Origin: Bradyrhizobium sp. WBOS07
Lineage (GTDB): Bacteria > Pseudomonadota > Alphaproteobacteria > Rhizobiales > Xanthobacteraceae
Direction of reading: 5' to 3'
DNA: 64,000 bases
Assembly: GCF_024585165.1 (NCBI RefSeq)
Contig: NZ_CP029008.1
Span: forward strand, 5,289,501-5,353,500
Shown: piece after piece, positions 1 through 64,000 of the stretch
Layout of the letters: the number at the start of each line of letters is the position of its first letter
Numbering within the stretch: position 1 is the stretch's first letter
The notes under the pieces: generated by a model
Seen by the model: the letters and a program-made list of their open reading frames with translations, nothing else
Told to the model about the DNA's origin: nothing
The model's database searches: none
Made by a program: the position numbers and the translations under genes

Positions 1-31
1 CTGTTCATTGGCGGGTTCCTCCTGGAGATGT
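1..31 (-). promoter_or_regulatory. Shine-Dalgarno and start of a gene running off the left edge
   Basis: On the minus strand a strong AGGAGGAA (16-23) sits 7 nt before an ATG at 6-8, just after the stop of the upstream permease. A further gene of the sulfonate/nitrate-type transporter operon therefore probably begins here. Only its first codons are in the window, so no product can be named. An alternative in-frame-independent ATG at 34-36 has no comparable ribosome site. Confidence 0.55.
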
Positions 32-37
32 CTCATG

Positions 38-799
38 TCATGAGCGAACGGCGCGCCAGGGCGTGAGCGCGCGTTCGATGAAGCCGAGCAGGGTATTGTT
101 GATGGCGCCGACGACGCCGAGCAGGATGATCCCGGCATAGAGATCGGTGCTGCGAAATGAGCGCGCGGCCATCATGATGGTCGCGCCGAGCCCCTCCTGT
201 GCCGTGATCATTTCGCCGACTACCGTGATGATCAGGCACGCGGTCAGTGACAGCCGCATTCCCGCGATTGCGTCCGGTAGCGCGTTAGGCAGGCCGAATT
301 TGATGGCGAAGCCGAGCGGTCCAATGCCGAGATTCCGGGCGACCTCGCGCAGGCGCGGATCGATCGCGCTGAAGCCATGAATGGTCGGCAAGAGCACAGG
401 CCAGACCGCACCAAAGGCGATGATGCCGAGCAACATGCCCGGTTGAAGCCCGAACAAGGCGATGCCGACGGGCAGAAGTGTTGAAGCCGGGAGCGGACGC
501 AGCAGTTCGAGCGTCGGCATCAGCCAGTAGCGTGCGCGCGGCGACAAGCCGATCAGGGCGCCGAGCAAGATGCCGCCGAGTGAGGCCAGCATCCAGCCAT
601 AGATCATCCGCTCCATTGTGGAGACCGTGAGAGCAAAGAGATCGCCGCGGGTCAGACCCTGCCAGAGATTGGTGAAGGTCGATGAGGGCGAAGGCAGGAA
701 GATCGGTCGCACCAGGCCGCTCGCCGTCGTCAGCTGCCACAGCAGAAAGATCGAGAACGTCACGAGAACCGAGCCGGCTCGCAGAGACCGGTTGCTCAT
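38..799 (-). CDS. ABC transporter permease, nitrate/sulfonate/taurine type
   Basis: This is an inner-membrane permease subunit of the SsuC/TauC/NrtB (BPD_transp_1) family. It has a hydrophobic segment near the N-terminus and several later ones. The cytoplasmic EAA-type loop reads EVARNLGIGPLGFAIKFGLP and would contact the ATPase. I chose the ATG at 799 because it overlaps the stop of the upstream permease (ATGA); the longer open frame upstream lies inside that gene. It is the second permease of the operon, so the transporter probably uses a heteromeric membrane domain. Substrate is not readable from sequence. Confidence 0.88.
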   Translation of the reverse strand: MSNRSLRAGSVLVTFSIFLLWQLTTASGLVRPIFLPSPSSTFTNLWQGLTRGDLFALTVSTMERMIYGWMLASLGGILLGALIGLSPRARYWLMPTLELLRPLPASTLLPVGIALFGLQPGMLLGIIAFGAVWPVLLPTIHGFSAIDPRLREVARNLGIGPLGFAIKFGLPNALPDAIAGMRLSLTACLIITVVGEMITAQEGLGATIMMAARSFRSTDLYAGIILLGVVGAINNTLLGFIERALTPWRAVRS

Positions 800-1575
800 G
801 CAACCTCTCCGTAAGCCGCGCCGAACAGGCGATGATGCAGCGCGATCAGGCCGGCATTGAGCAACCAGCCGAGGATAGCAAGCCAAGTCAGGAACGCGTA
901 CATCACCTCGGGACGCAGGCTCAGCCCGGCCGAAATGATCGCATAGCCGAGCCCGAACGGGTTAGCCGCGATCTCCGTTGTCACCGCCACGATCAGGGCA
1001 ATGCCCAGCGTCAGCCGTACCGCGGTGAATATTCTCGGAAGCGCCGCCGGAAGCGCAATCTTCGTGATCTGTTTGCGATACGGCATGCCGAGCATCCGGG
1101 CCACTTCGACCAGGCGCGGCTCGACGCCCAACACCGCGTCGCGGCTCAGCAGCAGCATCGGCCAGAAGCATGCAAAGGCAATGATCGCGGCCTCCATCCG
1201 GATGCCGAGGCCGTAAATCAGCATCATCAGGGGAATGACGGCAACCGGCGGGATCGGGCGGAACAACTCGATGGACAATGAAGCGAGCTGTGCCGCTCGG
1301 GGGGACAGGCCAAGCCATACGCCGAGTAACAGACCCAGCATTCCCCCGGCGGGAACGCCGATGGCGATCGCGCCGATCGTCTCGGCGGTGCGGACGAAGA
1401 TCTCGCCGTCGGCAATGGCGGCGACCAGAGCGGCTGCAATCTGCGTCGGCAACGCGAGGCCGTCGCTCTGAATGCCGGAGGCGCGCATCGCGATCTCGAT
1501 CCCGCCGAGGAGACCGAGCGGCACCAGCCACGCCGGGAGGGCATGCAGCAGGATCTCAATGCGACTTCTGGACAT
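796..1575 (-). CDS. ABC transporter permease, nitrate/sulfonate/taurine type
   Basis: First of two tandem permeases of the SsuC/TauC family. The start ATG at 1575 (MSRSRIEILLHALPAW) overlaps the end of the ATPase gene by 20 nt, and the stop overlaps the next permease by 4 nt, so translation is probably coupled. The EAA loop EVARMLGMPYRKQITKIALP is clear, and about six hydrophobic stretches are visible. The frame stays open upstream to 1842, but that part is antisense-quality residue composition lying inside the ATPase gene, so I exclude it. Confidence 0.88.
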   Translation of the reverse strand: MSRSRIEILLHALPAWLVPLGLLGGIEIAMRASGIQSDGLALPTQIAAALVAAIADGEIFVRTAETIGAIAIGVPAGGMLGLLLGVWLGLSPRAAQLASLSIELFRPIPPVAVIPLMMLIYGLGIRMEAAIIAFACFWPMLLLSRDAVLGVEPRLVEVARMLGMPYRKQITKIALPAALPRIFTAVRLTLGIALIVAVTTEIAANPFGLGYAIISAGLSLRPEVMYAFLTWLAILGWLLNAGLIALHHRLFGAAYGEVA

Positions 1576-2359
1576 GGTCGAACAGGACGTGACGAAGCCG
1601 AAGGAATTCCGGATGCTCGCGCGTCTGCAGCTGATCGCGCGGCCTTGCCAATCCGACGTCGATGACGTCCGCCAGGCGGCCCGGATTGGCTTCGAGCGCA
1701 AACACGCGATCGCCCAGATAGATCGCCTCGTCGAGATCATGCGTGACGAAGAGCGCGGTCGCTCCACTGTCGTTGACGAGCCCCGCGATCTCGTCCTGGA
1801 GGGCCTGTCGGGTAAGTGCGTCGAGCGCGCCGAACGGCTCATCCATCAGAAGAATGCGCGGCTCCTGAGCCAGGCAGCGCGCGATCTGCACGCGTTGCTG
1901 CATGCCGCCGGACAATTGAGCGGGATATTTGTCTCCATGACCGCTGAGGCCGACCTTGTCGAGCAGGGTGGCGATGCGTTCGGCGCGCTCTTGGCGCGGT
2001 GTGCCCATGGCTTCCAGGGCAAGTCCTACGTTTCCGGCCGCCGTCCGCCAGGGCAGCAGAGCGCGCCCATAATCCTGAAACACGATCGCAACCTCGCGCG
2101 ACGGACCGTGCACCGCGTTGCCGAGGCGTCGAACCTCGCCTCGGCTGGGCGACAACAGCCCGGTTACCAGTCGCAGCAACGTTGTCTTGCCGCAGCCGGA
2201 CGAGCCGACAACGCAGGCGAATTCGCCCTGCGCGACCGTGAACGAGAGCCCTTCGATGATGCACTTGCCGCCGAGATCGAGGCGGATATCGTCGAATGCA
2301 ATGGCAGGGGCTGCGCGGGTCGCTTTGGCCGGCGCAAGGAGAGGGCCGACGTGATTCAT
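1556..2359 (-). CDS. ABC transporter ATP-binding protein, SsuB/TauB type
   Basis: Cytoplasmic ATPase of 267 aa that powers the importer. Visible motifs are Walker A GSSGCGKTT, Q-loop VFQDY, signature LSGGMQQR, Walker B ILLMDEPFGALD and the H-loop VTHDLDEA. The sequence is closest in pattern to the nitrate/sulfonate/taurine subfamily. Its ATG overlaps the stop of the binding-protein gene (ATGA at 2356-2359), and its 3' end overlaps the first permease. The order binding protein-ATPase-permease-permease is typical for this family. Confidence 0.92.
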   Translation of the reverse strand: MNHVGPLLAPAKATRAAPAIAFDDIRLDLGGKCIIEGLSFTVAQGEFACVVGSSGCGKTTLLRLVTGLLSPSRGEVRRLGNAVHGPSREVAIVFQDYGRALLPWRTAAGNVGLALEAMGTPRQERAERIATLLDKVGLSGHGDKYPAQLSGGMQQRVQIARCLAQEPRILLMDEPFGALDALTRQALQDEIAGLVNDSGATALFVTHDLDEAIYLGDRVFALEANPGRLADVIDVGLARPRDQLQTREHPEFLRLRHVLFDHVQKSH

Positions 2360-3306
2360 TTCCGAAAGAGCGCGTCAGGTGACTTGAAGTTTCGCAGCAT
2401 GTCCTGCTTCTCCATCATGTCGGCCCAGAGCTGGACCTGCTGCGGCGTGACATTCGTGTCCAGCTTGTTGATGGTCAGCATCTTCAGCACCTCCGGCGGC
2501 ATCTTCACGTACTTGCCGAAGATCTCGAGGGTGGCAGGCAAGTCGCCTTGCTCAAAGGCAACCGCCTTGTCCATGGCGAGCTTGAAGCCGGCGGCCGCCT
2601 CGCGATGCGCGTCGGCCCAGGCTCTGCTGCTGGCATAGACGAACGGAGGCAGGCGATCCGGCAGATCGGCGGCGATATGGAAGACCTTGCCGCCAATCCC
2701 GGGCGCAGCGGCGCGCTGCAGGAAGGGATTTGTCGAGAGCACGGCGTCCACCGTACGCGCCTTCAGCAGATCGGCGAGTTGCGGAAACGTGCTTTCGACG
2801 AACGTGATCTTGCGCCAGTCGACGCCCTTCCGGCGAAACCATTCGCGGGCCATGATGTGGAAGAAGGTCCCCAGGCCCGGAGTTCCGATCTTCTTGCCGA
2901 TGAAATCCTCCGGCTTCTCGATGCCGGAATTTGCACCAGCGACGATCCCGTAATTGGTGTCGTCGACCGAAGCGATCGCGCCTCCCGAAACGACGACGAG
3001 ATCGAGGCCGCTGTCGGTGACTTGAATCAGGGACGCCGTGCTCAGCGCCGCGATCTGAAGCGAGTCGGACTGAAGCGCCGCCGGCATCGATTGTCCGCCC
3101 GGAATGATCCTGATCGTCGCGTCGATGCCATGGTCTTTGAAATAGCCCTTCTCGACCGCGATCATCGGCAGAACGAATTCGGGCACGGGCGGCACGCCGA
3201 TAGTGATCTTGGTTTGCGCTGCTGCAATACCTGCAAACGCAAGTTGAATGGCCAATGCCGCCAAAGAGGTCCTGGCTAGACTAGAAAGGGCGCTACGTTT
3301 CTGCAT
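2356..3306 (-). CDS. ABC transporter periplasmic substrate-binding protein (NMT1/SsuA-like)
   Basis: Periplasmic binding protein of the NMT1/THI5-SsuA type. The chosen start (MQKRSALSSLARTSLAAL) gives a signal peptide ending near AGIAAAQ, followed by mature sequence KITIGVPPVPEFVLPMIAVE, the usual start of this fold. A purine-rich ribosome site (GGGAAAAGCAG) precedes the ATG at 3306; the frame stays open to 3366 but adds an unnatural N-terminus. Ligands in this family include alkanesulfonates, nitrate, nitriles and pyrimidine precursors; none can be selected here. A LuxR regulator lies just upstream. Confidence 0.88.
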   Translation of the reverse strand: MQKRSALSSLARTSLAALAIQLAFAGIAAAQTKITIGVPPVPEFVLPMIAVEKGYFKDHGIDATIRIIPGGQSMPAALQSDSLQIAALSTASLIQVTDSGLDLVVVSGGAIASVDDTNYGIVAGANSGIEKPEDFIGKKIGTPGLGTFFHIMAREWFRRKGVDWRKITFVESTFPQLADLLKARTVDAVLSTNPFLQRAAAPGIGGKVFHIAADLPDRLPPFVYASSRAWADAHREAAAGFKLAMDKAVAFEQGDLPATLEIFGKYVKMPPEVLKMLTINKLDTNVTPQQVQLWADMMEKQDMLRNFKSPDALFRK

Positions 3307-3436
3307 CTGCTTTTCCCGGAGATGCCGAGAGGATAGCAGGGCGCGGTCGTCCGACCATCTCCCCAAGATTGGGGAGGCGACGCAGCCTCGATAAGTCGAG
3401 CAGCTCGAAAAGCGCTATGGAGAAACCGCGAGATCC

Positions 3437-4201
3437 TCAATGCGTCGTGCGAGGGTGGCGCAATGCCTCCACGGCGTGGAGCAAAGACGCGAGCTGGGTG
3501 CGATTGCGAACCCCCAGCTTTGCAAAGGCGTTGTCCAGATGGGTCCTGACCGTGCCAAAACTCACATTGAGACGTTGGGCGATTTGTTTGTCGGCCAGGC
3601 CTTTCGCGGCCAGCTCGGCCACGGCCGCCTCGCGCGGCGACAATTTGGCCGGCTCTCTCGCCCGTGTTGCGGGCGTCCCGGAGAGGGTGGTGCGTTTCAA
3701 GGCCTGGGTGAACCCGGGTTCGATCAACCTGAGAAGTTCGACCTCCGCATTGCCGAAGTCGGGCCGCCCCTTTCGCCGCCAGATTCTGACATCGCCGATG
3801 CTGTCGGCACCATCGAACGCAAACAGATTGATGCCGTAATAGTGCCCGAAGGGGCGAAGGAATTCATTGTAGATTTCCGTCCGCATCAGCTCGCGGTGTG
3901 AAATGAGCGCGCTGACGGGATGGACGCCCCGGAGCAGCCAGTGCGGCAGACGCTCCTTGTGGCGGTGCTGAAAATAGCGCTCGTACGTTTGAACACACGC
4001 TGCGTCCAGATTGACGGAGACGCCCAACTCGAAGGCCTGTTTTTGCGCGTTCCACGCGTATGATGCGTAGAAATCGGCGTCGAGCAGGTCCAGCAGCAAC
4101 GGTCCAATGACCGTTCTCAGTTCGCGGCCAGTTTCATGCGTGGCCGAAAGCAGCCCTATGACTCCGGACAAAGTGCGCTGCTTCCTCGTGCTGATCTGCA
4201 T
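3437..4201 (-). CDS. LuxR-family transcriptional regulator
   Basis: A 254-aa regulator with a GerE/LuxR helix-turn-helix in the last 70 residues (LSPREAAVAELAAKGLADKQ through VRTHLDNAFAKLGVRNRTQL). The N-terminal 170 residues match no ligand domain I can name; no DxD receiver signature or autoinducer-binding tryptophan pattern is evident. The start at 4201 is preceded by GGAGGACCTCAA. It lies 130 bp upstream of, and codirectional with, the ABC importer genes, so it may control them. Confidence 0.85.
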   Translation of the reverse strand: MQISTRKQRTLSGVIGLLSATHETGRELRTVIGPLLLDLLDADFYASYAWNAQKQAFELGVSVNLDAACVQTYERYFQHRHKERLPHWLLRGVHPVSALISHRELMRTEIYNEFLRPFGHYYGINLFAFDGADSIGDVRIWRRKGRPDFGNAEVELLRLIEPGFTQALKRTTLSGTPATRAREPAKLSPREAAVAELAAKGLADKQIAQRLNVSFGTVRTHLDNAFAKLGVRNRTQLASLLHAVEALRHPRTTH

Positions 4202-4499
4202 TTGAGGTCCTCCCCCGCCAAGAATAGGCTCGCACCGACTCGGCTGTCCAGCACTCCCGGATGTCCTCGGCCCGCCTCAGGGGGCGGTCAAACCGGGAGG
4301 ATCCGGGGGATCTGGGGTGGCGGCTTTGCCGACTTTTCCGCTCGGCTTGCCGTCGAGGGTGTCGCCATTTGCGCTGAGGACGAACAATAGCATCTGGGGC
4401 CGAATTGCTTCCCGGTGCCAGCCTCATGCGCGGGGCGAGGGCATACAGGCGGACGCCATCGGCGGTGACCGCGAGTGCGCCCCGTGCACCCGCGAGCCG

Positions 4500-4946
4500 T
4501 CAGCCTTGCTCGTCCATGACGCGCAGCTTCTCCACCCGGCGGCGAAAATCCTCGTCGGTGGAGAATTCGGCGGAGAGGTATGAGGAGACGAGATCGACGG
4601 CAAGCCAGGCGCCGATGATCTGCGCGCCGATGCACATGACGTTGACGTCGTCATGCTCGACGCTCTGATGGGCGGAATGGACGTCGTGGCAGACTGCGGC
4701 GCGGATGCCCTTCATCTTGTTGGCGGCGATCGAGGCGCCGACGCCGGTGCCGCACACCATGATGCCGCGCGTGGCTTCGCCCGACGTCACCTTCGCCGCC
4801 ACGGCCCGCGCGATATCGGGAAAATCCACCGGCTTGTCGTCATAGGAGCCGACGTCGATGACCTCGTGGCCGAGCTTGCGGATGTGGTCGATGACCGTCT
4901 GCTTGAGCGGCCAGCCGGCGTGGTCGGATCCGATGACGAGACGCAT
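4500..4946 (-). CDS. rpiB: RpiB/LacAB-family sugar-phosphate isomerase
   Basis: A 148-aa isomerase of the ribose-5-phosphate isomerase B family. The start MRLVIGSDHAG is the conserved family N-terminus and is preceded by AAGGAC; an in-frame ATG 8 codons upstream is less likely. The active-site Cys block reads MVCGTGVGASIAANKMKGIR, followed by HDVHSAHQSVEHDDVNVM. RpiB paralogues often work in dedicated pathways (erythritol, allose, apiose) rather than the pentose phosphate pathway. Its position at the end of a regulator-dehydrogenase-transporter operon suggests such a catabolic role. Confidence 0.88.
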   Translation of the reverse strand: MRLVIGSDHAGWPLKQTVIDHIRKLGHEVIDVGSYDDKPVDFPDIARAVAAKVTSGEATRGIMVCGTGVGASIAANKMKGIRAAVCHDVHSAHQSVEHDDVNVMCIGAQIIGAWLAVDLVSSYLSAEFSTDEDFRRRVEKLRVMDEQG

Positions 4947-4972
4947 GTAATGTCCTTCTTGATCTTGCATTG

Positions 4973-5002
4973 ATCGTGACAGCCGCGTGCGGCTGTCACG
5001 AT
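4973..5002 (-). repeat. Perfect 30-nt inverted repeat between binding-protein gene and rpiB
   Basis: The 14-nt arms ATCGTGACAGCCGC and GCGGCTGTCACGAT are perfectly complementary with GT between them. No T-run follows on the minus strand. It is therefore more likely an mRNA-stabilising or processing hairpin downstream of the highly expressed binding-protein gene than a full terminator. Confidence 0.7.
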
Positions 5003-5016
5003 GTCTTTCCTGTGGT

Positions 5017-5811
5017 TCAGCTACGCATGTCCGCCGGAAGATCGACCCCGTGGAATTTCTTGTAGATCGCGTTGAGCTTGCCGTTCTTGACGTTCTCGGT
5101 GATCCAGGCGTTGAGCTTGTCCATCAGGGGCTGCTCGCCCTTCTTCAGGCCGATGGCGAGATCGAAGGTCGCCAGCGGAATCCTGGATTCGAACACGCGC
5201 GAAGGATTCTTCACGCCGATCTGGTTGATGATCGTCGCGGACGAGCCGACGCAGTCGACTTGGCCCGAGACCGCTGCCGTCACCATGGTGGCGTCGTCGT
5301 CATAGCGCGCGATCTTCAGGTCCTTATCCTTCATGTTGGACAGGGTGGTGTCCTGCGTGGTGCCGCGTGAGACGCCGATCGATTTGTCCTTCAGGTCGGG
5401 CCAGTCCTTCACGGTCGAGGATTTCAGGCAGCCGACATCGGACTGCAGCGTCGCATAGCGCTTGGTGAAGTCGATCACCTTGGCGCGGTCAGGCGTCACC
5501 GACAGGGTCGAGATGATGATGTCGGCCTTGCCGGTCAGGACGTTGGGAATGCGGGTTGCACCGGTAGTCTGGATGAATTCGAGCTCGAGCCCCCAGTCCT
5601 TGGCGAGCAGCTGGGCCACCTCGACGTCGGAGCCTGTCGGTTTCATGGTGGAGTCCATCATGCCCGAGGGCGGAATGGCGAGGTCCGTCGAGATGCGGAT
5701 CTTCTTCGCCTTCATGATGTCGTCGAGCAGGTCGGCCGATGCCGGCGTTGCCGCCATCATGATGAGGCCGCACAACGCCGCGGCAGTTCCCAGCACTATC
5801 TTGTTGGTCAT
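5017..5811 (-). CDS. Amino-acid-type ABC transporter substrate-binding protein
   Basis: A 264-aa periplasmic solute-binding protein (SBP_bac_3 family). A signal peptide (MTNKIVLGTAAALCGLIMMA, cleavage near ATPASA) is followed by KIRISTDLAIPPSGMMD, and the typical motif GKADIIISTLSVTPDRAKVIDF is present. Two Cys residues in mature sequence (VGCLKS, QVDCVG) could form a disulfide. It stands with a GlnQ-type ATPase and two HisM/GlnP-type permeases. The substrate may be an amino acid, but neighbouring RpiB and a hydroxyacid dehydrogenase make a sugar acid or polyol possible too. Confidence 0.9.
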   Translation of the reverse strand: MTNKIVLGTAAALCGLIMMAATPASADLLDDIMKAKKIRISTDLAIPPSGMMDSTMKPTGSDVEVAQLLAKDWGLELEFIQTTGATRIPNVLTGKADIIISTLSVTPDRAKVIDFTKRYATLQSDVGCLKSSTVKDWPDLKDKSIGVSRGTTQDTTLSNMKDKDLKIARYDDDATMVTAAVSGQVDCVGSSATIINQIGVKNPSRVFESRIPLATFDLAIGLKKGEQPLMDKLNAWITENVKNGKLNAIYKKFHGVDLPADMRS

Positions 5812-5830
5812 CCCTGGTTCTCCTCTCCTG

Positions 5831-6589
5831 TTATGATTTTAGGTTTCCCGTCCCCACGAATTGCGTGAGCTCGGGCGTGGTCGGCGACGTCAGGATCGAC
5901 GCAGGTCCGGTCTCATGGACCTTGCCGCGATGCATGAACACGATCCGGTCGGCGATGCCCTTGGCGAAACCCATCTCGTGGGTGACCATCACCATGGTCA
6001 TGCCGTCCGCCGCGAGCTGCTCGATCACCTTCAGCACCTCGCCGGTGAGCTCGGGATCGAGCGCGGAGGTGACCTCGTCGAACAGCATCACCTTGGGCTG
6101 CATCGCGAGCGAGCGGGCGATCGCGGCGCGCTGCTGTTGGCCGCCCGAGAGCTGCTCGGGATAGGCGTGCAACTTCTCCTCGAGCCCGACTTGCGCCAGC
6201 ACCTTTCGTGCGAGGTCCCTGGCCTGGGCTGTCGCCATGCCCTTAACCGCGCAAGGCGCGAGCGTGATGTTCTGCTCGATCGTGAGATGGGGAAACAGGT
6301 TGTAGCTCTGGAACACGATGCCGACGTCCTGGCGCAATGCGCGCAAGTTCACGTCGGGGCGGTCGACGCGATGCCCGCAAACGACGATCTCGCCGCCGTC
6401 GACCTTCTCGAAGCGGTCGATGCAGCGTAGCGCCGTGCTCTTGCCGGAGCCGGAGCGGCCGATCAGCGCCAGCACTTCGCCGCGCGCGACGGCGAAGGAG
6501 ACGCCGTCGAGCACACGCAGCGCGCCAAAGCTCTTCTGCACGTCGCGGAGCGACACGATCGGTTCGGAGGAGGGGGCATTCTGCTGCAT
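5831..6589 (-). CDS. Polar amino-acid-type ABC transporter ATP-binding protein
   Basis: A 252-aa GlnQ/HisP-like ATPase. Motifs seen are Walker [11 protein letters not shown]-loop [16 protein letters not shown], signature LSGGQQQR, Walker [15 protein letters not shown] and H-loop VTHEM. ALDPE is typical for the polar amino-acid subfamily. It starts 1 nt from the stop of the upstream permease and precedes the binding-protein gene by 19 nt, so the genes are cotranscribed. Confidence 0.93.
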
Positions 6590-6590
6590 G

Positions 6591-7265
6591 TCAGGCCGGT
6601 GCGAGGTTGGACCTGCCGCGTCCCATCCGCCGCTCCAGCCTCTGGCTGAGCAGCGACAGCGGATAGCACATGGCGAAATAGGTGACGGCGATGATGGCGT
6701 AGATGGCGAACGGCTCGAACAGCGAGTTGTTGACGATCTGACCCGAGCGCATCAGCTCGACGAAGCCGACAACGGAAGCGAGCGAGGTGTTCTTGATGAT
6801 CTGTACCGTGAAGCCGACGGTCGGCGGCGTCGCGATGCGGATCGCCTGCGGCAGGATCACCTTGATCATGCGCTGGGTCCGGCTCAGCGCCAGCCCCTCG
6901 GCAGCCTCCCATTGCGGCTTCGGCACGGACTCGATGCAGCCGCGCCAGATCTCGCCGAGATAGGCGGCCACGTAGAGCGTGAGCGAGGCGCCGGCGGCGA
7001 CGAGCGGCGAGACCTTGAGGCCGATGGCGGCGAGGCCGAAATAGCCGAGGAACAGGATGACGAGCAGCGGCGTGCCCTGGATGAGCTGGACATAGATGGC
7101 GCTGGCGATCCGGACCGATTTGAGCGGGGAGATCCGCGCCAGCGTGATCACGAAACCGACGATGCCGCCGCCGACCAGCGCGATCAGCGACAGGCCAATG
7201 GTCCACAGCGCGCCCTGGCCGAGGAACATGAGATGATTGATGTTGAGATGTCCGCCCATGGTCAT
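6591..7265 (-). CDS. Polar amino-acid-type ABC transporter permease
   Basis: A 224-aa HisMQ/GlnP-family permease with about five membrane segments and the EAA loop [20 protein letters not shown]. The start at 7265 leaves 1 nt to the preceding permease; an ATG two codons later (MGGHLNIN) is equally possible. It pairs with the adjacent permease to form the membrane heterodimer. Confidence 0.9.
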
Positions 7266-7266
7266 C

Positions 7267-7950
7267 TCACAGCGGCGTGCCGAGCCGGCGCCGGCGCGGG
7301 AACAGCACGAGGCCGAGGCCCCAGAAGCCGGCGCGCATCACCAACGAGAGGATGACGTAGAGCACGGCAACGATGATGTAGGTCTCGAAGGCGCGATAGG
7401 TGTCTGATTGGATGTAGTTGGCGACCGCAGTGAGCTCCTCGGCCGAGATCTGCGAGCAGACCGAGGACGCCAGCATCAAGAGCACGAACTGGCTGGTCAG
7501 CGCGGGATAGACCTTCTCGATCGCCGGCAGCAGGATGATGTGCCAGTAGATCTGCAGGCGCGAGAGCGCCAGCCCTTCGGCGGCTTCGATCTGGCCGCGC
7601 GGGATCGCCTCGAAGCCGGCGCGCATGATCTCGGCGGTGTAGGCGCCGACATTGATCGTCAGCGCGGCCACGGCCACCGCGAAGGCGGAGAATTTCAGCC
7701 CGAGGCTGGCGAGGCCGAAATAGACCAGAAAGATCTGCACCAGGAGCGGCGTGTTGCGGATGGTCTCGACATAGGCCTTGCAGGCGCCTGAAATCAGCGC
7801 GTTGCGCGTGCCGCGCCCGATCGCCGCGAGCATGCCAAGCAGGGCGCCCAGCACCGTCGCGAACGCCGCAAGCTCCAGCGTGAGGACGGCGCCGGCGAGA
7901 AAGCTCGGCCAACGCTCCAGCACTGCGGGAAAGTCGAGTTGCAGGCTCAT
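7267..7950 (-). CDS. Polar amino-acid-type ABC transporter permease
   Basis: A 227-aa HisMQ/GlnP-family permease with several membrane segments and the EAA loop [20 protein letters not shown]. It lies 10 nt after the dehydrogenase gene and 1 nt before the second permease. Together with that permease, the ATPase and the binding protein it forms a complete importer. Confidence 0.9.
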   Translation of the reverse strand: MSLQLDFPAVLERWPSFLAGAVLTLELAAFATVLGALLGMLAAIGRGTRNALISGACKAYVETIRNTPLLVQIFLVYFGLASLGLKFSAFAVAVAALTINVGAYTAEIMRAGFEAIPRGQIEAAEGLALSRLQIYWHIILLPAIEKVYPALTSQFVLLMLASSVCSQISAEELTAVANYIQSDTYRAFETYIIVAVLYVILSLVMRAGFWGLGLVLFPRRRRLGTPL

Positions 7951-7960
7951 CGCCGTGTCT

Positions 7961-8860
7961 TCAGCCGGTGGTCTGGTTGGTCATGCGGTCATAGACGCGG
8001 AACAGCGCCTGGTTGCCGTTGCTGCCTTCGCCGTGGGCGCGCGCGTCGACATATTGGCTGGTGACGAGCGCGGTGCCGGGCAGGGGCACATTCAGCGCCT
8101 GGGCTTGCTCCTGCACCAAGCGGAGGTCCTTGAGCTGAAGATCGATCCGGAAGCCGGCGGAGACATCGCCCGCGATCATCGCAGGGCCGAGCTTGTCGAG
8201 CATCCAGGAGGCGGCGGAGCCGCCGAGCAGGACACGACGCAGCAGGTTGAGGTCGAGCCCGGAAGCTCGGCCGAGCGCCAGCGCCTCGCAGATCGCCTGG
8301 ATGTTGATGCCGCAGATCAGCTGATTGCAGAGCTTGACCGTCTGTCCGGCGCCGGATGCGCCGACATGGGTGATGGTCGTGCCCATCGCGCGGAAGAACG
8401 GCTCGGCCTTGGCGAACGCATCCGCATCGCCGCCAGCCATGATCGAGAGCGCGGCGTTCTTGGCGCCGACCGGCCCGCCCGAGACCGGTGCGTCGACGAA
8501 GCCGACGCCAATCTTCTTTAGGTCGGCATGGATGCGGCGGACCGCCACCGGCGAGATCGTGCTCATATCGACGACCAGCTTGCCGGGCGGTGGCGACTTG
8601 AGCAGGCCCTCCTCGCCGTAAACGGTTGCTTCGACATGGGGCGTGTCGGGCAGCATGGTGATGACAAGATCGGCACCTTCAGCAGCATCCGCAGGGCTGC
8701 TGGCACGCCTCGCGCCTTCCTTGACGCTGTCGGCCAGGGCAGCCTCGTCGAGATCGAAGGCGCGCACCGTATGCCCGGCTTTCAGCAGGTTGCGCACCAT
8801 CTCGCGGCCCATCGTGCCGATGCCGATGAAGCCGACGCTTCCCTTGTCGTCCCGTCCCAT
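7961..8860 (-). CDS. NAD(P)-dependent beta-hydroxyacid dehydrogenase (3-hydroxyisobutyrate / tartronate semialdehyde reductase family)
   Basis: A 299-aa cytosolic oxidoreductase. The N-terminal Rossmann motif is GFIGIGTMGREMVRNLLKAG, the substrate-binding signature is DAPVSGGPVGAKNAALSIMA, and the catalytic Lys lies in GAGQTVKLCNQL. The family includes 3-hydroxyisobutyrate dehydrogenase and GarR. The operon (FCD regulator, importer, RpiB-like isomerase) favours a sugar-acid or polyol oxidation step, but the exact substrate cannot be read. Confidence 0.88.
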   Translation of the reverse strand: MGRDDKGSVGFIGIGTMGREMVRNLLKAGHTVRAFDLDEAALADSVKEGARRASSPADAAEGADLVITMLPDTPHVEATVYGEEGLLKSPPPGKLVVDMSTISPVAVRRIHADLKKIGVGFVDAPVSGGPVGAKNAALSIMAGGDADAFAKAEPFFRAMGTTITHVGASGAGQTVKLCNQLICGINIQAICEALALGRASGLDLNLLRRVLLGGSAASWMLDKLGPAMIAGDVSAGFRIDLQLKDLRLVQEQAQALNVPLPGTALVTSQYVDARAHGEGSNGNQALFRVYDRMTNQTTG

Positions 8861-8902
8861 GTTGTCGATCCGCTTCTTGGTCAGTTTCTTGTTCGTCAGC
8901 GA

Positions 8903-9646
8903 TCAGCGTGAGGCGCTGGTCTTGTCGATGTCGCCGACGACGGCGCGCCTGCGGTATTCGTCGCCGATGGCGAAATGCTTGCGCAACGTCGCATCTGCGC
9001 GCTCGGGATCACGCGCGATGACGGCTTCGAAGATGCGGCGGTGGTCGTCGATCAGATAATTCTTCATCGACGGGAAGGCCTGCACCAGTTCGCGACGACT
9101 GCGATGCGAATGCGTCAAAAGGCCTGCCAATGAACCGTGCAGGACTGTCAGCGTCTCCGAATGGGAGGCGACCACGATGGTGCGATGGAATTCGAAGTCG
9201 GCCATGCCTCCGGCGTCGGGTTCGTCGATGGTCTCGCCGATCCTGGCGAGGGCGCGCTGCAGCCGTTCGAAATCGGCGATGTTGGCGCGTTCGCAGGCGA
9301 GGCGGATTGCCTGACATTCGATTGCAACGCGCGCCTGCATGACGTCGTCGAGCATGTCCGCCTGCTGGGCGAGGGCGAAGGTGAAGAAGTCGTTCAGCAC
9401 CGAGACGTCCGGCCGCGTCACCACGGTGCCGATGCGGTCCCGGATCTCGACGATACCGAGCACGGTGAGGGCGCGTAGCGCCTCGCGTACGATCGGGCGG
9501 CTGACGCCGAGCAGGGTTGCCAGCTCGCGCTCGGAAATCAGGCGGTCGCCCGGCTTGAGCGAGCCCGCGAGCAGGCGTTCGCGCAGGAAGGCGAACACCT
9601 TTTCGAATCCTTTTTCGCCCTCCGTGGGCCGCTTGAGCTCCATCAC
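8903..9646 (-). CDS. GntR-family transcriptional regulator, FCD (FadR) subfamily
   Basis: A 247-aa regulator. The winged helix (about residues 10-80) includes LISERELATLLGVSRPIVREALRALTVLGIVEIRDR. A C-terminal FCD ligand domain follows, with metal-ligand-type His residues in FEFHRTIVVASH and DDHRRIFEAV. It is the first gene of the minus-strand operon and is probably autoregulated through TGGT-N3-ACCA palindromes directly upstream. FCD regulators usually sense a carboxylic acid intermediate of the pathway they control. Confidence 0.9.
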   Translation of the reverse strand: MMELKRPTEGEKGFEKVFAFLRERLLAGSLKPGDRLISERELATLLGVSRPIVREALRALTVLGIVEIRDRIGTVVTRPDVSVLNDFFTFALAQQADMLDDVMQARVAIECQAIRLACERANIADFERLQRALARIGETIDEPDAGGMADFEFHRTIVVASHSETLTVLHGSLAGLLTHSHRSRRELVQAFPSMKNYLIDDHRRIFEAVIARDPERADATLRKHFAIGDEYRRRAVVGDIDKTSASR

Positions 9647-9667
9647 GGCTCCCGTTTGGTCTTGTTG

Positions 9668-9697
9668 TGGTCAGACCAGTATGATGACCAGGTGGTC
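9668..9697. promoter_or_regulatory. Predicted FadR/GntR-type operator pair
   Basis: TGGTCAGACCA (9668-9678) matches the FadR-family consensus TNGT-N3-ACNA. A second palindrome, GACCAGGTGGTC (9686-9697), follows 7 nt later. Both lie 20-50 bp upstream of the start of the FCD regulator, the expected place for autoregulation of the operon. Assignment is by pattern only. Confidence 0.6.
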
Positions 9698-9774
9698 GCG
9701 TCAAGCCGTATCCGTCATAACAAAGAGCTGATCGAAATCCCTCGTTGCTGGACCCCCTCTTGGCGAGCTCAGCT

Positions 9775-9850
9775 ACGTGTGCACCGGGAGATCAAATGCG
9801 GTACAAACGTGTGCAATTCTGGCTGGTTCGAAGTGCACACGTGTGCACTT
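9775..9850 (+). promoter_or_regulatory. Three ACGTGTGCA motifs at exact 32-bp spacing, last within a 20-bp palindrome
   Basis: ACGTGTGCA starts at 9775, 9807 and 9839. The last copy lies inside the perfect palindrome AAGTGCACACGTGTGCACTT (9831-9850). The array ends about 40 bp before the dusA start. A 32-bp period is close to three helical turns, so bound proteins would sit on one face of the DNA. The binding protein is unknown. Confidence 0.6.
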
Positions 9851-9888
9851 TGTTCCGGTTCTAGTCTAATGAAATGACAGGTAAGTAA

Positions 9889-10872
9889 TTGGAATATAGC
9901 GACTATCGTTTCTCCGTCGCTCCCATGATGGATTGGACCGACCGGCACTGCCGGGTGTTCCACCGCCATCTGACGCGGCGGGCGCTGCTCTATACCGAGA
10001 TGCTGACGACCGGCGCCATCATTCATGGCGACCGCGAGCGGCTGCTTGGGTTCGACGCGGTCGAGCATCCGGTCGCGCTTCAGCTTGGCGGGTCGGATCC
10101 GCACGAGCTGGCGCAGGCTGCGCGGATCGGCGAGGCGTTCGGCTACGACGAGATCAACCTCAACGTCGGCTGCCCGTCGGACCGCGTGAAGGACGGCCGC
10201 TTCGGCGCCTGCCTGATGGCGGAGCCGGAGCTGGTGGCAAGATGCGTCGAGGCGATGAAGCGTGCGGTGGCGATTCCCGTCACGGTGAAATGCCGCATCG
10301 GGATCGACGATCAGGATCCCGAAGTGGCGCTCGATGCGCTTGCGCGCGCGGTGGTCGGCTCCGGCTGCGATGCGCTGATCGTGCATGCCCGCAAGGCCTG
10401 GCTCAACGGCCTGTCGCCGAAGGAGAATCGCGATATCCCGCCGCTCGATTACGACCGCGTCTATCGGCTCAAGCGTGCGATGCCTGACGTGCCCATCATC
10501 ATCAACGGCGGCATCCCCGGAATCGAGGAAGCGAAAGCGCATCTCGAGCATGTCGATGGCGCGATGCTCGGCCGCGCCGCCTATCAGGAACCGTGGCGGC
10601 TGCTCTCCGTCGACCGGGAGATCTTCGGCGAAGCGGCCCCGCATCAGTCCATGCAGGCCGCGCTCGAGGCGATGATGCCCTATATCGAGCGGCAGCTCGC
10701 GCGTGGCACGCGGCTGCATGCGATCACCCGGCATTTCGTCGGCGCATTTCATGCCGTGCCCGGCGCGCGGGCCTTTCGCCGCCATCTCGCCGAGCAGGGC
10801 ACCCGGCCCGGGGCCGGCTTCGATGTGCTGAGCGATGCGATCGCCAAGGTCGCATTCGGACAGGCTGCCTAA
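9889..10872 (+). CDS. dusA: tRNA-dihydrouridine synthase A
   Basis: A 327-aa FMN enzyme that reduces uridine in the tRNA D-loop using NADPH. The N-terminus YRFSVAPMMDWTDRHCRVFH is the DusA signature. The catalytic Cys lies in NLNVGCPSDRVKDGRFGACL, and the segments VTVKCRIGIDD and HARKAWLNGLSPKENRDIPP are typical of DusA. The likely start is TTG at 9889, since the conserved N-terminus begins right there and no ATG precedes it in frame. It is read alone, divergent from the GntR operon. Confidence 0.95.
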   Translation: MEYSDYRFSVAPMMDWTDRHCRVFHRHLTRRALLYTEMLTTGAIIHGDRERLLGFDAVEHPVALQLGGSDPHELAQAARIGEAFGYDEINLNVGCPSDRVKDGRFGACLMAEPELVARCVEAMKRAVAIPVTVKCRIGIDDQDPEVALDALARAVVGSGCDALIVHARKAWLNGLSPKENRDIPPLDYDRVYRLKRAMPDVPIIINGGIPGIEEAKAHLEHVDGAMLGRAAYQEPWRLLSVDREIFGEAAPHQSMQAALEAMMPYIERQLARGTRLHAITRHFVGAFHAVPGARAFRRHLAEQGTRPGAGFDVLSDAIAKVAFGQAA

Positions 10873-11006
10873 CGGATGCGCCCGGTGACGCCGCCCTGTC
10901 CCAATCGCTGGGGACAGACGGCGGGGCCTGAACGCGCTAGAAGCTGATCCGGACCCGAAGCGCGGCGTGAGCGCAGAGCGTCGGGGATGCAGCAAGGGAG
11001 CGAAGC

Positions 11007-12173
11007 TTGAGCACGGCGCCACGCATCGACATCGATCCTGCCGCCTTCTGGGCCGATCCCTATCCGATGCTGGCAAGGATGCGCAAGGAGGCGCCGATCG
11101 CCTTCGTGCCGCAGCTCGGCTCGACGCTGCTCACCAGCCGCGACGACATCTCGATCTCCGAGAAGCAGATCGACGTGTTCTCCTCGCACCAGCCCGCCGG
11201 CCTGATGAACCGGCTGATGGGCCACAACATGATGCGAAAGGACGGCGAAGCGCACCAGGTCGAGCGCCGCGCGATGTTCCCGACGGTGTCGCCGAAGACG
11301 GTCAAGGCGCACTGGACCGCGCAGTTCCAGGCCCATGCCGACCGCATCCTCGCTTCGATCGAGCCCGGCCGGGTCGACTTCATGCGCGATTTCGCGTTGC
11401 CCTACTCGGGCGAATGCCTGAAGTCGATCACCGGCCTCACCAATATCGGCTTTGAGGATATGGACGCCTGGTCGCAGGGCATGATCGAGGGCATCGCCAA
11501 TTATGCCGGCGATCCCGCGGTCGAGGCGCGCTGCCATGCCGCGACGTCGGGCATCGACGCTGCGATCGACGACATCCTGCCGGTGATGCGCAAGCATCCC
11601 GACCAGAGCATCCTCGGAGTTCTCCTTGCCTCGGGCATGCCGATGGAAAGCGTGCGCGCCAACGTCAAGCTCGCGATCTCGGGCGGGCAGAACGAACCGC
11701 GCAAGGCGATCGCGGGCACGATATGGGCGCTTCTGACCCATCCCGAGCAGCTCGATCTGGTTCTGAAGGGCGAGGTGACCTGGCTACAGGCGTTCGAGGA
11801 ATACGCCCGCTGGATCTCTCCGATCGGCATGTCGCCGCGCCGCATCGCAAAGCCCTGGAGCATCCGCGACGTCGCCTTCGAAACCGACGAGCGCGTGTTC
11901 CTGATGTTCGGCTCTGCCAACCGCGACGAGAAACATTTCGACCGCGCCGACGAGTTCGACGTGCGCCGCGACGTGACCAAGAGCGTCGCGTTCGGCGCCG
12001 GCCCGCATTTCTGCGCCGGCGCCTTCGCCTCCCGCGCCATGATCGCCGACGTCGCGCTGCCGACGGTTTTCGCGCGGGCAAAGGAGCTGGAGCTCGCCGA
12101 CGACGAGCCCGTTCGCATCGGCGGCTGGGCATTCCGGGGCTTGCAGAACTTGCCGGTGAGGTGGCTGCATTAA
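11007..12173 (+). CDS. Cytochrome P450
   Basis: A 388-aa soluble bacterial P450. The heme-binding loop is FGAGPHFCAGAFAS, with Cys336 as thiolate ligand; the K-helix ExxR is E265-Y-A-R268. The I-helix reads SGGQNEP (about 225-231), so the usual acid-Thr proton-relay pair is absent, which is atypical for a monooxygenase. Start is TTG at 11007, giving the natural N-terminus MSTAPRIDIDPAAFW. No ferredoxin or reductase gene is adjacent, so redox partners must come from elsewhere. Confidence 0.92.
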   Translation: MSTAPRIDIDPAAFWADPYPMLARMRKEAPIAFVPQLGSTLLTSRDDISISEKQIDVFSSHQPAGLMNRLMGHNMMRKDGEAHQVERRAMFPTVSPKTVKAHWTAQFQAHADRILASIEPGRVDFMRDFALPYSGECLKSITGLTNIGFEDMDAWSQGMIEGIANYAGDPAVEARCHAATSGIDAAIDDILPVMRKHPDQSILGVLLASGMPMESVRANVKLAISGGQNEPRKAIAGTIWALLTHPEQLDLVLKGEVTWLQAFEEYARWISPIGMSPRRIAKPWSIRDVAFETDERVFLMFGSANRDEKHFDRADEFDVRRDVTKSVAFGAGPHFCAGAFASRAMIADVALPTVFARAKELELADDEPVRIGGWAFRGLQNLPVRWLH

Positions 12174-12293
12174 GGCGCGGCCGGCGTCGCTTGATCGCCG
12201 CCAGAAGCGGGCGCGCGGGCTGGCCTTTTCCGTCTCATCGCTCTAGAAGCGGCGAGAAGCCATCCCGTTTCGGGCCGGCCATGGAGCGGATCG

Positions 12294-12452
12294 ATGAAGC
12301 GCATCGCGACCTTCGCCTTCTACGCCGTCGGCGCGCTCGCGATCGTCTACCTCGCGCTCTACGCCTACGCGATGTTCTCGGGCCAGCCCGTGATCATCCC
12401 CGGCGATCCCATCCACATCTTCCGCAAGCCGGATGCACCGAGTTATTCGTGA
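12294..12452 (+). CDS. Small single-span membrane protein, hypothetical
   Basis: A 52-residue open frame, MKRIATFAFYAVGALAIVYL onward. It has one strong hydrophobic segment (about residues 5-28) and a short polar tail ending in RKPDAPSYS. GGAG lies 8 nt before the ATG. No domain is recognised. It follows the P450 by 120 bp and could be cotranscribed with it, but there is no functional evidence. Confidence 0.6.
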   Translation: MKRIATFAFYAVGALAIVYLALYAYAMFSGQPVIIPGDPIHIFRKPDAPSYS

Positions 12453-12467
12453 CACCTGCGAGGTCTC

Positions 12468-12680
12468 GTAGGGTGGGCAAAGGCGCACTTGCGCCGTGCC
12501 CACGATCTTTCTCGAAGGCAACAGGTGGTGGGCACGCTACGCTTTGCCCACCCTACAACAGCTGCATTCACTCCTGCAGAATCGCCAGTCTCGTAGGGTG
12601 GGCAAAGCGAAGCGTGCCCACGACTTCCATCCAACGCGGGCGGTGGTGGGCACGGCGCAAGTGCGCCTTTGCCCACCCTG
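12468..12680. repeat. Two inverted pairs of a GTAGGGTGGGCAAAG palindromic (REP-like) element
   Basis: Four copies of a roughly 33-38-bp sequence built around GTAGGGTGGGCAAAGC...GTGCCCACG occur at 12468-12505, 12525-12557, 12591-12623 and 12643-12680. Successive copies alternate in orientation, so each pair can form a long stem-loop. The same pair recurs at 34782-34874. These are probably dispersed REP-like non-coding elements. Confidence 0.75.
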
Positions 12681-12932
12681 TACCCTTCTGGCGTTCGGAG
12701 GCCAGTCAGTTGGTGTAGGCTGGTCGGCCGGGCCGATCCGCCGGGAGCCGCCTTGCCCACCTGTGCCTTGAGCACCGACGTAGGACCCGCGCCCCAGCCG
12801 CTGTCCAGGATGCCATCGGCACCGGCGTAGCCGGCGCGAAGCGTCCTGGACTGCGGTGAGCACCGCGCTACCCTGGTTCACCAAGGCACGAAAGCTCTTG
12901 ACCAAGGCTAGGAGGTCCTACGGCACCGTCAT
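12681..12932. other. Intergenic, no gene seen
   Basis: Together with the repeat block this makes a 480-bp gap between the small membrane protein and the convergent M20 peptidase gene. Open frames here have poor composition and no ribosome sites. I see nothing else of note. Confidence 0.5.
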
Positions 12933-14081
12933 TCATCCCCGCAAAATCGCCAGCGCGAGCGCCTGCGCGCGCGGCACGATGCTGTCGACCTCGAGATATT
13001 CCTCCGGCGTGTGCGCGAGGCCGCCGACCGGGCCGAGGCCGCAGATGGTCGGCGTGCCGACCGCGGCGGTGAAGCCGGAATCGGCGCAGCCGCCGGAGAA
13101 CTCGCCCTGCAGCGTGGCGAGGCCGACCTGCCGTGCGGCCGCCTGATAGCTTTCAAACAGCGTCCTGGATTCCGCGCTCTGCACCACCGGCACGAACTCG
13201 CCCTTGATCGTCAGCGTTGCGCTGGTGCCCGGCACGTAGGAGGTCGCGACGATCTGCTCGATCGCTGCCATCACCTTCGCACGATCGGCCGGATCGACAT
13301 AGCGCAGGTCGATCTGACCTTCGGCGTAGGGCGCGGTGGTGTTGACGGACTGCCCGCCCGAGACCAGGCCGACATTCAGCGTGATGCCCTTGTCGAGATC
13401 GGTCAGCGCATGGATCTGCACGATCTTGTGCGCGAGCTCGCCGATCGCGCTGATGCCCGCGGCGAAGTTGGCGCCGGAATGCGCAGCCTTGCCGGTGATG
13501 CCGAGATGCATGAAGATGCCGCCCTTGCGTCCCGTGACGACGTTACCGGTGGGGCGGCCCGGCTCGGAATTGAACACGGCGCGGGCGGAGCGGCCTTCGC
13601 GTTCGATCACGGGCCGCGACGAGGGCGAGCCGATCTCCTCGTCAGAGGTGATCAGCAGCTTGATCGGATGCGGGTTGCCGCCGAACTTGTGGAAGGCGGT
13701 TGCGACGAACACGTTCATGACGAGGCCGGATTTCATGTCGGCGACGCCGGGCCCGTAGGCGCGGCCATCCCGGATGGTGAAGGGACGGCGCCCGGCCTCG
13801 CCCTTGCCGAACACGGTATCGCGATGCCCCATCAACAGCACCGGCTTCTCGTTGCTGCCGGGCTTTGCCACCTCGGCATGGATCGCATCGCCGAAGGTGG
13901 CGTTGGCCTCGCGGCGGCACGGAATGCCGTGCTCGGCAAAATGCCGCTCGAACCGCGCACCGACCGCATCGACGCCGTCCTTGTCATAGGACCCGGAATC
14001 GATGTTCACGACATCGCGAAGCAGATCGATCATCGCCTGCTTCTGCGACGCCAGCCAGTCCGTGATTTGAGCTTCAGACAT
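12933..14081 (-). CDS. M20-family metallopeptidase (glutamate carboxypeptidase-like)
   Basis: A 382-aa zinc hydrolase of the ArgE/DapE/CPG2 superfamily. Metal-ligand motifs are visible: LLMGHRDTVF, GPGVADMKSGLVMNV, ITSDEEIGSPSS and a late His in GGLAHTPEEYLEVDS. A lid/dimerisation domain lies in the middle (GKAAHSGANFAAGISAIGEL). The start at 14081 (MSEAQITDWLASQKQAM) is preceded by GAGGGACCAC; an in-frame ATG 15 codons earlier lacks one. No signal peptide is seen. The sequence best fits the CPG2 subgroup, acting on N-acylated amino acids or small peptides. Confidence 0.87.
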   Translation of the reverse strand: MSEAQITDWLASQKQAMIDLLRDVVNIDSGSYDKDGVDAVGARFERHFAEHGIPCRREANATFGDAIHAEVAKPGSNEKPVLLMGHRDTVFGKGEAGRRPFTIRDGRAYGPGVADMKSGLVMNVFVATAFHKFGGNPHPIKLLITSDEEIGSPSSRPVIEREGRSARAVFNSEPGRPTGNVVTGRKGGIFMHLGITGKAAHSGANFAAGISAIGELAHKIVQIHALTDLDKGITLNVGLVSGGQSVNTTAPYAEGQIDLRYVDPADRAKVMAAIEQIVATSYVPGTSATLTIKGEFVPVVQSAESRTLFESYQAAARQVGLATLQGEFSGGCADSGFTAAVGTPTICGLGPVGGLAHTPEEYLEVDSIVPRAQALALAILRG

Positions 14082-14170
14082 GTGGTCCCTCGCGTGGTTT
14101 TTCAGGCGGGTTATAGTGCTTTGCACGAGCCGGACCTAGTCGGGGAACGCGGTGCCGCCATGCCCGCCGC

Positions 14171-14298
14171 CGTCGTCCCTGCGCACGCAGGGACCCATAC
14201 CGCGGAATCTATCGGCTAACGGCGGTAGGAGTACCGAACCACTAGTCCGCGCCAAACTCCTCCCTGGGGTTATGGGTCCCTGCGTGCGCAGGGACGAC
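14171..14298. repeat. Inverted-repeat intergenic element, about 128 bp
   Basis: It begins CGTCGTCCCTGCGCACGCAG and ends with the inverse complement. The centre contains TCCTCCCTGGGGTTATGGGT. A diverged relative occupies 20251-20389 (same ends, same GGGGTTATGG core, different middle). Both flank the flagellar block, which suggests a dispersed MITE/REP-like family. Confidence 0.75.
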
Positions 14299-14393
14299 AC
14301 CGAAGGTGTGGCGCCAATATTGGCCTTGCCGCAGAAACAAATGCCCGGGACCAAGCCCGGGCATCCGCATCCTCGATGTTCGCAGAAAGCCGC

Positions 14394-15779
<1,386 letters not shown>

Positions 15780-15835
15780 GTCAGTCTCCTGTCCGTCTGG
15801 TCGCGCTGCCGCGCGTCATGTCCTTGCGTGTCGTG

Positions 15836-16186
15836 TCAGCCGCGTTCGGCCTTGATGATTTCCGTCATGGTGACGCCGAGCTTGTCCTCGACCAGGACGA
15901 CTTCGCCGCGGGCGACCAGCTTGTTGTTGACGTAGATGTCGATGGCTTCGCCGACGCGGCGGTCGAGCTCGAGCACGGTGCCGGGCCCGAGCTTCAACAG
16001 CTCGCTGACGTCCATCTTGGAGCGGCCGAGCACGGCCGAGACCTGTACCGGCACGTCGAACACGGCCTCGAGGTCGGCGGCGGCACGCGCCGCATATTCG
16101 TCCTCGTTGTAGCCGACGTCCGTGCCGGTGGGCGGCATCGGGCCGTTGAGATCGGGCAGCGGGACCTGTCCGTCGGTGTCGCTCAT
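15836..16186 (-). CDS. fliN: Flagellar motor switch protein FliN
   Basis: A 116-aa C-ring protein. The SpoA/FliMN_C domain occupies about residues 40-112, with VPVQVSAVLGRSKMDVSELL, ELDRRVGEAIDIYVNNKLVA and GEVVLVEDKLGVTMTEII. The first 35 residues are Pro-rich and acidic. It works with FliG and FliM in switching and torque and sits between fliH and flbD. A 3-nt gap to fliH indicates cotranscription. Confidence 0.95.
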   Translation of the reverse strand: MSDTDGQVPLPDLNGPMPPTGTDVGYNEDEYAARAAADLEAVFDVPVQVSAVLGRSKMDVSELLKLGPGTVLELDRRVGEAIDIYVNNKLVARGEVVLVEDKLGVTMTEIIKAERG

Positions 16187-16189
16187 GGG

Positions 16190-16813
16190 TTAACTCCCCC
16201 TGCGGGACGCGACATAGCGTCCGACCATTTCGTCGATCTTGGCCGCGATGGCGCCGCGCTCCAGCACGACGCCGCCATCGGCCCATTCGATCCGGCAGTC
16301 GCCGGTGGCGATCTCCGGCTCGGCCAGGATCACCAGCCGGCCCTCGAAGCCGCTCTGCTTGGCGAGCCGCTCGATCTTCTCGCGGGCGGCGTCGTAGAGC
16401 GCATCGTTGATGCGGACGACGAGATGCGGCGTCGCGACCAGATGCGAGAAGCAGTCCTTGACCAGCGCCACGATCTCGCCGAGCGGCTCGGCGGCGACGA
16501 GGTCGGCGCAGAGCTTGCGCGCCACCGCGACCGCGACGTCGACCGCCTCGGTCTCCATCTTGGTTTCGATGTTGCCGATACCGGCCGCGATGCCGCGAAT
16601 GCCGATGTTGATCTCTTCCATGGCGAGCGCGACGCGGCGGTCGCTCTCGGCCTTGGCTTCGCGCTGGCCGGCGGCGAAGCCTTCCTGATAGGAGCGCGCC
16701 TCGGCTTCCGCGACCTTCTGGGCGATCTCGGCCGCGGTCGCAGCCTTCTCGCGCGTCGCGCGCTCGGGCGCCGCGAAGTCGGTATCGAACAGGAATTTCG
16801 CCGGAGCCGCCAT
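16190..16813 (-). CDS. fliH: Flagellar assembly protein FliH
   Basis: A 207-aa export regulator that binds the FliI ATPase. It has an N-terminal FLFDTDFAAP segment, a helical Ala/Glu-rich region with GFAAGQREAKAESDRRVALA, and a C-terminal domain with ETEAVDVAVAVARKLCADLV. The ATG at 16813 shares one base with the fliG stop (TGATG), so I prefer it over TTG at 16816. Identity rests on this pattern and on its place between fliG and fliN. Confidence 0.85.
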   Translation of the reverse strand: MAAPAKFLFDTDFAAPERATREKAATAAEIAQKVAEAEARSYQEGFAAGQREAKAESDRRVALAMEEINIGIRGIAAGIGNIETKMETEAVDVAVAVARKLCADLVAAEPLGEIVALVKDCFSHLVATPHLVVRINDALYDAAREKIERLAKQSGFEGRLVILAEPEIATGDCRIEWADGGVVLERGAIAAKIDEMVGRYVASRRGS

Positions 16814-17910
16814 CAATACACCAGTTCGTCGTCGGCGCGGTTCTTGGTCAGCATGATCTCGCCCTTGGCGGCGAGGTCCTTGGCGAGGTTGACCAGCAGC
16901 GCCTGGGCCTCGTCGACGTCGCGCAGGCGGACCGGGCCCATCGCCGCCATGTCGTCCTGGAGCATCTTGGCCGCGCGCGAGGACATGTTGCCGAAGAAGA
17001 AGTTGCGGACGTCCTCGTTGGCGCTCTTGAGCGCGACGCCGAGCTTGTCCTTGTCGACGTTGCGCATCAGGGTCTGGGCCGATCCGGAATCGAGCTTGAC
17101 GAGGTCGTCGAAGGTGAACATCAGCGCCTTGATGCGCTCGGCGGATTCCCGGTTGTCCTCCTCCAGGGAGGTGATGAAGCGGGTTTCGGTCTGGCGATCG
17201 AAATTGTTGAAGATTTCAGCCATCACCTCGTGGGCGTCGCGGCGGCGGGTCTGGGACAGGTTGGACATGAATTCGGTGCGCAGCGTCTTCTCCACGCTCT
17301 CGATCACCTCCTTCTGAACCGCCTCCATCTTCAGCATGCGGTTGACGACGTCGAGCGCGAGCTCCTCGGGGAAGATGCCGAGCACGCGCGCGGCGTGCTC
17401 CGGCTTCAGCTTCGACAGCACCACCGCGATGGTCTGCGGATACTCGTTCTTGAGATAGTTGGCGAGAACCTCTTCCTGCACGTTGGAGAGCTTCTCCCAC
17501 ATGTTGCGCCCGGCGGGGCCGCGGATCTCGTCCATGATGCCGTTGACGCGCTCCGGCGGCAGGTATTGCTGCAGCAGGCGCTCGGTGGCGTCGAAATTGC
17601 CCATCAGCGCGCCCGAGGCCGACATGCGCGAGACGAATTCGAGCAGCATGTCCTCGACGGTGTCGACCTCGACGGTGCCGAGCGTCGACATTTCCAGCGA
17701 GAGCTGGCGCACCTCGTCGTCGTCGAGCAGGCCCCAGATCTTGCCGCCATATTGCTCGCCGAGCGCGAGCATCAGGATCGCGGCGCGGCGGGGGCCGGTC
17801 AGTTGTGCCGCGCCCTTGCCTTCGGCGGCGCGGCTGCCGGCACGCTGGCCGAGCGTGGAGATCACGCTGGTGATGTCGTTGGAGTTGGCGTTCTGCAAAC
17901 TGGCGGCCAT
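16813..17910 (-). CDS. fliG: Flagellar motor switch protein FliG
   Basis: A 365-aa rotor protein, close to usual length. It has the N-terminal FliF-binding domain, the middle-domain hallmark [20 protein letters not shown] (EHPQ in many species) and a C-terminal torque domain with [11 protein letters not shown]. It directly follows fliF in the operon with a 32-nt gap and overlaps fliH by one base. Confidence 0.96.
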
Positions 17911-17942
17911 GTCAGATCACTTCTTGATGCACTTGGCGTGGG

Positions 17943-19556
17943 TTACTTGGTCGGCTCGGTGAGCCACTGGCGGATGATGGCGACGGTTTCGTTGGGGTTG
18001 CGCTCGGCGAGCTCGCCGACGCGGTGAACGGACTGGGCGTGGACCTGGCCCTGGATGGTGGCGACGTCGATGGCGCTCGCGGCACCGCTCGGCAGCATCG
18101 CCTGGCCGCTGGCCGGTGCCGCCTCTTCCGAAGCCGCGGGACCAGCGAGGACGCCGGAGATGGCGGCGGCGACGTCGTCGGAGGCGAGGATGCGCTTGAC
18201 CAGCGGGCGGATCACCAGGAACAGCACGACCAGGCCGAGCAGCATCATCACGCCGAGCTCGACGAAGTACATGACGTCGTCCTTGGTGAACTGCAGCATG
18301 CCGAGAAGGCCGCCGGGCTCGCCGATCGGAGCGGTGGAGGGCGCATCGGCAAAGCGCAGATTGACGACCTCGACCTGGTCGCCGCGCTTCTGGTCGAAGC
18401 CGATGGCCGAGCGCACCAGCGCGGCGATGCGGTCGAGCTGCTCCTTGTTGCGGTCCTGATAGGCCAGCTCGCCCTTGTCGTTCTTGGAATAGATGCCGTC
18501 GACCAGCACCGCGACCGAGATGCGGTTGACCCGGCCGGCCTCGGTCACCTCGGTCTTGGTGGTGCGGGAGATCTCGTAATTGTTGGTCTCCTCGGTCTTC
18601 TTGCTCTGGTCCTTGGCCGTGGGGCCGCTGTTCTGCTGGTTGCCGGGCAGCTCGTTATTGACGGTGACCTGGCCGTTGTTGTCGGCGGTCATGCTCTGTT
18701 CTTCGCGGGTCTGGCTGGAGCGCAGCACCCGACCTTCGGGATCGTACTTGTCCGAGGTCTGGGTGACCTTGTTGAAGTCGAAATCGGCGGAGAGCTGCAC
18801 GCGGGCGCGGCCCGAGCCGACCACGGAGGAGACGATGTCCTCGACCTGCTTGCGCATCCGCTTCTCGAAGTTGATGCGGCGCTCGTCGCCGACCGCCTGC
18901 TCCGGATCGGTCGCCGCGCCGTCGGCGAGCAGCTGGCCGGCCTCGTCGACGATCGAGACCCGCTGCGGCTTCAGGCCGTTGACGGCGGAGGCGACGAGGT
19001 GGCGGATGGCGCGGATCTGCTGGGCTTCCAGCGAGCCGCGGACGCGCACCACGATCGAGGCCGACGGCTCCGGCGCCTCGCGTGCGAACAGCGGGCGCTC
19101 CGGCAGCACCAGGTGGACGCGGGCGGCCTGGATGCGGTCGATGGCGCGGATGGTGCGGGCGAGCTCGCCTTCCAGCGCGCGAAGGTGGTTGATGTTCTGG
19201 ACGAAAGAAGTGGTGCCGAGCGCGTCGGACTTGTCGAACACCTCGTAGCCGACGCCGCCGCCCTTGGGCAGGCCGCCTTCGGCGAGCTTCATCCTGAGAC
19301 GCGTGACCTTGTCCTTGGGCACCATGATGATGGAGCCCTCGTTGCGGATCTCGAACTGGATGCCCTGGCGTTCCAGGTCCTTGATGATGCCGGAGGAATC
19401 CTCGACGCTGAGGTCGGTGAACAGCGTCGTCATCTGCGGCGTGGTGACGCGCATGATGACGAACGCGAAGAAGCCGATGAGCGCGGCGGTGACCGCGATC
19501 ATCGCCCCGAATCGGGCGGCGCCGATACTCTTCAGAAAGTCCGCAAGACCTTGCAA
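17943..19556 (-). CDS. fliF: Flagellar MS-ring protein FliF
   Basis: A 537-aa inner-membrane ring protein. Two membrane spans flank the periplasmic YscJ/FliF domain: FGAMIAVTAALIGFFAFVIM near the N-terminus and VELGVMMLLGLVVLFLVIRP near residue 440. Typical motifs are ARVHLVLPERPLFARE and VEVVNLRFADAP. The C-terminal tail ERNPNETVAIIRQWL is the FliG-binding segment. It starts the operon and has a candidate CtrA-type site about 80 bp upstream. Confidence 0.96.
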   Translation of the reverse strand: MQGLADFLKSIGAARFGAMIAVTAALIGFFAFVIMRVTTPQMTTLFTDLSVEDSSGIIKDLERQGIQFEIRNEGSIIMVPKDKVTRLRMKLAEGGLPKGGGVGYEVFDKSDALGTTSFVQNINHLRALEGELARTIRAIDRIQAARVHLVLPERPLFAREAPEPSASIVVRVRGSLEAQQIRAIRHLVASAVNGLKPQRVSIVDEAGQLLADGAATDPEQAVGDERRINFEKRMRKQVEDIVSSVVGSGRARVQLSADFDFNKVTQTSDKYDPEGRVLRSSQTREEQSMTADNNGQVTVNNELPGNQQNSGPTAKDQSKKTEETNNYEISRTTKTEVTEAGRVNRISVAVLVDGIYSKNDKGELAYQDRNKEQLDRIAALVRSAIGFDQKRGDQVEVVNLRFADAPSTAPIGEPGGLLGMLQFTKDDVMYFVELGVMMLLGLVVLFLVIRPLVKRILASDDVAAAISGVLAGPAASEEAAPASGQAMLPSGAASAIDVATIQGQVHAQSVHRVGELAERNPNETVAIIRQWLTEPTK

Positions 19557-19637
19557 GCAACCGCCCCAACAGATTCGGCCGCTTTCACTGGAAGGGCCGA
19601 CTGGGCAATTATTGCCTAGGGGATGGTTTCGATATGG

Positions 19638-19651
19638 TTAACGAAGGTTAA
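19638..19651 (-). promoter_or_regulatory. Candidate CtrA half-site pair upstream of fliF
   Basis: TTAA-CCTTCG-TTAA on the minus strand, about 82 bp upstream of the fliF start. The canonical CtrA box is TTAA-N7-TTAA, so the spacer is one base short. The position fits class II flagellar control in Caulobacter-like hierarchies, but this is pattern inference. Confidence 0.4.
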
Positions 19652-19686
19652 GAGGTCGGACAAAAGTCGCGCCAAAGTGCGATATG

Positions 19687-19720
19687 AAAAAAATCGGCCT
19701 CGCTTTGCGAGGCCGATTTT
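19687..19720 (-). terminator. Rho-independent terminator after sciP
   Basis: A perfect 14-bp stem (AAAATCGGCCTCGC / GCGAGGCCGATTTT) with a 3-nt loop is followed on the minus strand by a seven-T run (GATTTTTTT). It lies 30 bp downstream of the sciP stop and upstream of the fliF control region, so it separates the two transcripts. Confidence 0.88.
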
Positions 19721-19749
19721 CGTCAAAAGCCGCAGATTTCCGGGATTGC

Positions 19750-20025
19750 CTACTGGCGATATTGCTGGATACGGGTGGTGCGCAGACCCGCCAGACCATG
19801 CTGGTCGATGGAAAACTGCCAGGAGAGGAATTCGTCGACCGTCAGGGTATAACGGCTGCAGGCCTCCTCGAGCGAGAGAAGTCCACCACGGACAGCGGCG
19901 ACGACTTCGGCCTTGCGGCGGATGACCCAGCGTTTGGTGCCGGGTGCAGGCAGATCCGCGATCGTCAACGGACTGCCGTCCGGCCCGATGACGTATTTTA
20001 CCCTCGGGCGATGGGGTTCTGTCAT
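19750..20025 (-). CDS. sciP: SciP-like CtrA inhibitory protein (DUF1153)
   Basis: A 91-aa protein closely matching the DUF1153 family that includes Caulobacter SciP. The signature PRVKYVIGPDGSPLTIADLP opens the protein, followed by an HTH-like core (RWVIRRKAEVVAAVRGGLLS) and the C-terminal GLAGLRTTRIQQYRQ. SciP binds CtrA and blocks its activation of target promoters. MTEPHRPRV at 20025 fits the family N-terminus; an ATG 7 codons upstream is possible. It lies between flgD and fliF on the same strand, with its own terminator. Confidence 0.9.
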   Translation of the reverse strand: MTEPHRPRVKYVIGPDGSPLTIADLPAPGTKRWVIRRKAEVVAAVRGGLLSLEEACSRYTLTVDEFLSWQFSIDQHGLAGLRTTRIQQYRQ

Positions 20026-20083
20026 GGCGTACTCACAAACTCTCAACCACTGAACTCACATCCGTAACCCTACGCCCGGCGGC

Positions 20084-20098
20084 TTAAAAATCCGCTAA
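20084..20098 (-). promoter_or_regulatory. Candidate CtrA box, proximal to sciP
   Basis: TTAG-CGGATTT-TTAA on the minus strand, about 60 bp upstream of the sciP start. It has the canonical 7-nt spacer and one mismatch to TTAA-N7-TTAA. Confidence 0.4.
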
Positions 20099-20192
20099 GC
20101 CTAAGGCTTCAATACAATTCTCGTTGAAAATGCCGGAACGACGCCGTGTCGGCCGGCGGGACGGTGGCATCCGGGCCGGTCGAGGGGGTCTT

Positions 20193-20208
20193 GTTAATAC
20201 TTTACTAA
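20193..20208 (-). promoter_or_regulatory. Candidate CtrA box, distal to sciP
   Basis: TTAG-TAAAGTA-TTAAC on the minus strand, about 170 bp upstream of sciP. It has the 7-nt spacer and the extended TTAAC, with one mismatch in the first half-site. Two such boxes in one intergenic region suggest CtrA control of its own inhibitor, by analogy with Caulobacter. Confidence 0.42.
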
Positions 20209-20250
20209 CGAATGAGCGGGCGCGCAGTGGCGCTAGACTGCCCCTCGATG

Positions 20251-20389
20251 TCGTCCCTGCGAACGCAGGGACCCATACCGCGTGATTCCTCGATGAGACG
20301 CGGGTCGCAGTACCAAGATGATTTCCTAACGACCCATCTTCGCCAAATTTCGTCCTGGGGTTATGGATCCCCGCGTCCGCGGGAATGAC
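20251..20389. repeat. Inverted-repeat intergenic element, about 139 bp
   Basis: Starts TCGTCCCTGCGAACGCAGGG, contains CGTCCTGGGGTTATGGATCC and ends with an imperfect inverse complement (CCGCGTCCGCGGGAATGACA). It is related to the element at 14171-14298 and sits 32 bp after flgD. Confidence 0.7.
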
Positions 20390-20420
20390 AACTTGTGAGG
20401 CGGCGAGCGTTCTACGCCAT

Positions 20421-21125
20421 TTAATTGCCAGTCGCGATGATGCTCTTGACCTGGCTGAGCGTGTAGCTGGCGCCGTCGATGGTGAGCAGCGGCGGCGACT
20501 GGGTCAGGTCGACCGACGACACCACGCCCTGCACCTGCGCGGCGATGCCGACATTGTTGTTCGCGACATCCTTGCCGGTGGCCGAGATCGTGTACTTGCC
20601 GTCGGGCCATTGGGTGCCGTCATTGCCCATGCCGTTCCAGGTGAACGGAATGTCGTTGCCGGCGGCCGCGGTGTACTTGCCGTTGAACACGGTCTGGCCG
20701 CTCGAATTGGCGATGGAGATCTCGACCGTGGAGTCGGTCGGCACGTTGAGATGCCAGGTGGCCGTCGAATTCGTCATGCTCGCGGTGGTGCCGTCGACCA
20801 GGGCGGTCTTGCCGACGAAGCCCAGCGCCTGGGTTGCCTGCGTGGTCTGCTGCAGGGCGACGAGCTGGGCCAGTGCATCGTTGGTCTTGAGCTGCTGCTC
20901 GACGCCGGCGAACTGCACCAGCTGCTGGGTGAACTGGTTGGTGTCGAGCGGATCCAGCGGGTTCTGGTTCTGCAGCTGCGTCGTCAGCAGCGTCAGGAAG
21001 GTCTGGAAGTTGCCGGCGAGCGTCGATCCCGTGGTCGAGCTCAGCGTGTTCGACGAGGAGGATTTCGGCAGCTCGGTCGTCCCGGAGACGACGCTGGGGG
21101 CCGTGGCGCCAGTCGTGGTGGTCAT
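20421..21125 (-). CDS. flgD: Flagellar basal-body rod modification protein FlgD
   Basis: A 234-aa hook-assembly scaffold protein. The N-terminal FlgD signature FLTLLTTQLQNQNPLDPLDT is followed by TQQLVQFAGVEQQLKTNDAL. The C-terminal half has the FlgD Ig/tudor-like region with PFTWNGMGNDGTQWPDGKYT. A 12-nt gap to fliK upstream indicates one transcript. Confidence 0.94.
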   Translation of the reverse strand: MTTTTGATAPSVVSGTTELPKSSSSNTLSSTTGSTLAGNFQTFLTLLTTQLQNQNPLDPLDTNQFTQQLVQFAGVEQQLKTNDALAQLVALQQTTQATQALGFVGKTALVDGTTASMTNSTATWHLNVPTDSTVEISIANSSGQTVFNGKYTAAAGNDIPFTWNGMGNDGTQWPDGKYTISATGKDVANNNVGIAAQVQGVVSSVDLTQSPPLLTIDGASYTLSQVKSIIATGN

Positions 21126-21137
21126 GTCGAATACTCC

Positions 21138-22730
21138 TTACACTCTGATATCGACGCCGCTGCTCGGCCCGTACATGCGGCCATAGCTGCGGCCGACGGG
21201 CGCGGCGGCGGTGTCGTCCTCGCTGATGATCAGCCGGCGGGCATTGCCGCCATTGTCGTTGTTCTGGCCGGAATTCTGGCCCGACGAATTCTGGTCGCGC
21301 AGGCTGAAGGACAGCCCGTTGCTGCCGGTCTTGAGGCCGGCATCGTCGAGCGCGCGCTGCAATTGCGGCGCGTCCTGGCGCAGCATCTGCAGCGTCTCCG
21401 GCTTCTCCACGGTGAGATGCGAGGTGACGTTGCCGGCGCGGTCGACATTGATGCGCACGTCGATGCGGCCGAGCTCGGCCGGATCGAGGCTGATGTCGAA
21501 CCGGGACTTGCCGGAGCGGATCGCGGCTGCGATCTCGACCGGCACGCCGTTGATCGGCACCGCCGCAGAGCTGGCCGCGGTCGCGGTCAGCGTCGCGGTC
21601 GATGCGGACGCGGTCGAGGTCGTGTTGGTCAGCGGTGCCTGCATGGCGGAGGCGGCTTGCGCGCTCGCGTCAGTGGTGTTGAAGGCGGCGTGCGCATTGG
21701 CATGGGCCTGGGCGGCCGGTGCGGCCGGGATCGCGTCGGCCGGCCGGTCTGCGGCGCCGGGCTTGGCCTCGGTCGCGGCGCCGTCTGCCTGCGGCTTCGA
21801 GTCCTGCGGATGCGCGGCGTTGGCGGCCGTCGGGCCCGTTGCCTGCGTCGGGGAGGCGTTGCCGGTGCCCTGGCCGATATTGGAGACGTCGGACTGCCCC
21901 TGCGCGGTGACGACGGCCTCGAACGAGGCCTTCGGCGTGCCCGGATGGACGGGGATCAGTCCGCCGTTCGGCTTGGCCTCGGCCGTAACCTCGCCAGTGG
22001 CGCCGGTCGCGGCATCGGCCAGCGTCGCCGAGGTGTCGGCATCGACCTGGGCGCCGGCGGTCTTGGCGCTCTTGTCGCCCGGCGTTGCGGTGTCGGTCGT
22101 GCTGCCCGCGATCTGCGCCGCGGTTGAGGCACTGGCGGCAAGGCCGGCGGCGGCGATCGTCAGCGGCGAGGAGGTGGCGGCCTGGTTCGCCGCCGCGTTC
22201 GGATCGGTTGGGACCACCGGCGCGGCAACCACGATCGCGTTCGGATCCGGCAGGACCGCCTGCGCTGCGTCGGCCGGCGCGGCATCGACGGCGGCCGCGA
22301 GCCCATCGGCGGCCTCGGTCTTGTCGCCCTTGGTCTCCTCGGAGGCATCGGCCGATTTGGCGTCGGAGGTCTCGGACTTGTCCTTGATCTTGCCGGCGTC
22401 CTTGGTGGAATCGGTGGTGGTATCGCTCGTCTCGTCGGCCTTGGTGGACGCCGGCGCATCGGTGTCGTCGCTCGCCTTGGTTTGCGAGGGATGATCCGTC
22501 GATGAGGACTCGCGCGGGCCCTTGTCCGCGGAGGACGATTCGCTTCGCCGCGGCGCGCTGTCCTCGGCCTGCGCGGCCGCGTTGGCGTTGACCGCCTGGG
22601 TGTTGCTGTCGACCAGCGAGCCGAAGGAATCGTTCGCGGACGCCTCTTTAGCACTCTGCGACCGGGCAGGCTTTTGCTGCGCGCTCGAAACTTGCACGCT
22701 TGCCGCGACATCTGACGTACGACCGACCAC
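21138..22730 (-). CDS. fliK: Flagellar hook-length control protein FliK
   Basis: A long (about 530 aa) low-complexity protein rich in Ala, Thr, Asp and Ser. Its conserved C-terminal Flg_hook domain contains FDISLDPAELGRIDVRINVD, HLTVEKPETLQMLRQDAPQL and a following LRDQ segment. FliK measures hook length and switches export specificity. I prefer GTG at 22730 because AAGGGG lies 6 nt before it; TTG at 22736 abuts that site. A sigma-54-type promoter lies just upstream. Confidence 0.9.
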   Translation of the reverse strand: MVGRTSDVAASVQVSSAQQKPARSQSAKEASANDSFGSLVDSNTQAVNANAAAQAEDSAPRRSESSSADKGPRESSSTDHPSQTKASDDTDAPASTKADETSDTTTDSTKDAGKIKDKSETSDAKSADASEETKGDKTEAADGLAAAVDAAPADAAQAVLPDPNAIVVAAPVVPTDPNAAANQAATSSPLTIAAAGLAASASTAAQIAGSTTDTATPGDKSAKTAGAQVDADTSATLADAATGATGEVTAEAKPNGGLIPVHPGTPKASFEAVVTAQGQSDVSNIGQGTGNASPTQATGPTAANAAHPQDSKPQADGAATEAKPGAADRPADAIPAAPAAQAHANAHAAFNTTDASAQAASAMQAPLTNTTSTASASTATLTATAASSAAVPINGVPVEIAAAIRSGKSRFDISLDPAELGRIDVRINVDRAGNVTSHLTVEKPETLQMLRQDAPQLQRALDDAGLKTGSNGLSFSLRDQNSSGQNSGQNNDNGGNARRLIISEDDTAAAPVGRSYGRMYGPSSGVDIRV

Positions 22731-22765
22731 AGGCAACCCCTTGGAAACATCTGCGGCATCAGGGG

Positions 22766-22781
22766 AGCAAGGAGCGGGCCA
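22766..22781 (-). promoter_or_regulatory. Predicted sigma-54 (-24/-12) promoter for fliK-flgD
   Basis: The minus strand reads TGGCCCGCTCCTTGCT, one mismatch from TGGCACG-N4-TTGCW, with the required GG-N10-GC. The inferred start would give a roughly 20-nt leader before the fliK ribosome site. FlbD, encoded 7 kb away, is the likely activator. Confidence 0.6.
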
Positions 22782-23077
22782 GTGCCGCTGCGGGAATATT
22801 TATATAATGAAATCAATATCTTAAAGATTTGCAGGCGCTGCTGCCGGACCCGCCGCAGCCCCGCCATTTCTGCCTCCCCGGCAAGAATTGCCCTAAGCCG
22901 GCCGCCCGCGTGATTGCTTCACCGGAATGCCGCCTATATTAAAGAGGTTACTCTCAGCCGCTTTCGACCGGGCAATCGTGCCTTTCGGGAACTTGAGTTC
23001 CCGGGGATCGCCGATGTCCCGCGAGAGGCAAAAAATCGCGGATCGCCGCGCGCTGCCGTCACAACCCCAACAGGCCC
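22782..23077. other. Intergenic between divergent fliK and mnmA
   Basis: About 350 bp from fliK to mnmA. Apart from the sigma-54 site and a short AT-rich patch (22797-22830) I see no RNA gene, repeat or additional reading frame with coding character. Confidence 0.5.
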
Positions 23078-24259
23078 ATGCTCAACAGTCTGGATCTCGA
23101 AGGCCGTCCCGAGGACACCAGGGTCGTCGTCGCCATGTCGGGCGGCGTCGATTCCTCGACGACGGCTGCGCTTCTGAAGGCGGAAGGCTACGACGTCGTC
23201 GGCATCACGCTGCAGCTCTACGACCATGGCGCGGCAACCCACCGCAAGGGCGCCTGCTGCGCCGGCCAGGACATCCACGACGCCCGCGACGTCGCCGCCA
23301 AGCTCGGCATTCCCCATTACGTGCTCGATTACGAGGACCGCTTCCGCGAATCCGTCATCGACAATTTCGCCGATAGCTACGCGCTCGGCGAGACGCCGGT
23401 GCCGTGCATCGAGTGCAACCGCAGCGTCAAGTTCCGCGATCTCCTGAAGACCGCGCGCGAGCTCGGGGCGCAGGCGCTCGCCACCGGCCATTATGTCGCC
23501 TCGCGCCGCCGCGAGGACGGCTCGCGCGCGCTGGTCTGCGCGGCCGACGCCGACCGCGACCAGAGCTATTTCCTGTTCGCGACCACGCAGGAACAGCTCG
23601 ACTTCCTGCGCTTTCCGCTCGGCGACATGACCAAGCCGGAGACGCGCGAACTCGCGCGCCGCTTTGGCCTTAGCGTCGCCGACAAGCACGACAGCCAGGA
23701 CATCTGCTTCGTGCCGACCGGGCGCTACACCGACATCATCACGCGCCTGCGGCCGAACGCGATGGACCCCGGCGAGATCGTCGATCTCGATGGACACGTG
23801 CTCGGCCGCCACAACGGCATCGCCAATTTCACCGTCGGCCAGCGCCGCGGCCTCGGCATCGCCGCATCCGCGCCGCTGTACGTGGTGCGGCTGGAGGCCG
23901 CGACCCGCCGCGTCGTCGTCGGCCCGCGCGATGCGCTGAAGATGCACCGCATCGCACTTCGCGACGTCAACTGGATCGGCGACGGCGACATCGACCGCGC
24001 CATCGGCGGCGGTCTCGAACTGTTCGTGCGCGTGCGCTCGACCCGCAGCCCCCAGCCGGCCTGGCTGCGCGGCGCAGGCGGCCATTACGAGGTCGAGCTC
24101 GTCGCCGGCGAGGAGGGCGTCTCGCCCGGCCAGGCCTGCGTGTTCTACGACGCAGCCAGCGGCCAGGCGCGCGTGCTCGGCGGCGGCTTCATCCAGAGCG
24201 CCGCCGCGAAGCAGGGCACCGCGACATCGCGCCCGCTCGCGGAAGCGGTGCGCGGCTGA
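23078..24259 (+). CDS. mnmA: tRNA-specific 2-thiouridylase MnmA
   Basis: A 393-aa enzyme that thiolates U34 of tRNA-Lys, -Glu and -Gln. The PP-loop SGGVDSS is at residues 21-27. The catalytic Cys pair lies in [18 protein letters not shown] and [18 protein letters not shown]. The segments ATGHYV, DQSYFLF and [11 protein letters not shown] are typical. It runs alone on the plus strand after the flagellar block. Confidence 0.96.
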
Positions 24260-24301
24260 GCGCAATGAGATCGAGCCCGACTGTCGCCAAGGAAAAGGTG
24301 C

Positions 24302-24462
24302 GCCCCCTCTCCCGCTCTTGTCCGCCGAAGCCTTGGCGAAGGCGGATGCGGGGGAGGGTTGGGGAGGGAGCTCTCTCCACACGCGATATATCGCGAGCGG
24401 AAAAAGCCCTCACCCGCCACGCTCTTGCGAGCGTGTCGACCTTTCCCGCAAGCGGGAGAGGC
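24302..24462. repeat. Intergenic inverted-repeat element
   Basis: Ends are GCCCCCTCTCCCGCT and an inverse AAGCGGGAGAGGC. Internal pairs such as CGCTCTTGCGAGCG add secondary structure. It fills most of the gap between mnmA and the methyltransferase. The GC-rich composition is that of a dispersed rhizobial intergenic repeat, but no second copy lies in this window. Confidence 0.5.
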
Positions 24463-24542
24463 ACTAGACCGAGTTCGGGGTTGACTTCGATCTCACCAAT
24501 GATCGTCCGGTGTAGTTAAGAGTATCAGGCAGGGCAGGGGGC

Positions 24543-25181
24543 ATGGCAGCAGACATCTCGCGGGCCGGGGTCGAGAAGGCCTATGGCCGCTGGGCGCCGG
24601 TCTATGATCTCGTGTTCGGCAAGGTGTTCGACGCCGGACGGCAGTCGACCATCGCCGAGGCCGACCGCATCGGCGGCCGCGTCCTCGACGTCGGCGTTGG
24701 CACCGGGCTGTCGCTGTCCGATTATTCGCGCACCACCAAGATCTGCGGCGTCGACATTTCCGAGCCGATGCTGCGCAAGGCGCAGGCGCGCGTGCGCACG
24801 CTTCGGCTCTCCAACGTCGAGGTGCTCTCGGTGATGGATGCGAAGAACCTCGCCTTCCCATCAGACTTCTTCGACGCGGTGGTGGCGCAATACGTCATCA
24901 CCGCCGTGCCCGATCCCGAGGGCACGCTCGACGAGTTCGTGCGGGTGCTCAAGCCGGGCGGCGAGCTGATCCTGGTCAACCACATCGGCGCCGAGAGCGG
25001 TCCGCGCAAATTGTTCGAGCTCGCCTTCGCGCCGATCGCCCGCCGCCTCGGCTGGCGCCCGGAATTCCCGTGGGCCCGGCTCGAGGGCTGGGCGGCCAGG
25101 CACGGCGGCATCACATTGGCCGAGCGCCGCCCCATGCCGCCGATGGGGCACTTTTCGCTGATCCGCTACCGCAAATCGTGA
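24543..25181 (+). CDS. SAM-dependent methyltransferase, phosphatidylethanolamine N-methyltransferase (PmtA)-like
   Basis: A 212-aa class I methyltransferase. Motif I is VLDVGVGTGLSLSDY, the acidic residue of motif II is in GVDISEPMLRKA, and later motifs FPSDFFDAVVAQYV and VLKPGGELILVNH follow. The N-terminus VEKAYGRWAPVYDLVFGKVF is characteristic of the Rhodobacter/rhizobial PmtA group, which makes phosphatidylcholine from phosphatidylethanolamine. GCAGGG precedes the ATG. A ubiquinone/menaquinone-type methyltransferase is the alternative. Confidence 0.82.
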   Translation: MAADISRAGVEKAYGRWAPVYDLVFGKVFDAGRQSTIAEADRIGGRVLDVGVGTGLSLSDYSRTTKICGVDISEPMLRKAQARVRTLRLSNVEVLSVMDAKNLAFPSDFFDAVVAQYVITAVPDPEGTLDEFVRVLKPGGELILVNHIGAESGPRKLFELAFAPIARRLGWRPEFPWARLEGWAARHGGITLAERRPMPPMGHFSLIRYRKS

Positions 25182-25225
25182 TCATGCCGCGGGAACACGC
25201 GCCGAGGCCGGCGCGTTCCCTCCCC

Positions 25226-25582
25226 ATGCGCACGACATCAAACATCATCCTGGCCAGCCTGCTGATCGCCGCCTCTGCACCGGCGATCGCGCAGGCTCCG
25301 CCCGCCCCGGCGACGCCGCCGCAAGCGACCGCGCCGCCATCCCCGCAACGTGCCGCCGGCTGTGCCCCATCCGACCGGCTCGCCACCACCCCGGACGGCA
25401 CCACCACCGGCCAGTCCCGGGAACCGCTCGGCGACAAGCTCGCCAAGACCGACGGCGTGCTCTGCCCGCCCTCGGGTGTCGATCCCGACATGCACGCCCC
25501 CGCGCCCAGCACCGGGGCCAACACCCCGGTCATCCCGCCTCCGGGCAGCCCGGGCGGCGACCCGAACGTGCGGCCGAAATAG
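25226..25582 (+). CDS. Exported Pro-rich hypothetical protein
   Basis: A 118-aa protein with a clear signal peptide (MRTTSNIILASLLIAASAPA, cleavage near AIAQA). A Pro/Ala-rich mature part follows, with CAPSDRLATTPDGTTTGQSR and one more Cys (LCPPSG). The start at 25226 puts the signal peptide at the N-terminus; an in-frame ATG at 25184 adds a 14-residue basic extension. It follows the methyltransferase by 44 bp. No known domain is recognised. Confidence 0.7.
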   Translation: MRTTSNIILASLLIAASAPAIAQAPPAPATPPQATAPPSPQRAAGCAPSDRLATTPDGTTTGQSREPLGDKLAKTDGVLCPPSGVDPDMHAPAPSTGANTPVIPPPGSPGGDPNVRPK

Positions 25583-25603
25583 GCCTCGCTGCCATCCCCT
25601 AAC

Positions 25604-25693
25604 GACCGTCATGCCCGGGCTTGTCCCGGGCATCCACGTTCTTGGTGACGCAAAGCAAGGCGTGGATGGCCGGGACGAGCCCGGCCGTGACGA
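25604..25693. repeat. Palindromic REP-like element
   Basis: Contains ATGCCCGGGCTTGTCCCGGGCAT, given here as arms ATGCCCGGG / CCCGGGCAT, followed by CCACG...CGTGG and GGCCGGGACGAGCCCGGCC. Nested inverted repeats of this kind are common intergenic elements in Bradyrhizobium. It could also stop the preceding transcript. Confidence 0.6.
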
Positions 25694-25850
25694 ACTCATT
25701 GAAAAGAGGCCGTATTCACAAGGCGGCTTCCCCCGTCATAGCCTTGCCGAGGGCTGAAAAAGCCGGCCGCTTTGCTTGACTTCCCGCCGCCCCCTTCCTT
25801 ATATGCCGCGCGTTCGCGAGATCGGCCTCATTCGCCGCCGCGATCCCTGT

Positions 25851-25927
25851 GGCGGGGTAGCTCAGCTGGTTAGAGCACGGGAATCATAATCCTGGGGTCG
25901 GGGGTTCGAGTCCCTCCCCCGCTACCA
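25851..25927 (+). tRNA. tRNA-Met (anticodon CAT), elongator type
   Basis: A full cloverleaf is drawn by GGCGGGG/CCCCGCT acceptor arms, D-arm GCTCAGCTGGTTAGAGC, anticodon stem CGGGA/TCCTG with loop ATCATAA and a T-arm with TTCGAGT; CCA is encoded. The anticodon is CAT. The acceptor stem lacks the mismatched C1 of initiators. The Ile2 (lysidine) isoacceptor shares CAT but the body looks like elongator Met. Confidence 0.92.
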
Positions 25928-26079
25928 AGCACAGCCAAGCAGCTGATATTCCTGAGAATCTAGTGCGATCGGCCCCCTGCCGACCGGTTGCATCATGCTC
26001 GTCGCATCGCTCTCGTGGCTGCTGGCGACCCGCGCCGCTCGCACTGCATCGATCCGCAATCAGGTGCAGCGTGTTGGAA

Positions 26080-26532
26080 ATGTCCGACCATCTTGAACTC
26101 GCAGTGCTTCATCGGAGCGGCGGCGGAAGCCCCGCGAAGAAGGAACGGTACACGTTCGATTTTGTCGTCAACGGGCAATCTCTCTTTGCTGTCACCGGTG
26201 CTGCCAGCTTCGATTTGGCCGGTTGTCTTTCGGTCCCTCAACGAGAGCCCGAGCTTTCCCTTCGCTTCAACGACGAACTCGCGCAACGTCTGACGGCCGT
26301 TCCGATCGGCGGGAGTTACCGCGTAGCTCTGTATGTTTGTCCGGAATGCGGAGATCTCGCGTGCGGAGCAATCACGGCGCTCGTGTCGCGGAGCGACGGC
26401 GTCGTGCATTGGTCCGAGTTTGCGCACGAGAACGGAGATGACAGCGAGGCCAAAATCTCAACGGTCGGCCCCTTCGCGTTCGACTGGACATCGTACGTGG
26501 CTGAAATAGAACGAGCTTGCGCTGCACGATAA
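26080..26532 (+). CDS. Conserved hypothetical protein with Cys motif
   Basis: A 150-aa predicted soluble protein without signal peptide. A CPECGDLACGAITALV motif sits in the middle and GPFAFDWTSYVAEIERA near the end; I recall similar CGDxxCG / GPFxFD patterns in hypothetical proteins of other bacteria but cannot name a function. The Cys trio could bind metal. I place the start at MSDHLELAVLHRSGG; the frame is open to 25963, but that part overlaps the tRNA downstream region and looks non-coding. GC is somewhat lower than in neighbours. Confidence 0.6.
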   Translation: MSDHLELAVLHRSGGGSPAKKERYTFDFVVNGQSLFAVTGAASFDLAGCLSVPQREPELSLRFNDELAQRLTAVPIGGSYRVALYVCPECGDLACGAITALVSRSDGVVHWSEFAHENGDDSEAKISTVGPFAFDWTSYVAEIERACAAR

Positions 26533-26885
26533 CGGGTAGAACACTTGCGAAACCCATCACGCTTTACGTCGGGTGGTATCGATGGGTTTCGCTTCACTCT
26601 ACCGCTCATGCGGGGCTGGCCGCTCTCCATCTGTTGATGCGCAAGATCATCCGTGCTGCGGCGGAATGGAGCTCCCGTCGCACAGTCCGCTATTGCTCTC
26701 TGCCTTGATGGCCGGCATCCTCGGATCAATCGCGCGGAAAAGCGACCCCGACGAAGGTCCGGCGCGAGGGGAGGTGTGGGCCATGTTGGCGTTGCGGATC
26801 GTCGTGCAGCCCAGTGCGCCCGAATTGATGCTCGCTCCCACCGTGGAGGCGTTCGCCCCAAAATGTCCAAGGAAGGAAGCACGCG
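26533..26885. other. Intergenic, no gene seen
   Basis: About 350 bp between the hypothetical protein and the sugar isomerase gene. Reading frames here are short and without ribosome sites. It presumably carries the promoter of the isomerase-dehydrogenase operon. Confidence 0.5.
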
Positions 26886-27941
26886 ATGAGGATGATCAAA
26901 GGGCCTGCGATATTTCTCGCTCAGTTCGCGGGCGATGCGGCGCCGTTCAATTCGCTCGATGCAATCTGCGGATGGGCGGCCTCGCTGGGCTACAAGGGGA
27001 TTCAGATTCCGAGCTGGGACGGGCGGCTGTTCGACCTGACCAAGGCCTCGGAGTCCCAGAGCTATGCCGACGAGGTGAAGGGGATTGCGGCGCGACACGG
27101 CCTTGCCATCACCGAGCTGTCGACCCATTTGCAAGGCCAGCTCGTCGCCGTTCACCCGGCCTATGATGCGGCCTTCGACGGCTTCGCCGCGCCGGAGGTG
27201 CGTGGCAACCCCAAGGCCCGCACCGAATGGGCGGTGGATCAGGTCAGGCGCGCCATCCTGGCGTCGCGGCGGCTCGGGCTCAGCGCCCAGGCGACGTTCT
27301 CCGGCGCGCTGGCCTGGCCCTACGTCTATCCCTGGCCGCAGCGTCCCGCCGGCCTGATCGAGACCGCCTTCGACGAGCTCGCCAGGCGCTGGCGGCCGAT
27401 TCTCGACTATGCCGACGAGCAGGGTGTCGATCTCGCCTACGAGATCCATCCTGGCGAGGACCTTCACGACGGTGTCTCCTACGAAATGTTCCTCGAACGG
27501 GTGAACAACCATCCGCGCGCGAACCTGCTCTACGATCCCTCGCACTTCGTGCTGCAACAGCTCGACTATCTCGACTACATCGACATCTACCACCAGCGCA
27601 TCAAGGCGTTTCACGTCAAGGACGCCGAGTTCAATCCGACCGGCCGCCAGGGCGTCTATGGCGGGTTCCAGAGCTGGGTCGACCGCGCCGGCCGCTTTCG
27701 CTCGCTCGGCGACGGCCAGGTCGATTTCGGCGCAATCTTCTCCAAGCTCACGCAATACGATTACGGCAGCTGGGCGGTGCTCGAGTGGGAGTGTGCCCTG
27801 AAACACCCCGAGCAAGGCGCGCGCGAGGGCGCCGAGTTCATCCGCAACCACATCATCGAGGTGACGGAGAAGGCCTTCGACGATTTCGCCGGCAGCGGTA
27901 CCGATGCGGCCGCCAACCGCAAGATGCTCGGCATCTCCTGA
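26886..27941 (+). CDS. Sugar phosphate isomerase/epimerase (xylose isomerase-like TIM barrel)
   Basis: A 351-aa AP_endonuc_2/xylose-isomerase-like TIM-barrel protein. Metal-binding residues are visible in DLAYEIHPGEDLHDG (Glu), LLYDPSHFVLQQLDY (Asp/His), IKAFHVKDAEFNP and VLEWECALKHPEQG (Glu). AAGGAAGCACGCG precedes the ATG. Cotranscribed with the Gfo/Idh dehydrogenase 15 bp downstream, it probably acts in catabolism of a cyclitol or unusual sugar. The substrate is unknown. Confidence 0.87.
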   Translation: MRMIKGPAIFLAQFAGDAAPFNSLDAICGWAASLGYKGIQIPSWDGRLFDLTKASESQSYADEVKGIAARHGLAITELSTHLQGQLVAVHPAYDAAFDGFAAPEVRGNPKARTEWAVDQVRRAILASRRLGLSAQATFSGALAWPYVYPWPQRPAGLIETAFDELARRWRPILDYADEQGVDLAYEIHPGEDLHDGVSYEMFLERVNNHPRANLLYDPSHFVLQQLDYLDYIDIYHQRIKAFHVKDAEFNPTGRQGVYGGFQSWVDRAGRFRSLGDGQVDFGAIFSKLTQYDYGSWAVLEWECALKHPEQGAREGAEFIRNHIIEVTEKAFDDFAGSGTDAAANRKMLGIS

Positions 27942-27956
27942 ACGAAAGGCTGCAAC

Positions 27957-29132
27957 ATGGCGATCGAAGCAAGCGGTGAAACCGGCGGCCATCGCCGCAT
28001 CCGTCTCGGCATGGTCGGCGGCGGCCAGGGCGCGTTCATCGGTGCCGTCCACCGCATTGCCGCGCGCATCGACGACCAGTTCGAGCTGGTGGCCGGCGCG
28101 CTGTCGTCGGATCCAATTCGCGCCAAGACCTCCGCGAAGGAGCTCGGCATCGCCGACGGCCGGGCCTATGGCTCGTTCGAGGAGATGGCGCAGGCCGAAG
28201 CGGCGAGGGCGGACGGCATCGAGGCGGTCGCGATCGTGACGCCCAATCATATGCATAGCCCGGTCGCGAAAGCTTTCCTGGGAGCCGGCATCCACGTCAT
28301 CTGCGACAAGCCGCTGACCACGACCGTTGCCGAGGCCGAGGAACTGGTGGCGCTGGTCAGGAAGACGGGCCGGATCTTCGTCGTCACGCACAATTACACC
28401 GGCTATCCCATGATCCGGCAGGCCCGCGCCATGGTCGCGAACGGCGATCTCGGCGAGATCCGTCTCGTCCAGGCCGAGTATCTGCAGGATTGGCTGACCG
28501 AGCCATTGGAGGCCACCGGCCAGAAGCAGGCGGCATGGCGCACGGACCCGTCCCGGTCCGGCGCCGGCGGGTGCATCGGCGACATCGGCACCCACGCCTA
28601 CAATCTCGCCTGCTTCGTCACCGGGCTCGAGCTCGACGCGCTGCTCGCCCAATTGTCGACCTTCGTCGAGGGCCGGCGGCTCGACGATGACGTGCAGATC
28701 TTCCTCAAGTGGAAGGGCGGCGCCAAGGGCATGCTGTGGGCGAGCCAAATCGCCGTCGGCAACGAGAACGGGCTCAAGCTGCGCGTCTACGGCAGCAAGG
28801 GCGGTCTCGAATGGGCGCAGGAGAATCCGAACCAGCTCTGGTTCACGCCTTACGGCAAGCCCAAACAGCTACTGACCCGCGGCGGCGCCGGTGCATCGGG
28901 CGCGGCGGCGAGGGTCACTCGCATCCCGTCGGGGCACCCCGAGGGCTACCTCGAGGGCTTCGCGACGATCTATGCCGAGGCGGCGCGCGCCATCCGCGCG
29001 GCCGCGGCCGGTGAAGAGCCGCCGCCCGACGTTATCTTTCCGACGGTCGAGGATGGCCTCGCAGGCGTGAAGTTGATCGATGCCGCGGTGAAATCGTCTG
29101 CGGGCAACGGCGTCTGGGTTCGGATGACCTAA
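27957..29132 (+). CDS. Gfo/Idh/MocA-family oxidoreductase
   Basis: A 391-aa NAD(P)-dependent sugar or cyclitol dehydrogenase. The N-terminal Rossmann motif is RLGMVGGGQGAFIGAVHR, followed by the family EKP-equivalent HVICDKPLTTTVAEAEEL and a catalytic-domain segment with GGCIGDIGTHAYNLACFVTG (Asp/His pair). It is translated 15 bp after the isomerase gene. Myo-inositol-like substrates are common in such pairs; nothing here proves one. Confidence 0.9.
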   Translation: MAIEASGETGGHRRIRLGMVGGGQGAFIGAVHRIAARIDDQFELVAGALSSDPIRAKTSAKELGIADGRAYGSFEEMAQAEAARADGIEAVAIVTPNHMHSPVAKAFLGAGIHVICDKPLTTTVAEAEELVALVRKTGRIFVVTHNYTGYPMIRQARAMVANGDLGEIRLVQAEYLQDWLTEPLEATGQKQAAWRTDPSRSGAGGCIGDIGTHAYNLACFVTGLELDALLAQLSTFVEGRRLDDDVQIFLKWKGGAKGMLWASQIAVGNENGLKLRVYGSKGGLEWAQENPNQLWFTPYGKPKQLLTRGGAGASGAAARVTRIPSGHPEGYLEGFATIYAEAARAIRAAAAGEEPPPDVIFPTVEDGLAGVKLIDAAVKSSAGNGVWVRMT

Positions 29133-29450
29133 GGCGGTCGCGATGACTTCGCTTCGTCGAGGACCGCCGAGTGAGGACAAATTGCACGGCATTCGCGTGT
29201 CGCGTCATGCGACCTCTCGCGGCGTTCTGGCTCCGCACGAACGATACATCAAATGCGAGCAAATGTGCCGCCCTACAATTCGCATTCTGCCTATGGGCTA
29301 CTTCACACATCCGAACTTTGCGGTCTCACAAATTGCTGACACGGTGCCAAGCGAGTTCCGTTGCTTTGTCTAACTCAGATTGTATGGTGGCCATAAGAGC
29401 ATTCGGCCTGATCGACGATGTGCGGCCAATCGGCGCTGTCCGCATCTTTG
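29133..29450. other. Intergenic upstream of the SARP gene, no gene seen
   Basis: Part of a 395-bp gap. Composition is more AT-rich than the flanks, and no reading frame has coding character. It separates the sugar operon from the regulator-repeat-protease cluster. Confidence 0.5.
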
Positions 29451-29464
29451 GTGATCATGATCAC
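29451..29464. promoter_or_regulatory. 14-bp palindrome upstream of SARP gene
   Basis: GTGATCATGATCAC is a perfect palindrome 64 bp before the SARP start. GGACA motifs at 29496, 29503 and 29523 follow, two of them within the 9-mer AGGACAATG. Any of these could be operators; no known consensus is matched. Confidence 0.4.
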
Positions 29465-29527
29465 AGGAAGAGTGTTCGCCCCTGAGTAGAATGAGGGACA
29501 GAGGACAATGACCGAAGGATTAGGACA

Positions 29528-30355
29528 ATGTCGCTGCTCCAGATCAATCTCTTCGGCGGTGTCGAGGTCATGCGTGCCTCCGGCGAGTCGGTGTTGATCC
29601 CCAGCCGCAAGGCTGCAACTCTCCTTGGCTATGTGGCGCTCAGTTCCCCTCGGGCCATTTCTCGCGGCAAGCTCGCGACCCTGTTGTGGGACGGTCAGTT
29701 CGGCGATCGCGCCCGCGCCAGCCTTCGACAGGCTCTGCTCACATTGCGGCGTGAATTGCCGCAATATTCCGACGTGATCGCGGCCGATCGCGACGACATC
29801 CGCATCTGCCCGAACGCCATAAGCACCGATGTCGGGGAATTCGAGCGGCTCCTGTCGGATGGAGATCCCGAACGATTGTCTCGCGCGGCGATGCTGTATC
29901 GGGGAGACCTTCTCGAGGGCATCAGTTCGACCTCATGCCAGTTCGAAGCCTGGCTGTCTGCCGAGCGCCAGCGACTGAGGACAAAGGCGATGCAGGCGCT
30001 TGCGGGCCTGCTGGACGCGGACGGGCGCGAGCACATGGACATCGCGATCGCGCTCGCGCTGCGTATCGTCGCGATCGACCCGCTTCAGGAGCAGGTTCAT
30101 CGCATCTTGATGCGCTGCTACGCGCAGCAAGGTCGCCGTACCGACGCGCTACGTCAGTACGATCTTTGCCGCTCCGTGCTGTGGCGGGACGTTCGCGCGG
30201 TGCCGGAGCAGGAGACCGAACAGCTGCAGCGCGACATCCGCCGCATGTTCCACGCTGCGCCCCTGAGACCTGCCTCGGTCAAATTACAGCGGGCCAAGAA
30301 CTTTGACGCAACTTTCACGCTCGGCGTGACGCCTGCATCACGATCCTGGTCGTAG
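29528..30355 (+). CDS. SARP/BTAD-domain transcriptional regulator
   Basis: A 275-aa regulator of the AfsR/SARP type. The N-terminal 90 residues form an OmpR-like winged helix (LFGGVEVMRASGESVLIPSR through RASLRQALLTLRRELPQ), and a BTAD helical domain covers about 95-240 (LLEGISSTSCQFEAWLSAER, IDPLQEQVHRILMRCYAQQG). No ATPase or TPR extension follows, so it is a stand-alone SARP. Such proteins usually activate adjacent secondary-metabolite genes. It is the first gene of a codirectional cluster with a repeat protein, an I9-like protein and a subtilase. Confidence 0.85.
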   Translation: MSLLQINLFGGVEVMRASGESVLIPSRKAATLLGYVALSSPRAISRGKLATLLWDGQFGDRARASLRQALLTLRRELPQYSDVIAADRDDIRICPNAISTDVGEFERLLSDGDPERLSRAAMLYRGDLLEGISSTSCQFEAWLSAERQRLRTKAMQALAGLLDADGREHMDIAIALALRIVAIDPLQEQVHRILMRCYAQQGRRTDALRQYDLCRSVLWRDVRAVPEQETEQLQRDIRRMFHAAPLRPASVKLQRAKNFDATFTLGVTPASRSWS

Positions 30356-30451
30356 CCTTAGCCGCTCGCACAATCGTGCGTAGTGATCCCGACTCCCTTC
30401 AGGGAACGCGTGTCGCTCGCGGGTCAGGCACTTCATCAGGAGACTTTGATC

Positions 30452-31633
30452 ATGACTGGAACACAGCAAGGATATGAGGACTACGGCCAATTGGACCCGC
30501 AGGGGATATTCGGCTCCATCCTCGGCGGTGCGGCCGGACGCGTTATCGGCAATCTGCTCGGCGGCAAGAGGGGAAAGAATATCGGCGGCGCCATAGGTAA
30601 CATCGGCGGAGGTTTCCTGCCGTTTTCCGCCGGTCCGGAAACGCCGCAAGCTTCTGTGCAAAATTCTGTGCAGGTCTCCGACATGGAGCTGCAGAGCTTC
30701 TGGAGCGTGCTGAAGAAGATCGGCCAGGGCGTGCAGACCGGCGTGAATATCGGTCACCAGCTCGGCGTGTTCAGCGCCGGCCAGCCCGGCCTGCAGCCGG
30801 CCGCGGCGCAAGTCTCCGACATCGAGTTGCAGAGCTTCTGGAGCGTGTTGAAGAAGATCGGGCAGGGCGTGCAGACCGGCCTCGATGTCGGCAAGCAGCT
30901 CGGCGTGTTCAACGCCGGCCAGCCTGGCCTGCAACCCGCGACGGAGCAGGTCTCCGACATGGAGCTGCAGAGCTTCTGGAGCGTGCTGAAGAAGATCGGC
31001 AAGGGCGCCCAGACCGGCCTCGACATCGGTCGGCAGCTCGGCGTGTTCAACGCCGGCCAGCCCGGATTTCAACCCGCAACGGAGCAGGTCTCCGACATGG
31101 AGCTGCAGAGCTTCTGGAGCGTGCTGAAGAAGATCGGCAAGGGCGTGCAGACCGGCCTCGATGTCGGCAAGCAGATCGGCGTGTTCAGCGCCGGCCAGCC
31201 CGGCCTTCAACCCGCGCAGGAGCAGGTCTCCGACATGGAGCTGCAGGGCTTCTGGAGCGTGCTGAAGAAGATCGGCAAGGGCGTGCAGACCGGCATCGAT
31301 GTCGGCAAGCAGATCGGCGTGTTCAGCGCCGGCCAGCCCGGATTTCAACCCGCGCCGGAGCAGGTCTCCGACATGGAGCTGCAGAGCTTCTGGAGCGTGC
31401 TGAAGAAGATCGGCCAGGGCGCCCAGACCGGCCTCGACATCGGTCGCCAGCTCGGCGTGTTCAACGCCGGCCAGCCCGGCCTGCAGCCGGCTGCGGCGCA
31501 GGTCTCCGACATGGAGCTGCAGAGCTTCTGGAGCGTGCTGAAGAAGATCGGCCAGGGTGCCCAGACCGGCCTCGATATCGGTCGGCAGCTCGGCGTCTTC
31601 AACGCCGGCCAGCCCGGTGGCACGATGCACTAG
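30452..31633 (+). CDS. Seven-repeat protein with Gly-zipper N-terminus; possible peptide polyprotein
   Basis: A 393-aa protein that I do not recognise as any named family. Residues 1-74 are Gly-rich with GxxxG steps (IFGSILGGAAGRVIGNLLGG). From residue 75 there are seven tandem 46-residue units. Each has a helix-prone cationic amphipathic core (FWSVLKKIGKGVQTGLDVGK) and ends in AGQPG plus a QPAxxQVSDMELQ linker. The last unit is cut short at AGQPGGTMH. The core resembles cecropin-type peptides in layout (aromatic start, KKIGKG, Gly hinge). No signal peptide is present. AGGAGA precedes the ATG. The neighbouring subtilase could cut the linkers; this is inference. Confidence 0.75.
   Translation: MTGTQQGYEDYGQLDPQGIFGSILGGAAGRVIGNLLGGKRGKNIGGAIGNIGGGFLPFSAGPETPQASVQNSVQVSDMELQSFWSVLKKIGQGVQTGVNIGHQLGVFSAGQPGLQPAAAQVSDIELQSFWSVLKKIGQGVQTGLDVGKQLGVFNAGQPGLQPATEQVSDMELQSFWSVLKKIGKGAQTGLDIGRQLGVFNAGQPGFQPATEQVSDMELQSFWSVLKKIGKGVQTGLDVGKQIGVFSAGQPGLQPAQEQVSDMELQGFWSVLKKIGKGVQTGIDVGKQIGVFSAGQPGFQPAPEQVSDMELQSFWSVLKKIGQGAQTGLDIGRQLGVFNAGQPGLQPAAAQVSDMELQSFWSVLKKIGQGAQTGLDIGRQLGVFNAGQPGGTMH
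30674..31633 (+). repeat. Seven tandem 138-bp coding repeats
   Basis: Units start at 30674, 30812, 30950, 31088, 31226, 31364 and 31502, exactly 138 bp apart; the seventh ends at the stop codon. Copies are near-identical at the DNA level, differing mainly at positions encoding Q/K, V/A, D/N and L/I. This points to recent amplification or gene conversion. Units 6 and 7 are the most alike. Confidence 0.95.
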
Positions 31634-31695
31634 ACCCAACGCGCGGAGGGCGGGCGAACGCCCGCCCTCCACGCACAGATGACAAGGGAAACCAG

Positions 31696-31926
31696 ATGGC
31701 GGATTCAAACACGTCGCAGCAATTCATCGTGCAGGGAGACCCGGTCCAATCCGGTGAGCTCAACGACCACTTGCAGCGTGAACCCGACGTGAAGCGAGTC
31801 GCGCAGGTCGCACCCGACGTCGTCATTCTTGCGATGACGAAGACACAGGCCGACCGCCTGAAATCGAGGTTTGCCACGCTCGTGGTTGAACCGGATTCGG
31901 CGCTGAAGCCGTTCGATGCCGACTGA
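31696..31926 (+). CDS. Small inhibitor-I9-like protein (subtilase propeptide domain in trans)
   Basis: A 76-aa protein, QQFIVQGDPVQSGELNDHLQ onward, ending VVEPDSALKPFDAD. The pattern FIVQ ... V.RV..V.PDVVILAMT..QAD.L ... VEPD is that of the peptidase inhibitor I9 domain, which normally folds and inhibits subtilisins in cis. A similar segment is present in the N-terminal region of the protease encoded 47 bp downstream. This protein is therefore a candidate inhibitor, chaperone or self-protection factor. GGGAAACCAG precedes the ATG. Identification is by pattern, not search. Confidence 0.7.
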   Translation: MADSNTSQQFIVQGDPVQSGELNDHLQREPDVKRVAQVAPDVVILAMTKTQADRLKSRFATLVVEPDSALKPFDAD

Positions 31927-31973
31927 TTTCTGTGGGCAAACATTGGACACGCAAAACATCAAGGAGGCCGCAG

Positions 31974-33920
31974 ATGGCCACGAGAGGAAAATCAGGACCT
32001 TCCGCACAGGGCGAGCACGGTGCGAACGAAGCGGCGACAAACGGCAACGGCGCGATTCCCGAGCATGGCGACAGCCCGTCACCGGCACGCGGGCAGGGGG
32101 CCGCAACGATCGCACCGCGCCCGGCGCAATTCATGATCGCGCCGCAGCAGCAACCCGGGCTTGCGACCTTCAGCATCGATTTTCTGACCCAGCAGCTCAC
32201 CAGCAGCCCCGACATCGAAGTGGTGAAGACGGTGCCTGCGCCGCGCCTGTTCGGATTTCAGAGCGCAGATCTCGGACAAGTGCCGCTCAGTCCGCTGGTC
32301 CTCGCCAAGATGACTCCCGACAAGGCCAGGGTGCTGCAGACCCAGGCGGGAGAGCGTTGCGCGGTGGAGCGTGACGAGCGGCTGACCTACATGCTCGACC
32401 CGACGACGCCGCAGCTTCCCAATCCGGGGGTGCTGACGCCGCTGGCCGACGGCTTCACTGTGACCATCGAAGTCCTGGGCCAGGACGGCCCGCTGCCCGG
32501 CGCCGAGGTTTATGTGTTCGGCAGCATGTGGCCGGCACAGGCCATCACCGACGCCACGGGCCGCGCCACGGTGACGCTCCAAGGCGAAACTCCCGAGACC
32601 ATCCGCTCGATCCTGGTCAAGCCGAAGATCGACTACTGGACCTTCTGGCTCGATCGTCCGCAGCTCGTTCCCAACAATGTCAACCGGATCGTGGTGAGGG
32701 CGCTCGGCGCAGTCTTGCGAAGCTTCCCCGGCCAGCAATTGACCGGTTGGGGTGAGCGCGCCATGGGCCTCGATCGCGTTCCGCCGTCCTTTGATGGCGC
32801 CGGTATCAAGATCGCGGTCATCGATTCCGGCCTGGCGCCGACCCATCGCAACCTGCGCGGCATTACGGAAGGCACCAGCATCGTCGGCAATGACAAGGCG
32901 GCCTGGACCGTCGACACGATCGGCCATGGCTCGCATTGCGCTGGGATCATCGCCGGCGGCCCCATCGGCTCCGGCGGCGGAATCCGCGGCTTCGCTCCCG
33001 CGGCGGAAATCCATGTCTGCCGCATCTTCCCGGGCGGCCGGTTCAGCGATCTCGTCTCGGCGCTCGATTATTGCATGGAGCATGGCATCGACGTCGCCAA
33101 TATGAGCCTCGGTGGCGGCGAGCCCTCGCGGATCATCGAGGAACGAATCGTCCGCGCCAAGGAAAGGGGCATGGCCTGTATCATTGCTGCGGGGAATTCC
33201 TCGGGGCCGGTGCAGTTTCCGGCTTCGACGCCGCATTGCCTGGCGGTCGCCGCGTTGGGCAAGTGGGGCGAGTTTCCCGAGGATAGCTACCATTCGCAGC
33301 AAGCCCTCGACGGTTTCCAGAGCCGCGATGGATATTTTCCGGCCAAGTTCTCCTGCTTCGGGCCGGAGATCGACGTCTGTGCGCCGGGTGTGGCGATCGT
33401 CTCATCGCTTCCCGCCGATGGTTTCGGTGCATGGGACGGTACCTCGATGGCGACGCCGCATGTCACCGGCCTGGCCGCGCTTGTGCTGGCGCACCATCCG
33501 GACTTCACCAAAGGCAGCTTCCAGAATCGCGATGCACGCCGGGTCGAGCGGCTGTTCCAGATCCTGAAGGAAACCGCCACGCCGCTGCAATTCGGTGACC
33601 CGAATCGTGCCGGCGCGGGACTGCCGAACGCGATGCGGGCGCTCGGCCTGGAAACCGGAATCGCTCCGGTTGCCGCCGCTGCGTCTGGAACCGATCCCTC
33701 GCTGGCAGCGCTGCGTCGCCTGCTTGGATTGCGGCCGGTCGAAGCGCCGAGCATGATTCCGGCGGGCGCGATGACGCCACAGTCCATTGGTCCCATGCCG
33801 AACGGTTCGAGCCACGTCGCGCGCGGTCCGGCCCATGTCGCCAATGGAATCGCCCCCATGATGATGGATCCCGATCCAGCTCAGATCCGGCAGCTCATGC
33901 ACAAGGTCGGATTGCTGTAA
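31974..33920 (+). CDS. Subtilisin-like serine protease (peptidase S8) with N-terminal prodomain-like region
   Basis: A 648-aa subtilase. The triad is Asp284 (KIAVIDSGLAP), His318 (GHGSHCAGIIAG) and Ser491 (WDGTSMATPHVTG), with the oxyanion Asn408 in IIAAGNSSG. Residues 60-145 contain an I9-like prodomain (FLTQQLTSSPDIEVVKTVPA ... LAKMTPDKARVLQ). Residues 160-230 look like a small beta-sandwich domain (FTVTIEVLGQDGPLPGAEVY). About 90 Ala/Pro/Met-rich residues follow the catalytic domain. No classical signal peptide is visible; the start MATRGKSG is fixed by AAGGAGGCC. It closes the SARP-repeat-I9 cluster, so the repeat protein is a plausible substrate. Confidence 0.92.
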   Translation: MATRGKSGPSAQGEHGANEAATNGNGAIPEHGDSPSPARGQGAATIAPRPAQFMIAPQQQPGLATFSIDFLTQQLTSSPDIEVVKTVPAPRLFGFQSADLGQVPLSPLVLAKMTPDKARVLQTQAGERCAVERDERLTYMLDPTTPQLPNPGVLTPLADGFTVTIEVLGQDGPLPGAEVYVFGSMWPAQAITDATGRATVTLQGETPETIRSILVKPKIDYWTFWLDRPQLVPNNVNRIVVRALGAVLRSFPGQQLTGWGERAMGLDRVPPSFDGAGIKIAVIDSGLAPTHRNLRGITEGTSIVGNDKAAWTVDTIGHGSHCAGIIAGGPIGSGGGIRGFAPAAEIHVCRIFPGGRFSDLVSALDYCMEHGIDVANMSLGGGEPSRIIEERIVRAKERGMACIIAAGNSSGPVQFPASTPHCLAVAALGKWGEFPEDSYHSQQALDGFQSRDGYFPAKFSCFGPEIDVCAPGVAIVSSLPADGFGAWDGTSMATPHVTGLAALVLAHHPDFTKGSFQNRDARRVERLFQILKETATPLQFGDPNRAGAGLPNAMRALGLETGIAPVAAAASGTDPSLAALRRLLGLRPVEAPSMIPAGAMTPQSIGPMPNGSSHVARGPAHVANGIAPMMMDPDPAQIRQLMHKVGLL

Positions 33921-33942
33921 CGCGCGTCCTTGTGGCCTTGAA

Positions 33943-33979
33943 CGCGGGGCACGGCACCAGCTGTGCCCCGCGCGTTTTC
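33943..33979 (+). terminator. Terminator after the subtilase gene
   Basis: CGCGGGGCAC and GTGCCCCGCG form a 10-bp stem around a 10-nt loop, followed by CGTTTTCT. It starts 22 bp after the protease stop and marks the end of the SARP-repeat-I9-S8 cluster. Confidence 0.8.
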
Positions 33980-35002
33980 TGACGCGGAGCGATCATTGCG
34001 ACAGCTTCACGAAATCTGAAAATTTCAGATTTCGTACCAGCGAGGCTGACATGGCGAGTATGCTTCGTTGGTGCTTTGGGCGACACCAAATGCCCTGTGT
34101 CGCCACGCCGTCAACCCCTCGCCGCAAAAATATTCCTCTTTACCGAAATTCGGAAATGGCGTATGTGTCGGCCATCCCGGCTCACCAGGAGGGGCGATCT
34201 CGAGGTCGTCTTGATCGCGAGCCGGGCTTGCGGTGGACGCGGCAGCGTCGGCATGAGAGGTGCGGGCAGGGCGGGTAGTCCCTGTGAGCCCGTGGCCGCG
34301 TGTAGACGAACGGCGCTGCCAGGCTTCGTCTCGTCTGTAAGTTTCGCAGCTTCGTCGACAGGGCTGGGAATACTGCAGGTGAAATGGCGGGCCGTGCGTA
34401 CGGCAAAACCGTGTGGTCCTGGCCGTCGTTGCTACGGTCAAGCCGGATCGAAGATGTGCGCGAGCCCAACCGGGCGGACGGCATCGTCAATTCGAACGGC
34501 GAGGGAGGCCAGAAGGACATTCGGCTCCCGGGAGAGCGCGGCATAAGCCGTCCGACCATCGCGCAGGGAAGGCCGAGTGATCGGCACCACCTGTATGCTG
34601 CTGTGCGGTTCTTCTGCGTGTGCATTTTGCGCAGCAGACCGCGGGTGCGTTGTCAGCACCCGGCCTTCCCTGCGCCCTCTTGGATATAAGGGTGCGAAGA
34701 TGAAGCAAAGCTCGGGCGAATTCAGCCGCGAGAACGAGAAGGCGTGTCTATGAGTCGAGGTATCTGCCACAAACGCGATCTCGTAGGGTGGGCAAAGCGC
34801 AGCGTGCCCACGCGCCTATCGCCGCATCGGACAGATCGTGGGCACGGCGCAAGGGCGCCTTTGCCATCCTACGGCTGTGCGGTTCTTCTGCGTGTGCATT
34901 TGCCTCTTGAACGAGAGGGTGAAGTGGTCAAGCAAAGCTCGGGCGAAAATCGTCGCGAGGCTGCGAAGTCGTGCCCCAATCCCTGAACTCCCTACACAGC
35001 CA
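33980..35002. other. 1-kb gene-free region with repeat remnants
   Basis: Several overlapping open frames exist on both strands, but none has coding-like composition, a ribosome site or a recognisable product. Contents I can support are a 27-bp perfect direct repeat (34601-34627 and 34875-34901), each copy followed by a diverged second block (34696-34744 and 34920-34974), and a REP-like inverted pair (34782-34874). It looks like a decayed or repeat-scrambled spacer. Confidence 0.6.
34782..34874. repeat. Inverted pair of the GTAGGGTGGGCAAAG REP-like element
   Basis: CGTAGGGTGGGCAAAGCGCA at the left and GGCGCAAGGGCGCCTTTGCC ... CCTACGG at the right form one inverted pair. It is the same family as the two pairs at 12468-12680, though the right arm has lost a base match (CCATCC for CCACCC). 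Confidence 0.75.
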
Positions 35003-37468
35003 TCAGCGTCCGAGAGCCGCGTGATCCAGCACGTCTCCCTGGCCGCTTCGGCTCATGTCTTCAGTTTTGCCGGCATTCTGCTCGGCTTCGTACACGACGC
35101 CGATGGTCCGGAGGATGCTGGACGGATTGACGCTGATCGAGTCGATCCCAAGCCCGGCCAGAAACCGTGCGATCTCCGGATAGTTCGCCGGTGCCTCGCC
35201 GCAGATGCCGATATGGCGGCGGTTGCGCTTGGCGCCGTCGACGGCGAGTCTCAGCATTTCCAGCATGCCGGGATCGCGCTCGTCGAAGTCGAAGGCGACG
35301 ATGTCGGAATCCCTGTCGACCCCAAGCGTGAGCTGGGTCAAATCGTTCGAGCCGATCGAGAAGCCGTCGAACAGCTCCGCGAACCGGTCGATCAGGATGA
35401 CGTTGTTGGGAATCTCGCACATCACGTAGATCTCGAGCCCGTTCTCGCCCTGCTTCAGCCCCTGCTGGGCCATGGTCTGGATGACATTGCGGGCTTCCTC
35501 GACGCGCCGGCAGAACGGAATCATGACCTTCAGGTTGGTCAGGCCCATGTCGTTGCGGACCCGCCGCAAGGCGGCGCATTCCAGTGCAAAGCCCGCGGCA
35601 TAGGCGGGGTGGGCGTAGCGGGCCGCGCCGCGGAAGCCGAGCATCGGGTTCTCCTCCCGCGGCTCGAAATCGGCGCCGGCTGTGAGATTGGCATATTCAT
35701 TGGTCTTGAAATCGGACAGGCGAACGATGACCGGACGCGGGAAGAACGCGGCCGCGATCGTACCTACGCCCTCCGAGAGGCGCTCGACGAAGAAGTCCGA
35801 GGACTTCCTCCAGCGCCGGGTGATCTGCTCGATCAATCGCCGGTCCTTGGCGGATTTCACCTGCTTCGGCTTTGCCAGCGCCATGGGGTGAATGCCGATG
35901 TGCTGGTTGATGATGAATTCCATGCGCGCCAGGCCGACGCCGTCGTTCGGCATCATGGCGGTCTTGAAGGCGAGCTCTGGATTGCCGAGATTGACCATGA
36001 TCTTGGTGCGCGGCTTCCTCAGTGCCGCGGTCGCGACTCGCTCGACGTCGAAGGGCAGGCGGCCGGCATAGACATGGCCGATGTCGCCCTCGGCACAGGA
36101 TACGGTCACGTTGGTGCCGGTCTTCACCTTCCTGGTGATGCCTTCGATCCCGACCACGGCGGGAACGCCGAGCTCGCGGGCAACGATGGCGGCATGGCAG
36201 GTCCGGCCGCCATGCTCGGTGACGATCGCGGCAGCGATCTTCATGACCGGCTCCCAGTCCGGGCTGGTGGCCGGCGCGACCAGGACCTCGCCCGGCTTGA
36301 AGGCGCGCAGATCCTGCTTCTTTCTAATCAGCCGGACCTTGCCGGCCGCGATCTTCTCGCCGACGGCGCGGCCTTCGCCGAGCACCGCCGCGGCATTCGG
36401 CTTGAGCACATAGTTCTCCAGCGCCTCGGGCGTGCGGCGGGATGCAACCGTCTCGGGCCGGGCCTGGATGATATAGAGCTTGCCGTCGGTGCCGTCCTTG
36501 GCCCATTCGACGTCCATCGGTCGCGGATGTCCCGCCTTGTTCGAGTAATGATTCTCGATGACGATCGCGCTCTCGGCAAGGCTGAGGACATCGTCGTCCG
36601 AAATGCAAAGACTCTCGCGCTCGCGGCGCGACGTCGGCACGTTGCGCGTGGTGGTGCGACCCCGCGCATAGATCATCTTCTTGTCCTTGGCGCCGATCCG
36701 GCGCGACAGCACCGCGCGGAAGCCTGCGTTGAAGGTCGGCTTGTGGACATAGAACTCGTCCGGCTCGACGGCGCCCTGCACGATGTTCTCGCCCAACCCG
36801 TAGGCGCCGGTCACGAACACCACGTCGCGAAACCCGGATTCCGTATCGAGCGTGAAGATGACGCCGCTGGACGCGAGGTCCGACCGGACCATCTTCATCA
36901 CGGCGACTGAAAGCGCGACCTTGAAATGATCGAAGCCGTTGTCGATGCGATAGGAGATCGCGCGGTCCGTGAAGATCGAGGCAAAGCAGCGGCGGCAGGC
37001 CTCGAACAGCGCGCGCGCGCCGCGGACGTTGAGAAAGCTGTCGTGCTGTCCGGCGAAGCTCGCGTTCGGCAGGTCCTCGGCGGTGGCCGAGCTGCGGACT
37101 GCCACCGCAACGTTCGGCCCGTATTCCTGCTCGAGCTGCCGATAGGCCTCCGCAACCTTCTGCCTGAGGTCGGCGAGGTCCGTCGCGGCGTACACGATGT
37201 CCCGCGCCGCGGCACCCCGCCGGGCGAGGTCAGCGATATGCCGCTTGTCGAGACCCGCAAGCAGCTTGCGCAACTCTTCCCAGGCGCCTTGCTGCAGGAG
37301 GGCGGCGCGATAGGCGGCAGCCGTCAGCGCAAAGCCGTTCGGCACCGAGATGCCGCGCCGCGACAACATGGAATAGAGCTCGCCGAGCGAGGCGGTCTTG
37401 CCGCCGACCATGCCGACATCGTCCAGGCCGAGATCCTCGAACCAGCGAACGTAGGGGTTGCCGCTCAT
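35003..37468 (-). CDS. ppsA: Phosphoenolpyruvate synthase
   Basis: An 821-aa enzyme that converts pyruvate, ATP and water to PEP, AMP and Pi. The N-terminal ATP-grasp domain starts with FEDLGLDDVGMVGGKTASLG and has VAVRSSATAEDLPNASFAGQ. The phosphohistidine swivel domain carries GGRTCHAAIVARELGVPAVV. The C-terminal PEP/pyruvate barrel ends with GICGEAPANYPEIARFLAGL. GGAGCAAAGAT precedes the ATG at 37468, so I use MSGNPYVRW. Lying 108 bp after a PfkB kinase gene on the same strand, it fits control of the lower glycolysis/gluconeogenesis flux. Confidence 0.94.
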   Translation of the reverse strand: MSGNPYVRWFEDLGLDDVGMVGGKTASLGELYSMLSRRGISVPNGFALTAAAYRAALLQQGAWEELRKLLAGLDKRHIADLARRGAAARDIVYAATDLADLRQKVAEAYRQLEQEYGPNVAVAVRSSATAEDLPNASFAGQHDSFLNVRGARALFEACRRCFASIFTDRAISYRIDNGFDHFKVALSVAVMKMVRSDLASSGVIFTLDTESGFRDVVFVTGAYGLGENIVQGAVEPDEFYVHKPTFNAGFRAVLSRRIGAKDKKMIYARGRTTTRNVPTSRRERESLCISDDDVLSLAESAIVIENHYSNKAGHPRPMDVEWAKDGTDGKLYIIQARPETVASRRTPEALENYVLKPNAAAVLGEGRAVGEKIAAGKVRLIRKKQDLRAFKPGEVLVAPATSPDWEPVMKIAAAIVTEHGGRTCHAAIVARELGVPAVVGIEGITRKVKTGTNVTVSCAEGDIGHVYAGRLPFDVERVATAALRKPRTKIMVNLGNPELAFKTAMMPNDGVGLARMEFIINQHIGIHPMALAKPKQVKSAKDRRLIEQITRRWRKSSDFFVERLSEGVGTIAAAFFPRPVIVRLSDFKTNEYANLTAGADFEPREENPMLGFRGAARYAHPAYAAGFALECAALRRVRNDMGLTNLKVMIPFCRRVEEARNVIQTMAQQGLKQGENGLEIYVMCEIPNNVILIDRFAELFDGFSIGSNDLTQLTLGVDRDSDIVAFDFDERDPGMLEMLRLAVDGAKRNRRHIGICGEAPANYPEIARFLAGLGIDSISVNPSSILRTIGVVYEAEQNAGKTEDMSRSGQGDVLDHAALGR

Positions 37469-37576
37469 ATCTTTGCTCCGCATTGCAGTCGAGGGCGCCG
37501 TCGGGACGCGATCCTGACCGGCAATGTGGCGGGAGGCGGGGTGTACGGTGTTGCGAAAGATCAATGGCGGCTTCAG

Positions 37577-38536
37577 CTAGGTTTCTTCGATCACCACCTG
37601 CTCGGCCAGCCGTTCGACATCCGCGGTCCGGCACAGCTCGGTGCCGGGATGGAGCAGGGCAGCGGCGCCCGCTGCCATGGCGTAGCGGAAGGCGGCGCCC
37701 AGATCGGTGCCGGAGGCGAGCCGCAGCACCAGCGCGCCGAGAAAACTGTCACCGGCCCCGACGGCGCTCAGCGGCTTGATCGGCAGAGACTTCGCTTGCC
37801 ATGTGCGGTCCCGGGTCACCAGCGCCGCGCCGAGATGTCCCATGGTCAGCGCGACGATCGACGCTTGCCGCGTCTCGACGATGCGTCGGGCGGCCGCCAC
37901 CCATTCACCGGCGTCCTGAGGTTCAGTTCCCGTCAATTCACGCATCTCGCGCAAATTTGGCTTGATCAGGTCGACGCCTTCGGCGACTGCCGCGGCAAGC
38001 GCCGCGCCTGACGTATCGAGAATGATCTGGGATCCACGCCGCTTGGTGATCGCCGCCAGGCGCGCATAGAAATCGTCGGGCACTCCGCCCGGCAAGCTGC
38101 CGCTCGCGACCACAATTCGGGGAAAAGGATCGAGCGAGGCGATCAGCTGCAGGAACTCCGACCATTCGCGGTCAGTGAGTGTCGGCCCCGGAAGGATGAA
38201 GCGGTATTGCAAAGCAGTTGACTGCTCGTGGACAAAGAAATCCTCCCGCGTCTCCCCCGCGATCGGGAAAGTCTGGCTGTCAACGCTCTCCGCGTCGAGC
38301 AGGCGGCGCAGCAGATCGCCCGTCCCGCCGCCCACCGGATAGATCGCGCGCACGCCGCGGCCGCCGAGCCGCTTGATCACGCGCGCGACATTGATGCCGC
38401 CGCCGCCAGGGTCGCGCCGCTGCGAGGTGCCGCGCAACTTCGCGACGGGAACGATCTTTTCGACCGAAGTCGACACATCGACCGCGGGATTGATCGTGAC
38501 GGTGGCGATGTCCGGCATGAGCTTGTCTGTGTCCAC
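37577..38536 (-). CDS. PfkB-family phosphofructokinase (1-phosphofructokinase / 6-phosphofructokinase 2 type)
   Basis: A 319-aa ribokinase-fold sugar kinase. The N-terminal motif RDPGGGGINVARVIKRLGG and the C-terminal anion-hole/catalytic motif PLSAVGAGDSFLGALVLRLA are clear. ATVTINPAVDVSTSVEKIVP is typical of the PfkB/FruK/LacC group. The most similar pattern is E. coli PfkB-type, often found next to universal-stress or PEP synthase genes in low-oxygen regulons; here ppsA follows. An alternative start is MPDIATVTINPA, 6 codons in. Confidence 0.88.
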   Translation of the reverse strand: MDTDKLMPDIATVTINPAVDVSTSVEKIVPVAKLRGTSQRRDPGGGGINVARVIKRLGGRGVRAIYPVGGGTGDLLRRLLDAESVDSQTFPIAGETREDFFVHEQSTALQYRFILPGPTLTDREWSEFLQLIASLDPFPRIVVASGSLPGGVPDDFYARLAAITKRRGSQIILDTSGAALAAAVAEGVDLIKPNLREMRELTGTEPQDAGEWVAAARRIVETRQASIVALTMGHLGAALVTRDRTWQAKSLPIKPLSAVGAGDSFLGALVLRLASGTDLGAAFRYAMAAGAAALLHPGTELCRTADVERLAEQVVIEET

Positions 38537-38841
38537 TTGGAGTCAGAATATCGTCCCGCAAGGATGGGCCAGCCTGGAGCGCTCATCTGCCTTCGATTAG
38601 CCTCGCAGGATATCCCGGCAGGGCAGCGCCAGTTTAATCTGGATCAAAGCCGATGTTGCGCCGTCGGTCGGTTGAAGAATCGAACCGAGGAGTCTTTGCC
38701 GCAAGGCGCGACTAGGAACTCCGGGCGCGCCCGGCGCTTGAATCGGCGGGCCAGAGTCGCCGTCGATTGCTGGCCTGCACGGCCCGCCTCCAAAGCCCCC
38801 ATGCCCCCCAGGGTGGGCCGTGCGTCACCAGAGGAGACACC
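38537..38841. other. Intergenic, no gene seen
   Basis: A roughly 300-bp gap between the divergent pfkB-like and DUF2934 genes. It must hold both promoters. I see no repeat or clear operator. Confidence 0.45.
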
Positions 38842-39003
38842 ATGTCCGATCCGACCGAGCAAGAGATCAGAGAACGCGCGCACCGCCTGTGGGAGCAGGC
38901 CGGCAAGCCTGAAGGCCGCGACGACGAGTTTTGGCAGGCCGCCGAGCAGGAGCTGCGCAACGAGGACAAGTCCAATACGTTGCGGACGCCGGACACGTTG
39001 TGA
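38842..39003 (+). CDS. DUF2934 small protein
   Basis: A 53-aa protein, MSDPTEQEIRERAHRLWEQA and onward, whose RAHRLWEQAGKPEGRDDEFWQAAEQEL core is the DUF2934 pattern. GAGGAGACACC lies before the ATG at 38842. The stop overlaps the GTG of the next gene (GTGA), so the two are translationally coupled. Function of the family is unknown. Confidence 0.82.
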   Translation: MSDPTEQEIRERAHRLWEQAGKPEGRDDEFWQAAEQELRNEDKSNTLRTPDTL

Positions 39004-39185
39004 CCGACAAGATCTGCCCATTCTGCCGGGGTCTGGGATGGGTCTGCGAAAATCATCCGCTTCGGGCCTGGAGCGAACAGCTCGGCGGCTGCCGCTGCGG
39101 CGAGGGCATGCCCTGCACCTGCAACACGACCGAAGATCCGGAAATACGCGTGGTGATCGTCGAAGCGGACACGACGTGGCACTGA
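39000..39185 (+). CDS. Cys-rich small protein, possible zinc binder
   Basis: A 61-aa protein starting with GTG at 39000 (MTDKICPFCRGLGWVCENHP) that overlaps the DUF2934 stop by 4 nt. It has seven Cys: CPFC, WVC, GCRC and PCTC. CPFCRGLGWVC resembles one DnaJ-type CxxCxGxG half knuckle. An unstructured acidic tail follows. The coupled overlap and conserved Cys spacing make it a real gene; no function is known. Confidence 0.72.
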   Translation: MTDKICPFCRGLGWVCENHPLRAWSEQLGGCRCGEGMPCTCNTTEDPEIRVVIVEADTTWH

Positions 39186-39298
39186 ACAGGGGCGGCCCGT
39201 TTCCCGCGCGATGCGAGCCCGCGGCTCGGGGAACAGAGCATCCCGGACGGGCATTCAGTGTCTGAACAGCACGGGCTCCAGAATATTTTCCCACGGCA

Positions 39299-39595
39299 GT
39301 GTCGGCGGTGGACGAGCAGAAGAAACTAGAGCACCAGATCGAACTCGCAACGCGAGCGGCCGCGCTCGTCAGGGACGAAACCACCGGGCAGCGCTTCCGA
39401 AGCTTTGCCGAGGAGCTGAAGCGAAAGCTCCGGCGCATGATGCGGCGCGGCAAGGTGCGCGCGCGCGCCTACGAGCTTTGGGAGCAGGCTGGTCGGCCGG
39501 CCGGTCGCGAGCTGGAGTTCTGGCTCGAAGCGGAACGGCAGATCGAGGACGAACGCGAAGAACGGAAGGGTTCCGACGCGGCCTCGAAGCGATAG
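39299..39595 (+). CDS. DUF2934-containing protein
   Basis: A 98-aa basic, helix-rich protein. The C-terminal half (RARAYELWEQAGRPAGRELE) repeats the DUF2934 pattern found in the gene at 38842. The N-terminal half (DEQKKLEHQIELATRAAALV) is a predicted helix with many charges. GTG at 39299 or 39308 is the start. It lies 113 bp after the Cys-rich gene. Confidence 0.72.
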   Translation: MSAVDEQKKLEHQIELATRAAALVRDETTGQRFRSFAEELKRKLRRMMRRGKVRARAYELWEQAGRPAGRELEFWLEAERQIEDEREERKGSDAASKR

Positions 39596-40121
39596 CAGCG
39601 AGCCCGATCCGGGCTCGATCACCGGACTCTTGTCCTCAGGCCCGGACTTGACTGGTGTCCGCATTTTCAGTGCTGCGTCCTCGGTGCTGCGTCGCAATAG
39701 TGCGGCGCTGCAACGAAGAAAAGGCCGCCGGGCTCCTCGCCCTGGCGGCCTCGAAAAGTCCGTAGCTGTTGATTGCCTCCGCAGCCTTACGCGTACCGCC
39801 GTTACCTTGTTTGCGGCCATGCACGATATTTGTAGGCCGCGGCGCATGATTCGCCTGTGACCTGAAGCACACAATGGGAAAAGTATGATGGCCATGGGAA
39901 AAGTATGATGGCCGCCAGCGGCGGCAATATGGATTGCTTCGCAATGACAATGTGGGGGCGGCGAGCACTACATTCCGCTCTCGTGCCCCGGACGCAGCGC
40001 AGCGTCATTTCGACGGCGCGCTGCTGAGCCGGGGCCCATGTCACCGCGCCGCAACGCCATAAGCGCGTTCACGCGCGTCTTCGCCGCGCTATGCGCGTTG
40101 CAGCTTGTCCGGAATAACGGA
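39596..40121. other. Intergenic with tandem 20-bp duplication and an inverted-repeat element
   Basis: No gene seen in 526 bp between the convergent DUF2934 and binding-protein genes. ATGGGAAAAGTATGATGGCC is perfectly duplicated at 39874-39893 and 39894-39913. A palindromic element (CCCCGGACGCAGCGCAGCG ... GCTGCTGAGCCGGGG) covers about 39985-40035. The rest is featureless. Confidence 0.55.
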
Positions 40122-41909
40122 CTACACCCGATACCACGCCGCCAGATTCCACGTCGTGACGTCCCAGCCCGACATGTCGATCATGAGGTTGTTGACGTGG
40201 GCGTTGACGACGTTGCGGGAGAGCAGCGGCAGGAACACATGCGCCTCGCAGAAGATCTCGTCGACCTTGATCAGCAGCGCGGCGCGCTTGGCCGGATCGA
40301 GCTCGTTCTGCGCGGCCTTGTAGGCCTTGTCGGCTTCGGGATCCGACCAGCGCGAGATGTTGCGGCCGGCCCATTTGTTCTCCTTGGTGGCGATCTCCCA
40401 GGAGACGCACTGGCTCAGGAAGCGCTCCGGATCGGGCTGCGGCTGCGTGGTGTTGTACATCTCCATGTCGGCATAGAATTTCGAGTAGGTGTCGGGGTTG
40501 CCGACGTCCGAGGAGAAGAACACCGAGGCGGTGACCGCCTTGATCTCGATCTCGATGCCGGCCTTGTCGCAGGCCTGCTTGATGATGGCCTGAGTCTTCT
40601 GGCGCGGCGCGTTGGTCGAGGTCTGGAAAACGTATTTGAGCCTCTTGCCGTCCTTCTCACGGATGCCGTCCGCGCCTTTTTTCCAGCCGGCCTCGTCGAG
40701 CACCTTGTTGGCCTTGTCGATGCTGAACTCGTATTTCAGCTTGGGCGACTTGAACTGCTTGGGTGCGTTGACGAAGCTCGCGGTGGCGATGCCGCCGCGG
40801 CCGTAGATGTATTTCTGGATCGAATCGCGGTCGATCAGCAGGTTGATGGCCCGGCGCACGGCCGGGTCGGACAGCGTCGGATGCTTGGTCTTGGCGTTCG
40901 AACGCTCGCCGTCGACCTCGGTCCACGGGTCGGTCGTGTTGAGGATGATGAACTCGACGTTGCCGGACGGCGTGATGTCGAGCTTGCCCTTGCCGCTCGC
41001 CTCCATGCGCTTGAGGACCTCCTCCTCCACCTGCATGTTCCAGGCGAAGTCATATTCGCCGGTCTGCAGCACGGCGCGCGCCGCCGACACCGCATCGCCG
41101 CCGCCCTTGATCTCGAGCGTGTCGAAATGCGGCTGGTTCTTGATGTGATAGTCGGGATTGCGTTCGGCGCGGATCAGGTCGCCGGGCTTGAACTCGACGA
41201 ATTTGTAGGGGCCGGTGCCAACCGGTTTCAGATTGGCCGGCGCCTCGCGCGACTTTGCGCCGGCATAGTCGCCGAAATGATGTTTTGGCAGGATCGGGCC
41301 GACCGAGCCGACGAACGGGTCGGCCCAGAACGGCGTCGGCGCCTTGAAGGTCACCTTGACCGTATGGTCGTCGATCTTGTCGACCTTGATGTCCTTGTAG
41401 GATCCGGTGGTGTAGGCCGCCGTCGCGAGATCGGCGGCATAGACCCAGGTGAAGACGACGTCGTCGGCGGTGAAGGGCTTGCCGTCATGCCATTTGACGC
41501 CCTGCTTCAGCTTCCAGATCACGCTCGTGCCGTCGGCGGCAAGGCCGCCGTTCTGCTTGGTCGGGACTTCGGCGGCGAGGCAGGGGACCAAATTGCCCTC
41601 CCTGTCCCAGCCGGCGAGCGGTTCGAAGAACACGCGCGAGGCCATCTGGTCCTTGGTGCCGATCGCGAAATGCGGATTGAGCAGGGTCGGGGCCTGCCAG
41701 AACAGCAGCTTCAGCGGGCCGCCGCCGCCAGCCTTGGTCGGCTTGTACGGCAGCCTGGCATCCGCCATCGCGACGTCGTGCCAGACCAGGATCTGGCTCG
41801 CGATCGGGGCTGCGATTCCGAGCGCGGCCACCTTTTGCATGAACGATCGCCGCGACAGCGTGCCTTGCTGCACCTGTCCGACCAGACTCCGGATTTCGTT
41901 CTCGTTCAT
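40122..41909 (-). CDS. Peptide/nickel-type ABC transporter substrate-binding protein, Tat-exported
   Basis: A 595-aa family 5 (SBP_bac_5) binding protein. A twin-arginine signal is evident (LSRRSFMQKVAALGIAAPIA, cleavage near AMA). The mature part shows typical LLFWQAPTLLNPHFAIGTKD, VKWHDGKPFTADDVVFTWVY and RAINLLIDRDSIQKYIYGRG segments. The start at 41909 (MNENEIRSLVGQVQQ) has GGAGGGG upstream. No permease or ATPase gene is adjacent, so this subunit is orphaned here. Confidence 0.88.
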   Translation of the reverse strand: MNENEIRSLVGQVQQGTLSRRSFMQKVAALGIAAPIASQILVWHDVAMADARLPYKPTKAGGGGPLKLLFWQAPTLLNPHFAIGTKDQMASRVFFEPLAGWDREGNLVPCLAAEVPTKQNGGLAADGTSVIWKLKQGVKWHDGKPFTADDVVFTWVYAADLATAAYTTGSYKDIKVDKIDDHTVKVTFKAPTPFWADPFVGSVGPILPKHHFGDYAGAKSREAPANLKPVGTGPYKFVEFKPGDLIRAERNPDYHIKNQPHFDTLEIKGGGDAVSAARAVLQTGEYDFAWNMQVEEEVLKRMEASGKGKLDITPSGNVEFIILNTTDPWTEVDGERSNAKTKHPTLSDPAVRRAINLLIDRDSIQKYIYGRGGIATASFVNAPKQFKSPKLKYEFSIDKANKVLDEAGWKKGADGIREKDGKRLKYVFQTSTNAPRQKTQAIIKQACDKAGIEIEIKAVTASVFFSSDVGNPDTYSKFYADMEMYNTTQPQPDPERFLSQCVSWEIATKENKWAGRNISRWSDPEADKAYKAAQNELDPAKRAALLIKVDEIFCEAHVFLPLLSRNVVNAHVNNLMIDMSGWDVTTWNLAAWYRV

Positions 41910-42282
41910 CAGATGACCCCTCCACCTCGAAGACAAATCGTCGCTGGCAACCATCATGTTGCATCGGGCGCGAGGCGGCAATGCCGGCAGGGCTGCCCTG
42001 CGACGAAATGACGACGTGGAGGGCCGGGACCTGGACCGGCACCTGAGAAACCAGGCGACGATCCAGTGCGAACTCATGTGAACCTTGGGAAATCCTAAGG
42101 CCGCGCCGCAACCCTAACGCGGTCACTCCCGGCGCGGTGCTGCCGAGCTGGTAGGCGGTCTGCCTTCTATATGCGCCTCGCGGATGAGCCTTACATTTGA
42201 GCTTTGCGCAATGTCCGCTTGTCTCGAGCCGCGGCTACCGACATCATCGGGCGCTTGGCCATCCTCGTCCGACAGGGGTCGC
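41910..42282. other. Intergenic between divergent genes
   Basis: About 370 bp between the binding-protein gene and the LLM oxidoreductase gene, read away from each other. Both promoters must lie here. I see no distinct repeat or operator. Confidence 0.45.
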
Positions 42283-43317
42283 ATGAAACGCTTTGCAAGC
42301 CTGAAACGCCTGGGATTCTTCACGCGGCTGCTCGACGAGGCTCCGCCGGCGGATCGCTATCGCTTCGCGGCCGAGCAGATCGTGCACGCTGAAAAGGCGG
42401 GCCTCGATGCCGCGTGGATTGCGCAGCATCATTTCCACGAGCGTGAGGGCGGTCTGCCGTCGCCCTTCACCTTCCTCGGCTACGTCGCGGCGCAGACCTC
42501 GCGCATCCGCCTCGGCACCGGCATCGTCACCCTGCCGCTGGAGAATGCGGTGCGGGTGGCGGAGGACGCCGCGGTGCTCGATCTCCTCTGCAACGGCCGC
42601 TTCGAGCTCGGCGTCGGCACCGGCGGCAATCCCTCGGCGTTCGCCGCCTTCGGCCTCGACAGCGCCCAGCGCAACGAGATCTTTGCCCGCAATCTCGAGG
42701 TCGTCCGCACCGCGCTGGTCGGCAAACCGCTCGCGGGCGGCGACACGATCTATCCGCAGCGGCCGCAACTGGACAAGCGGATCTGGCAGGCGACCTTCTC
42801 GGTGGCCGGCGGGGCGCGCGCCGGCAAGGCCGGCGATGGCCTGTTGCTCTCGCGCACCCAGCCGCGAACCAAGGAGGCGCCAAACGCGACCCTCGCCGAG
42901 ATCCAGAACCCGGTGATCGATGCCTATCTGGACGCGCTGCCCAAGGGGGCCGAGCCGCGCATCATGGCTTCACGCAGCGTCTTCGTCGCCGACGATCATC
43001 GAGAGGCAATGCGGCTCGCCGACATTGGTCTGCGCCGCGCGCTGCCGCAATTCCTGCAGGGCGGTCACGCCAAGCCGGGCGAGACACTGGAGGAAATGAT
43101 CGCGGCCTTCGACACTCATGTCGGCAATGCCGATCACGTCATCGCCTCGCTGCGGGCCGATGCGACGCTGGAGCGGGTGACCGATCTCGTGTTCCAGGTG
43201 CATTCGGTCGACGCGCCGCACCCTCACGTCCTGCGCTCGATCGAGCTGGTCGCCGAGAAGGTCGCGCCGGCCCTGGGCTGGACCCGGACGGCGGGCGAAG
43301 TGGCGCTTGCGGTCTAG
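42283..43317 (+). CDS. LLM-class flavin-dependent oxidoreductase (luciferase-like monooxygenase)
   Basis: A 344-aa (beta/alpha)8 flavin enzyme of the bacterial-luciferase superfamily. Typical segments are LDAAWIAQHHFHEREGGLPS, RIRLGTGIVTLPLENAVRVA and GRFELGVGTGGNPSAFAAFG. I start at MKRFASLKRLGFFTRLL, which matches the family's first strand; the 33 codons upstream in frame are unnatural. Substrate and flavin source are unknown. Confidence 0.85.
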   Translation: MKRFASLKRLGFFTRLLDEAPPADRYRFAAEQIVHAEKAGLDAAWIAQHHFHEREGGLPSPFTFLGYVAAQTSRIRLGTGIVTLPLENAVRVAEDAAVLDLLCNGRFELGVGTGGNPSAFAAFGLDSAQRNEIFARNLEVVRTALVGKPLAGGDTIYPQRPQLDKRIWQATFSVAGGARAGKAGDGLLLSRTQPRTKEAPNATLAEIQNPVIDAYLDALPKGAEPRIMASRSVFVADDHREAMRLADIGLRRALPQFLQGGHAKPGETLEEMIAAFDTHVGNADHVIASLRADATLERVTDLVFQVHSVDAPHPHVLRSIELVAEKVAPALGWTRTAGEVALAV

Positions 43318-43357
43318 CCGGAATGGATGTGCTCGCGTTGCACCAAACCATCTCGTA

Positions 43358-44869
43358 TCAGGCCGACGCTGCTCGCGCGACCGGCTCGACCGGCAGATCA
43401 TCGCCGTTGGGGTCACCCGGCGCGGTGGCCCAGGCCAGCTCCACCAGCGTCACGATGCGGCGGCCGCCGCCGTCGAGCTGGACCACGATCAGGCCTTGCT
43501 CCTCCATGTAGCCGAGCAGCCGCTGTGCCCGGCGCAGCGAATGCGAGCCGTAGGCCCGCGCGATCGCGGCGTCGCCGGGGCAGGGCCAGCCCTCCTTGGC
43601 GGCGCGTGCGATCATCATGAACACGCCCTGCATGTCCTCGGGCAAGATCGACGCGCGCAGCGACACGTCCTGCCAGGCGTCGTCCTCGGTGAGATCGGCG
43701 CCGAGCCCGGCGCGTGCATGCGTCAGCATGCGGCGAAACTCGTTGAGGTCGGGCACCGCCGAGCCAAGGCCCTCGATGCGGCAGCGGACCACGAACTCCT
43801 GGTAGAGCACGCCGATGGCGCGGAAGCCCGCGTCGGGCGCGGCGAGCACGGCCCGCAGCGTACGGTCCACGCGCGCGCGCCGCTCGGCGAGCTCCTCGGC
43901 GCTGACCGGCACCTCGACCACTTCCGGCTGGGTCACCGGGGCGGCGGCCTTCGCGGCACGAAGCTGCTCCAGCAGATCCGGCGCCGGCCGGCGCTGCGGC
44001 CGGCTGGCATCGGGCGGCGGCGCGGCCAGGATCACGGCGCGCGCATCCTCCAGCGTCGCTTCCGGCAGCGGCATCAGGCGCGGCGTCGAGTTGCGTGGAG
44101 AGGTGTCGGTCGGGCCGATGTTGAGACGCAGCGGACGGCGCGACAGTGCAGGTCCGAGCGCCATGAACTGTCCGCGCTCGAGATCGCGGAAGGCTTCGGC
44201 CTGCCGCCGCTCCATGCCGAGCAGGTCGGCGGCGCGCGCCATGTCGATGTCGAGGAAGGTCCGGCCCATCAGGAAATTGGAGGCTTCCGCCGCGACGTTC
44301 TTGGCGAGCTTCGCCAAGCGTTGCGTCGCGATGATGCCGGCGAGCCCACGCTTGCGGCCTCGGCACATCAGGTTGGTCATGGCGCCGAGCGAGAGCTTTC
44401 GCGCTTCGTCCGAGACTTCGCCCGCTACCGCCGGCGCGAACAGCTGCGCCTCGTCCACGACCACGAGCATCGGATACCAATGGTCGCGGTCGACGTCGAA
44501 CAGGCCGCCGAGAAACGCGGCGGCGCGCCGCATCTGGTTCTCGGCGTCGAGACCTTCGAGATTGAGCACGGTGGAGACGCGATGCAGCCGCGCGCGTTCG
44601 CCCGCAACCTGAAGGCCGCGCTCGGTGTGATCCTCGGCCTCGATCACCAGATGGCCGAAGCGCTCGGCCAGCGTGACGAAATCGCCTTCGGGGTCGATGA
44701 TGGCCTGCTGCACCCAGGGCGCACTCTGTTCCAACAGCCGCCGCAGCAAATGCGATTTGCCGGAACCGGAATTGCCCTGCACGAGGAGGCGGGTCGCCAA
44801 GAGTTCCTCGAGGTCCATGGCGGCCACGGCGCCCGCCGTGGTCTGCCCCATCTCGATCGCAACCGTCAT
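43358..44869 (-). CDS. HerA/DUF87-type P-loop ATPase
   Basis: A 503-aa ATPase of the HerA-FtsK superfamily. Walker A is GNSGSGKSHLLRRLLE, Walker B MLVVVDEAQLFAP, and a sensor/Arg-rich strand GIIATQRLAKLAKN follows. The segment EGDFVTLAERFGHLVIEAED is typical of DUF87 proteins. The C-terminal 150 residues look like a winged-helix region (LGYMEEQGLIVVQLDGGGRR). No NurA nuclease partner is adjacent. The role (DNA translocation or repair) is inferred from the family. Confidence 0.85.
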   Translation of the reverse strand: MTVAIEMGQTTAGAVAAMDLEELLATRLLVQGNSGSGKSHLLRRLLEQSAPWVQQAIIDPEGDFVTLAERFGHLVIEAEDHTERGLQVAGERARLHRVSTVLNLEGLDAENQMRRAAAFLGGLFDVDRDHWYPMLVVVDEAQLFAPAVAGEVSDEARKLSLGAMTNLMCRGRKRGLAGIIATQRLAKLAKNVAAEASNFLMGRTFLDIDMARAADLLGMERRQAEAFRDLERGQFMALGPALSRRPLRLNIGPTDTSPRNSTPRLMPLPEATLEDARAVILAAPPPDASRPQRRPAPDLLEQLRAAKAAAPVTQPEVVEVPVSAEELAERRARVDRTLRAVLAAPDAGFRAIGVLYQEFVVRCRIEGLGSAVPDLNEFRRMLTHARAGLGADLTEDDAWQDVSLRASILPEDMQGVFMMIARAAKEGWPCPGDAAIARAYGSHSLRRAQRLLGYMEEQGLIVVQLDGGGRRIVTLVELAWATAPGDPNGDDLPVEPVARAASA

Positions 44870-45119
44870 GTCCCCGACTCAAGTCCTCGTCATTCGCGGA
44901 CAGCGGCTTATCAATCCCATCGCGGCGCGTCGAGCGGCACGGGCTTGATCATTCGCGTTGCCCACGGCGGCGTTCCGATCCGATTCGATGTGCCGTAGAA
45001 GTGCGGGACGATAGGGTTCGCGGGCATATCGGCAGCTTGGGGCCGATTCCGGGCTTTTGACGACCGGATTCGATGATGAAGATCAAACCAGCCTGACTGC
45101 AAGCCTGGTAGTCAGGCGC

Positions 45120-45704
45120 ATGAGCTTCCTGACCTTCCTCGTAGCGACCTATTTCCTGCTCGCCGTACCGGGGCCGACCAACACCCTGCTCGCGACATCG
45201 GGCGCGGGAATCGGCATTGCGCGCTCGCTTCATCTGCTCGTTGCGGAGTTGTGCGGCTATCTGCTCGCGATTGCCCTGTTGCGGCTCGCGCTCGGCCCCA
45301 TCGTCGGCGACATCCCGGTCGCGGCGCTCGTGCTTCGCGTCGCAGTGACCTGCTATATCCTCTGCCTCGCCTTTATGCTCTGGCGGGTCAACACACGCGA
45401 GCTGCGCGATGGCGCACCGGTGACGTTTGGCCAGGTGCTGCTTGCGACTCTGCTGAACCCGAAAGCGCTCGTGTTCGCTTTCCTGCTCCTGCCGCTCGAG
45501 GCTGCGCCGCTCGAATTGCTGCCCTGGTTCGGCGCGATCGCGCTTCAGATTGTCACCGCCGGCGCCGCGTGGATCGCCCTCGGCGCGACGCTCGGCCGTG
45601 GCGCCCGTCGTCTCGGGCACCCCCATTTGGTCACGCGCATCGGCGCGGTCACGCTGGTTGCCGTGACCGGCCTGATTTGGCTTCAATCCTTGCTGACGGC
45701 CTGA
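45120..45704 (+). CDS. LysE/RhtB-family amino-acid exporter
   Basis: A 194-aa inner-membrane protein with five to six hydrophobic segments. It begins MSFLTFLVATYFLLAVPGPT; the PGPTNTLLATSGAGIG motif is the LysE/RhtB hallmark, and LLATLLNPKALVFAFLLLP is the second conserved block. The ATG at 45120 is chosen because the motif lies about 18 residues in. It is shorter than many members (about 205 aa) but complete. Confidence 0.85.
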   Translation: MSFLTFLVATYFLLAVPGPTNTLLATSGAGIGIARSLHLLVAELCGYLLAIALLRLALGPIVGDIPVAALVLRVAVTCYILCLAFMLWRVNTRELRDGAPVTFGQVLLATLLNPKALVFAFLLLPLEAAPLELLPWFGAIALQIVTAGAAWIALGATLGRGARRLGHPHLVTRIGAVTLVAVTGLIWLQSLLTA

Positions 45705-45733
45705 AGCGCCACGCCCCGCTCGCGAAGGCGCGC

Positions 45734-46798
45734 TTACTGCGCGCCGGAGCCGCCCTGCACGATCTTCTCGTTCAGCTTCTGGTCCACGGTGTCGACCGTG
45801 CGGTCGATCTCGGCGTTGGGCACGCCGAGTTGATGCGAGATCAGCTTCACCAGGAGGTCGACGCGTTCGATGAAGGGCGCGCCGCTTGCGACCGCCCGTG
45901 CGGCCGATGACGGCTTGAGCAGGCTCTCGGCGGCCTTGGCATATTTTGCGAACGGCACCTGGTCCTGCGGATCGGCGCCGAGGCGGCGCGCGATCGCGTC
46001 GACATGCTCGTAGATCGTCTGCGAGCGCTTGAGGTCGCCGTGCACGGCGTCACGGATCGACTGCGGCTCGTTCGGCGTGATGCAGCGGTAATTGCCGGTC
46101 AGCAGCATCGACCATTTCGCCAGCGGCACGAACAGGGAATCGAATACTTTCAGCTTCACCGGAACGTCGTGGCCGTCGAGCGTCACCGCATCGATGTCGG
46201 CTTCGAGTTCGCGCAGCACCTTGTTGTGCTTGTCGTCGGCAAAGACCGACGCCTTGAAGTTGGTGGGCAGGCCGACGTGCAGCACGTTGGCGGCTTCTTC
46301 CGGCGGGCGGAATGCCTGCGGGTCGGGCGAGCACAGCGTCACCAGCCCCGGCTCGAACCGCTCCCACACCTGCGCGTTGGTATAGGCCTCTTCCAGATCC
46401 ATGTCGGCGAGCGCCGGAATCCGCTTCAGATAGGGCAGCGGCGGCATGTTCATGATCGACAGGCACGGCAGCTTGGCCGCGGCGATCTTGACCATGAGGA
46501 CGCGCACGGTGTGGTTGGTGTATTGCGGCTCCTGCATCGCAAGACCGACCAGATCGTAGCGGGAGAGATCGACGTTCTGCGGGGTCACCGCGTCGAGCTT
46601 GCCCGGAAGGTCACGCGAGAAGATTGCCCGGTGCACCGCCTCGTCGCGCAACTTGATGCGCACCTCGGTACCTTCGCGATTGATGAGCTCCGCGGTCTTG
46701 GCGCGGCACACCAGGGTCACGTTGTGCCCGGCCATCAGCAGCTTCGTGCCCAGCAGGGAGCCGTAAGAAGCCCCGAGAATCAATATGTTGCGCGCCAT
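45734..46798 (-). CDS. Ketopantoate reductase-like NAD(P)-binding protein
   Basis: A 354-aa protein with an ApbA/PanE-type Rossmann N-terminus (MARNILILGASYGSLLGTKL, then AGHNVTLVCR). The C-terminal helical part (LAKWSMLLTGNYRCITPNEP) differs from classical PanE, so the substrate is uncertain; opine-dehydrogenase-like enzymes are an alternative. GGGACGGAGC precedes the ATG at 46798. A MarR regulator lies directly upstream on the same strand and may control it. Confidence 0.78.
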   Translation of the reverse strand: MARNILILGASYGSLLGTKLLMAGHNVTLVCRAKTAELINREGTEVRIKLRDEAVHRAIFSRDLPGKLDAVTPQNVDLSRYDLVGLAMQEPQYTNHTVRVLMVKIAAAKLPCLSIMNMPPLPYLKRIPALADMDLEEAYTNAQVWERFEPGLVTLCSPDPQAFRPPEEAANVLHVGLPTNFKASVFADDKHNKVLRELEADIDAVTLDGHDVPVKLKVFDSLFVPLAKWSMLLTGNYRCITPNEPQSIRDAVHGDLKRSQTIYEHVDAIARRLGADPQDQVPFAKYAKAAESLLKPSSAARAVASGAPFIERVDLLVKLISHQLGVPNAEIDRTVDTVDQKLNEKIVQGGSGAQ

Positions 46799-46931
46799 GC
46801 TCCGTCCCTTTGAGAATTTGTGCGATTTTTCAGCCCCGGCCGTCATCCGCGGGCGAGTTGCCGGCATGTAAAGCGAAGTGCGCGGGGATGGCAACTGGGA
46901 TAATGCATACAAGGCCGGCTGAGGCCGGCTT

Positions 46932-47510
46932 CTACTGGCGGTGATGCTCGAAGCTGGTGCAGAGCAGATCGACCTCCGCCTCTGCGATCGGCGAGCGGAA
47001 CAGGCGGCAGCTGAGCCCGGCCGTCGCCTTGCTGTCCGAGGCGGTGCGGTCCTCCCGAAGAAAGATGCATCGCCTGCAGACGTCGGTGTGGTGCCGCTGC
47101 TCGGCCGTGTCCGACTGGTCCAGCAGATGCCGGAACGTGTCGCGGAAACGGATCTTGACCTCGTCGTCGAGCCCGGCAATCGCCTCGATCAGAACGTTGA
47201 CGGGATCGCGCACCAGGAGTTTCTTGCCCTGCTGCGTCACGCTCAACATCACCGAGCGCTTGTCGGTGGCGGAGCGCTTCCGCTCGAGGTAGCCGAGCCG
47301 CTCGAGCTCTCCGATGATGAAGGATGCGGTGCCGCGCGTGGTGCCGACATAAGTTGCGAGCGCCGAAGGCGTCCGGGAGAAGCGGTTGGCGCGGGAGAGG
47401 AACCGCAGCGCCATCCACTCGCGGTCGCGCAGGCCGTGCTTGGCGCCTTCGAACCACAGGATGCTTGCGGCCTGCTCCAGCAGTGCAATCGATTCGCGAG
47501 CCAAATTCAT
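46932..47510 (-). CDS. MarR-family regulator with C-terminal Cys cluster
   Basis: A 192-aa winged-helix regulator. The MarR HTH covers about residues 35-100 (RTPSALATYVGTTRGTASFI, then ELERLGYLERKRSATDKRSV). The last 55 residues carry four Cys: C145-x-x-C148, C168 and C184, with His140/141 nearby, suggesting metal, Fe-S or redox sensing. It is longer than typical MarR proteins (about 145 aa). A palindrome 17 bp before the start is a likely operator. Confidence 0.85.
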   Translation of the reverse strand: MNLARESIALLEQAASILWFEGAKHGLRDREWMALRFLSRANRFSRTPSALATYVGTTRGTASFIIGELERLGYLERKRSATDKRSVMLSVTQQGKKLLVRDPVNVLIEAIAGLDDEVKIRFRDTFRHLLDQSDTAEQRHHTDVCRRCIFLREDRTASDSKATAGLSCRLFRSPIAEAEVDLLCTSFEHHRQ

Positions 47511-47526
47511 TTCAATTCCAAGCCGG

Positions 47527-47538
47527 ATAGAGCTCTAT
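47527..47538. promoter_or_regulatory. Palindrome upstream of the MarR-family gene
   Basis: ATAGAGCTCTAT is a perfect 12-bp palindrome starting 17 bp before the MarR start codon, followed by TCAATTGA (47539-47546). The position suits an autoregulatory operator; no consensus match is claimed. Confidence 0.45.
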
Positions 47539-47546
47539 TCAATTGA

Positions 47547-47828
47547 GCCTATTGGAGCGCAATCTGAGTGGACGAGATGAAGTCGCGCTTCGCCGTTCGT
47601 CCGTTGCCGGATGCGTAACGCGAGTGGGGAAGAAGCTCGCCATTGGAGCTTCCGGCCGTGGAACTAGGACGTCACAAAGAAAGTTCGAGTAAATCGCACA
47701 GCTCAAATTCTTTGAAGATTTCAATCAAATGACGGCGGCTCGCACGTGATTGGGCACACGTGCGGCATTGGCAGCAGCGGGGAATATGTTCGAGCTCTAC
47801 GGCTTCGTCGCCGGCAGCTTTCTCGCTC
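47547..47828. other. Intergenic, no gene seen
   Basis: About 280 bp between the MarR operator region and the 3' end of the serine hydrolase gene. A comparatively AT-rich stretch lies at 47675-47735. No reading frame or repeat stands out. Confidence 0.45.
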
Positions 47829-49097
47829 TCACTTCGTCATCGCGCCATAGACGATGTCCTGGACTTGCTCGCGATAGTATTTCCGGAGCTCGCCCGGCGC
47901 CGCCGTTCCGACCACAACGACGAGACGCTCCTTGGGATCGCAGAAGAACTGCGTTCCGTAGGCTCCGTTCCAGGTGAACTCGCCGGGATTGCCGGGGACC
48001 GCTGACAGCCCCTCGCTGGTCCGGACCGCGACCGAAAGGCCGAAGCCGAAGCCGGCGCGATGCGGCTCGACCTTGGCCACGTTGTTCTTGATCTCGGGAC
48101 CGAGATGGTTGGCCGTCATGTGATGCACGGTCTTCGGGGAAAGGATGCGCTGGCCGTCGAGCTCGCCGCCGTTGAGCAGCATCTGGCCGAAGCGGAGGTA
48201 GTCGCCGATCGTGGCGAACGCGCAGGCGCCGCCGCAGTCGAACTTGGTCGGCGTGTCCAGCAGCTTGATGGCTTGCGGCTTGCCGGTCAGCGGATCGTTG
48301 GCGAAGGGGCGGGCGAGGCGAGGGCGCTGCGCGTCGGTCGGGTGGAAGGTGGCGTCCTTCATGCCGAGCGGCTGCCAGACATTGGCGGCGAGATAGTCGC
48401 CGAGCTTCTGCTCGCTCACCTTCTCGACGACCGCGCCGAGCACGTCGATCGAAAAGCCGTATTCGAACGCGGTCGAGGGCTGTTGCGCCAGCGGCAGCTT
48501 GGTGATGCGGTCGATGAAGGCCTGGGTGTCGCCTTCGATCGCCGGAGCAATGCCGTCAGGGTATTGCCGCGCCACCGGGCTCGACGAGTCCGGCCGGCCG
48601 CCATACATCAAGCCCGACGTGTGCCGGTAGAGATCGTGGATGAAGATTGGCGAGGCCTGGGGCTCGAGCTTGAGCGAACCGTCGGCTCCGGTCACGCCGA
48701 CCTTCATGTCGGCAAAGCCGGGATAGTAATTGGACAGCTTGGCCTGGAGCGGCAGCCGTCCCTGCTCCATCAGCGTCAGGCCCGCGACCGCCGCCATCGG
48801 CTTGGTCATCGAGGCCAGCGCGAAGATCGCATCGACCGGCATCGGCGTGCCCTTGTCCGGATCGAGCAGGCCGTAGGCCTTGTAGTGCACCAGCTTGCCG
48901 TCCCGCGCGACGGCGACGACGGCGCCGGGCACGCGCTTGGCGGCGATCTCGCGCGCGAAGAAATTGTCGAGGCGTGCCAGGCCCGGCTTGGAAAAGCCGA
49001 CGTCGTCGGGATTGGCTTCGGGCAGTGGCGCGGCGCTGGCCGTGCCGAAGGCGATGACGGCAGCCGCCGTCGCGATCATGGCGATCGTCTTGATCAT
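47829..49097 (-). CDS. Exported serine hydrolase, class C beta-lactamase/EstB family
   Basis: A 422-aa protein with a signal peptide (MIKTIAMIATAAAVIAFGTA, cleavage near SAA). The family nucleophile motif SxxK is S96-M-T-K99 in ALASMTKPMAAVAG, and the Tyr motif is YGFS in AFEYGFSIDVLGAVVE. A late FTWNGAYGTQFFCDP segment corresponds to the HxG/KTG region but is altered. Esterase or D-aminopeptidase activity is as likely as beta-lactamase activity. Confidence 0.88.
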   Translation of the reverse strand: MIKTIAMIATAAAVIAFGTASAAPLPEANPDDVGFSKPGLARLDNFFAREIAAKRVPGAVVAVARDGKLVHYKAYGLLDPDKGTPMPVDAIFALASMTKPMAAVAGLTLMEQGRLPLQAKLSNYYPGFADMKVGVTGADGSLKLEPQASPIFIHDLYRHTSGLMYGGRPDSSSPVARQYPDGIAPAIEGDTQAFIDRITKLPLAQQPSTAFEYGFSIDVLGAVVEKVSEQKLGDYLAANVWQPLGMKDATFHPTDAQRPRLARPFANDPLTGKPQAIKLLDTPTKFDCGGACAFATIGDYLRFGQMLLNGGELDGQRILSPKTVHHMTANHLGPEIKNNVAKVEPHRAGFGFGLSVAVRTSEGLSAVPGNPGEFTWNGAYGTQFFCDPKERLVVVVGTAAPGELRKYYREQVQDIVYGAMTK

Positions 49098-49215
49098 TGC
49101 GTCCTCCCAGGCGAGCTCGTTGTGCGGTGGCCCACGCGAGGCCTAGATCACGTCCGCATCGACGCGAAGTCAAGCACGGGCGGGGCATGACTGGGGCGCC
49201 GGGAATGCCGGAACC

Positions 49216-50064
49216 CTATCGTGCTTCGCCCGCGCGCCACAGCGCATCGAGGCCGTGCCGATAGGTCGGATGGACCAGCGCGACGCCGAGCTCGCGCTTC
49301 AATTTCGCGTTGGAGACACGGGCGCTGCTGGCATAGAAGCTGCGGGCCATCGGCGACATCTCGGCCGTCGCGAACGCCTCTTCCGGTGGTGGCGCCACGC
49401 CCATCAGCGTCGCGGCATAGGCGACCACGTCCTGCGGCGGCGCAGGCTCGTCGTCGCAGACGTTCCAGATGCCGCCGCTTTCGTGGCGGATGGCGGCCAT
49501 AATCGCGCTGGCGATATCGTCGACATGGATGCGGTTGAAGACCTGTCCGGGCTTGATGATGCACCGCGCCGTTCCCGCGCGCAGCGTCGCCAGCGCATTG
49601 CGGCCGGGACCATAGATGCCGGCAAGCCGCAGGATTGCGGCATTGCCGTGCGCAACGTCCATCCAGGCCTGCTCGGCGGCAAGCCGCAGGCGCGCACGGT
49701 CGAGCGCTGACTGCGGGGGAGTGCTCTCGTCGACCCATCCGCCGCCATGGTCGCCATAGACGCCGATCGTCGAGAGATAGACGATCTTGCGGCGGCCCGC
49801 CGTCAGCACGTCGCCGAACGCGGCGATGGCGGGATCGCCGGTGCTGCCGGGCGGGATCGACACCAGAAGCACGTCGGCGTCGCACACCTGCTCGACCGTC
49901 TCGCGCGACGGAGGGCTGCCGGAAAAGGCGTGGACCTCGATGCCGGCGAGGTCGTTCCGCTGCACCGGATCGCGCACGGTGCCGGCGCGATGCGGGAAGT
50001 TGTCGCCGTGCTTGCGGACGAAATGCAAGGCGCTGTAGCCGAGGCCGAGAATGAAGAGGCGCAT
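49216..50064 (-). CDS. NAD(P)-binding epimerase/dehydratase-like (atypical SDR) protein
   Basis: A 282-aa Rossmann protein starting MRLFILGLGYSALHFVRKHG, with GLGYSA as the dinucleotide loop. The segments VYLSTIGVYGDHGGGWVDES (STIGVYG in the active-site Ser-Tyr position) and ILRLAGIYGPGRNALATLRA are typical of SDR epimerases. I use the ATG at 50064; the upstream extension in frame is unnatural. The reaction is unknown. Confidence 0.82.
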   Translation of the reverse strand: MRLFILGLGYSALHFVRKHGDNFPHRAGTVRDPVQRNDLAGIEVHAFSGSPPSRETVEQVCDADVLLVSIPPGSTGDPAIAAFGDVLTAGRRKIVYLSTIGVYGDHGGGWVDESTPPQSALDRARLRLAAEQAWMDVAHGNAAILRLAGIYGPGRNALATLRAGTARCIIKPGQVFNRIHVDDIASAIMAAIRHESGGIWNVCDDEPAPPQDVVAYAATLMGVAPPPEEAFATAEMSPMARSFYASSARVSNAKLKRELGVALVHPTYRHGLDALWRAGEAR

Positions 50065-50209
50065 GGGTCTCCCTGAAAGCTCGAAGTTCCCGTCCGCGCC
50101 ATCGCGCGCCTTTCGCTCATAAGAGATTTTTGGGTCCGGCAAAAGATATTGCGATTTGTCTCGCATCCTGTCTCGGGCGATGTTCGCCTGTCACAGGGAG
50201 GCACCGATC

Positions 50210-51010
50210 ATGCAGGCAGAAGCGCTCGCCTTGGCGCCGGCGAATGCCAGCGAGCTGATCCGGCGCGCGGCCGCGCTGATCTTCGACGTCGACGGCACCC
50301 TGGCCGAGACCGAGGAGCTGCATCGGCAGGCCTTCAACCATGCCTTCGCCCGCCACGGTCTCGACTGGCAGTGGGACCGCGCCGTCTACAAGGAGCTGCT
50401 GCGGGTGACCGGCGGTAAGGAGCGCATGCGCGCCTACCATGCGCGGCTGCCGACCGCTCCGCCGCTGTCGGATGCGGACATCGCCGCGCTTCACCGCGTC
50501 AAGACGGCGCGTTATGCCGAAATGGTCGAGACCGGCTGCTGTCGCTTGAGGCCCGGCGTGATCGAGCTGCTCGCCGCTTCAAAGGCACGCCGCCAGCGGC
50601 TCGCGATCGCGACCACCACCTCGCACGGCAACATCGATGCGCTCCTGTCGCAGGCGCTGGGGGCGCGCTGGGCGGCGGAGTTCGATGCGATCGTCGCCGG
50701 CGACGACGTCAGGCACAAGAAACCCGCGCCGGACGTCTATCTCGAAACGCTGGCGCGGCTGCAGCTGGGCGCGGCCGACTGCGTCGCCGTTGAGGATTCC
50801 GCCAACGGGCTGATCGCGGCGTCGCGGGCGAATATCCCTGTCATCATCACCCGCAGCATGTTCTTTGCGGATGATGATTTTGCCGCGGCGCAGTGCGTGC
50901 TGGACGATTTGTCGGAACTGGTCGCCGGGCAAAAAACGGGAACTCGCAAGGGGGATACATCGAGCCACGAGGCAGAAAGCCTGCTCTCGTTCACCACATT
51001 TAAACCTTAA
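50210..51010 (+). CDS. HAD-superfamily hydrolase, CbbY/beta-phosphoglucomutase-like
   Basis: A 266-aa phosphatase-like protein. HAD motif I is LIFDVDGTLAETEELHRQAF, motif II lies in LAIATTTSHGNIDALL, motif III Lys in DDVRHKKPAPDVYLETLARL and motif IV in CVAVEDSANGLIAASRANIP. This is the subfamily of CbbY (xylulose-1,5-bisphosphate phosphatase) and phosphoglycolate phosphatases. The start at 50210 follows GGGAGGCACCGATC. The C-terminal 30 residues are variable. Confidence 0.87.
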   Translation: MQAEALALAPANASELIRRAAALIFDVDGTLAETEELHRQAFNHAFARHGLDWQWDRAVYKELLRVTGGKERMRAYHARLPTAPPLSDADIAALHRVKTARYAEMVETGCCRLRPGVIELLAASKARRQRLAIATTTSHGNIDALLSQALGARWAAEFDAIVAGDDVRHKKPAPDVYLETLARLQLGAADCVAVEDSANGLIAASRANIPVIITRSMFFADDDFAAAQCVLDDLSELVAGQKTGTRKGDTSSHEAESLLSFTTFKP

Positions 51011-51084
51011 GATTCTACGAAGAATACTCAGCCACAGATCCGCAGGAACATGCCGACAGCCTTCGTACAGAAGCCATCCGGGCA

Positions 51085-52113
51085 ATGAAGGCTTCGCAGA
51101 CCCTTTGCATCGTGGCTGTTATCGCATCCGCGGGACTTTATCTGGCCGCCGGTAACAGACCGGCCGCGATGGCGCCGGACCTCATGCCGGAAGCGGCAGC
51201 GAGCATGGCGGCGCCTGCGAACACGGTGACGCCCGCCTTGTACGCAGAGGCATCCGCCAGACTTGCGGCGGCGCTTCGGTCGGAAAGAGCGGCGCCTGGT
51301 CCGGAGACGTCAGCAGGTTCCAGCCCGTTGAGCGCCGACGCCGAGCTTGTCGGTGAATCCGCCGCGCCAAAGCTGGCGTCGTTGGGACCGGATGTCGTCC
51401 AACCGCTGCCGCCAGAACGCGATGCGTCCTTTGAGACTCCGAAAGCGGCATCGACGCAGGATTTTCGTTATCTGGTCTACTATGTCTGGTCCGAACTGCC
51501 GCCCGCCGAAAAGCCGGCGGAGATCGTCTTGCGTGCGTTCAAGGACATTCCGGTCGGAACGCCGGCCGAAGAGATCAAGCGCGCCGCCGACGCGTTCGGG
51601 CTCGATTTCAATTTCATGATGGCGGTCGCCAAGATCGAGTCTGGCTTCAACCCCAATCAACGCACCGGGTCCTATATCGGGCTTTTTCAGCTCAGCCACT
51701 ATGAGTTCGGGAAGTTCGGCTTCGGGCAGATTCGCAGTCCGCGGGATAATGCCGTCGCGGCCGCCTACAAGATCCTGACTGAAGGCGTCCAGTTCGGATG
51801 GATCACGCACCGGACGCCCGACATGAGCGATCTTTACCTGATCCATCAGCAGGGCTGGGAAGGTGCCGCTGAGCACATCAGCAAGCCCGCTCGCCTCGCC
51901 TGGAAATCCATGTGCGCCAGCAGCGAAGGCAAGGAGAAGGGCGAGCGGTGGTGCAAACGCGCGATCTGGGGCAATGTCCTCCCCGCCTTCAAGCGCAACT
52001 GGAAATCGGTCGAGAACGTGACGTCAGAGGCGTTCGTCGGCATGTGGCGCGGCCGGGTCGCCGAATTCTACGGGAAGTACGTGGCGACTGCTGCCGCGGC
52101 GCCAAGCCAATAA
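51085..52113 (+). CDS. Lytic transglycosylase (SLT domain)
   Basis: A 342-aa envelope protein. It begins with a signal/anchor (MKASQTLCIVAVIASAGLYL) followed by about 100 Ala/Pro-rich residues. The SLT goose-lysozyme-like domain has its catalytic Glu185 in FMMAVAKIESGFNPNQRTGS, then IGLFQLSHYEFGKFGFGQIR and LYLIHQQGWEGAAEHI. It would cleave peptidoglycan to 1,6-anhydro products in the periplasm. It stands alone, convergent with the NTF2-like gene. Confidence 0.87.
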   Translation: MKASQTLCIVAVIASAGLYLAAGNRPAAMAPDLMPEAAASMAAPANTVTPALYAEASARLAAALRSERAAPGPETSAGSSPLSADAELVGESAAPKLASLGPDVVQPLPPERDASFETPKAASTQDFRYLVYYVWSELPPAEKPAEIVLRAFKDIPVGTPAEEIKRAADAFGLDFNFMMAVAKIESGFNPNQRTGSYIGLFQLSHYEFGKFGFGQIRSPRDNAVAAAYKILTEGVQFGWITHRTPDMSDLYLIHQQGWEGAAEHISKPARLAWKSMCASSEGKEKGERWCKRAIWGNVLPAFKRNWKSVENVTSEAFVGMWRGRVAEFYGKYVATAAAAPSQ

Positions 52114-52327
52114 TTCAGTTGTCGGCGGGGTTAGCTGATAAGCCGACCTGGACGCCTGCTGCTGGCAGAAGACTGGACGCGGTGCCGCGCCGACCCGGGC
52201 CGCCGCTTGTGACCCCTTAGCGGTCATCGGTCTGCGACGCTTCGAGGTCTACCGTCAAAGGTGAAACGGGACTCGTGCTGGAACTGTGAGCACGCGACTT
52301 AGAGCGCGCCCGCCCGCTTTTGCCCGT

Positions 52328-52735
52328 TCAGTGGACCCGATGGCTCGTCCTATCGTCCTCGGCCTGCTCGACAATCTGCGCGATCGGGCTCGACTGGTGA
52401 TGCACCAGGCGCCAATCGTCGCCGACGCGGCGGAAATGGTTCGCAGCGGCCAAGGCGGTGCCGTCGACGATCTCGATGCAGAGCACGCGGGCGCTGTCGC
52501 CGTCGACGATCGCCTGCGGCTCGGCGCAGACAATCTGCGGCCGCTCTGGATTTTGCAGGATGTCGCGCCAGCTTCCGATCACCGTGGCGCGGCCGACGAT
52601 GGCGGGCCAGCCGGGATGGATGCAGGAAATGCCGTCGTCATCCGCCCACATCCGTTCCATGCCGGCGAAATCGCCTGCTGAAAACGCGGCGTAGAAGGCC
52701 GCGTTGGCGGCGATGATCTTGCTGTCTTTTGCCAT
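52328..52735 (-). CDS. NTF2-like (SnoaL/DUF4440-type) protein
   Basis: A 135-aa small alpha+beta barrel protein. NAAFYAAFSAGDFAGMERMW, CIHPGWPAIVGRATVIGSWR and FRRVGDDWRLVHHQSSPI form the typical pattern of NTF2-like proteins annotated as nuclear transport factor 2 or SnoaL-like. MAKDSKIIAAN at 52735 is the likely start; an ATG 6 codons upstream is possible. Function is unknown. Confidence 0.82.
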   Translation of the reverse strand: MAKDSKIIAANAAFYAAFSAGDFAGMERMWADDDGISCIHPGWPAIVGRATVIGSWRDILQNPERPQIVCAEPQAIVDGDSARVLCIEIVDGTALAAANHFRRVGDDWRLVHHQSSPIAQIVEQAEDDRTSHRVH

Positions 52736-52832
52736 CACTCCCGGGTGAGGCAACGACAGACAAAAATCAAGCGCGACTTCCGTTCGACGTGGCGTTCAAT
52801 TTGGACCGCAGTGCAGCATTGTGCGCTTGTGC

Positions 52833-54329
52833 TCAAGCCGAGACCAGCGACTCCACCGCCCGCCGCGCGCCGTCCTGGTAGAGACGGCCGAGGGCCGCGG
52901 TGACCGCCTCGCGCAGGCGCGGCTCCGCGCCGAGCGGTCCGAACACCTTCTCCACGGCGAGCAGCGCGGGCGCGAGCCGCTCCGCGACGGGCCCCGCCTC
53001 GCGCGCCAGCTGTGCGAACTCGGCGGCAAGCGGATCGCGCACGTCGATGGCGCGGCCCTGCTCGTCTGTTGCGCTGACGTAGCGCATCCAGCCGGCCACC
53101 GCGAGCGCATGCGTTGCGATCGGCAGGTTCTTGGCGAGGCGGTCACGCATCGTGCCGAGCAGGCGCTGCGGCAGCTTTTGCGAGCCGTCCATCGCGATCT
53201 GCCAGGTGCGGTGATGCAGCGCCGGATTGGAGAAGCGCTTCAGCAGTGAGGCGCGATAGGCGGCGAGATCCGTGCCTGATGGCATCGTCAGCGTCGCCGC
53301 GGCCTGCTCCATCACCTGCGCGGCCAAACGCGCGAAATGCGGATCCTGCATGGTGTCGGCGATGGTCTCGTAGCCCGCGAGATAGCCGAGATAGGCCAGC
53401 GCCGAATGGCTGGCGTTGAGCAGCCGCAGCTTCATCAGCTCGAACGGCTTGACGTCGCTGACGAGCTCGACGCCGGCCGCGGCAAGATCGGGCCGGCCGG
53501 CCGTGAAGCGGTCCTCCACCACCCATTGCGTGAAAGGCTCGGTCATGACGGGCCAGGCGTCGCGCAGGCCCAGCGCGGATGACACCGCGTCCCGGTCGGC
53601 AGCCGTGGTTTCAGGAACGATACGGTCGACCATGGTCGAGGGGAAGGCGGCATTGTCCGCGATCCACTTGCCGAGATCCTTGGAGCGCAGCGCGGCGAAC
53701 TGCGTCACGATCCGCTGTGTGGTGTGGCCATTGGCGGCGAGATTGTCGCAGCACAGCACGGTGAAGGGCTTGGCTCCGAGCGCGCGCCGCCGCGCCAGCG
53801 CCGCGACGATGAAGCCGGGCGCCGATCGCGGCGCGTCCAAATTGTTCAGGTCATGCACGACGTCAGGGTGCCGCTCGTCGAGATCGCCGGTCTGCGGCGT
53901 GTGGCAATAGCCCTTCTCGGTGACGGTGAGCGAGACGATGCGCGTGGCCGGATCGGCCATCCGTTCGACCAGGGCCGCCGGCTTCTCGCGTGCGACGACA
54001 CTGTCGAGCAGCGCGCCGATGACGCGATGCTCGGTGCCCTCCGCGGCGCGTACGGCAATTGTGTAGAGATGATCCTGCGGGGCGAGGGCGTCGCGCGTGT
54101 CCGGGCTGCGCAGGCTCGCCCCGACAATGCCCCAGGACGCGCTGCCCGTGGCAAGGCAATCGTCGATGACGACGGCCTGATGCGCGCGATGAAACGCGCC
54201 GAGACCCAGATGCACGATGCCGGGCGTGACGCGCGAGAGGTCGTAGGCCGGGCGGCGGACGGCCGGCGGCAGCCGGTCGAGATTGGCCCTGGCAAGACCC
54301 CCGCCAAGACGCGCTGAACCTGGGCGCAT
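52833..54329 (-). CDS. Mannitol dehydrogenase-family oxidoreductase, fructuronate reductase-like (UxuB)
   Basis: A 498-aa polyol-specific long-chain dehydrogenase. The N-terminal GIVHLGLGAFHRAHQAVVID is the family nucleotide-binding motif, and the catalytic K-x4-N-x2-H lies in MKLRLLNASHSALAYLGYLA. GGGGAGACGTCC precedes the ATG at 54329. With UxuA and a GntR regulator divergent from it, D-fructuronate to D-mannonate reduction (UxuB role) is most likely. Mannitol or arabinitol dehydrogenase is the alternative. Confidence 0.87.
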   Translation of the reverse strand: MRPGSARLGGGLARANLDRLPPAVRRPAYDLSRVTPGIVHLGLGAFHRAHQAVVIDDCLATGSASWGIVGASLRSPDTRDALAPQDHLYTIAVRAAEGTEHRVIGALLDSVVAREKPAALVERMADPATRIVSLTVTEKGYCHTPQTGDLDERHPDVVHDLNNLDAPRSAPGFIVAALARRRALGAKPFTVLCCDNLAANGHTTQRIVTQFAALRSKDLGKWIADNAAFPSTMVDRIVPETTAADRDAVSSALGLRDAWPVMTEPFTQWVVEDRFTAGRPDLAAAGVELVSDVKPFELMKLRLLNASHSALAYLGYLAGYETIADTMQDPHFARLAAQVMEQAAATLTMPSGTDLAAYRASLLKRFSNPALHHRTWQIAMDGSQKLPQRLLGTMRDRLAKNLPIATHALAVAGWMRYVSATDEQGRAIDVRDPLAAEFAQLAREAGPVAERLAPALLAVEKVFGPLGAEPRLREAVTAALGRLYQDGARRAVESLVSA

Positions 54330-54411
54330 GGACGTCTCCCCTTTGCTTTGCCGCTGCTTGAGCTTTGCCGCTGCTTGACATGGCGCCCGGACCGGGTCAA
54401 TGCTCTGGTCA

Positions 54412-54439
54412 ATTGGTAAGGCCAATTTTCCAAAATTGG
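54412..54439. promoter_or_regulatory. Palindromic operators between uxuB-like gene and GntR regulator
   Basis: ATTGG-TAAGG-CCAAT (54412-54426) overlaps CCAATTTTCCAAAATTGG (54422-54439), which has perfect 8-bp arms. They lie between divergent starts at 54329 and 54488. FadR-subfamily regulators such as UxuR bind TTGG/CCAA-containing palindromes, so the adjacent GntR protein is the expected ligand. Confidence 0.6.
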
Positions 54440-54487
54440 CGGGCCGCGGGCGGAAAGTCCCGCGTGACCCCTTTCGGGAGGACCAGC

Positions 54488-55294
54488 GTGCCGCTGGAAG
54501 CTGTGGAGGCGAGACGGCTCTATCGCCAGGTCGCCGATCAATTGCGGAGCCTGATCGACAGCGGCGAGTACGCGGTCGGCAGCCGCTTGCCGACCGAACG
54601 CGAGCTCGCCGAGCAGCTCAAGGTGTCCAGGCCCACGGTGCGCGAAGCCCTGATCGCGCTCGAGGTCGAGGGGCGGCTGCGTATTCGCGTCGGCTCCGGC
54701 ATCTATGTGATCGAGCCCGCCGCAATCGCCGCGCCGCCAGCCGCGTCGGTCATCGAGGGGCCGTTCGAGCTGCTGCGCGCCCGCGAATTCCTGGAAAGCG
54801 CGATCGCCGAAGAGGCCGCGCGCGTAGCGACGAAGGACGACATCGCCCGCATCGACGCCTCGCTGCTCGCGATGGAGAAGGTCGAGCATCCCGGCGAAGC
54901 CTCCATGGTTCACGACCGCGCATTCCACGTCGCGATCGCCGGCAGCCTTGGCAATGCCGTGCTGGTGCGCGTGGTCGGCGAGCTGTTCGACCAGCGCCTC
55001 AATCCCTATTTCGCGCAGCTTGCGCATTATTTCGAGAACCCGGGCACCTGGCGCACCGCGCTCGACGAGCATCGCGCCGTGCGCGAGGCGATCGCGGCGC
55101 ATGATCCGCCAGCCGCGCGCGAGGCGATGCGCGTCCACCTGGCGAGATCGCAGGAGCGCTTCGCGCAGAATTTCGGTGCCGAGAACGCGGCCGCGCCGTC
55201 GTCGGGAGAGAACCGGAGCGCGCGCGCCCCGGCGAAGTCGCCAAAACCAAAACCGAAAAAGCGCGCCACGGGCGGCAGCGCGCGGCGGCGATGA
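54488..55294 (+). CDS. GntR-family regulator, FCD subfamily (UxuR/ExuR-like)
   Basis: A 268-aa regulator. The winged helix is at residues 8-75 (RLPTERELAEQLKVSRPTVR, then EALIALEVEGRLRIRVGSGI). The C-terminal FCD domain includes HDRAFHVAIAGSLGNAVLVR and DEHRAVREAIAAHD, with His residues for metal or ligand. The tail is Lys/Arg/Pro-rich (KPKPKKRATGG). GTG at 54488 is used because GGGAGGACCAGC precedes it; longer starts read through the operator. It leads the dctPQM-dehydrogenase-uxuA genes. Confidence 0.88.
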   Translation: MPLEAVEARRLYRQVADQLRSLIDSGEYAVGSRLPTERELAEQLKVSRPTVREALIALEVEGRLRIRVGSGIYVIEPAAIAAPPAASVIEGPFELLRAREFLESAIAEEAARVATKDDIARIDASLLAMEKVEHPGEASMVHDRAFHVAIAGSLGNAVLVRVVGELFDQRLNPYFAQLAHYFENPGTWRTALDEHRAVREAIAAHDPPAAREAMRVHLARSQERFAQNFGAENAAAPSSGENRSARAPAKSPKPKPKKRATGGSARRR

Positions 55295-55364
55295 GATTGT
55301 GCGGCCCGCATCCATGCCGGGGCGGGCGAACAAGAAGCAGACTTGAACGATGGAGGAAAAGTCG

Positions 55365-56342
55365 ATGTTGAAGAAAATGACGATTGCAGCAATGATTTCC
55401 GCCGCTGCGCTGCTGGCTGCGACCAGTGCCAGCATGGCGCAGACCAAGCTCAAATGGGCCCATGTCTACGAGACCTCGGAGCCGTTCCACACCGCCTCGG
55501 TCTGGGCCGCGCAGGAGATCGGCAAGCGCACCAAAGGGCGCTACCAGATCGACGTCTACCCGGCCTCCCAGCTCGGCAAGGAGACCGACATCAACCAGGG
55601 CCTCTCGCTCGGCTCGGTCGACCTCATCATCTCCGGCTCGAGCTTCGCGGCCAAGAGCTTCGCGCCGATCGGCGTGACCTATTATCCCTACACGTTCCGC
55701 GATGCCGATCATCTGCTCGCCTATACCAAGAGCGATATCTTCAAGGAGCTCGTCAAGGGCTACGAGGACAAGAGCGGCCACCACATCGTCGCGGTGACCT
55801 ATTACGGGGTGCGGCAGACCTCGTCGAACAAGCCGATCAAGACCTGCGCCGACATGAAGGGCCTGAAGATCCGTGTGCCGGACGTGCCCGCCTATCTGGC
55901 GATGCCGCGCGCCTGCGGCGCCAACACCGCGCCGATCGCGTTCGCCGAAGTCTATCTCGCGCTCCAGAACGGCACCGTCGAGGCGCAGGAGAATCCCCTG
56001 ACCACGATCGAGGCCAAGAAGTTCTACGAGGTGCAGAAGCACATCGTGCTGACCGGCCACATCGTCGATCACCTCAACACCGTGGTCGCCGGCGCCCTGT
56101 GGAAGAAGCTCAGCGACGAAGACAAGAAGATCTTCACCGACGTGGCGCAGGAAGCCGCCGCCAAGGCCACCGGCGAGATCAAGCAGAACGAGGCCAAGCT
56201 GGTCGCCTTCTTCAAGGACAAGGGCCTGACCGTGACCGAGGTCGACAAGAACGAGTTCCGCGACACCGTGCTGAAGAACGTCGCGTTCGAGACCTTCGGC
56301 TATCGCAAGGCCGATTGGGAAAAGATCCAGGCGGTGAAATAG
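55365..56342 (+). CDS. dctP: TRAP transporter solute-binding protein DctP
   Basis: A 325-aa periplasmic DctP-family protein with a signal peptide (MLKKMTIAAMISAAALLAAT, cleavage near SMAQT). The ligand-carboxylate Arg lies in TYYGVRQTSSNKPIKTCADM, followed by GLKIRVPDVPAYLAMPRACG and LQNGTVEAQENPLTTIEAKK. GGAGGAAAAGTCG precedes the ATG at 55365. Hexuronate/aldonate ligands are expected from the catabolic genes downstream. Confidence 0.93.
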   Translation: MLKKMTIAAMISAAALLAATSASMAQTKLKWAHVYETSEPFHTASVWAAQEIGKRTKGRYQIDVYPASQLGKETDINQGLSLGSVDLIISGSSFAAKSFAPIGVTYYPYTFRDADHLLAYTKSDIFKELVKGYEDKSGHHIVAVTYYGVRQTSSNKPIKTCADMKGLKIRVPDVPAYLAMPRACGANTAPIAFAEVYLALQNGTVEAQENPLTTIEAKKFYEVQKHIVLTGHIVDHLNTVVAGALWKKLSDEDKKIFTDVAQEAAAKATGEIKQNEAKLVAFFKDKGLTVTEVDKNEFRDTVLKNVAFETFGYRKADWEKIQAVK

Positions 56343-56347
56343 CACTG

Positions 56348-56455
56348 GATGTCATTCCGGGGCGGCGCGCCGGACCGTGCAGAGCACGGTCCGAGCACCG
56401 AACCCGGAATCTCGAGGTTCCGGGTTCTCGCTTCGCGAGCCCTGGAACGACGATT
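56348..56455. repeat. Palindromic intergenic element between dctP and dctQ
   Basis: GTCATTCCGGGGCGGCGCGC at the left is roughly mirrored by CCCTGGAACGAC at the right, with nested hairpins GGACCGTGC/GCACGGTCC and GAACCCGGAATCTCGAGGTTCCGGGTTC (arms only quoted in part: AACCCGGAA/TTCCGGGTT). Such a hairpin after dctP would favour more binding protein than membrane subunits. Confidence 0.65.
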
Positions 56456-56471
56456 GGAGAGAGGTAGCCTA

Positions 56472-57050
56472 ATGTCCACCGCCGAAATCCACCGGCAGAT
56501 CACCGCGGAGGAGATCGCCCATACTTTCGAGGAGGAGGCGACGCCGAAGGTCGATCTCGGTATCTACGCGTTCGAGGATTGGGTGGCGCTCGCGGTCTTC
56601 TGGGTGATGGCGCTCGCCGTCTTCCTCCAGTTCTTCACCCGCTACGTGCTCAACGACAGCTACGCCTGGACCGAGGAGATCGCGACTTATTGCCTGATCG
56701 GTGTGGTCTTCATCGGCGCTTCGATGTGCGTGCGGCTGTCCCGGCACATCCAGGTCGACCTTCTCTACCGCTATCTGCCGCCGCGCGTGGGGCGCGCGCT
56801 GTCGACGATGATCGACCTGATCCGGATCGCCTTCTTCGGCTACGCCATCAAGCTGGTCTGGGTCTACATCCAGATCATCGGCGACGAGCAGATGACCACG
56901 ATCAATTTCCCCAAGAACTACGTCTATTACTTCGTCCTGCTCGGCTTCGTGCTGATGTTCCTGCGTTCCGTGCAGGCGGCGCTGCAACATTGGCGGCAGG
57001 GTTACTCGGTCCTCGAACGCCCCGGTGCCTACGACGGGTCGGAGATATAA
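56472..57050 (+). CDS. dctQ: TRAP transporter small membrane subunit DctQ
   Basis: A 192-aa four-helix membrane protein. Typical DctQ segments are FFTRYVLNDSYAWTEEIATY and CVRLSRHIQVDLLYRYLPPR, and helices start near residues 35, 70, 115 and 155. GGAGAGAGGTAGCCTA precedes the ATG. It pairs with DctM encoded immediately downstream. Confidence 0.92.
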   Translation: MSTAEIHRQITAEEIAHTFEEEATPKVDLGIYAFEDWVALAVFWVMALAVFLQFFTRYVLNDSYAWTEEIATYCLIGVVFIGASMCVRLSRHIQVDLLYRYLPPRVGRALSTMIDLIRIAFFGYAIKLVWVYIQIIGDEQMTTINFPKNYVYYFVLLGFVLMFLRSVQAALQHWRQGYSVLERPGAYDGSEI

Positions 57051-57054
57051 CGTC

Positions 57055-58461
57055 ATGCTGCTGTTGCTCGGAGGCTTTCTCCTTCTGATGCTGCTCGGCG
57101 TTCCCGTGGCGATCGCCATGGCCGCCTCGTCGCTGCTCTACATCCTGGTCAGCGGCGTGACGCCCGACGTCACGCTGGCGCAGCGCATGATCGCCGGCGT
57201 CGAGAGCTTTCCGCTGCTCGCCGTGCCGTTCTTCATCCTCGCCGGCAATCTCATGAACATCGCCGGCGTCACCGGGCGCATCTACAAGTTCGCCGTCGCA
57301 CTGGTGGGGTGGATGCGCGGCGGCCTCGGCCACGTCAACATCATCGGCTCGGTGATCTTTTCCGGCATGTCCGGGACCGCGATCGCGGACGCCGCCGGCC
57401 TCGGCACCATCGAGATCAAGGCGATGAAGGACCACGGCTATTCGACCGAGTTCTCGGTCGGCGTCACCGCGGCCTCGGCGACGCTCGGGCCCATCATCCC
57501 GCCGTCGCTGCCTTTCGTGATCTACGGCATGATGGCGAACGTCTCGATCGGCGCGCTGTTTCTCGGTGGCGTCATTCCGGGCGTCGTCCTGACCTTGTTC
57601 ATGATGATCACCGTCACCTATTTCGCGCACAAGAACAAATGGGGCAGCGACACGCCGTTCTCCTGGCCGCAGCTCGGCTCGGCGGGCCTCGAGATCTTGA
57701 TCGTGCTGTCGTTCCCGATGGCGATCTGGCTGATGGTGATGGCCGGCCTCTCGATCAACGTGGCGGTCGTCATCGGCCTCGGCACGCTGCTGGCGATCGA
57801 CTGGTATTTCGACTTCTCGGCGGTGATGGCGCTGATGGCGCCGGTGATCCTGATCGGCGGCATGACGCTGGGCTGGTTCACGCCGACGGAGGCTGCCGTT
57901 GCCGCGGTGATCTGGTCGCTGTTCCTTGGCCTCGTCCGCTACCGCACCATGACGCTGCAGACGGTGGCGAAGGCGACGTTCGACACGATCGAGACCACGG
58001 CCTCCGTGCTGTTCATCGTCACCGCCGCCTCGATCTTCGCCTGGCTGCTCACGGTGTCGCAGGCCGCGCAGATGCTGTCGGACTGGATGCTCAGCATCAC
58101 CCAGAACAAATGGGTGTTCCTGGCGCTCGCCAACGTGCTGATCCTGTTCGTCGGCTGCTTCATCGACACCACGGCGGCGATCACCATCCTGGTGCCGATC
58201 CTGCTGCCGATCGTGCTCAAGCTCGGCATCGATCCCATTCACTTCGGCCTGATCATGACGCTGAACCTGATGATCGGCCTGCTGCATCCGCCGCTCGGCA
58301 TGGTGCTGTTCGTGCTCGCCCGTGTCGCAAAACTCTCGGTCGAGCGCACGACGGTGGCGATCCTGCCCTGGCTGGTGCCGCTGATGCTGGGGCTGATCGC
58401 GATCACCTTCATTCCCGAACTGACCCTCTGGCTGCCAAAATACATGGGACTCTCCAAATGA
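57055..58461 (+). CDS. dctM: TRAP transporter large permease subunit DctM
   Basis: A 468-aa permease with about twelve membrane helices. Hallmarks are VPFFILAGNLMNIAGVTGRI, SVIFSGMSGTAIADAAGLGT and SATLGPIIPPSLPFVIYGMM, the DctM/UIT signature regions. The second Na+-binding-type repeat includes GCFIDTTAAITILVPILLPI. The chosen ATG lies 4 nt after the dctQ stop. The 3' end overlaps the dehydrogenase gene (ATGA). Confidence 0.94.
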   Translation: MLLLLGGFLLLMLLGVPVAIAMAASSLLYILVSGVTPDVTLAQRMIAGVESFPLLAVPFFILAGNLMNIAGVTGRIYKFAVALVGWMRGGLGHVNIIGSVIFSGMSGTAIADAAGLGTIEIKAMKDHGYSTEFSVGVTAASATLGPIIPPSLPFVIYGMMANVSIGALFLGGVIPGVVLTLFMMITVTYFAHKNKWGSDTPFSWPQLGSAGLEILIVLSFPMAIWLMVMAGLSINVAVVIGLGTLLAIDWYFDFSAVMALMAPVILIGGMTLGWFTPTEAAVAAVIWSLFLGLVRYRTMTLQTVAKATFDTIETTASVLFIVTAASIFAWLLTVSQAAQMLSDWMLSITQNKWVFLALANVLILFVGCFIDTTAAITILVPILLPIVLKLGIDPIHFGLIMTLNLMIGLLHPPLGMVLFVLARVAKLSVERTTVAILPWLVPLMLGLIAITFIPELTLWLPKYMGLSK

Positions 58462-59507
58462 CCTCGACCGCTCTCGCCGCAACCCTGTTCGGTCCGGAAG
58501 ATCTGCGCATGATCGAGCATCCGCTCGACAGGCTCACTGAGGGCATGGTGCGCATCCGCTTCGGCGCCGGCGGCATCTGCGGCTCGGACATGCACTATTT
58601 CCGTCATGCCCGGACCGGCGATTTCGTGGTGAAGTCGCCGCTGGTGCTCGGCCACGAGATCTCGGGCGAGGTCGTGGAGATCGCAGGCACTGCCGCCAAT
58701 CTGAAGGTCGGCGACCGCGTCGCCGTCAACCCGTCGCGCTGGTGCGGCCATTGCGTCGCCTGCCGCGAGGGCCGGCCGAACCTGTGCGAGAACATCTACT
58801 TCATGGGCTCGGCCTCGAAGACGCCGCACATGCAGGGCGGCTTTGCCAATTATTTCGACGCGATCCCCGCGCAGTGCGTGAAGATCCCGGACCACGTGTC
58901 ATACCAGGCGGCCGCGCTGGCCGAGCCGCTCGCAGTCTGCCTGCATGCGGTCGCGCGCGCCGGCAAGATCGAGGGCAAGCGCGGTATCATCTTCGGTGCC
59001 GGCCCGATCGGGCTTCTGACCATGCTGGCCGCGCGCCGCGCCGGCATGGCCGACATCACGGTGGCCGACATCGCACCGGCGCCGCTGGCGTTTGCAACCC
59101 GGCTTGGCGCTTCGCATGTCGAGAATGTCTCGGGCGGGGAAGAGGGCCTGAAGGCGCAGGCGGCCTCGCGCCCATACGACGTCGCCTTCGAGGTGTCGGG
59201 CACGGCCGCCGGCCTTGCCAGCGCCATCGGCATCGTCAGGCGCGGCGGCATCGTGGTACAGATCGGCAATCTGCCGGGCGGCCAGATCCCGACGCCGTCG
59301 AATGCGGTGATGGCCAAGGAGATCGACCTGCGCGGCTCGTTCCGCTTCGGCTTTGAGTTCATGACCGCAGTGGAGCTGATCTCAAACGGCAGCGTCGACG
59401 TGCTGTCGCTGGTCACCGCCGAGCGTCCGCTGGCGACCGCGCCCGATGCGCTGCGGCTGGCGCTCGACCGCTCGCAGAGCGTCAAGGTCGTGCTGACCGC
59501 GACCTGA
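58458..59507 (+). CDS. Zinc-dependent alcohol dehydrogenase, L-idonate 5-dehydrogenase-like
   Basis: A 349-aa MDR-family dehydrogenase. Catalytic zinc ligands are in GGICGSDMHYF and LVLGHEISGEV. The structural zinc site has four Cys in SRWCGHCVACREGRPNLCEN. The Rossmann loop is GIIFGAGPIGLLTMLAARRA. The pattern GSDMHYFRHARTGDF is close to IdnD. Its ATG overlaps the dctM stop and uxuA follows in 13 bp, so it probably oxidises an aldonate or polyol imported by DctPQM. Confidence 0.88.
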   Translation: MTSTALAATLFGPEDLRMIEHPLDRLTEGMVRIRFGAGGICGSDMHYFRHARTGDFVVKSPLVLGHEISGEVVEIAGTAANLKVGDRVAVNPSRWCGHCVACREGRPNLCENIYFMGSASKTPHMQGGFANYFDAIPAQCVKIPDHVSYQAAALAEPLAVCLHAVARAGKIEGKRGIIFGAGPIGLLTMLAARRAGMADITVADIAPAPLAFATRLGASHVENVSGGEEGLKAQAASRPYDVAFEVSGTAAGLASAIGIVRRGGIVVQIGNLPGGQIPTPSNAVMAKEIDLRGSFRFGFEFMTAVELISNGSVDVLSLVTAERPLATAPDALRLALDRSQSVKVVLTAT

Positions 59508-59520
59508 TTGGGGGAGACCG

Positions 59521-60711
59521 ATGATGTTGGAGGGATGGCGCTGGTACGGGCCCGATGATCCGGTGTCGCTCGATGACGTCAGGCAGGCCGGGGCGAGCCA
59601 GATCGTCTCGGCGCTGCATCAGGTGCCGATCGGGGAGGCCTGGACGCGCAAGGCGGTTGAAGAGCGCAAGAACTTCATCGAGAACGGCCAGCCCGGGCGA
59701 TCGCAACTGACCTGGTCGGTGGTGGAATCGATTCCGATCCCCGACGACGTCAAGCGGCTCGGGGCCAAGGCGACCAGGTCCATCGAGGCGTGGATCGCGA
59801 GCCTCGAGGCCGTCGCGGCGGCCGGCATCAAGATCATCTGCTACAATTTCATGCCTGTCGTGGACTGGTGCCGCACCGATCTCGAATGGGAGCTGCCGAA
59901 CGGCGCCCGGGCCATGCGCTTCGACCAGGATCGTTTCGCCGCCTTCGAGCTGCATATTCTCAAGCGTCCCGCGGCCGTGCAGGAGTACTCGCCCGAACAG
60001 CAGGCGCGCGCGAAGGCGCTGTTCGAGCAGTTGAGCCAGGCCGATATCGACTATCTCGTGATGGTGATCGCCAGCGCGCTGCCGGGCTCGACCACCGAGC
60101 CGATGACCATCCCGCAATTCCGTGACCGGCTGGAGAGCTATCGCGACATCACGCCAAGGATCCTGCGGCAGCATCTTGCCGAGTTCCTGGCGCGCGTGAC
60201 GCCGGTCGCCGAGCAGCTCGGGGTGTCGCTGACCCTGCATCCGGACGATCCGCCGCGGCCGTTGTTCGGCCTGCCGCGCATTGCCTCCTCGGCCGACGAT
60301 TATCAGGCGTTGTTCGACGCGGTGCCGTCCAGGGCCAACGGCATCTGCCTGTGCACCGGCTCGCTCGGCGTGCGCGCGGAAAACAACCTGCCTGAAATGG
60401 CCGAGCGCTTCGGTCCGCGCATCGCCTTTGCCCATCTGCGCGCCACCAAGCGCGAGGCCGACGGGCTGTCGTTCTACGAATCCGATCATCTCGACGGCGA
60501 CGTCGACATGGTCGCAGTGCTCAAGGCGCTGCTCAAGGAGAACGCGCGGCGGCCGCCGGACAAGAGGATCGTGTTCCGTCCCGATCATGGCCACCGCATG
60601 CTCGATGACCTCGCCGCCACCAAGCGCACCAACCCCGGCTACACCGCCATCGGCCGCCTCCGCGGTCTCGCCGAGCTGCGCGGCGCCATCCGCGCGATTG
60701 AGCATCGGTAG
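59521..60711 (+). CDS. uxuA: Mannonate dehydratase UxuA
   Basis: A 396-aa TIM-barrel enzyme that dehydrates D-mannonate to 2-keto-3-deoxygluconate. The N-terminus MLEGWRWYGPDDPVSLDDVR is conserved in UxuA, as are IICYNFMPVVDWCRTDLEW, GVSLTLHPDDPPRPLFGLPR (His/Asp metal region) and IVFRPDHGHRMLDDL. GGGGGAGACCG precedes the tandem ATGs. It is the last gene of the TRAP-catabolic operon. KdgK/KdgA for the next steps are not in the window. Confidence 0.93.
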   Translation: MMLEGWRWYGPDDPVSLDDVRQAGASQIVSALHQVPIGEAWTRKAVEERKNFIENGQPGRSQLTWSVVESIPIPDDVKRLGAKATRSIEAWIASLEAVAAAGIKIICYNFMPVVDWCRTDLEWELPNGARAMRFDQDRFAAFELHILKRPAAVQEYSPEQQARAKALFEQLSQADIDYLVMVIASALPGSTTEPMTIPQFRDRLESYRDITPRILRQHLAEFLARVTPVAEQLGVSLTLHPDDPPRPLFGLPRIASSADDYQALFDAVPSRANGICLCTGSLGVRAENNLPEMAERFGPRIAFAHLRATKREADGLSFYESDHLDGDVDMVAVLKALLKENARRPPDKRIVFRPDHGHRMLDDLAATKRTNPGYTAIGRLRGLAELRGAIRAIEHR

Positions 60712-60735
60712 AGCGGTGCTGCGGGTTCTTCTTTG

Positions 60736-60759
60736 CCTCTCCCCGCAAGTGGGGCGAGG
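60736..60759. terminator. Hairpin between convergent uxuA and LysR gene
   Basis: CCTCTCCCC-GCAAGT-GGGGCGAGG forms a stem with one mismatch in the 53-bp space between the two convergent stop codons. T-runs are weak, so the terminator call rests on stem and position. Confidence 0.45.
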
Positions 60760-60764
60760 GGGCA

Positions 60765-61703
60765 CTAATAACACGCCGCCATTGCCCCCAGCTTCGGATA
60801 GAGCCGGTCGATCGCGGCGATCTCGCTTGCCATCTGCGCGATGATCCAGTCGCGGATCTCGGCTGCGATCGGACGCATCGGGCGGTTGCGCGGCGGCAGG
60901 AATTCGCAGACGCGGCGCGTGGTGGTGAGCCGGTCGGAGGCCGGCATCAGCGCGCCGGTGAGCAGCCAGTGCGAGGCGACCGTCAGCCAGCCGAGCGCGA
61001 TGCCCTGGCCGAGCAGGGCGGCCTGCACCACGACGGCATAATCGGTGAAGCTCAGCGCCTTGGCCGCGCCGCGGCGCCCGGTGAGCAGCGAGGCGTAATC
61101 CGCGGCCCAGTCGCCCGGCGTCTCGGCAAGGCGGATGATGGTGTTGCCCTCGGCGGGATCGGTTTCGCCGAGATAGGAGGGGCTGCACATCGGCAGCATG
61201 ACTTCCCTCATCACCAGCGTGCCGCCCGACGGCGGCTCGTCGCGATCGCGGAAGCGCATGCCGAGATCGACATTCTCCACCGGCCCGCGCAACGCGCCGG
61301 AGATGAGCTGGAAGCGCAGATCGACTTGCGGAAACTGCTTCTGCAGCTTGTCGATGCGCGGCATCAGCCAATGCGTCGTGAAGGCCGACGAGACCGACAG
61401 CGTCACCGTCTCGGTGCCCTTGCGGCGCCGCTCGATCTCGACCAGCCCGCTCTCGATGCTGCGAAAGCCGTCGAGCACGCGGCGATAGAGCAGTTCGCCC
61501 TCCTCGGTGAGCACCGCGCGTCCCGCCTTGCGATCGAACAGGCGCACGCCGAGATGCTCCTCGAACTGGCCGAGCATCCGGCTCACCGCCGGCTGCGTGA
61601 CGTTCAATTCGGCGGCCGCGGCCGTGAAGCTGCCATTGCGCGCCGCGGCGTCGAAGACGAACAGGGCGTTGCTCGACGGCAGCATGCGGCGAAGCTCAGG
61701 CAT
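60765..61703 (-). CDS. LysR-family transcriptional regulator (GcvA-like)
   Basis: A 312-aa regulator. The HTH is in residues 12-70 (LFVFDAAARNGSFTAAAAEL, then NVTQPAVSRMLGQFEEHLGV). The substrate-binding domain shows TVTLSVSSAFTTHWLMPRID and LLGQGIALGWLTVASHWLL, typical of the GcvA/AmpR branch. It is divergent from the PotA-like/dehalogenase/FAD-oxidoreductase operon and is its probable regulator. Confidence 0.9.
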   Translation of the reverse strand: MPELRRMLPSSNALFVFDAAARNGSFTAAAAELNVTQPAVSRMLGQFEEHLGVRLFDRKAGRAVLTEEGELLYRRVLDGFRSIESGLVEIERRRKGTETVTLSVSSAFTTHWLMPRIDKLQKQFPQVDLRFQLISGALRGPVENVDLGMRFRDRDEPPSGGTLVMREVMLPMCSPSYLGETDPAEGNTIIRLAETPGDWAADYASLLTGRRGAAKALSFTDYAVVVQAALLGQGIALGWLTVASHWLLTGALMPASDRLTTTRRVCEFLPPRNRPMRPIAAEIRDWIIAQMASEIAAIDRLYPKLGAMAACY

Positions 61704-61914
61704 AACGCTATGTTATGAGCCGCGTGAGAATTTGGCAATTGCCGAGTTTTGCCAAGTCTGTTGTCATCGCGATCACAGCCTAAAGACAGGGGCTGGCGAG
61801 CAAGGATTTGGTGCGGCGCACGCTTCGATCCCGAGTGCTCGGATTCCCTGTCTATAAAGCAGGCTTATGGCGCGCAGTGAGGCACGCCGTTGCAGGGACG
61901 GGCGAGGTCGATCG

Positions 61915-62994
61915 TTGGATAAACGAGCGGAAAGCGTCGAGATCAGAGCCGCGAGCAAGGCCTATGGCCCCGTCCGCGCCCTCGACGACGTCTCCCTCAA
62001 TGTCGGCGCCGGCGAGTTCGTCTCGCTGCTCGGTCCCTCCGGCTCGGGCAAGACCACGCTGCTTGGAATTCTGGGCGGCTTCATCCTGCCGTCGGCGGGC
62101 ACGATCCTGTTCGGCGGCCGCGACGTCACCTACATGCCGCCGCACAAGCGCGACATCGGCGTCGTGTTCCAGAACTACGCGCTGTTCCCGCATATGAGCG
62201 TCGGCGAGAACGTCGCCTTCCCCTTGCGCGCCCGCCGCCTGCCGAAGGCGTCCTGGCCCGACAAGGTCCGCGCGGCGCTCGGCATGGTCGGGCTCGCCGG
62301 CTATGAGGACCGCGGCATCGCGCAGCTCTCCGGCGGCCAGCGCCAGCGCGTGGCGCTGGCGCGCGCCATGATCTTCGAGCCGCGGCTGATCCTGATGGAC
62401 GAGCCGCTGTCGGCGCTCGACAAGCAGCTGCGCGAATCCATGCAGATCGAGCTGCGCGCGCTGCACCGGCGCATCCAGGCCACCATCATCTATGTCACCC
62501 ATGACCAGCGCGAAGCTCTGACCATGAGCGACCGCGTCGCGGTCATGAAGGACGGCCGGCTGATCCAGATCGACGTGCCCGAGCGCCTGCACGATCATCC
62601 CGCCGATTCCTTCGTCGCGAGCTTCATCGGCGAAGCGACCATGCTCCCGGTTCGCCGCGTCGATGCCTCCAGTGTCGCGCTCGGCGATGCGCTGCTGCGC
62701 AGCGCCCGCGTCATTCCCGATGGCGATGCGCTGATGCTAGCCGTGCACAGCGAAAAGCTCCTGATCGACGACGGCGCGCAGGATTCCGCCTGCAACCGGC
62801 TGACCGGCACGGTCACCGACATCGTCTATCAGGGCGAGAGCCTGCGCATCTTTCTGGCGCTCGAAAACGGCGTTGCGCTCAGCCTGCGCCAGCCGAGCTA
62901 TCACCAGGCCTATAGCCGCATTCCGCCGCTTGGCGGCCGCCTCACCGTCACCCTTCACCCCGAGGACACCATCGTCGTGCCGAGAGTGGACTGA
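61915..62994 (+). CDS. ABC transporter ATP-binding protein, spermidine/putrescine (PotA) type
   Basis: A 359-aa ATPase. Motifs are Walker A GPSGSGKTT, Q-loop VFQNYALFPHMSVGEN, signature LSGGQRQR, Walker B LILMDEPLSALD and H-loop VTHDQREA. A C-terminal TOBE-like domain contains LTGTVTDIVYQGESLRIFLA. I prefer TTG at 61915 (GAGGTCGATCG before it); an ATG at 61867 adds 16 unnatural residues. No permease or binding-protein gene is seen up to the window end. Confidence 0.88.
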   Translation: MDKRAESVEIRAASKAYGPVRALDDVSLNVGAGEFVSLLGPSGSGKTTLLGILGGFILPSAGTILFGGRDVTYMPPHKRDIGVVFQNYALFPHMSVGENVAFPLRARRLPKASWPDKVRAALGMVGLAGYEDRGIAQLSGGQRQRVALARAMIFEPRLILMDEPLSALDKQLRESMQIELRALHRRIQATIIYVTHDQREALTMSDRVAVMKDGRLIQIDVPERLHDHPADSFVASFIGEATMLPVRRVDASSVALGDALLRSARVIPDGDALMLAVHSEKLLIDDGAQDSACNRLTGTVTDIVYQGESLRIFLALENGVALSLRQPSYHQAYSRIPPLGGRLTVTLHPEDTIVVPRVD

Positions 62995-63043
62995 AATGGG
63001 TGGACTGACCTCAAGCCTTGTACAACCGAAAGAAGAAACTGAC

Positions 63044-63760
63044 ATGTCGACCCAAGCCGCGTTCAGCAATTTCAAGGTTCTCACCTTCGACGTCGTCGGC
63101 ACCTTGATCGATTTCGAGGCCGGCGTGCTCTCCGCGGTGCGCAGGATCTCGGGCAAGACGCCGGCCGAGCTCAGCGACGACCAGATCTTCGAGCCCTACA
63201 AGCGCGGCCGCGACAAGCATTATGGGCGCTCCAGCGAGGCGATGTTCCACGTCTATCGTCATCTCGCCACCGAGCTCGGACTGCCCGCCGACGATGCGGC
63301 CTGCGACATGTTCCAGCTTGCCGTGCTGCGCTGGGGTCCGTTCGCGGATTCGGTCGAGGCGCTGAAGCGCTTGCGGACGAAATTCCGGCTGGTGGCGATG
63401 ACCAACGCGGACCGCGTCGCGCTGTCCTGCTATGCCCACGCGCTCGGCGATCCCTTCGACGACACCGTGTGTGCCGACGACACCGGCGTTGCAAAACCCA
63501 ACCCTGAGTTCTTCGCCTACAACAGGGGGCGCCAGTCCGCGTTCGGCTACAAGCAGTCCGACATCCTGCATGTCGCGCAGAGCCAGTACCACGACATCGG
63601 GATCGCGCGGAAGCTCGGCTACAAGGTGTGCTGGATCGAGCGTCGCCAGGGCATCGCCGGCTTCGGCGGCACGCCGGCGGTGGAGATGCTGACCAAGCCG
63701 GACTTCCATTTCCCGACGTTGAAGGCGCTCGCCGACGCCGCCGTTGGGCCTGCGGCGTAA
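63044..63760 (+). CDS. Haloacid dehalogenase type II-like HAD hydrolase
   Basis: A 238-aa HAD enzyme. Motif I is LTFDVVGTLIDFEAGVLSAV, motif II AMTNADRVALSC, motif III GVAKPNPEFFAYN and the later HDIGIARKLGYKVCWIERRQ segment matches L-2-haloacid dehalogenase-like proteins. AAGAAGAAACTGAC lies before the ATG at 63044. The family also holds phosphatases, so dehalogenation is not proven. It follows the PotA-like gene by 49 bp. Confidence 0.85.
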   Translation: MSTQAAFSNFKVLTFDVVGTLIDFEAGVLSAVRRISGKTPAELSDDQIFEPYKRGRDKHYGRSSEAMFHVYRHLATELGLPADDAACDMFQLAVLRWGPFADSVEALKRLRTKFRLVAMTNADRVALSCYAHALGDPFDDTVCADDTGVAKPNPEFFAYNRGRQSAFGYKQSDILHVAQSQYHDIGIARKLGYKVCWIERRQGIAGFGGTPAVEMLTKPDFHFPTLKALADAAVGPAA

Positions 63761-63776
63761 CATCGTGAGCGCGGGC

Positions 63777-64000
63777 ATGACACGGGACTGGAGCGCGCTG
63801 CCGTCGGCCAACTCGCTGTGGGAAGCCACGGCGGCGCCGGCGCGCGATTTTCCCGTGCTGTCGGGCGAGCAGCAGGCCGATGTGGTGATCGTCGGTGCGG
63901 GCTACACGGGGCTCTCGGCGGCGCACCACATGGCCAAGAGCGGCCTCGCGCCAATCGTGCTTGAGGCCAACCGCCCCGGCTGGGGCGCAAGCGGCCGCAA
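63777..64000 (+). CDS. FAD-dependent oxidoreductase (DAO family), 5' part only
   Basis: Seventy-four codons are present before the window ends; no stop is seen. The N-terminus MTRDWSALPSANSLWEATAA is followed by the FAD-binding beta-alpha-beta motif VIVGAGYTGLSAAHHMAKSG and IVLEANRPGWGASGR, typical of PuuB/gamma-glutamylputrescine oxidase-like enzymes. A GTG at 63765 is an alternative start. It is 16 bp after the dehalogenase gene, in the same operon. Confidence 0.85.
   Translation, partial: MTRDWSALPSANSLWEATAAPARDFPVLSGEQQADVVIVGAGYTGLSAAHHMAKSGLAPIVLEANRPGWGASGR

Follow-up and report, generated by a model that had tools for sequence, protein, structure and literature searches.

What is made by an operon in which a regulator gene, a gene for a protein of near-identical repeats, a gene for a protein of 76 residues and a subtilase gene follow one another? 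This arrangement lies in the window, the stretch of 64,000 nucleotides of Bradyrhizobium sp. WBOS07 that was analysed here, and a description of the four-gene set was not found in the literature searched (open-licence PMC papers). A first-pass annotation had read it as four codirectional genes that end at a terminator and code for a polyprotein, secreted or self-processed, cut by the adjacent protease and switched on by the SARP. The gene layout was borne out by the coordinates and by a hairpin (Table 1): a SARP-type regulator, the repeat protein, the 76-residue protein and the subtilase form a codirectional set with intergenic gaps of 96, 62 and 47 bp, which closes at this strong hairpin. Our analysis indicates, with moderate confidence, that the set is an operon built around a ribosomally synthesised precursor of several peptides, predicted to be cut by its own subtilase, with a pro-domain-like restraint on that protease.

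Table 1. Features of the operon (positions in the window)
Feature	Position	Strand	Details and evidence
Promoter candidate, element TTGCTTTGTCTAACTCAGATTGTATGGTG, 5' of the regulator gene	29361..29389	+	kept in upstream alignment
SARP/AfsR-type regulator (BTAD domain), 275 aa	29528..30355	+	PF03704 3.3e-21 (Pfam)
Repeat protein, candidate multi-peptide precursor, 393 aa	30452..31633	+	ATG 30452
N-terminal Gly-zipper unit, residues 1-58	30452..30625	+	ends FLPF before SAGP; invariant Gly columns
Seven helical units	30671..31630	+	TRF array, direct reading, junction motif
Small pro-domain-like protein, 76 aa	31696..31926	+	tail LKPF-DAD (Phe 73)
Subtilase (peptidase S8), 648 aa	31974..33920	+	ATG 31974; PF00082 7.7e-39 (Pfam)
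Subtilase's own pro-domain-like region	32118..32384	+	strands/helices of residues 52-133; hhalign
Ig-like beta domain of subtilase	32445..32696	+	seven strands, residues 160-240; Big_1 below cut-off
Terminator-like hairpin	33943..33972	+	13 pairs, 11 G-C, then T run

The hairpin scan gave 2 sites where shuffles would give 2.9; the evidence for a terminator is therefore the strength of this one hairpin and not the count. The open frame of the repeat protein starts with a GTG at 30383, upstream of its ATG, and AAGGAGG stands at 31961-31967 ahead of the subtilase. The promoter candidate was recognised by eye in an alignment of 15 upstream regions; it is present in the window, nine close relatives, L035, L036 and L037 and absent from L132 and L032, and a sigma-70 consensus scan found no site. 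Beside the BTAD domain, the regulator has a candidate N-terminal OmpR-type DNA-binding domain, which reached 19.9 bits with Trans_reg_C, under the Pfam cut-off of 26.2. Control by the SARP could hold at most for the Bradyrhizobium form, as against G662 and G064, where a LuxR-type gene lies beside the trio of repeat protein, small protein and subtilase.

The seven near-identical units that had been noticed in the repeat protein are real. TRF placed a single long array at 30670-31617, with a period of 138, 6.9 copies and 89% matches; its score is 1439, while the runner-up among the five rows given for the window reaches 80. Direct reading gave 73 N-terminal residues followed by six 46-residue units and one of 44. 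The linkers described earlier as QPG/QPAxxQ were corrected to unit boundaries, FxAGQPGxQPA, and residues 1-58 turned out to be a separate Gly-zipper unit, for which Pfam gave only weak Gly-zipper rows below cut-off; one Gly-zipper unit and seven units of about 46 residues thus make up the protein. The four helical units tested were more amphipathic than their shuffles (p 0.002-0.011), as was a unit of the Q-rich clade that has no Gly-zipper (p 0.002), and this was not found for the window's Gly-zipper unit (p 0.25) or the G577 unit (p 0.11). GxxxGxxxG occurs 21 times in the repeat protein, a figure inflated by repetition; its shuffles have a mean of 2.1 and a maximum of 9. The net charge of the helical units lies between -1 and +1, unlike typical cationic antimicrobial peptides. 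Two other identities were considered and rejected. A HIT domain (Ap4A hydrolase) is suggested by a whole-protein score above cut-off with PF01230 (E 7e-6), where no single stretch passes, and this score is taken as a sum over repeats. The label of putative ATP-grasp-modified RiPP fails at 18 bits against 25 (TIGR04186), and no ATP-grasp family of RiPP type was seen among ten neighbouring genes scanned.

Unrelated unit types close with one common motif, [LFVI]-x-[PVIL]-F↓x-A-[GD], where the arrow marks the predicted cut. The Gly-zipper units end FLPF/LLPF↓xAG, and 23 of 25 single-Gly-zipper rows, some of them fragments, carry such a junction (19 with F, 4 with L) as located by a pattern that requires F or L. 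For the helical units, [LVIF]G[VILM][FLM] was found in 125 of 136 units from 26 proteins, 119 with Phe, a count that omits 7 of 33 rows (P0010, L011 twice, L013, L014, L017, G662); a stricter pattern, which also requires A/S/V/T and G/D/E after the cut, still fits 106 of the 136. The motif written as [LFIV]x[PVIL]FxA[GD] occurs once in 48,433 background residues, as against 8 times in the 393-residue repeat protein. This background came from a simple gene caller over 14 sources (proteins of at least 100 residues, or at least 60 for endings) and excludes proteins with strings typical of the peptide-precursor system. Across units, the first position past the cut is variable and so is the linker behind it, but the Phe and the second residue past the cut (Ala) are kept, in a set preselected for G[VILM][FLM]. 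The 44 distinct units of the conservation table come from 11 chosen proteins and were kept only if they carried G[VILM][FLM], which favours the boundary columns; the Glu and Phe of E[LM][QL]xF in the unit body are invariant among them, both being also part of the pattern by which units were found. The subtilase probably cuts the repeat protein behind the closing Phe of every unit, at predicted sites after Phe 58, 107, 153, 199, 245, 291, 337 and 383. Part of the junction conservation could be structural.

The subtilase, noted earlier as a complete subtilisin-like protease, belongs to peptidase family S8. Besides the S8 domain, D284 is near-invariant and H318 and S491 are invariant in 31 rows, residues which we take from subtilisin to be the Asp-His-Ser triad. 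An AF2 model of the full protein has a mean pLDDT of 44.5, with parts of residues 50-240 usable, and a Pfam scan showed no sensor domain. The PatA/PatG maturation protease model (TIGR03895) gave 32.5 bits, far under its cut-off of 421.05.

Profile comparison identifies the small protein as a paralogue of the subtilase's own pro-domain: small proteins aligned to the N-terminal domain of the subtilase in hhalign at 96% (E 3e-9), with the tails in register. This homology, together with a conserved Phe/Tyr tail, marks a propeptide-type protein; the P1 position of that tail is our assumption, placed by register with the propeptide tail of subtilisin BPN'. The tail Phe is invariant in 25 of 25 rows (P0020, an incomplete sequence, was left out), and five divergent lineages end in LTPF, LSPF, LSLFD, LRF and LQY. 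The strict ending L-x(1,2)-[FY]-x(0,3) fits 17 of 18 distinct small proteins from the loci, L032 having five residues past the Phe, as against 12 of 175 background proteins, and this ending L-x-(x)-F/Y matches the junction motif of the repeat units. The putative fold, b-a-b-b-a-b, is of the common ferredoxin-like arrangement, so that the VIA structure list is non-specific; Foldseek found nothing at or below E 0.001, and small-protein profiles run against PDB sequences found no propeptide. The first-pass annotation had called the protein I9-like. This stands as homology to the subtilase's pro-domain and not as membership of the curated family: Pfam models, I9 included, did not match the small proteins scanned, the window copy giving one chance-level row (E 0.029) under its cut-off. 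The small protein is probably a product-like inhibitor of the subtilase, or a putative folding helper.

All 13 loci that include upstream sequence, and all 13 that include downstream sequence, keep the order of regulator, repeat protein, small protein and subtilase (15 loci in all). A repeat protein without the protease had been named beforehand as a case that would refute a polyprotein; none was seen, the small gene and the subtilase coming next in all 13 downstream-readable loci, the span of this comparison, and 11 proteins (P0001-P0011) lack readable context. Co-occurrence of the four genes, proposed for Bradyrhizobium and Methylobacterium, held for Bradyrhizobium and near relatives; Methylobacterium is represented by one protein from a Methylobacterium frigidaeris MAG (P0005), its context unseen. 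Elsewhere the trio occurs with tandem Gly-zippers (G662 with 8 units, G064), with other helical units (G577, G956) and, once outside the class, with Gly-zippers in the non-alphaproteobacterial G1260; G1336 yielded no context that could be used. Relatives of the subtilase with non-homologous partners, by eye without the small protein, were seen in Streptomyces plasmids, a divergent Bradyrhizobium clade and G540. Neither the SARP nor the small protein is universal across related loci.

Starting from Bradyrhizobium, subtilases with the pro-domain/Ig-like N-terminal module could be followed as far as two plasmids of Streptomyces. Among divergent or weak S8-module genomes of the genus, 4 of the 6 contexts printed (of 12) have a Q-rich repeat protein; at the other 2, the gene caller picked an opposite-strand frame at that place. 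In each genome the S8-module scans scored no more than 8, 10, 14 or 22 candidates from the first look, so distant members may be missed, and G145, which has repeat protein and subtilase (L009), is absent from the genus match list. A family-level profile search for the repeat protein matched 11 of 149 genomes, of which, own genome aside, only G662 was read, and tblastn found no match in the plasmid collection, which leaves spread of the repeat protein on plasmids unsupported. Class-wide, 39 of 385 genomes matched; this count is rejected as evidence, since the matches listed, own genome aside, span 38-81 Gly-zipper-part positions, and the three that were read (L040-L042) resemble common Gly-zipper proteins of a different sort.

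The idea of a polyprotein cut by the adjacent protease is strengthened because the gene set is conserved, one junction motif runs across unrelated units, and the pro-domain paralogue has a matching C-terminus. The proposed mechanism would be as follows. The repeat protein would consist of membrane-seeking units in a row: a Gly-zipper peptide comes first, then seven near-identical helices of amphipathic/Gly-zipper character. The same-operon subtilase would cleave this chain behind the unit-closing Phe ([LFVI]-x-[PVIL]-F↓x-A-G). The predicted products are residues 1-58, residues 59-107 (49 residues), six 46-residue peptides and a 10-residue tail. The 76-residue protein, as a detached copy of the subtilase pro-domain, would occupy the active site with its C-terminal L-K-P-F as a product-like tail, and the protease would therefore be restrained until the peptides are wanted; the same protein may also aid folding of the subtilase. 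GxxxGxxxG zippers are present in the putative products, and the peptides might act on membranes in a bacteriocin-like manner.

It could also be that the repeat protein acts uncut, as a membrane or surface scaffold or aggregate, and that the subtilase and its partner serve quality control or turnover or have other substrates. Gly-zippers favour assembly, tandem repeats, Gly-zippers and Q-rich partners are common in structural and aggregating proteins, and proteins differ in their number of units, which is 2 to 8 when fragments are counted. However, a structural linker is not expected to give one motif across unrelated units that is matched by the tail of the small protein, and the Phe and the Ala beyond it stay constant where the linker varies, in units preselected as above. 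We regard this explanation as unlikely.

By eye, no signal peptide is visible in the four operon genes, the subtilase included, and neither an exporter nor adjacent type I secretion genes were found among the ten neighbours covered by the scan (23078-42077); the earlier suggestion of secretion is thus unsupported. A MacAB-like set, read from sequence, adjoins the gene set in 4 of 21 loci compared. Such a locus could be self-directed: an inhibitor-held intracellular protease, freed by stress or phage, would release Gly-zipper peptides that make the membrane of the producing cell itself permeable, as in a protease-activated death system, and it fits that the inhibitor-like gene precedes the protease and that a regulator sits in the operon. 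Against this, PADLOC gave only subtilase profiles (PDLC03014 subtilase 1.3e-27, IetS 1.3e-5) and nothing for the other three genes, the protease has no Pfam sensor domain, and many copies of one peptide suggest a dose and not a switch, which makes the proposal improbable to us. It is very improbable that the repeat protein serves as a bait with many sites, or as a regulator, for a subtilase whose main substrate lies elsewhere: eight similar candidate sites could titrate the protease and the small-protein tail resembles the same site, but the unit bodies are conserved too (pN 0.076 against pS 0.219 in the six full window repeats, and the body Glu and Phe that belong to the search pattern).

The precursor reading has several parallels among known systems. 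Cyanobactins (PatA/PatG) also pair a bacterial multi-core precursor with co-encoded S8 proteases, and their cores are short, modified and macrocyclised, unlike the units of about 46 residues here, whose subtilase stays so far under the PatA cut-off. Kex2 is a general-purpose subtilisin-like protease of the fungal secretory pathway that cuts at basic sites. The fungal KEX2-processed repeat proteins, as the cited passages describe them, hold several peptide cores per precursor and are cut at each boundary, much as is predicted here (PMC7329392, PMC9769878, PMC6339444). The present set differs in its co-encoded protease, predicted Phe site and inhibitor-like partner. A free pro-domain-like protein encoded beside a subtilase has its parallel in Plasmodium SUB1-ProM, a stand-alone subtilisin propeptide-like protein for which inhibition was shown, in another kingdom and, in the cited passages, without a peptide precursor in the set (PMC6993865). 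Haloarchaeal antagonism, in which a serine protease frees an alpha-helical antimicrobial piece from a precursor, involves one N-terminal piece, with the extracellular protease and the precursor coming from different strains, and the cited part of that description has neither repeats nor an inhibitor, unlike the gene set here (PMC12893001). The contact-dependent Cdz bacteriocins of Caulobacter (86 and 84 residues) share alphaproteobacterial origin and GxxxGxxxG Gly-zippers with the predicted products; they are encoded by two separate small genes, accompanied by genes for type I secretion and one for immunity, and the passages cited mention no tandem precursor, subtilase or pro-domain inhibitor (PMC5380434).

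We tentatively suggest that this is an undescribed peptide system, in which interchangeable unmodified membrane-active units, chained in a single polyprotein, share a common Phe site, a dedicated, apparently signal-less subtilase and a detached pro-domain inhibitor, and in which the unit cassette, be it of Gly-zippers, amphipathic helices or other helices, evolves freely while site, tail and protease stay matched; it would extend over at least two proteobacterial classes, with a looser, inhibitor-less form in actinobacteria. What is new here is the common end motif of unrelated units and the small protein as a protease pro-domain paralogue with a matching end. If true, this would be a bacterial counterpart of the fungal KEX2 repeat-precursor strategy with cutter and off-switch in one operon, and a modular source of membrane-active peptides. 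It would give exact, cheap predictions (product masses, cut sites, the inhibitor tail), a role for subtilases with the pro-domain/Ig-like module, from Bradyrhizobium to the two Streptomyces plasmids, and a function for hypothetical proteins, some of which currently carry the label HIT hydrolase or iron-transport protein. As a separate observation, a downstream protein in L133 carries PFSAGP, and L024, L027 and L031 hold relatives of it (cluster c16) that escaped the string search.

The four genes were found to be real and to lie at the positions described in the first-pass annotation (see the table). The genome holding the window is 6.73 Mb in a single contig, and the repeat-protein array is by a wide margin the strongest tandem repeat in the window. 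The repeat protein begins with a 73-residue block, residues 1-58 of which form a Gly-zipper (DPQGIFGSILGG...IGGGFLPF), and this is followed by seven helical units of the type QVSDMELQSFWSVLKKIGQGVQTGLDIGRQLGVFNAGQPGLQPA. Among the six full repeats, amino-acid-changing sites differ less than silent ones (pN 0.076 vs pS 0.219). A tRNA gene (Rfam) precedes the operon by about 3.6 kb. There are also two neighbouring DUF2934 genes, and relatives of the second occur near the set in 8 of 21 compared loci, window included, with some genomes counted twice.

Positions of the features discussed
Feature	Sequence	Positions	Remarks
tRNA gene	window	25851-25924
Conserved upstream element	window	29361-29389
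Repeat protein start	window	30452	ATG, as placed here
Small-[MLIV]-His end	window	31622-31630	also L144, L148, P0004, P0006, P0008, P0009, L129
Ribosome-binding site of subtilase	window	31961-31967	AAGGAGG
Subtilase start	window	31974	ATG, also as placed here
DUF2934 gene, first	window	38767-39003
DUF2934 gene, second	window	39299-39595
187-residue protein	L133	2677-3240
Divergent Bradyrhizobium form	L129	3993-8869	M48 protease, Q-rich protein (QRQLSQQDVNEVVRQLVPALPQILAQAQ repeats), DIQQLVGLLGNLMPLLLRLQSQ protein, S8 protease with same N-terminal module; similar in L120-L122
FGAFSAG-bearing protease	G662, L088	7528-9432
FGAFSAG-bearing protease	G064, L119	1061-2887

Of 146 genomes sampled from the genus, own genome counted, 14 encode the repeat protein. 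Fifteen related loci carry the record names Bradyrhizobium (11), Xanthobacteraceae (2, one a MAG), Bradyrhizobiaceae (1) and Rhodopseudomonas palustris (1, a MAG); they represent 13 genomes, because two locus pairs are, judged by record title, split assemblies of one genome each. The SARP gene stands upstream of the repeat gene in all 13 loci with upstream sequence. It had been proposed that the repeat protein is a polyprotein cut by the adjacent protease, an idea that repeat proteins occurring without the protease would speak against. In the part of this test that was carried out the idea held, as the small gene and the subtilase follow in unchanged order in 13/13 loci with downstream sequence. 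Independent support is added by the inhibitor tail (LKPF-DAD) of the 76-residue small protein, which is pro-domain-like and a candidate inhibitor. The genes flanking the set are common to several strains, and therefore the set is in an old position within part of the group; in other strains it is located elsewhere. A single repeat protein has 2 to 8 units, fragments included, and the gene is disrupted by stops or frame changes in G029 (locus L024) and G024 (locus L037). In locus L133 a protein of 187 residues near the set starts with MSVGSLNSIGGGSAAGSPFSAGPSE and contains a junction-like PFSAGP, possibly by chance; clustering gave relatives in L024, L027 and L031. Some database names are misleading, the repeat protein P0009 being called "diadenosine tetraphosphate HIT family hydrolase" and the small proteins P0017, P0027 and P0028 "Fe3+-hydroxamate transport" proteins.

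The trio of repeat protein, small protein and subtilase also occurs with other units. Genome G662, from a family profile search, has eight tandem Gly-zipper units, each with the end LLPFEAGP, before the small gene and the subtilase. A G662-type repeat protein with four junctions seen, again with small gene and subtilase, is found in the genus member G064, where the contig begins within the repeat gene. A third type of unit is seen in G577 and G956 (in G577 TPQGxNFxKLLKDVxxQAxKALPGLLIGLLS...SLF-DSEP, cut predicted at the hyphen), and G1260, of the same phylum and another class, has Gly-zipper units, a small protein with the end LSLFD and a subtilase.

The units are unrelated in sequence and alike in their ends. 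Helical units end in L-G-[VIL]-F, then x-A-[GD]; [LVIF]G[VILM][FLM] is present in 125 of 136 such units from 26 proteins, with Phe in 119 of these, and a stricter pattern including the residues after the cut in 106 of the 136. Gly-zipper units end in FLPF or LLPF, then x-A-G-P, and 23 such junctions (19 Phe, 4 Leu) were found in 25 rows. This type is seen in G662 (8/8), G064 (4/4) and G1260 (2/2, one LLPL and one LLPF). In G064 the unit bodies have drifted and the ends are kept (FLPFEAGP, FLPFEAAP, VLPFEAAP, ILPFDAGP). Phe is followed by a variable residue (S, D, E, Q, N) and then, in 41 of the 44 units selected, by Ala. Across 48,433 residues taken from other proteins the strict motif has one match, as against eight in the window's repeat protein. 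Subtilisins favour a large hydrophobic residue at P4 and an aromatic one at P1, and the junction fits these preferences because it has L/F at P4 and F at P1. Cutting after Phe under the control of the small protein, taken as one claim, is the prediction we moderately favour.

The subtilase has an S8 domain with a conserved triad, and by sequence its best-scoring solved relatives are subtilisins. The predicted structure shows a pro-domain at about residues 50-135 and an Ig-like fold at 160-240, the remaining model being unusable. The pro-domain contains FGAFSAG in G662 and G064 vs LFGFQSAD in the window; FGAFSAG closely resembles the unit junction, and these stretches could, as a guess, be a self-processing site of the protease.

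Both window unit types contain GxxxGxxxG zippers. The window helical unit exceeds its own shuffles in amphipathicity (muH 0.61, p 0.002), as do helical units of three relatives (p 0.003-0.011) and, weakly, the G662 zipper (p 0.025); no such excess is seen for the window Gly-zipper (p 0.25) or for the G577 unit (p 0.11). Gly-zippers also characterise the Caulobacter Cdz bacteriocins, which are believed to act by disrupting the membranes of their targets (PMC5380434), and a helical antimicrobial released by a protease is described for haloarchaea (PMC12893001). On these grounds a bacteriocin-like role of the peptides is our best guess. If Phe cutting under small-protein control does occur, the chances of membrane activity are perhaps evenly balanced. 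The peptides may instead act on the producer itself, or leave by lysis. A standard secreted bacteriocin is disfavoured, since the net charge of helical units is near zero (window Gly-zipper +3), no exporter was found among ten neighbouring window genes scanned, no signal peptide was visible by eye in the four window genes, and no immunity gene was recognised. In 4 of 21 compared loci (L033, L037, L135, L136) a MacAB-like set, read from the sequence as ABC ATPase, permease, HlyD-like protein and Sel1-type protein, lies convergent to the subtilase, and could be an exporter or a chance neighbour. The system joins the known ideas of repeat precursors, detached propeptide inhibitors and Gly-zipper peptides, and no description of this combination was found in the literature searched.

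The operon had also been proposed to be switched on by the SARP. The BTAD gene is kept in the Bradyrhizobium form of the set and fits an activator, and an upstream element is conserved by eye in 13 of 15 regions. G662, G064 and G540 have a LuxR-type gene on the opposite strand behind the protease. This makes control by the SARP probable in the window, but it is no part of the core of the system.

Broader protease relatives have the same N-terminal module and different partners. In a divergent Bradyrhizobium clade the partners are Q-rich repeat proteins, preceded by an M48 protease (Pfam covering the L129 proteins); two Streptomyces plasmids encode Q/G-rich proteins instead, and G540 has yet another protein. 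Inspection by eye showed no small pro-domain-like gene in any of these three. The QRQLSQQDVNEVVRQLVPALPQILAQAQ repeat of L129 is similar to LLQQALPALQALAQ at the C-terminus of P0001 and P0003-P0006. Scans with the protease N-terminal module, which distant members can escape and in which the own genome is counted where drawn, matched 26 of 142 genomes in the genus, namely 13 that carry the helical-unit protein, G064, and 12 whose match is divergent or weak. In the genus of G662 there were matches in 2 of 18 genomes, in the family in 8 of 218 (three of Bradyrhizobium, G662, G956, G577, G540, G624), and in the order in 3 of 297, each of these from the own genus. The phylum gave 5 of 398 (three of the own genus, G1260 and a weak G1336). 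The system looks patchy and rare. In distant relatives, the repeat or partner proteins frequently close with a small residue followed by [MLIV] and His (GTMH, PTIH, ATIH, PSLH, QAVH, GAVH, GTLH, SSVH). This end is lacking in G662, L142 and P0003, and may be a common C-terminal signal.
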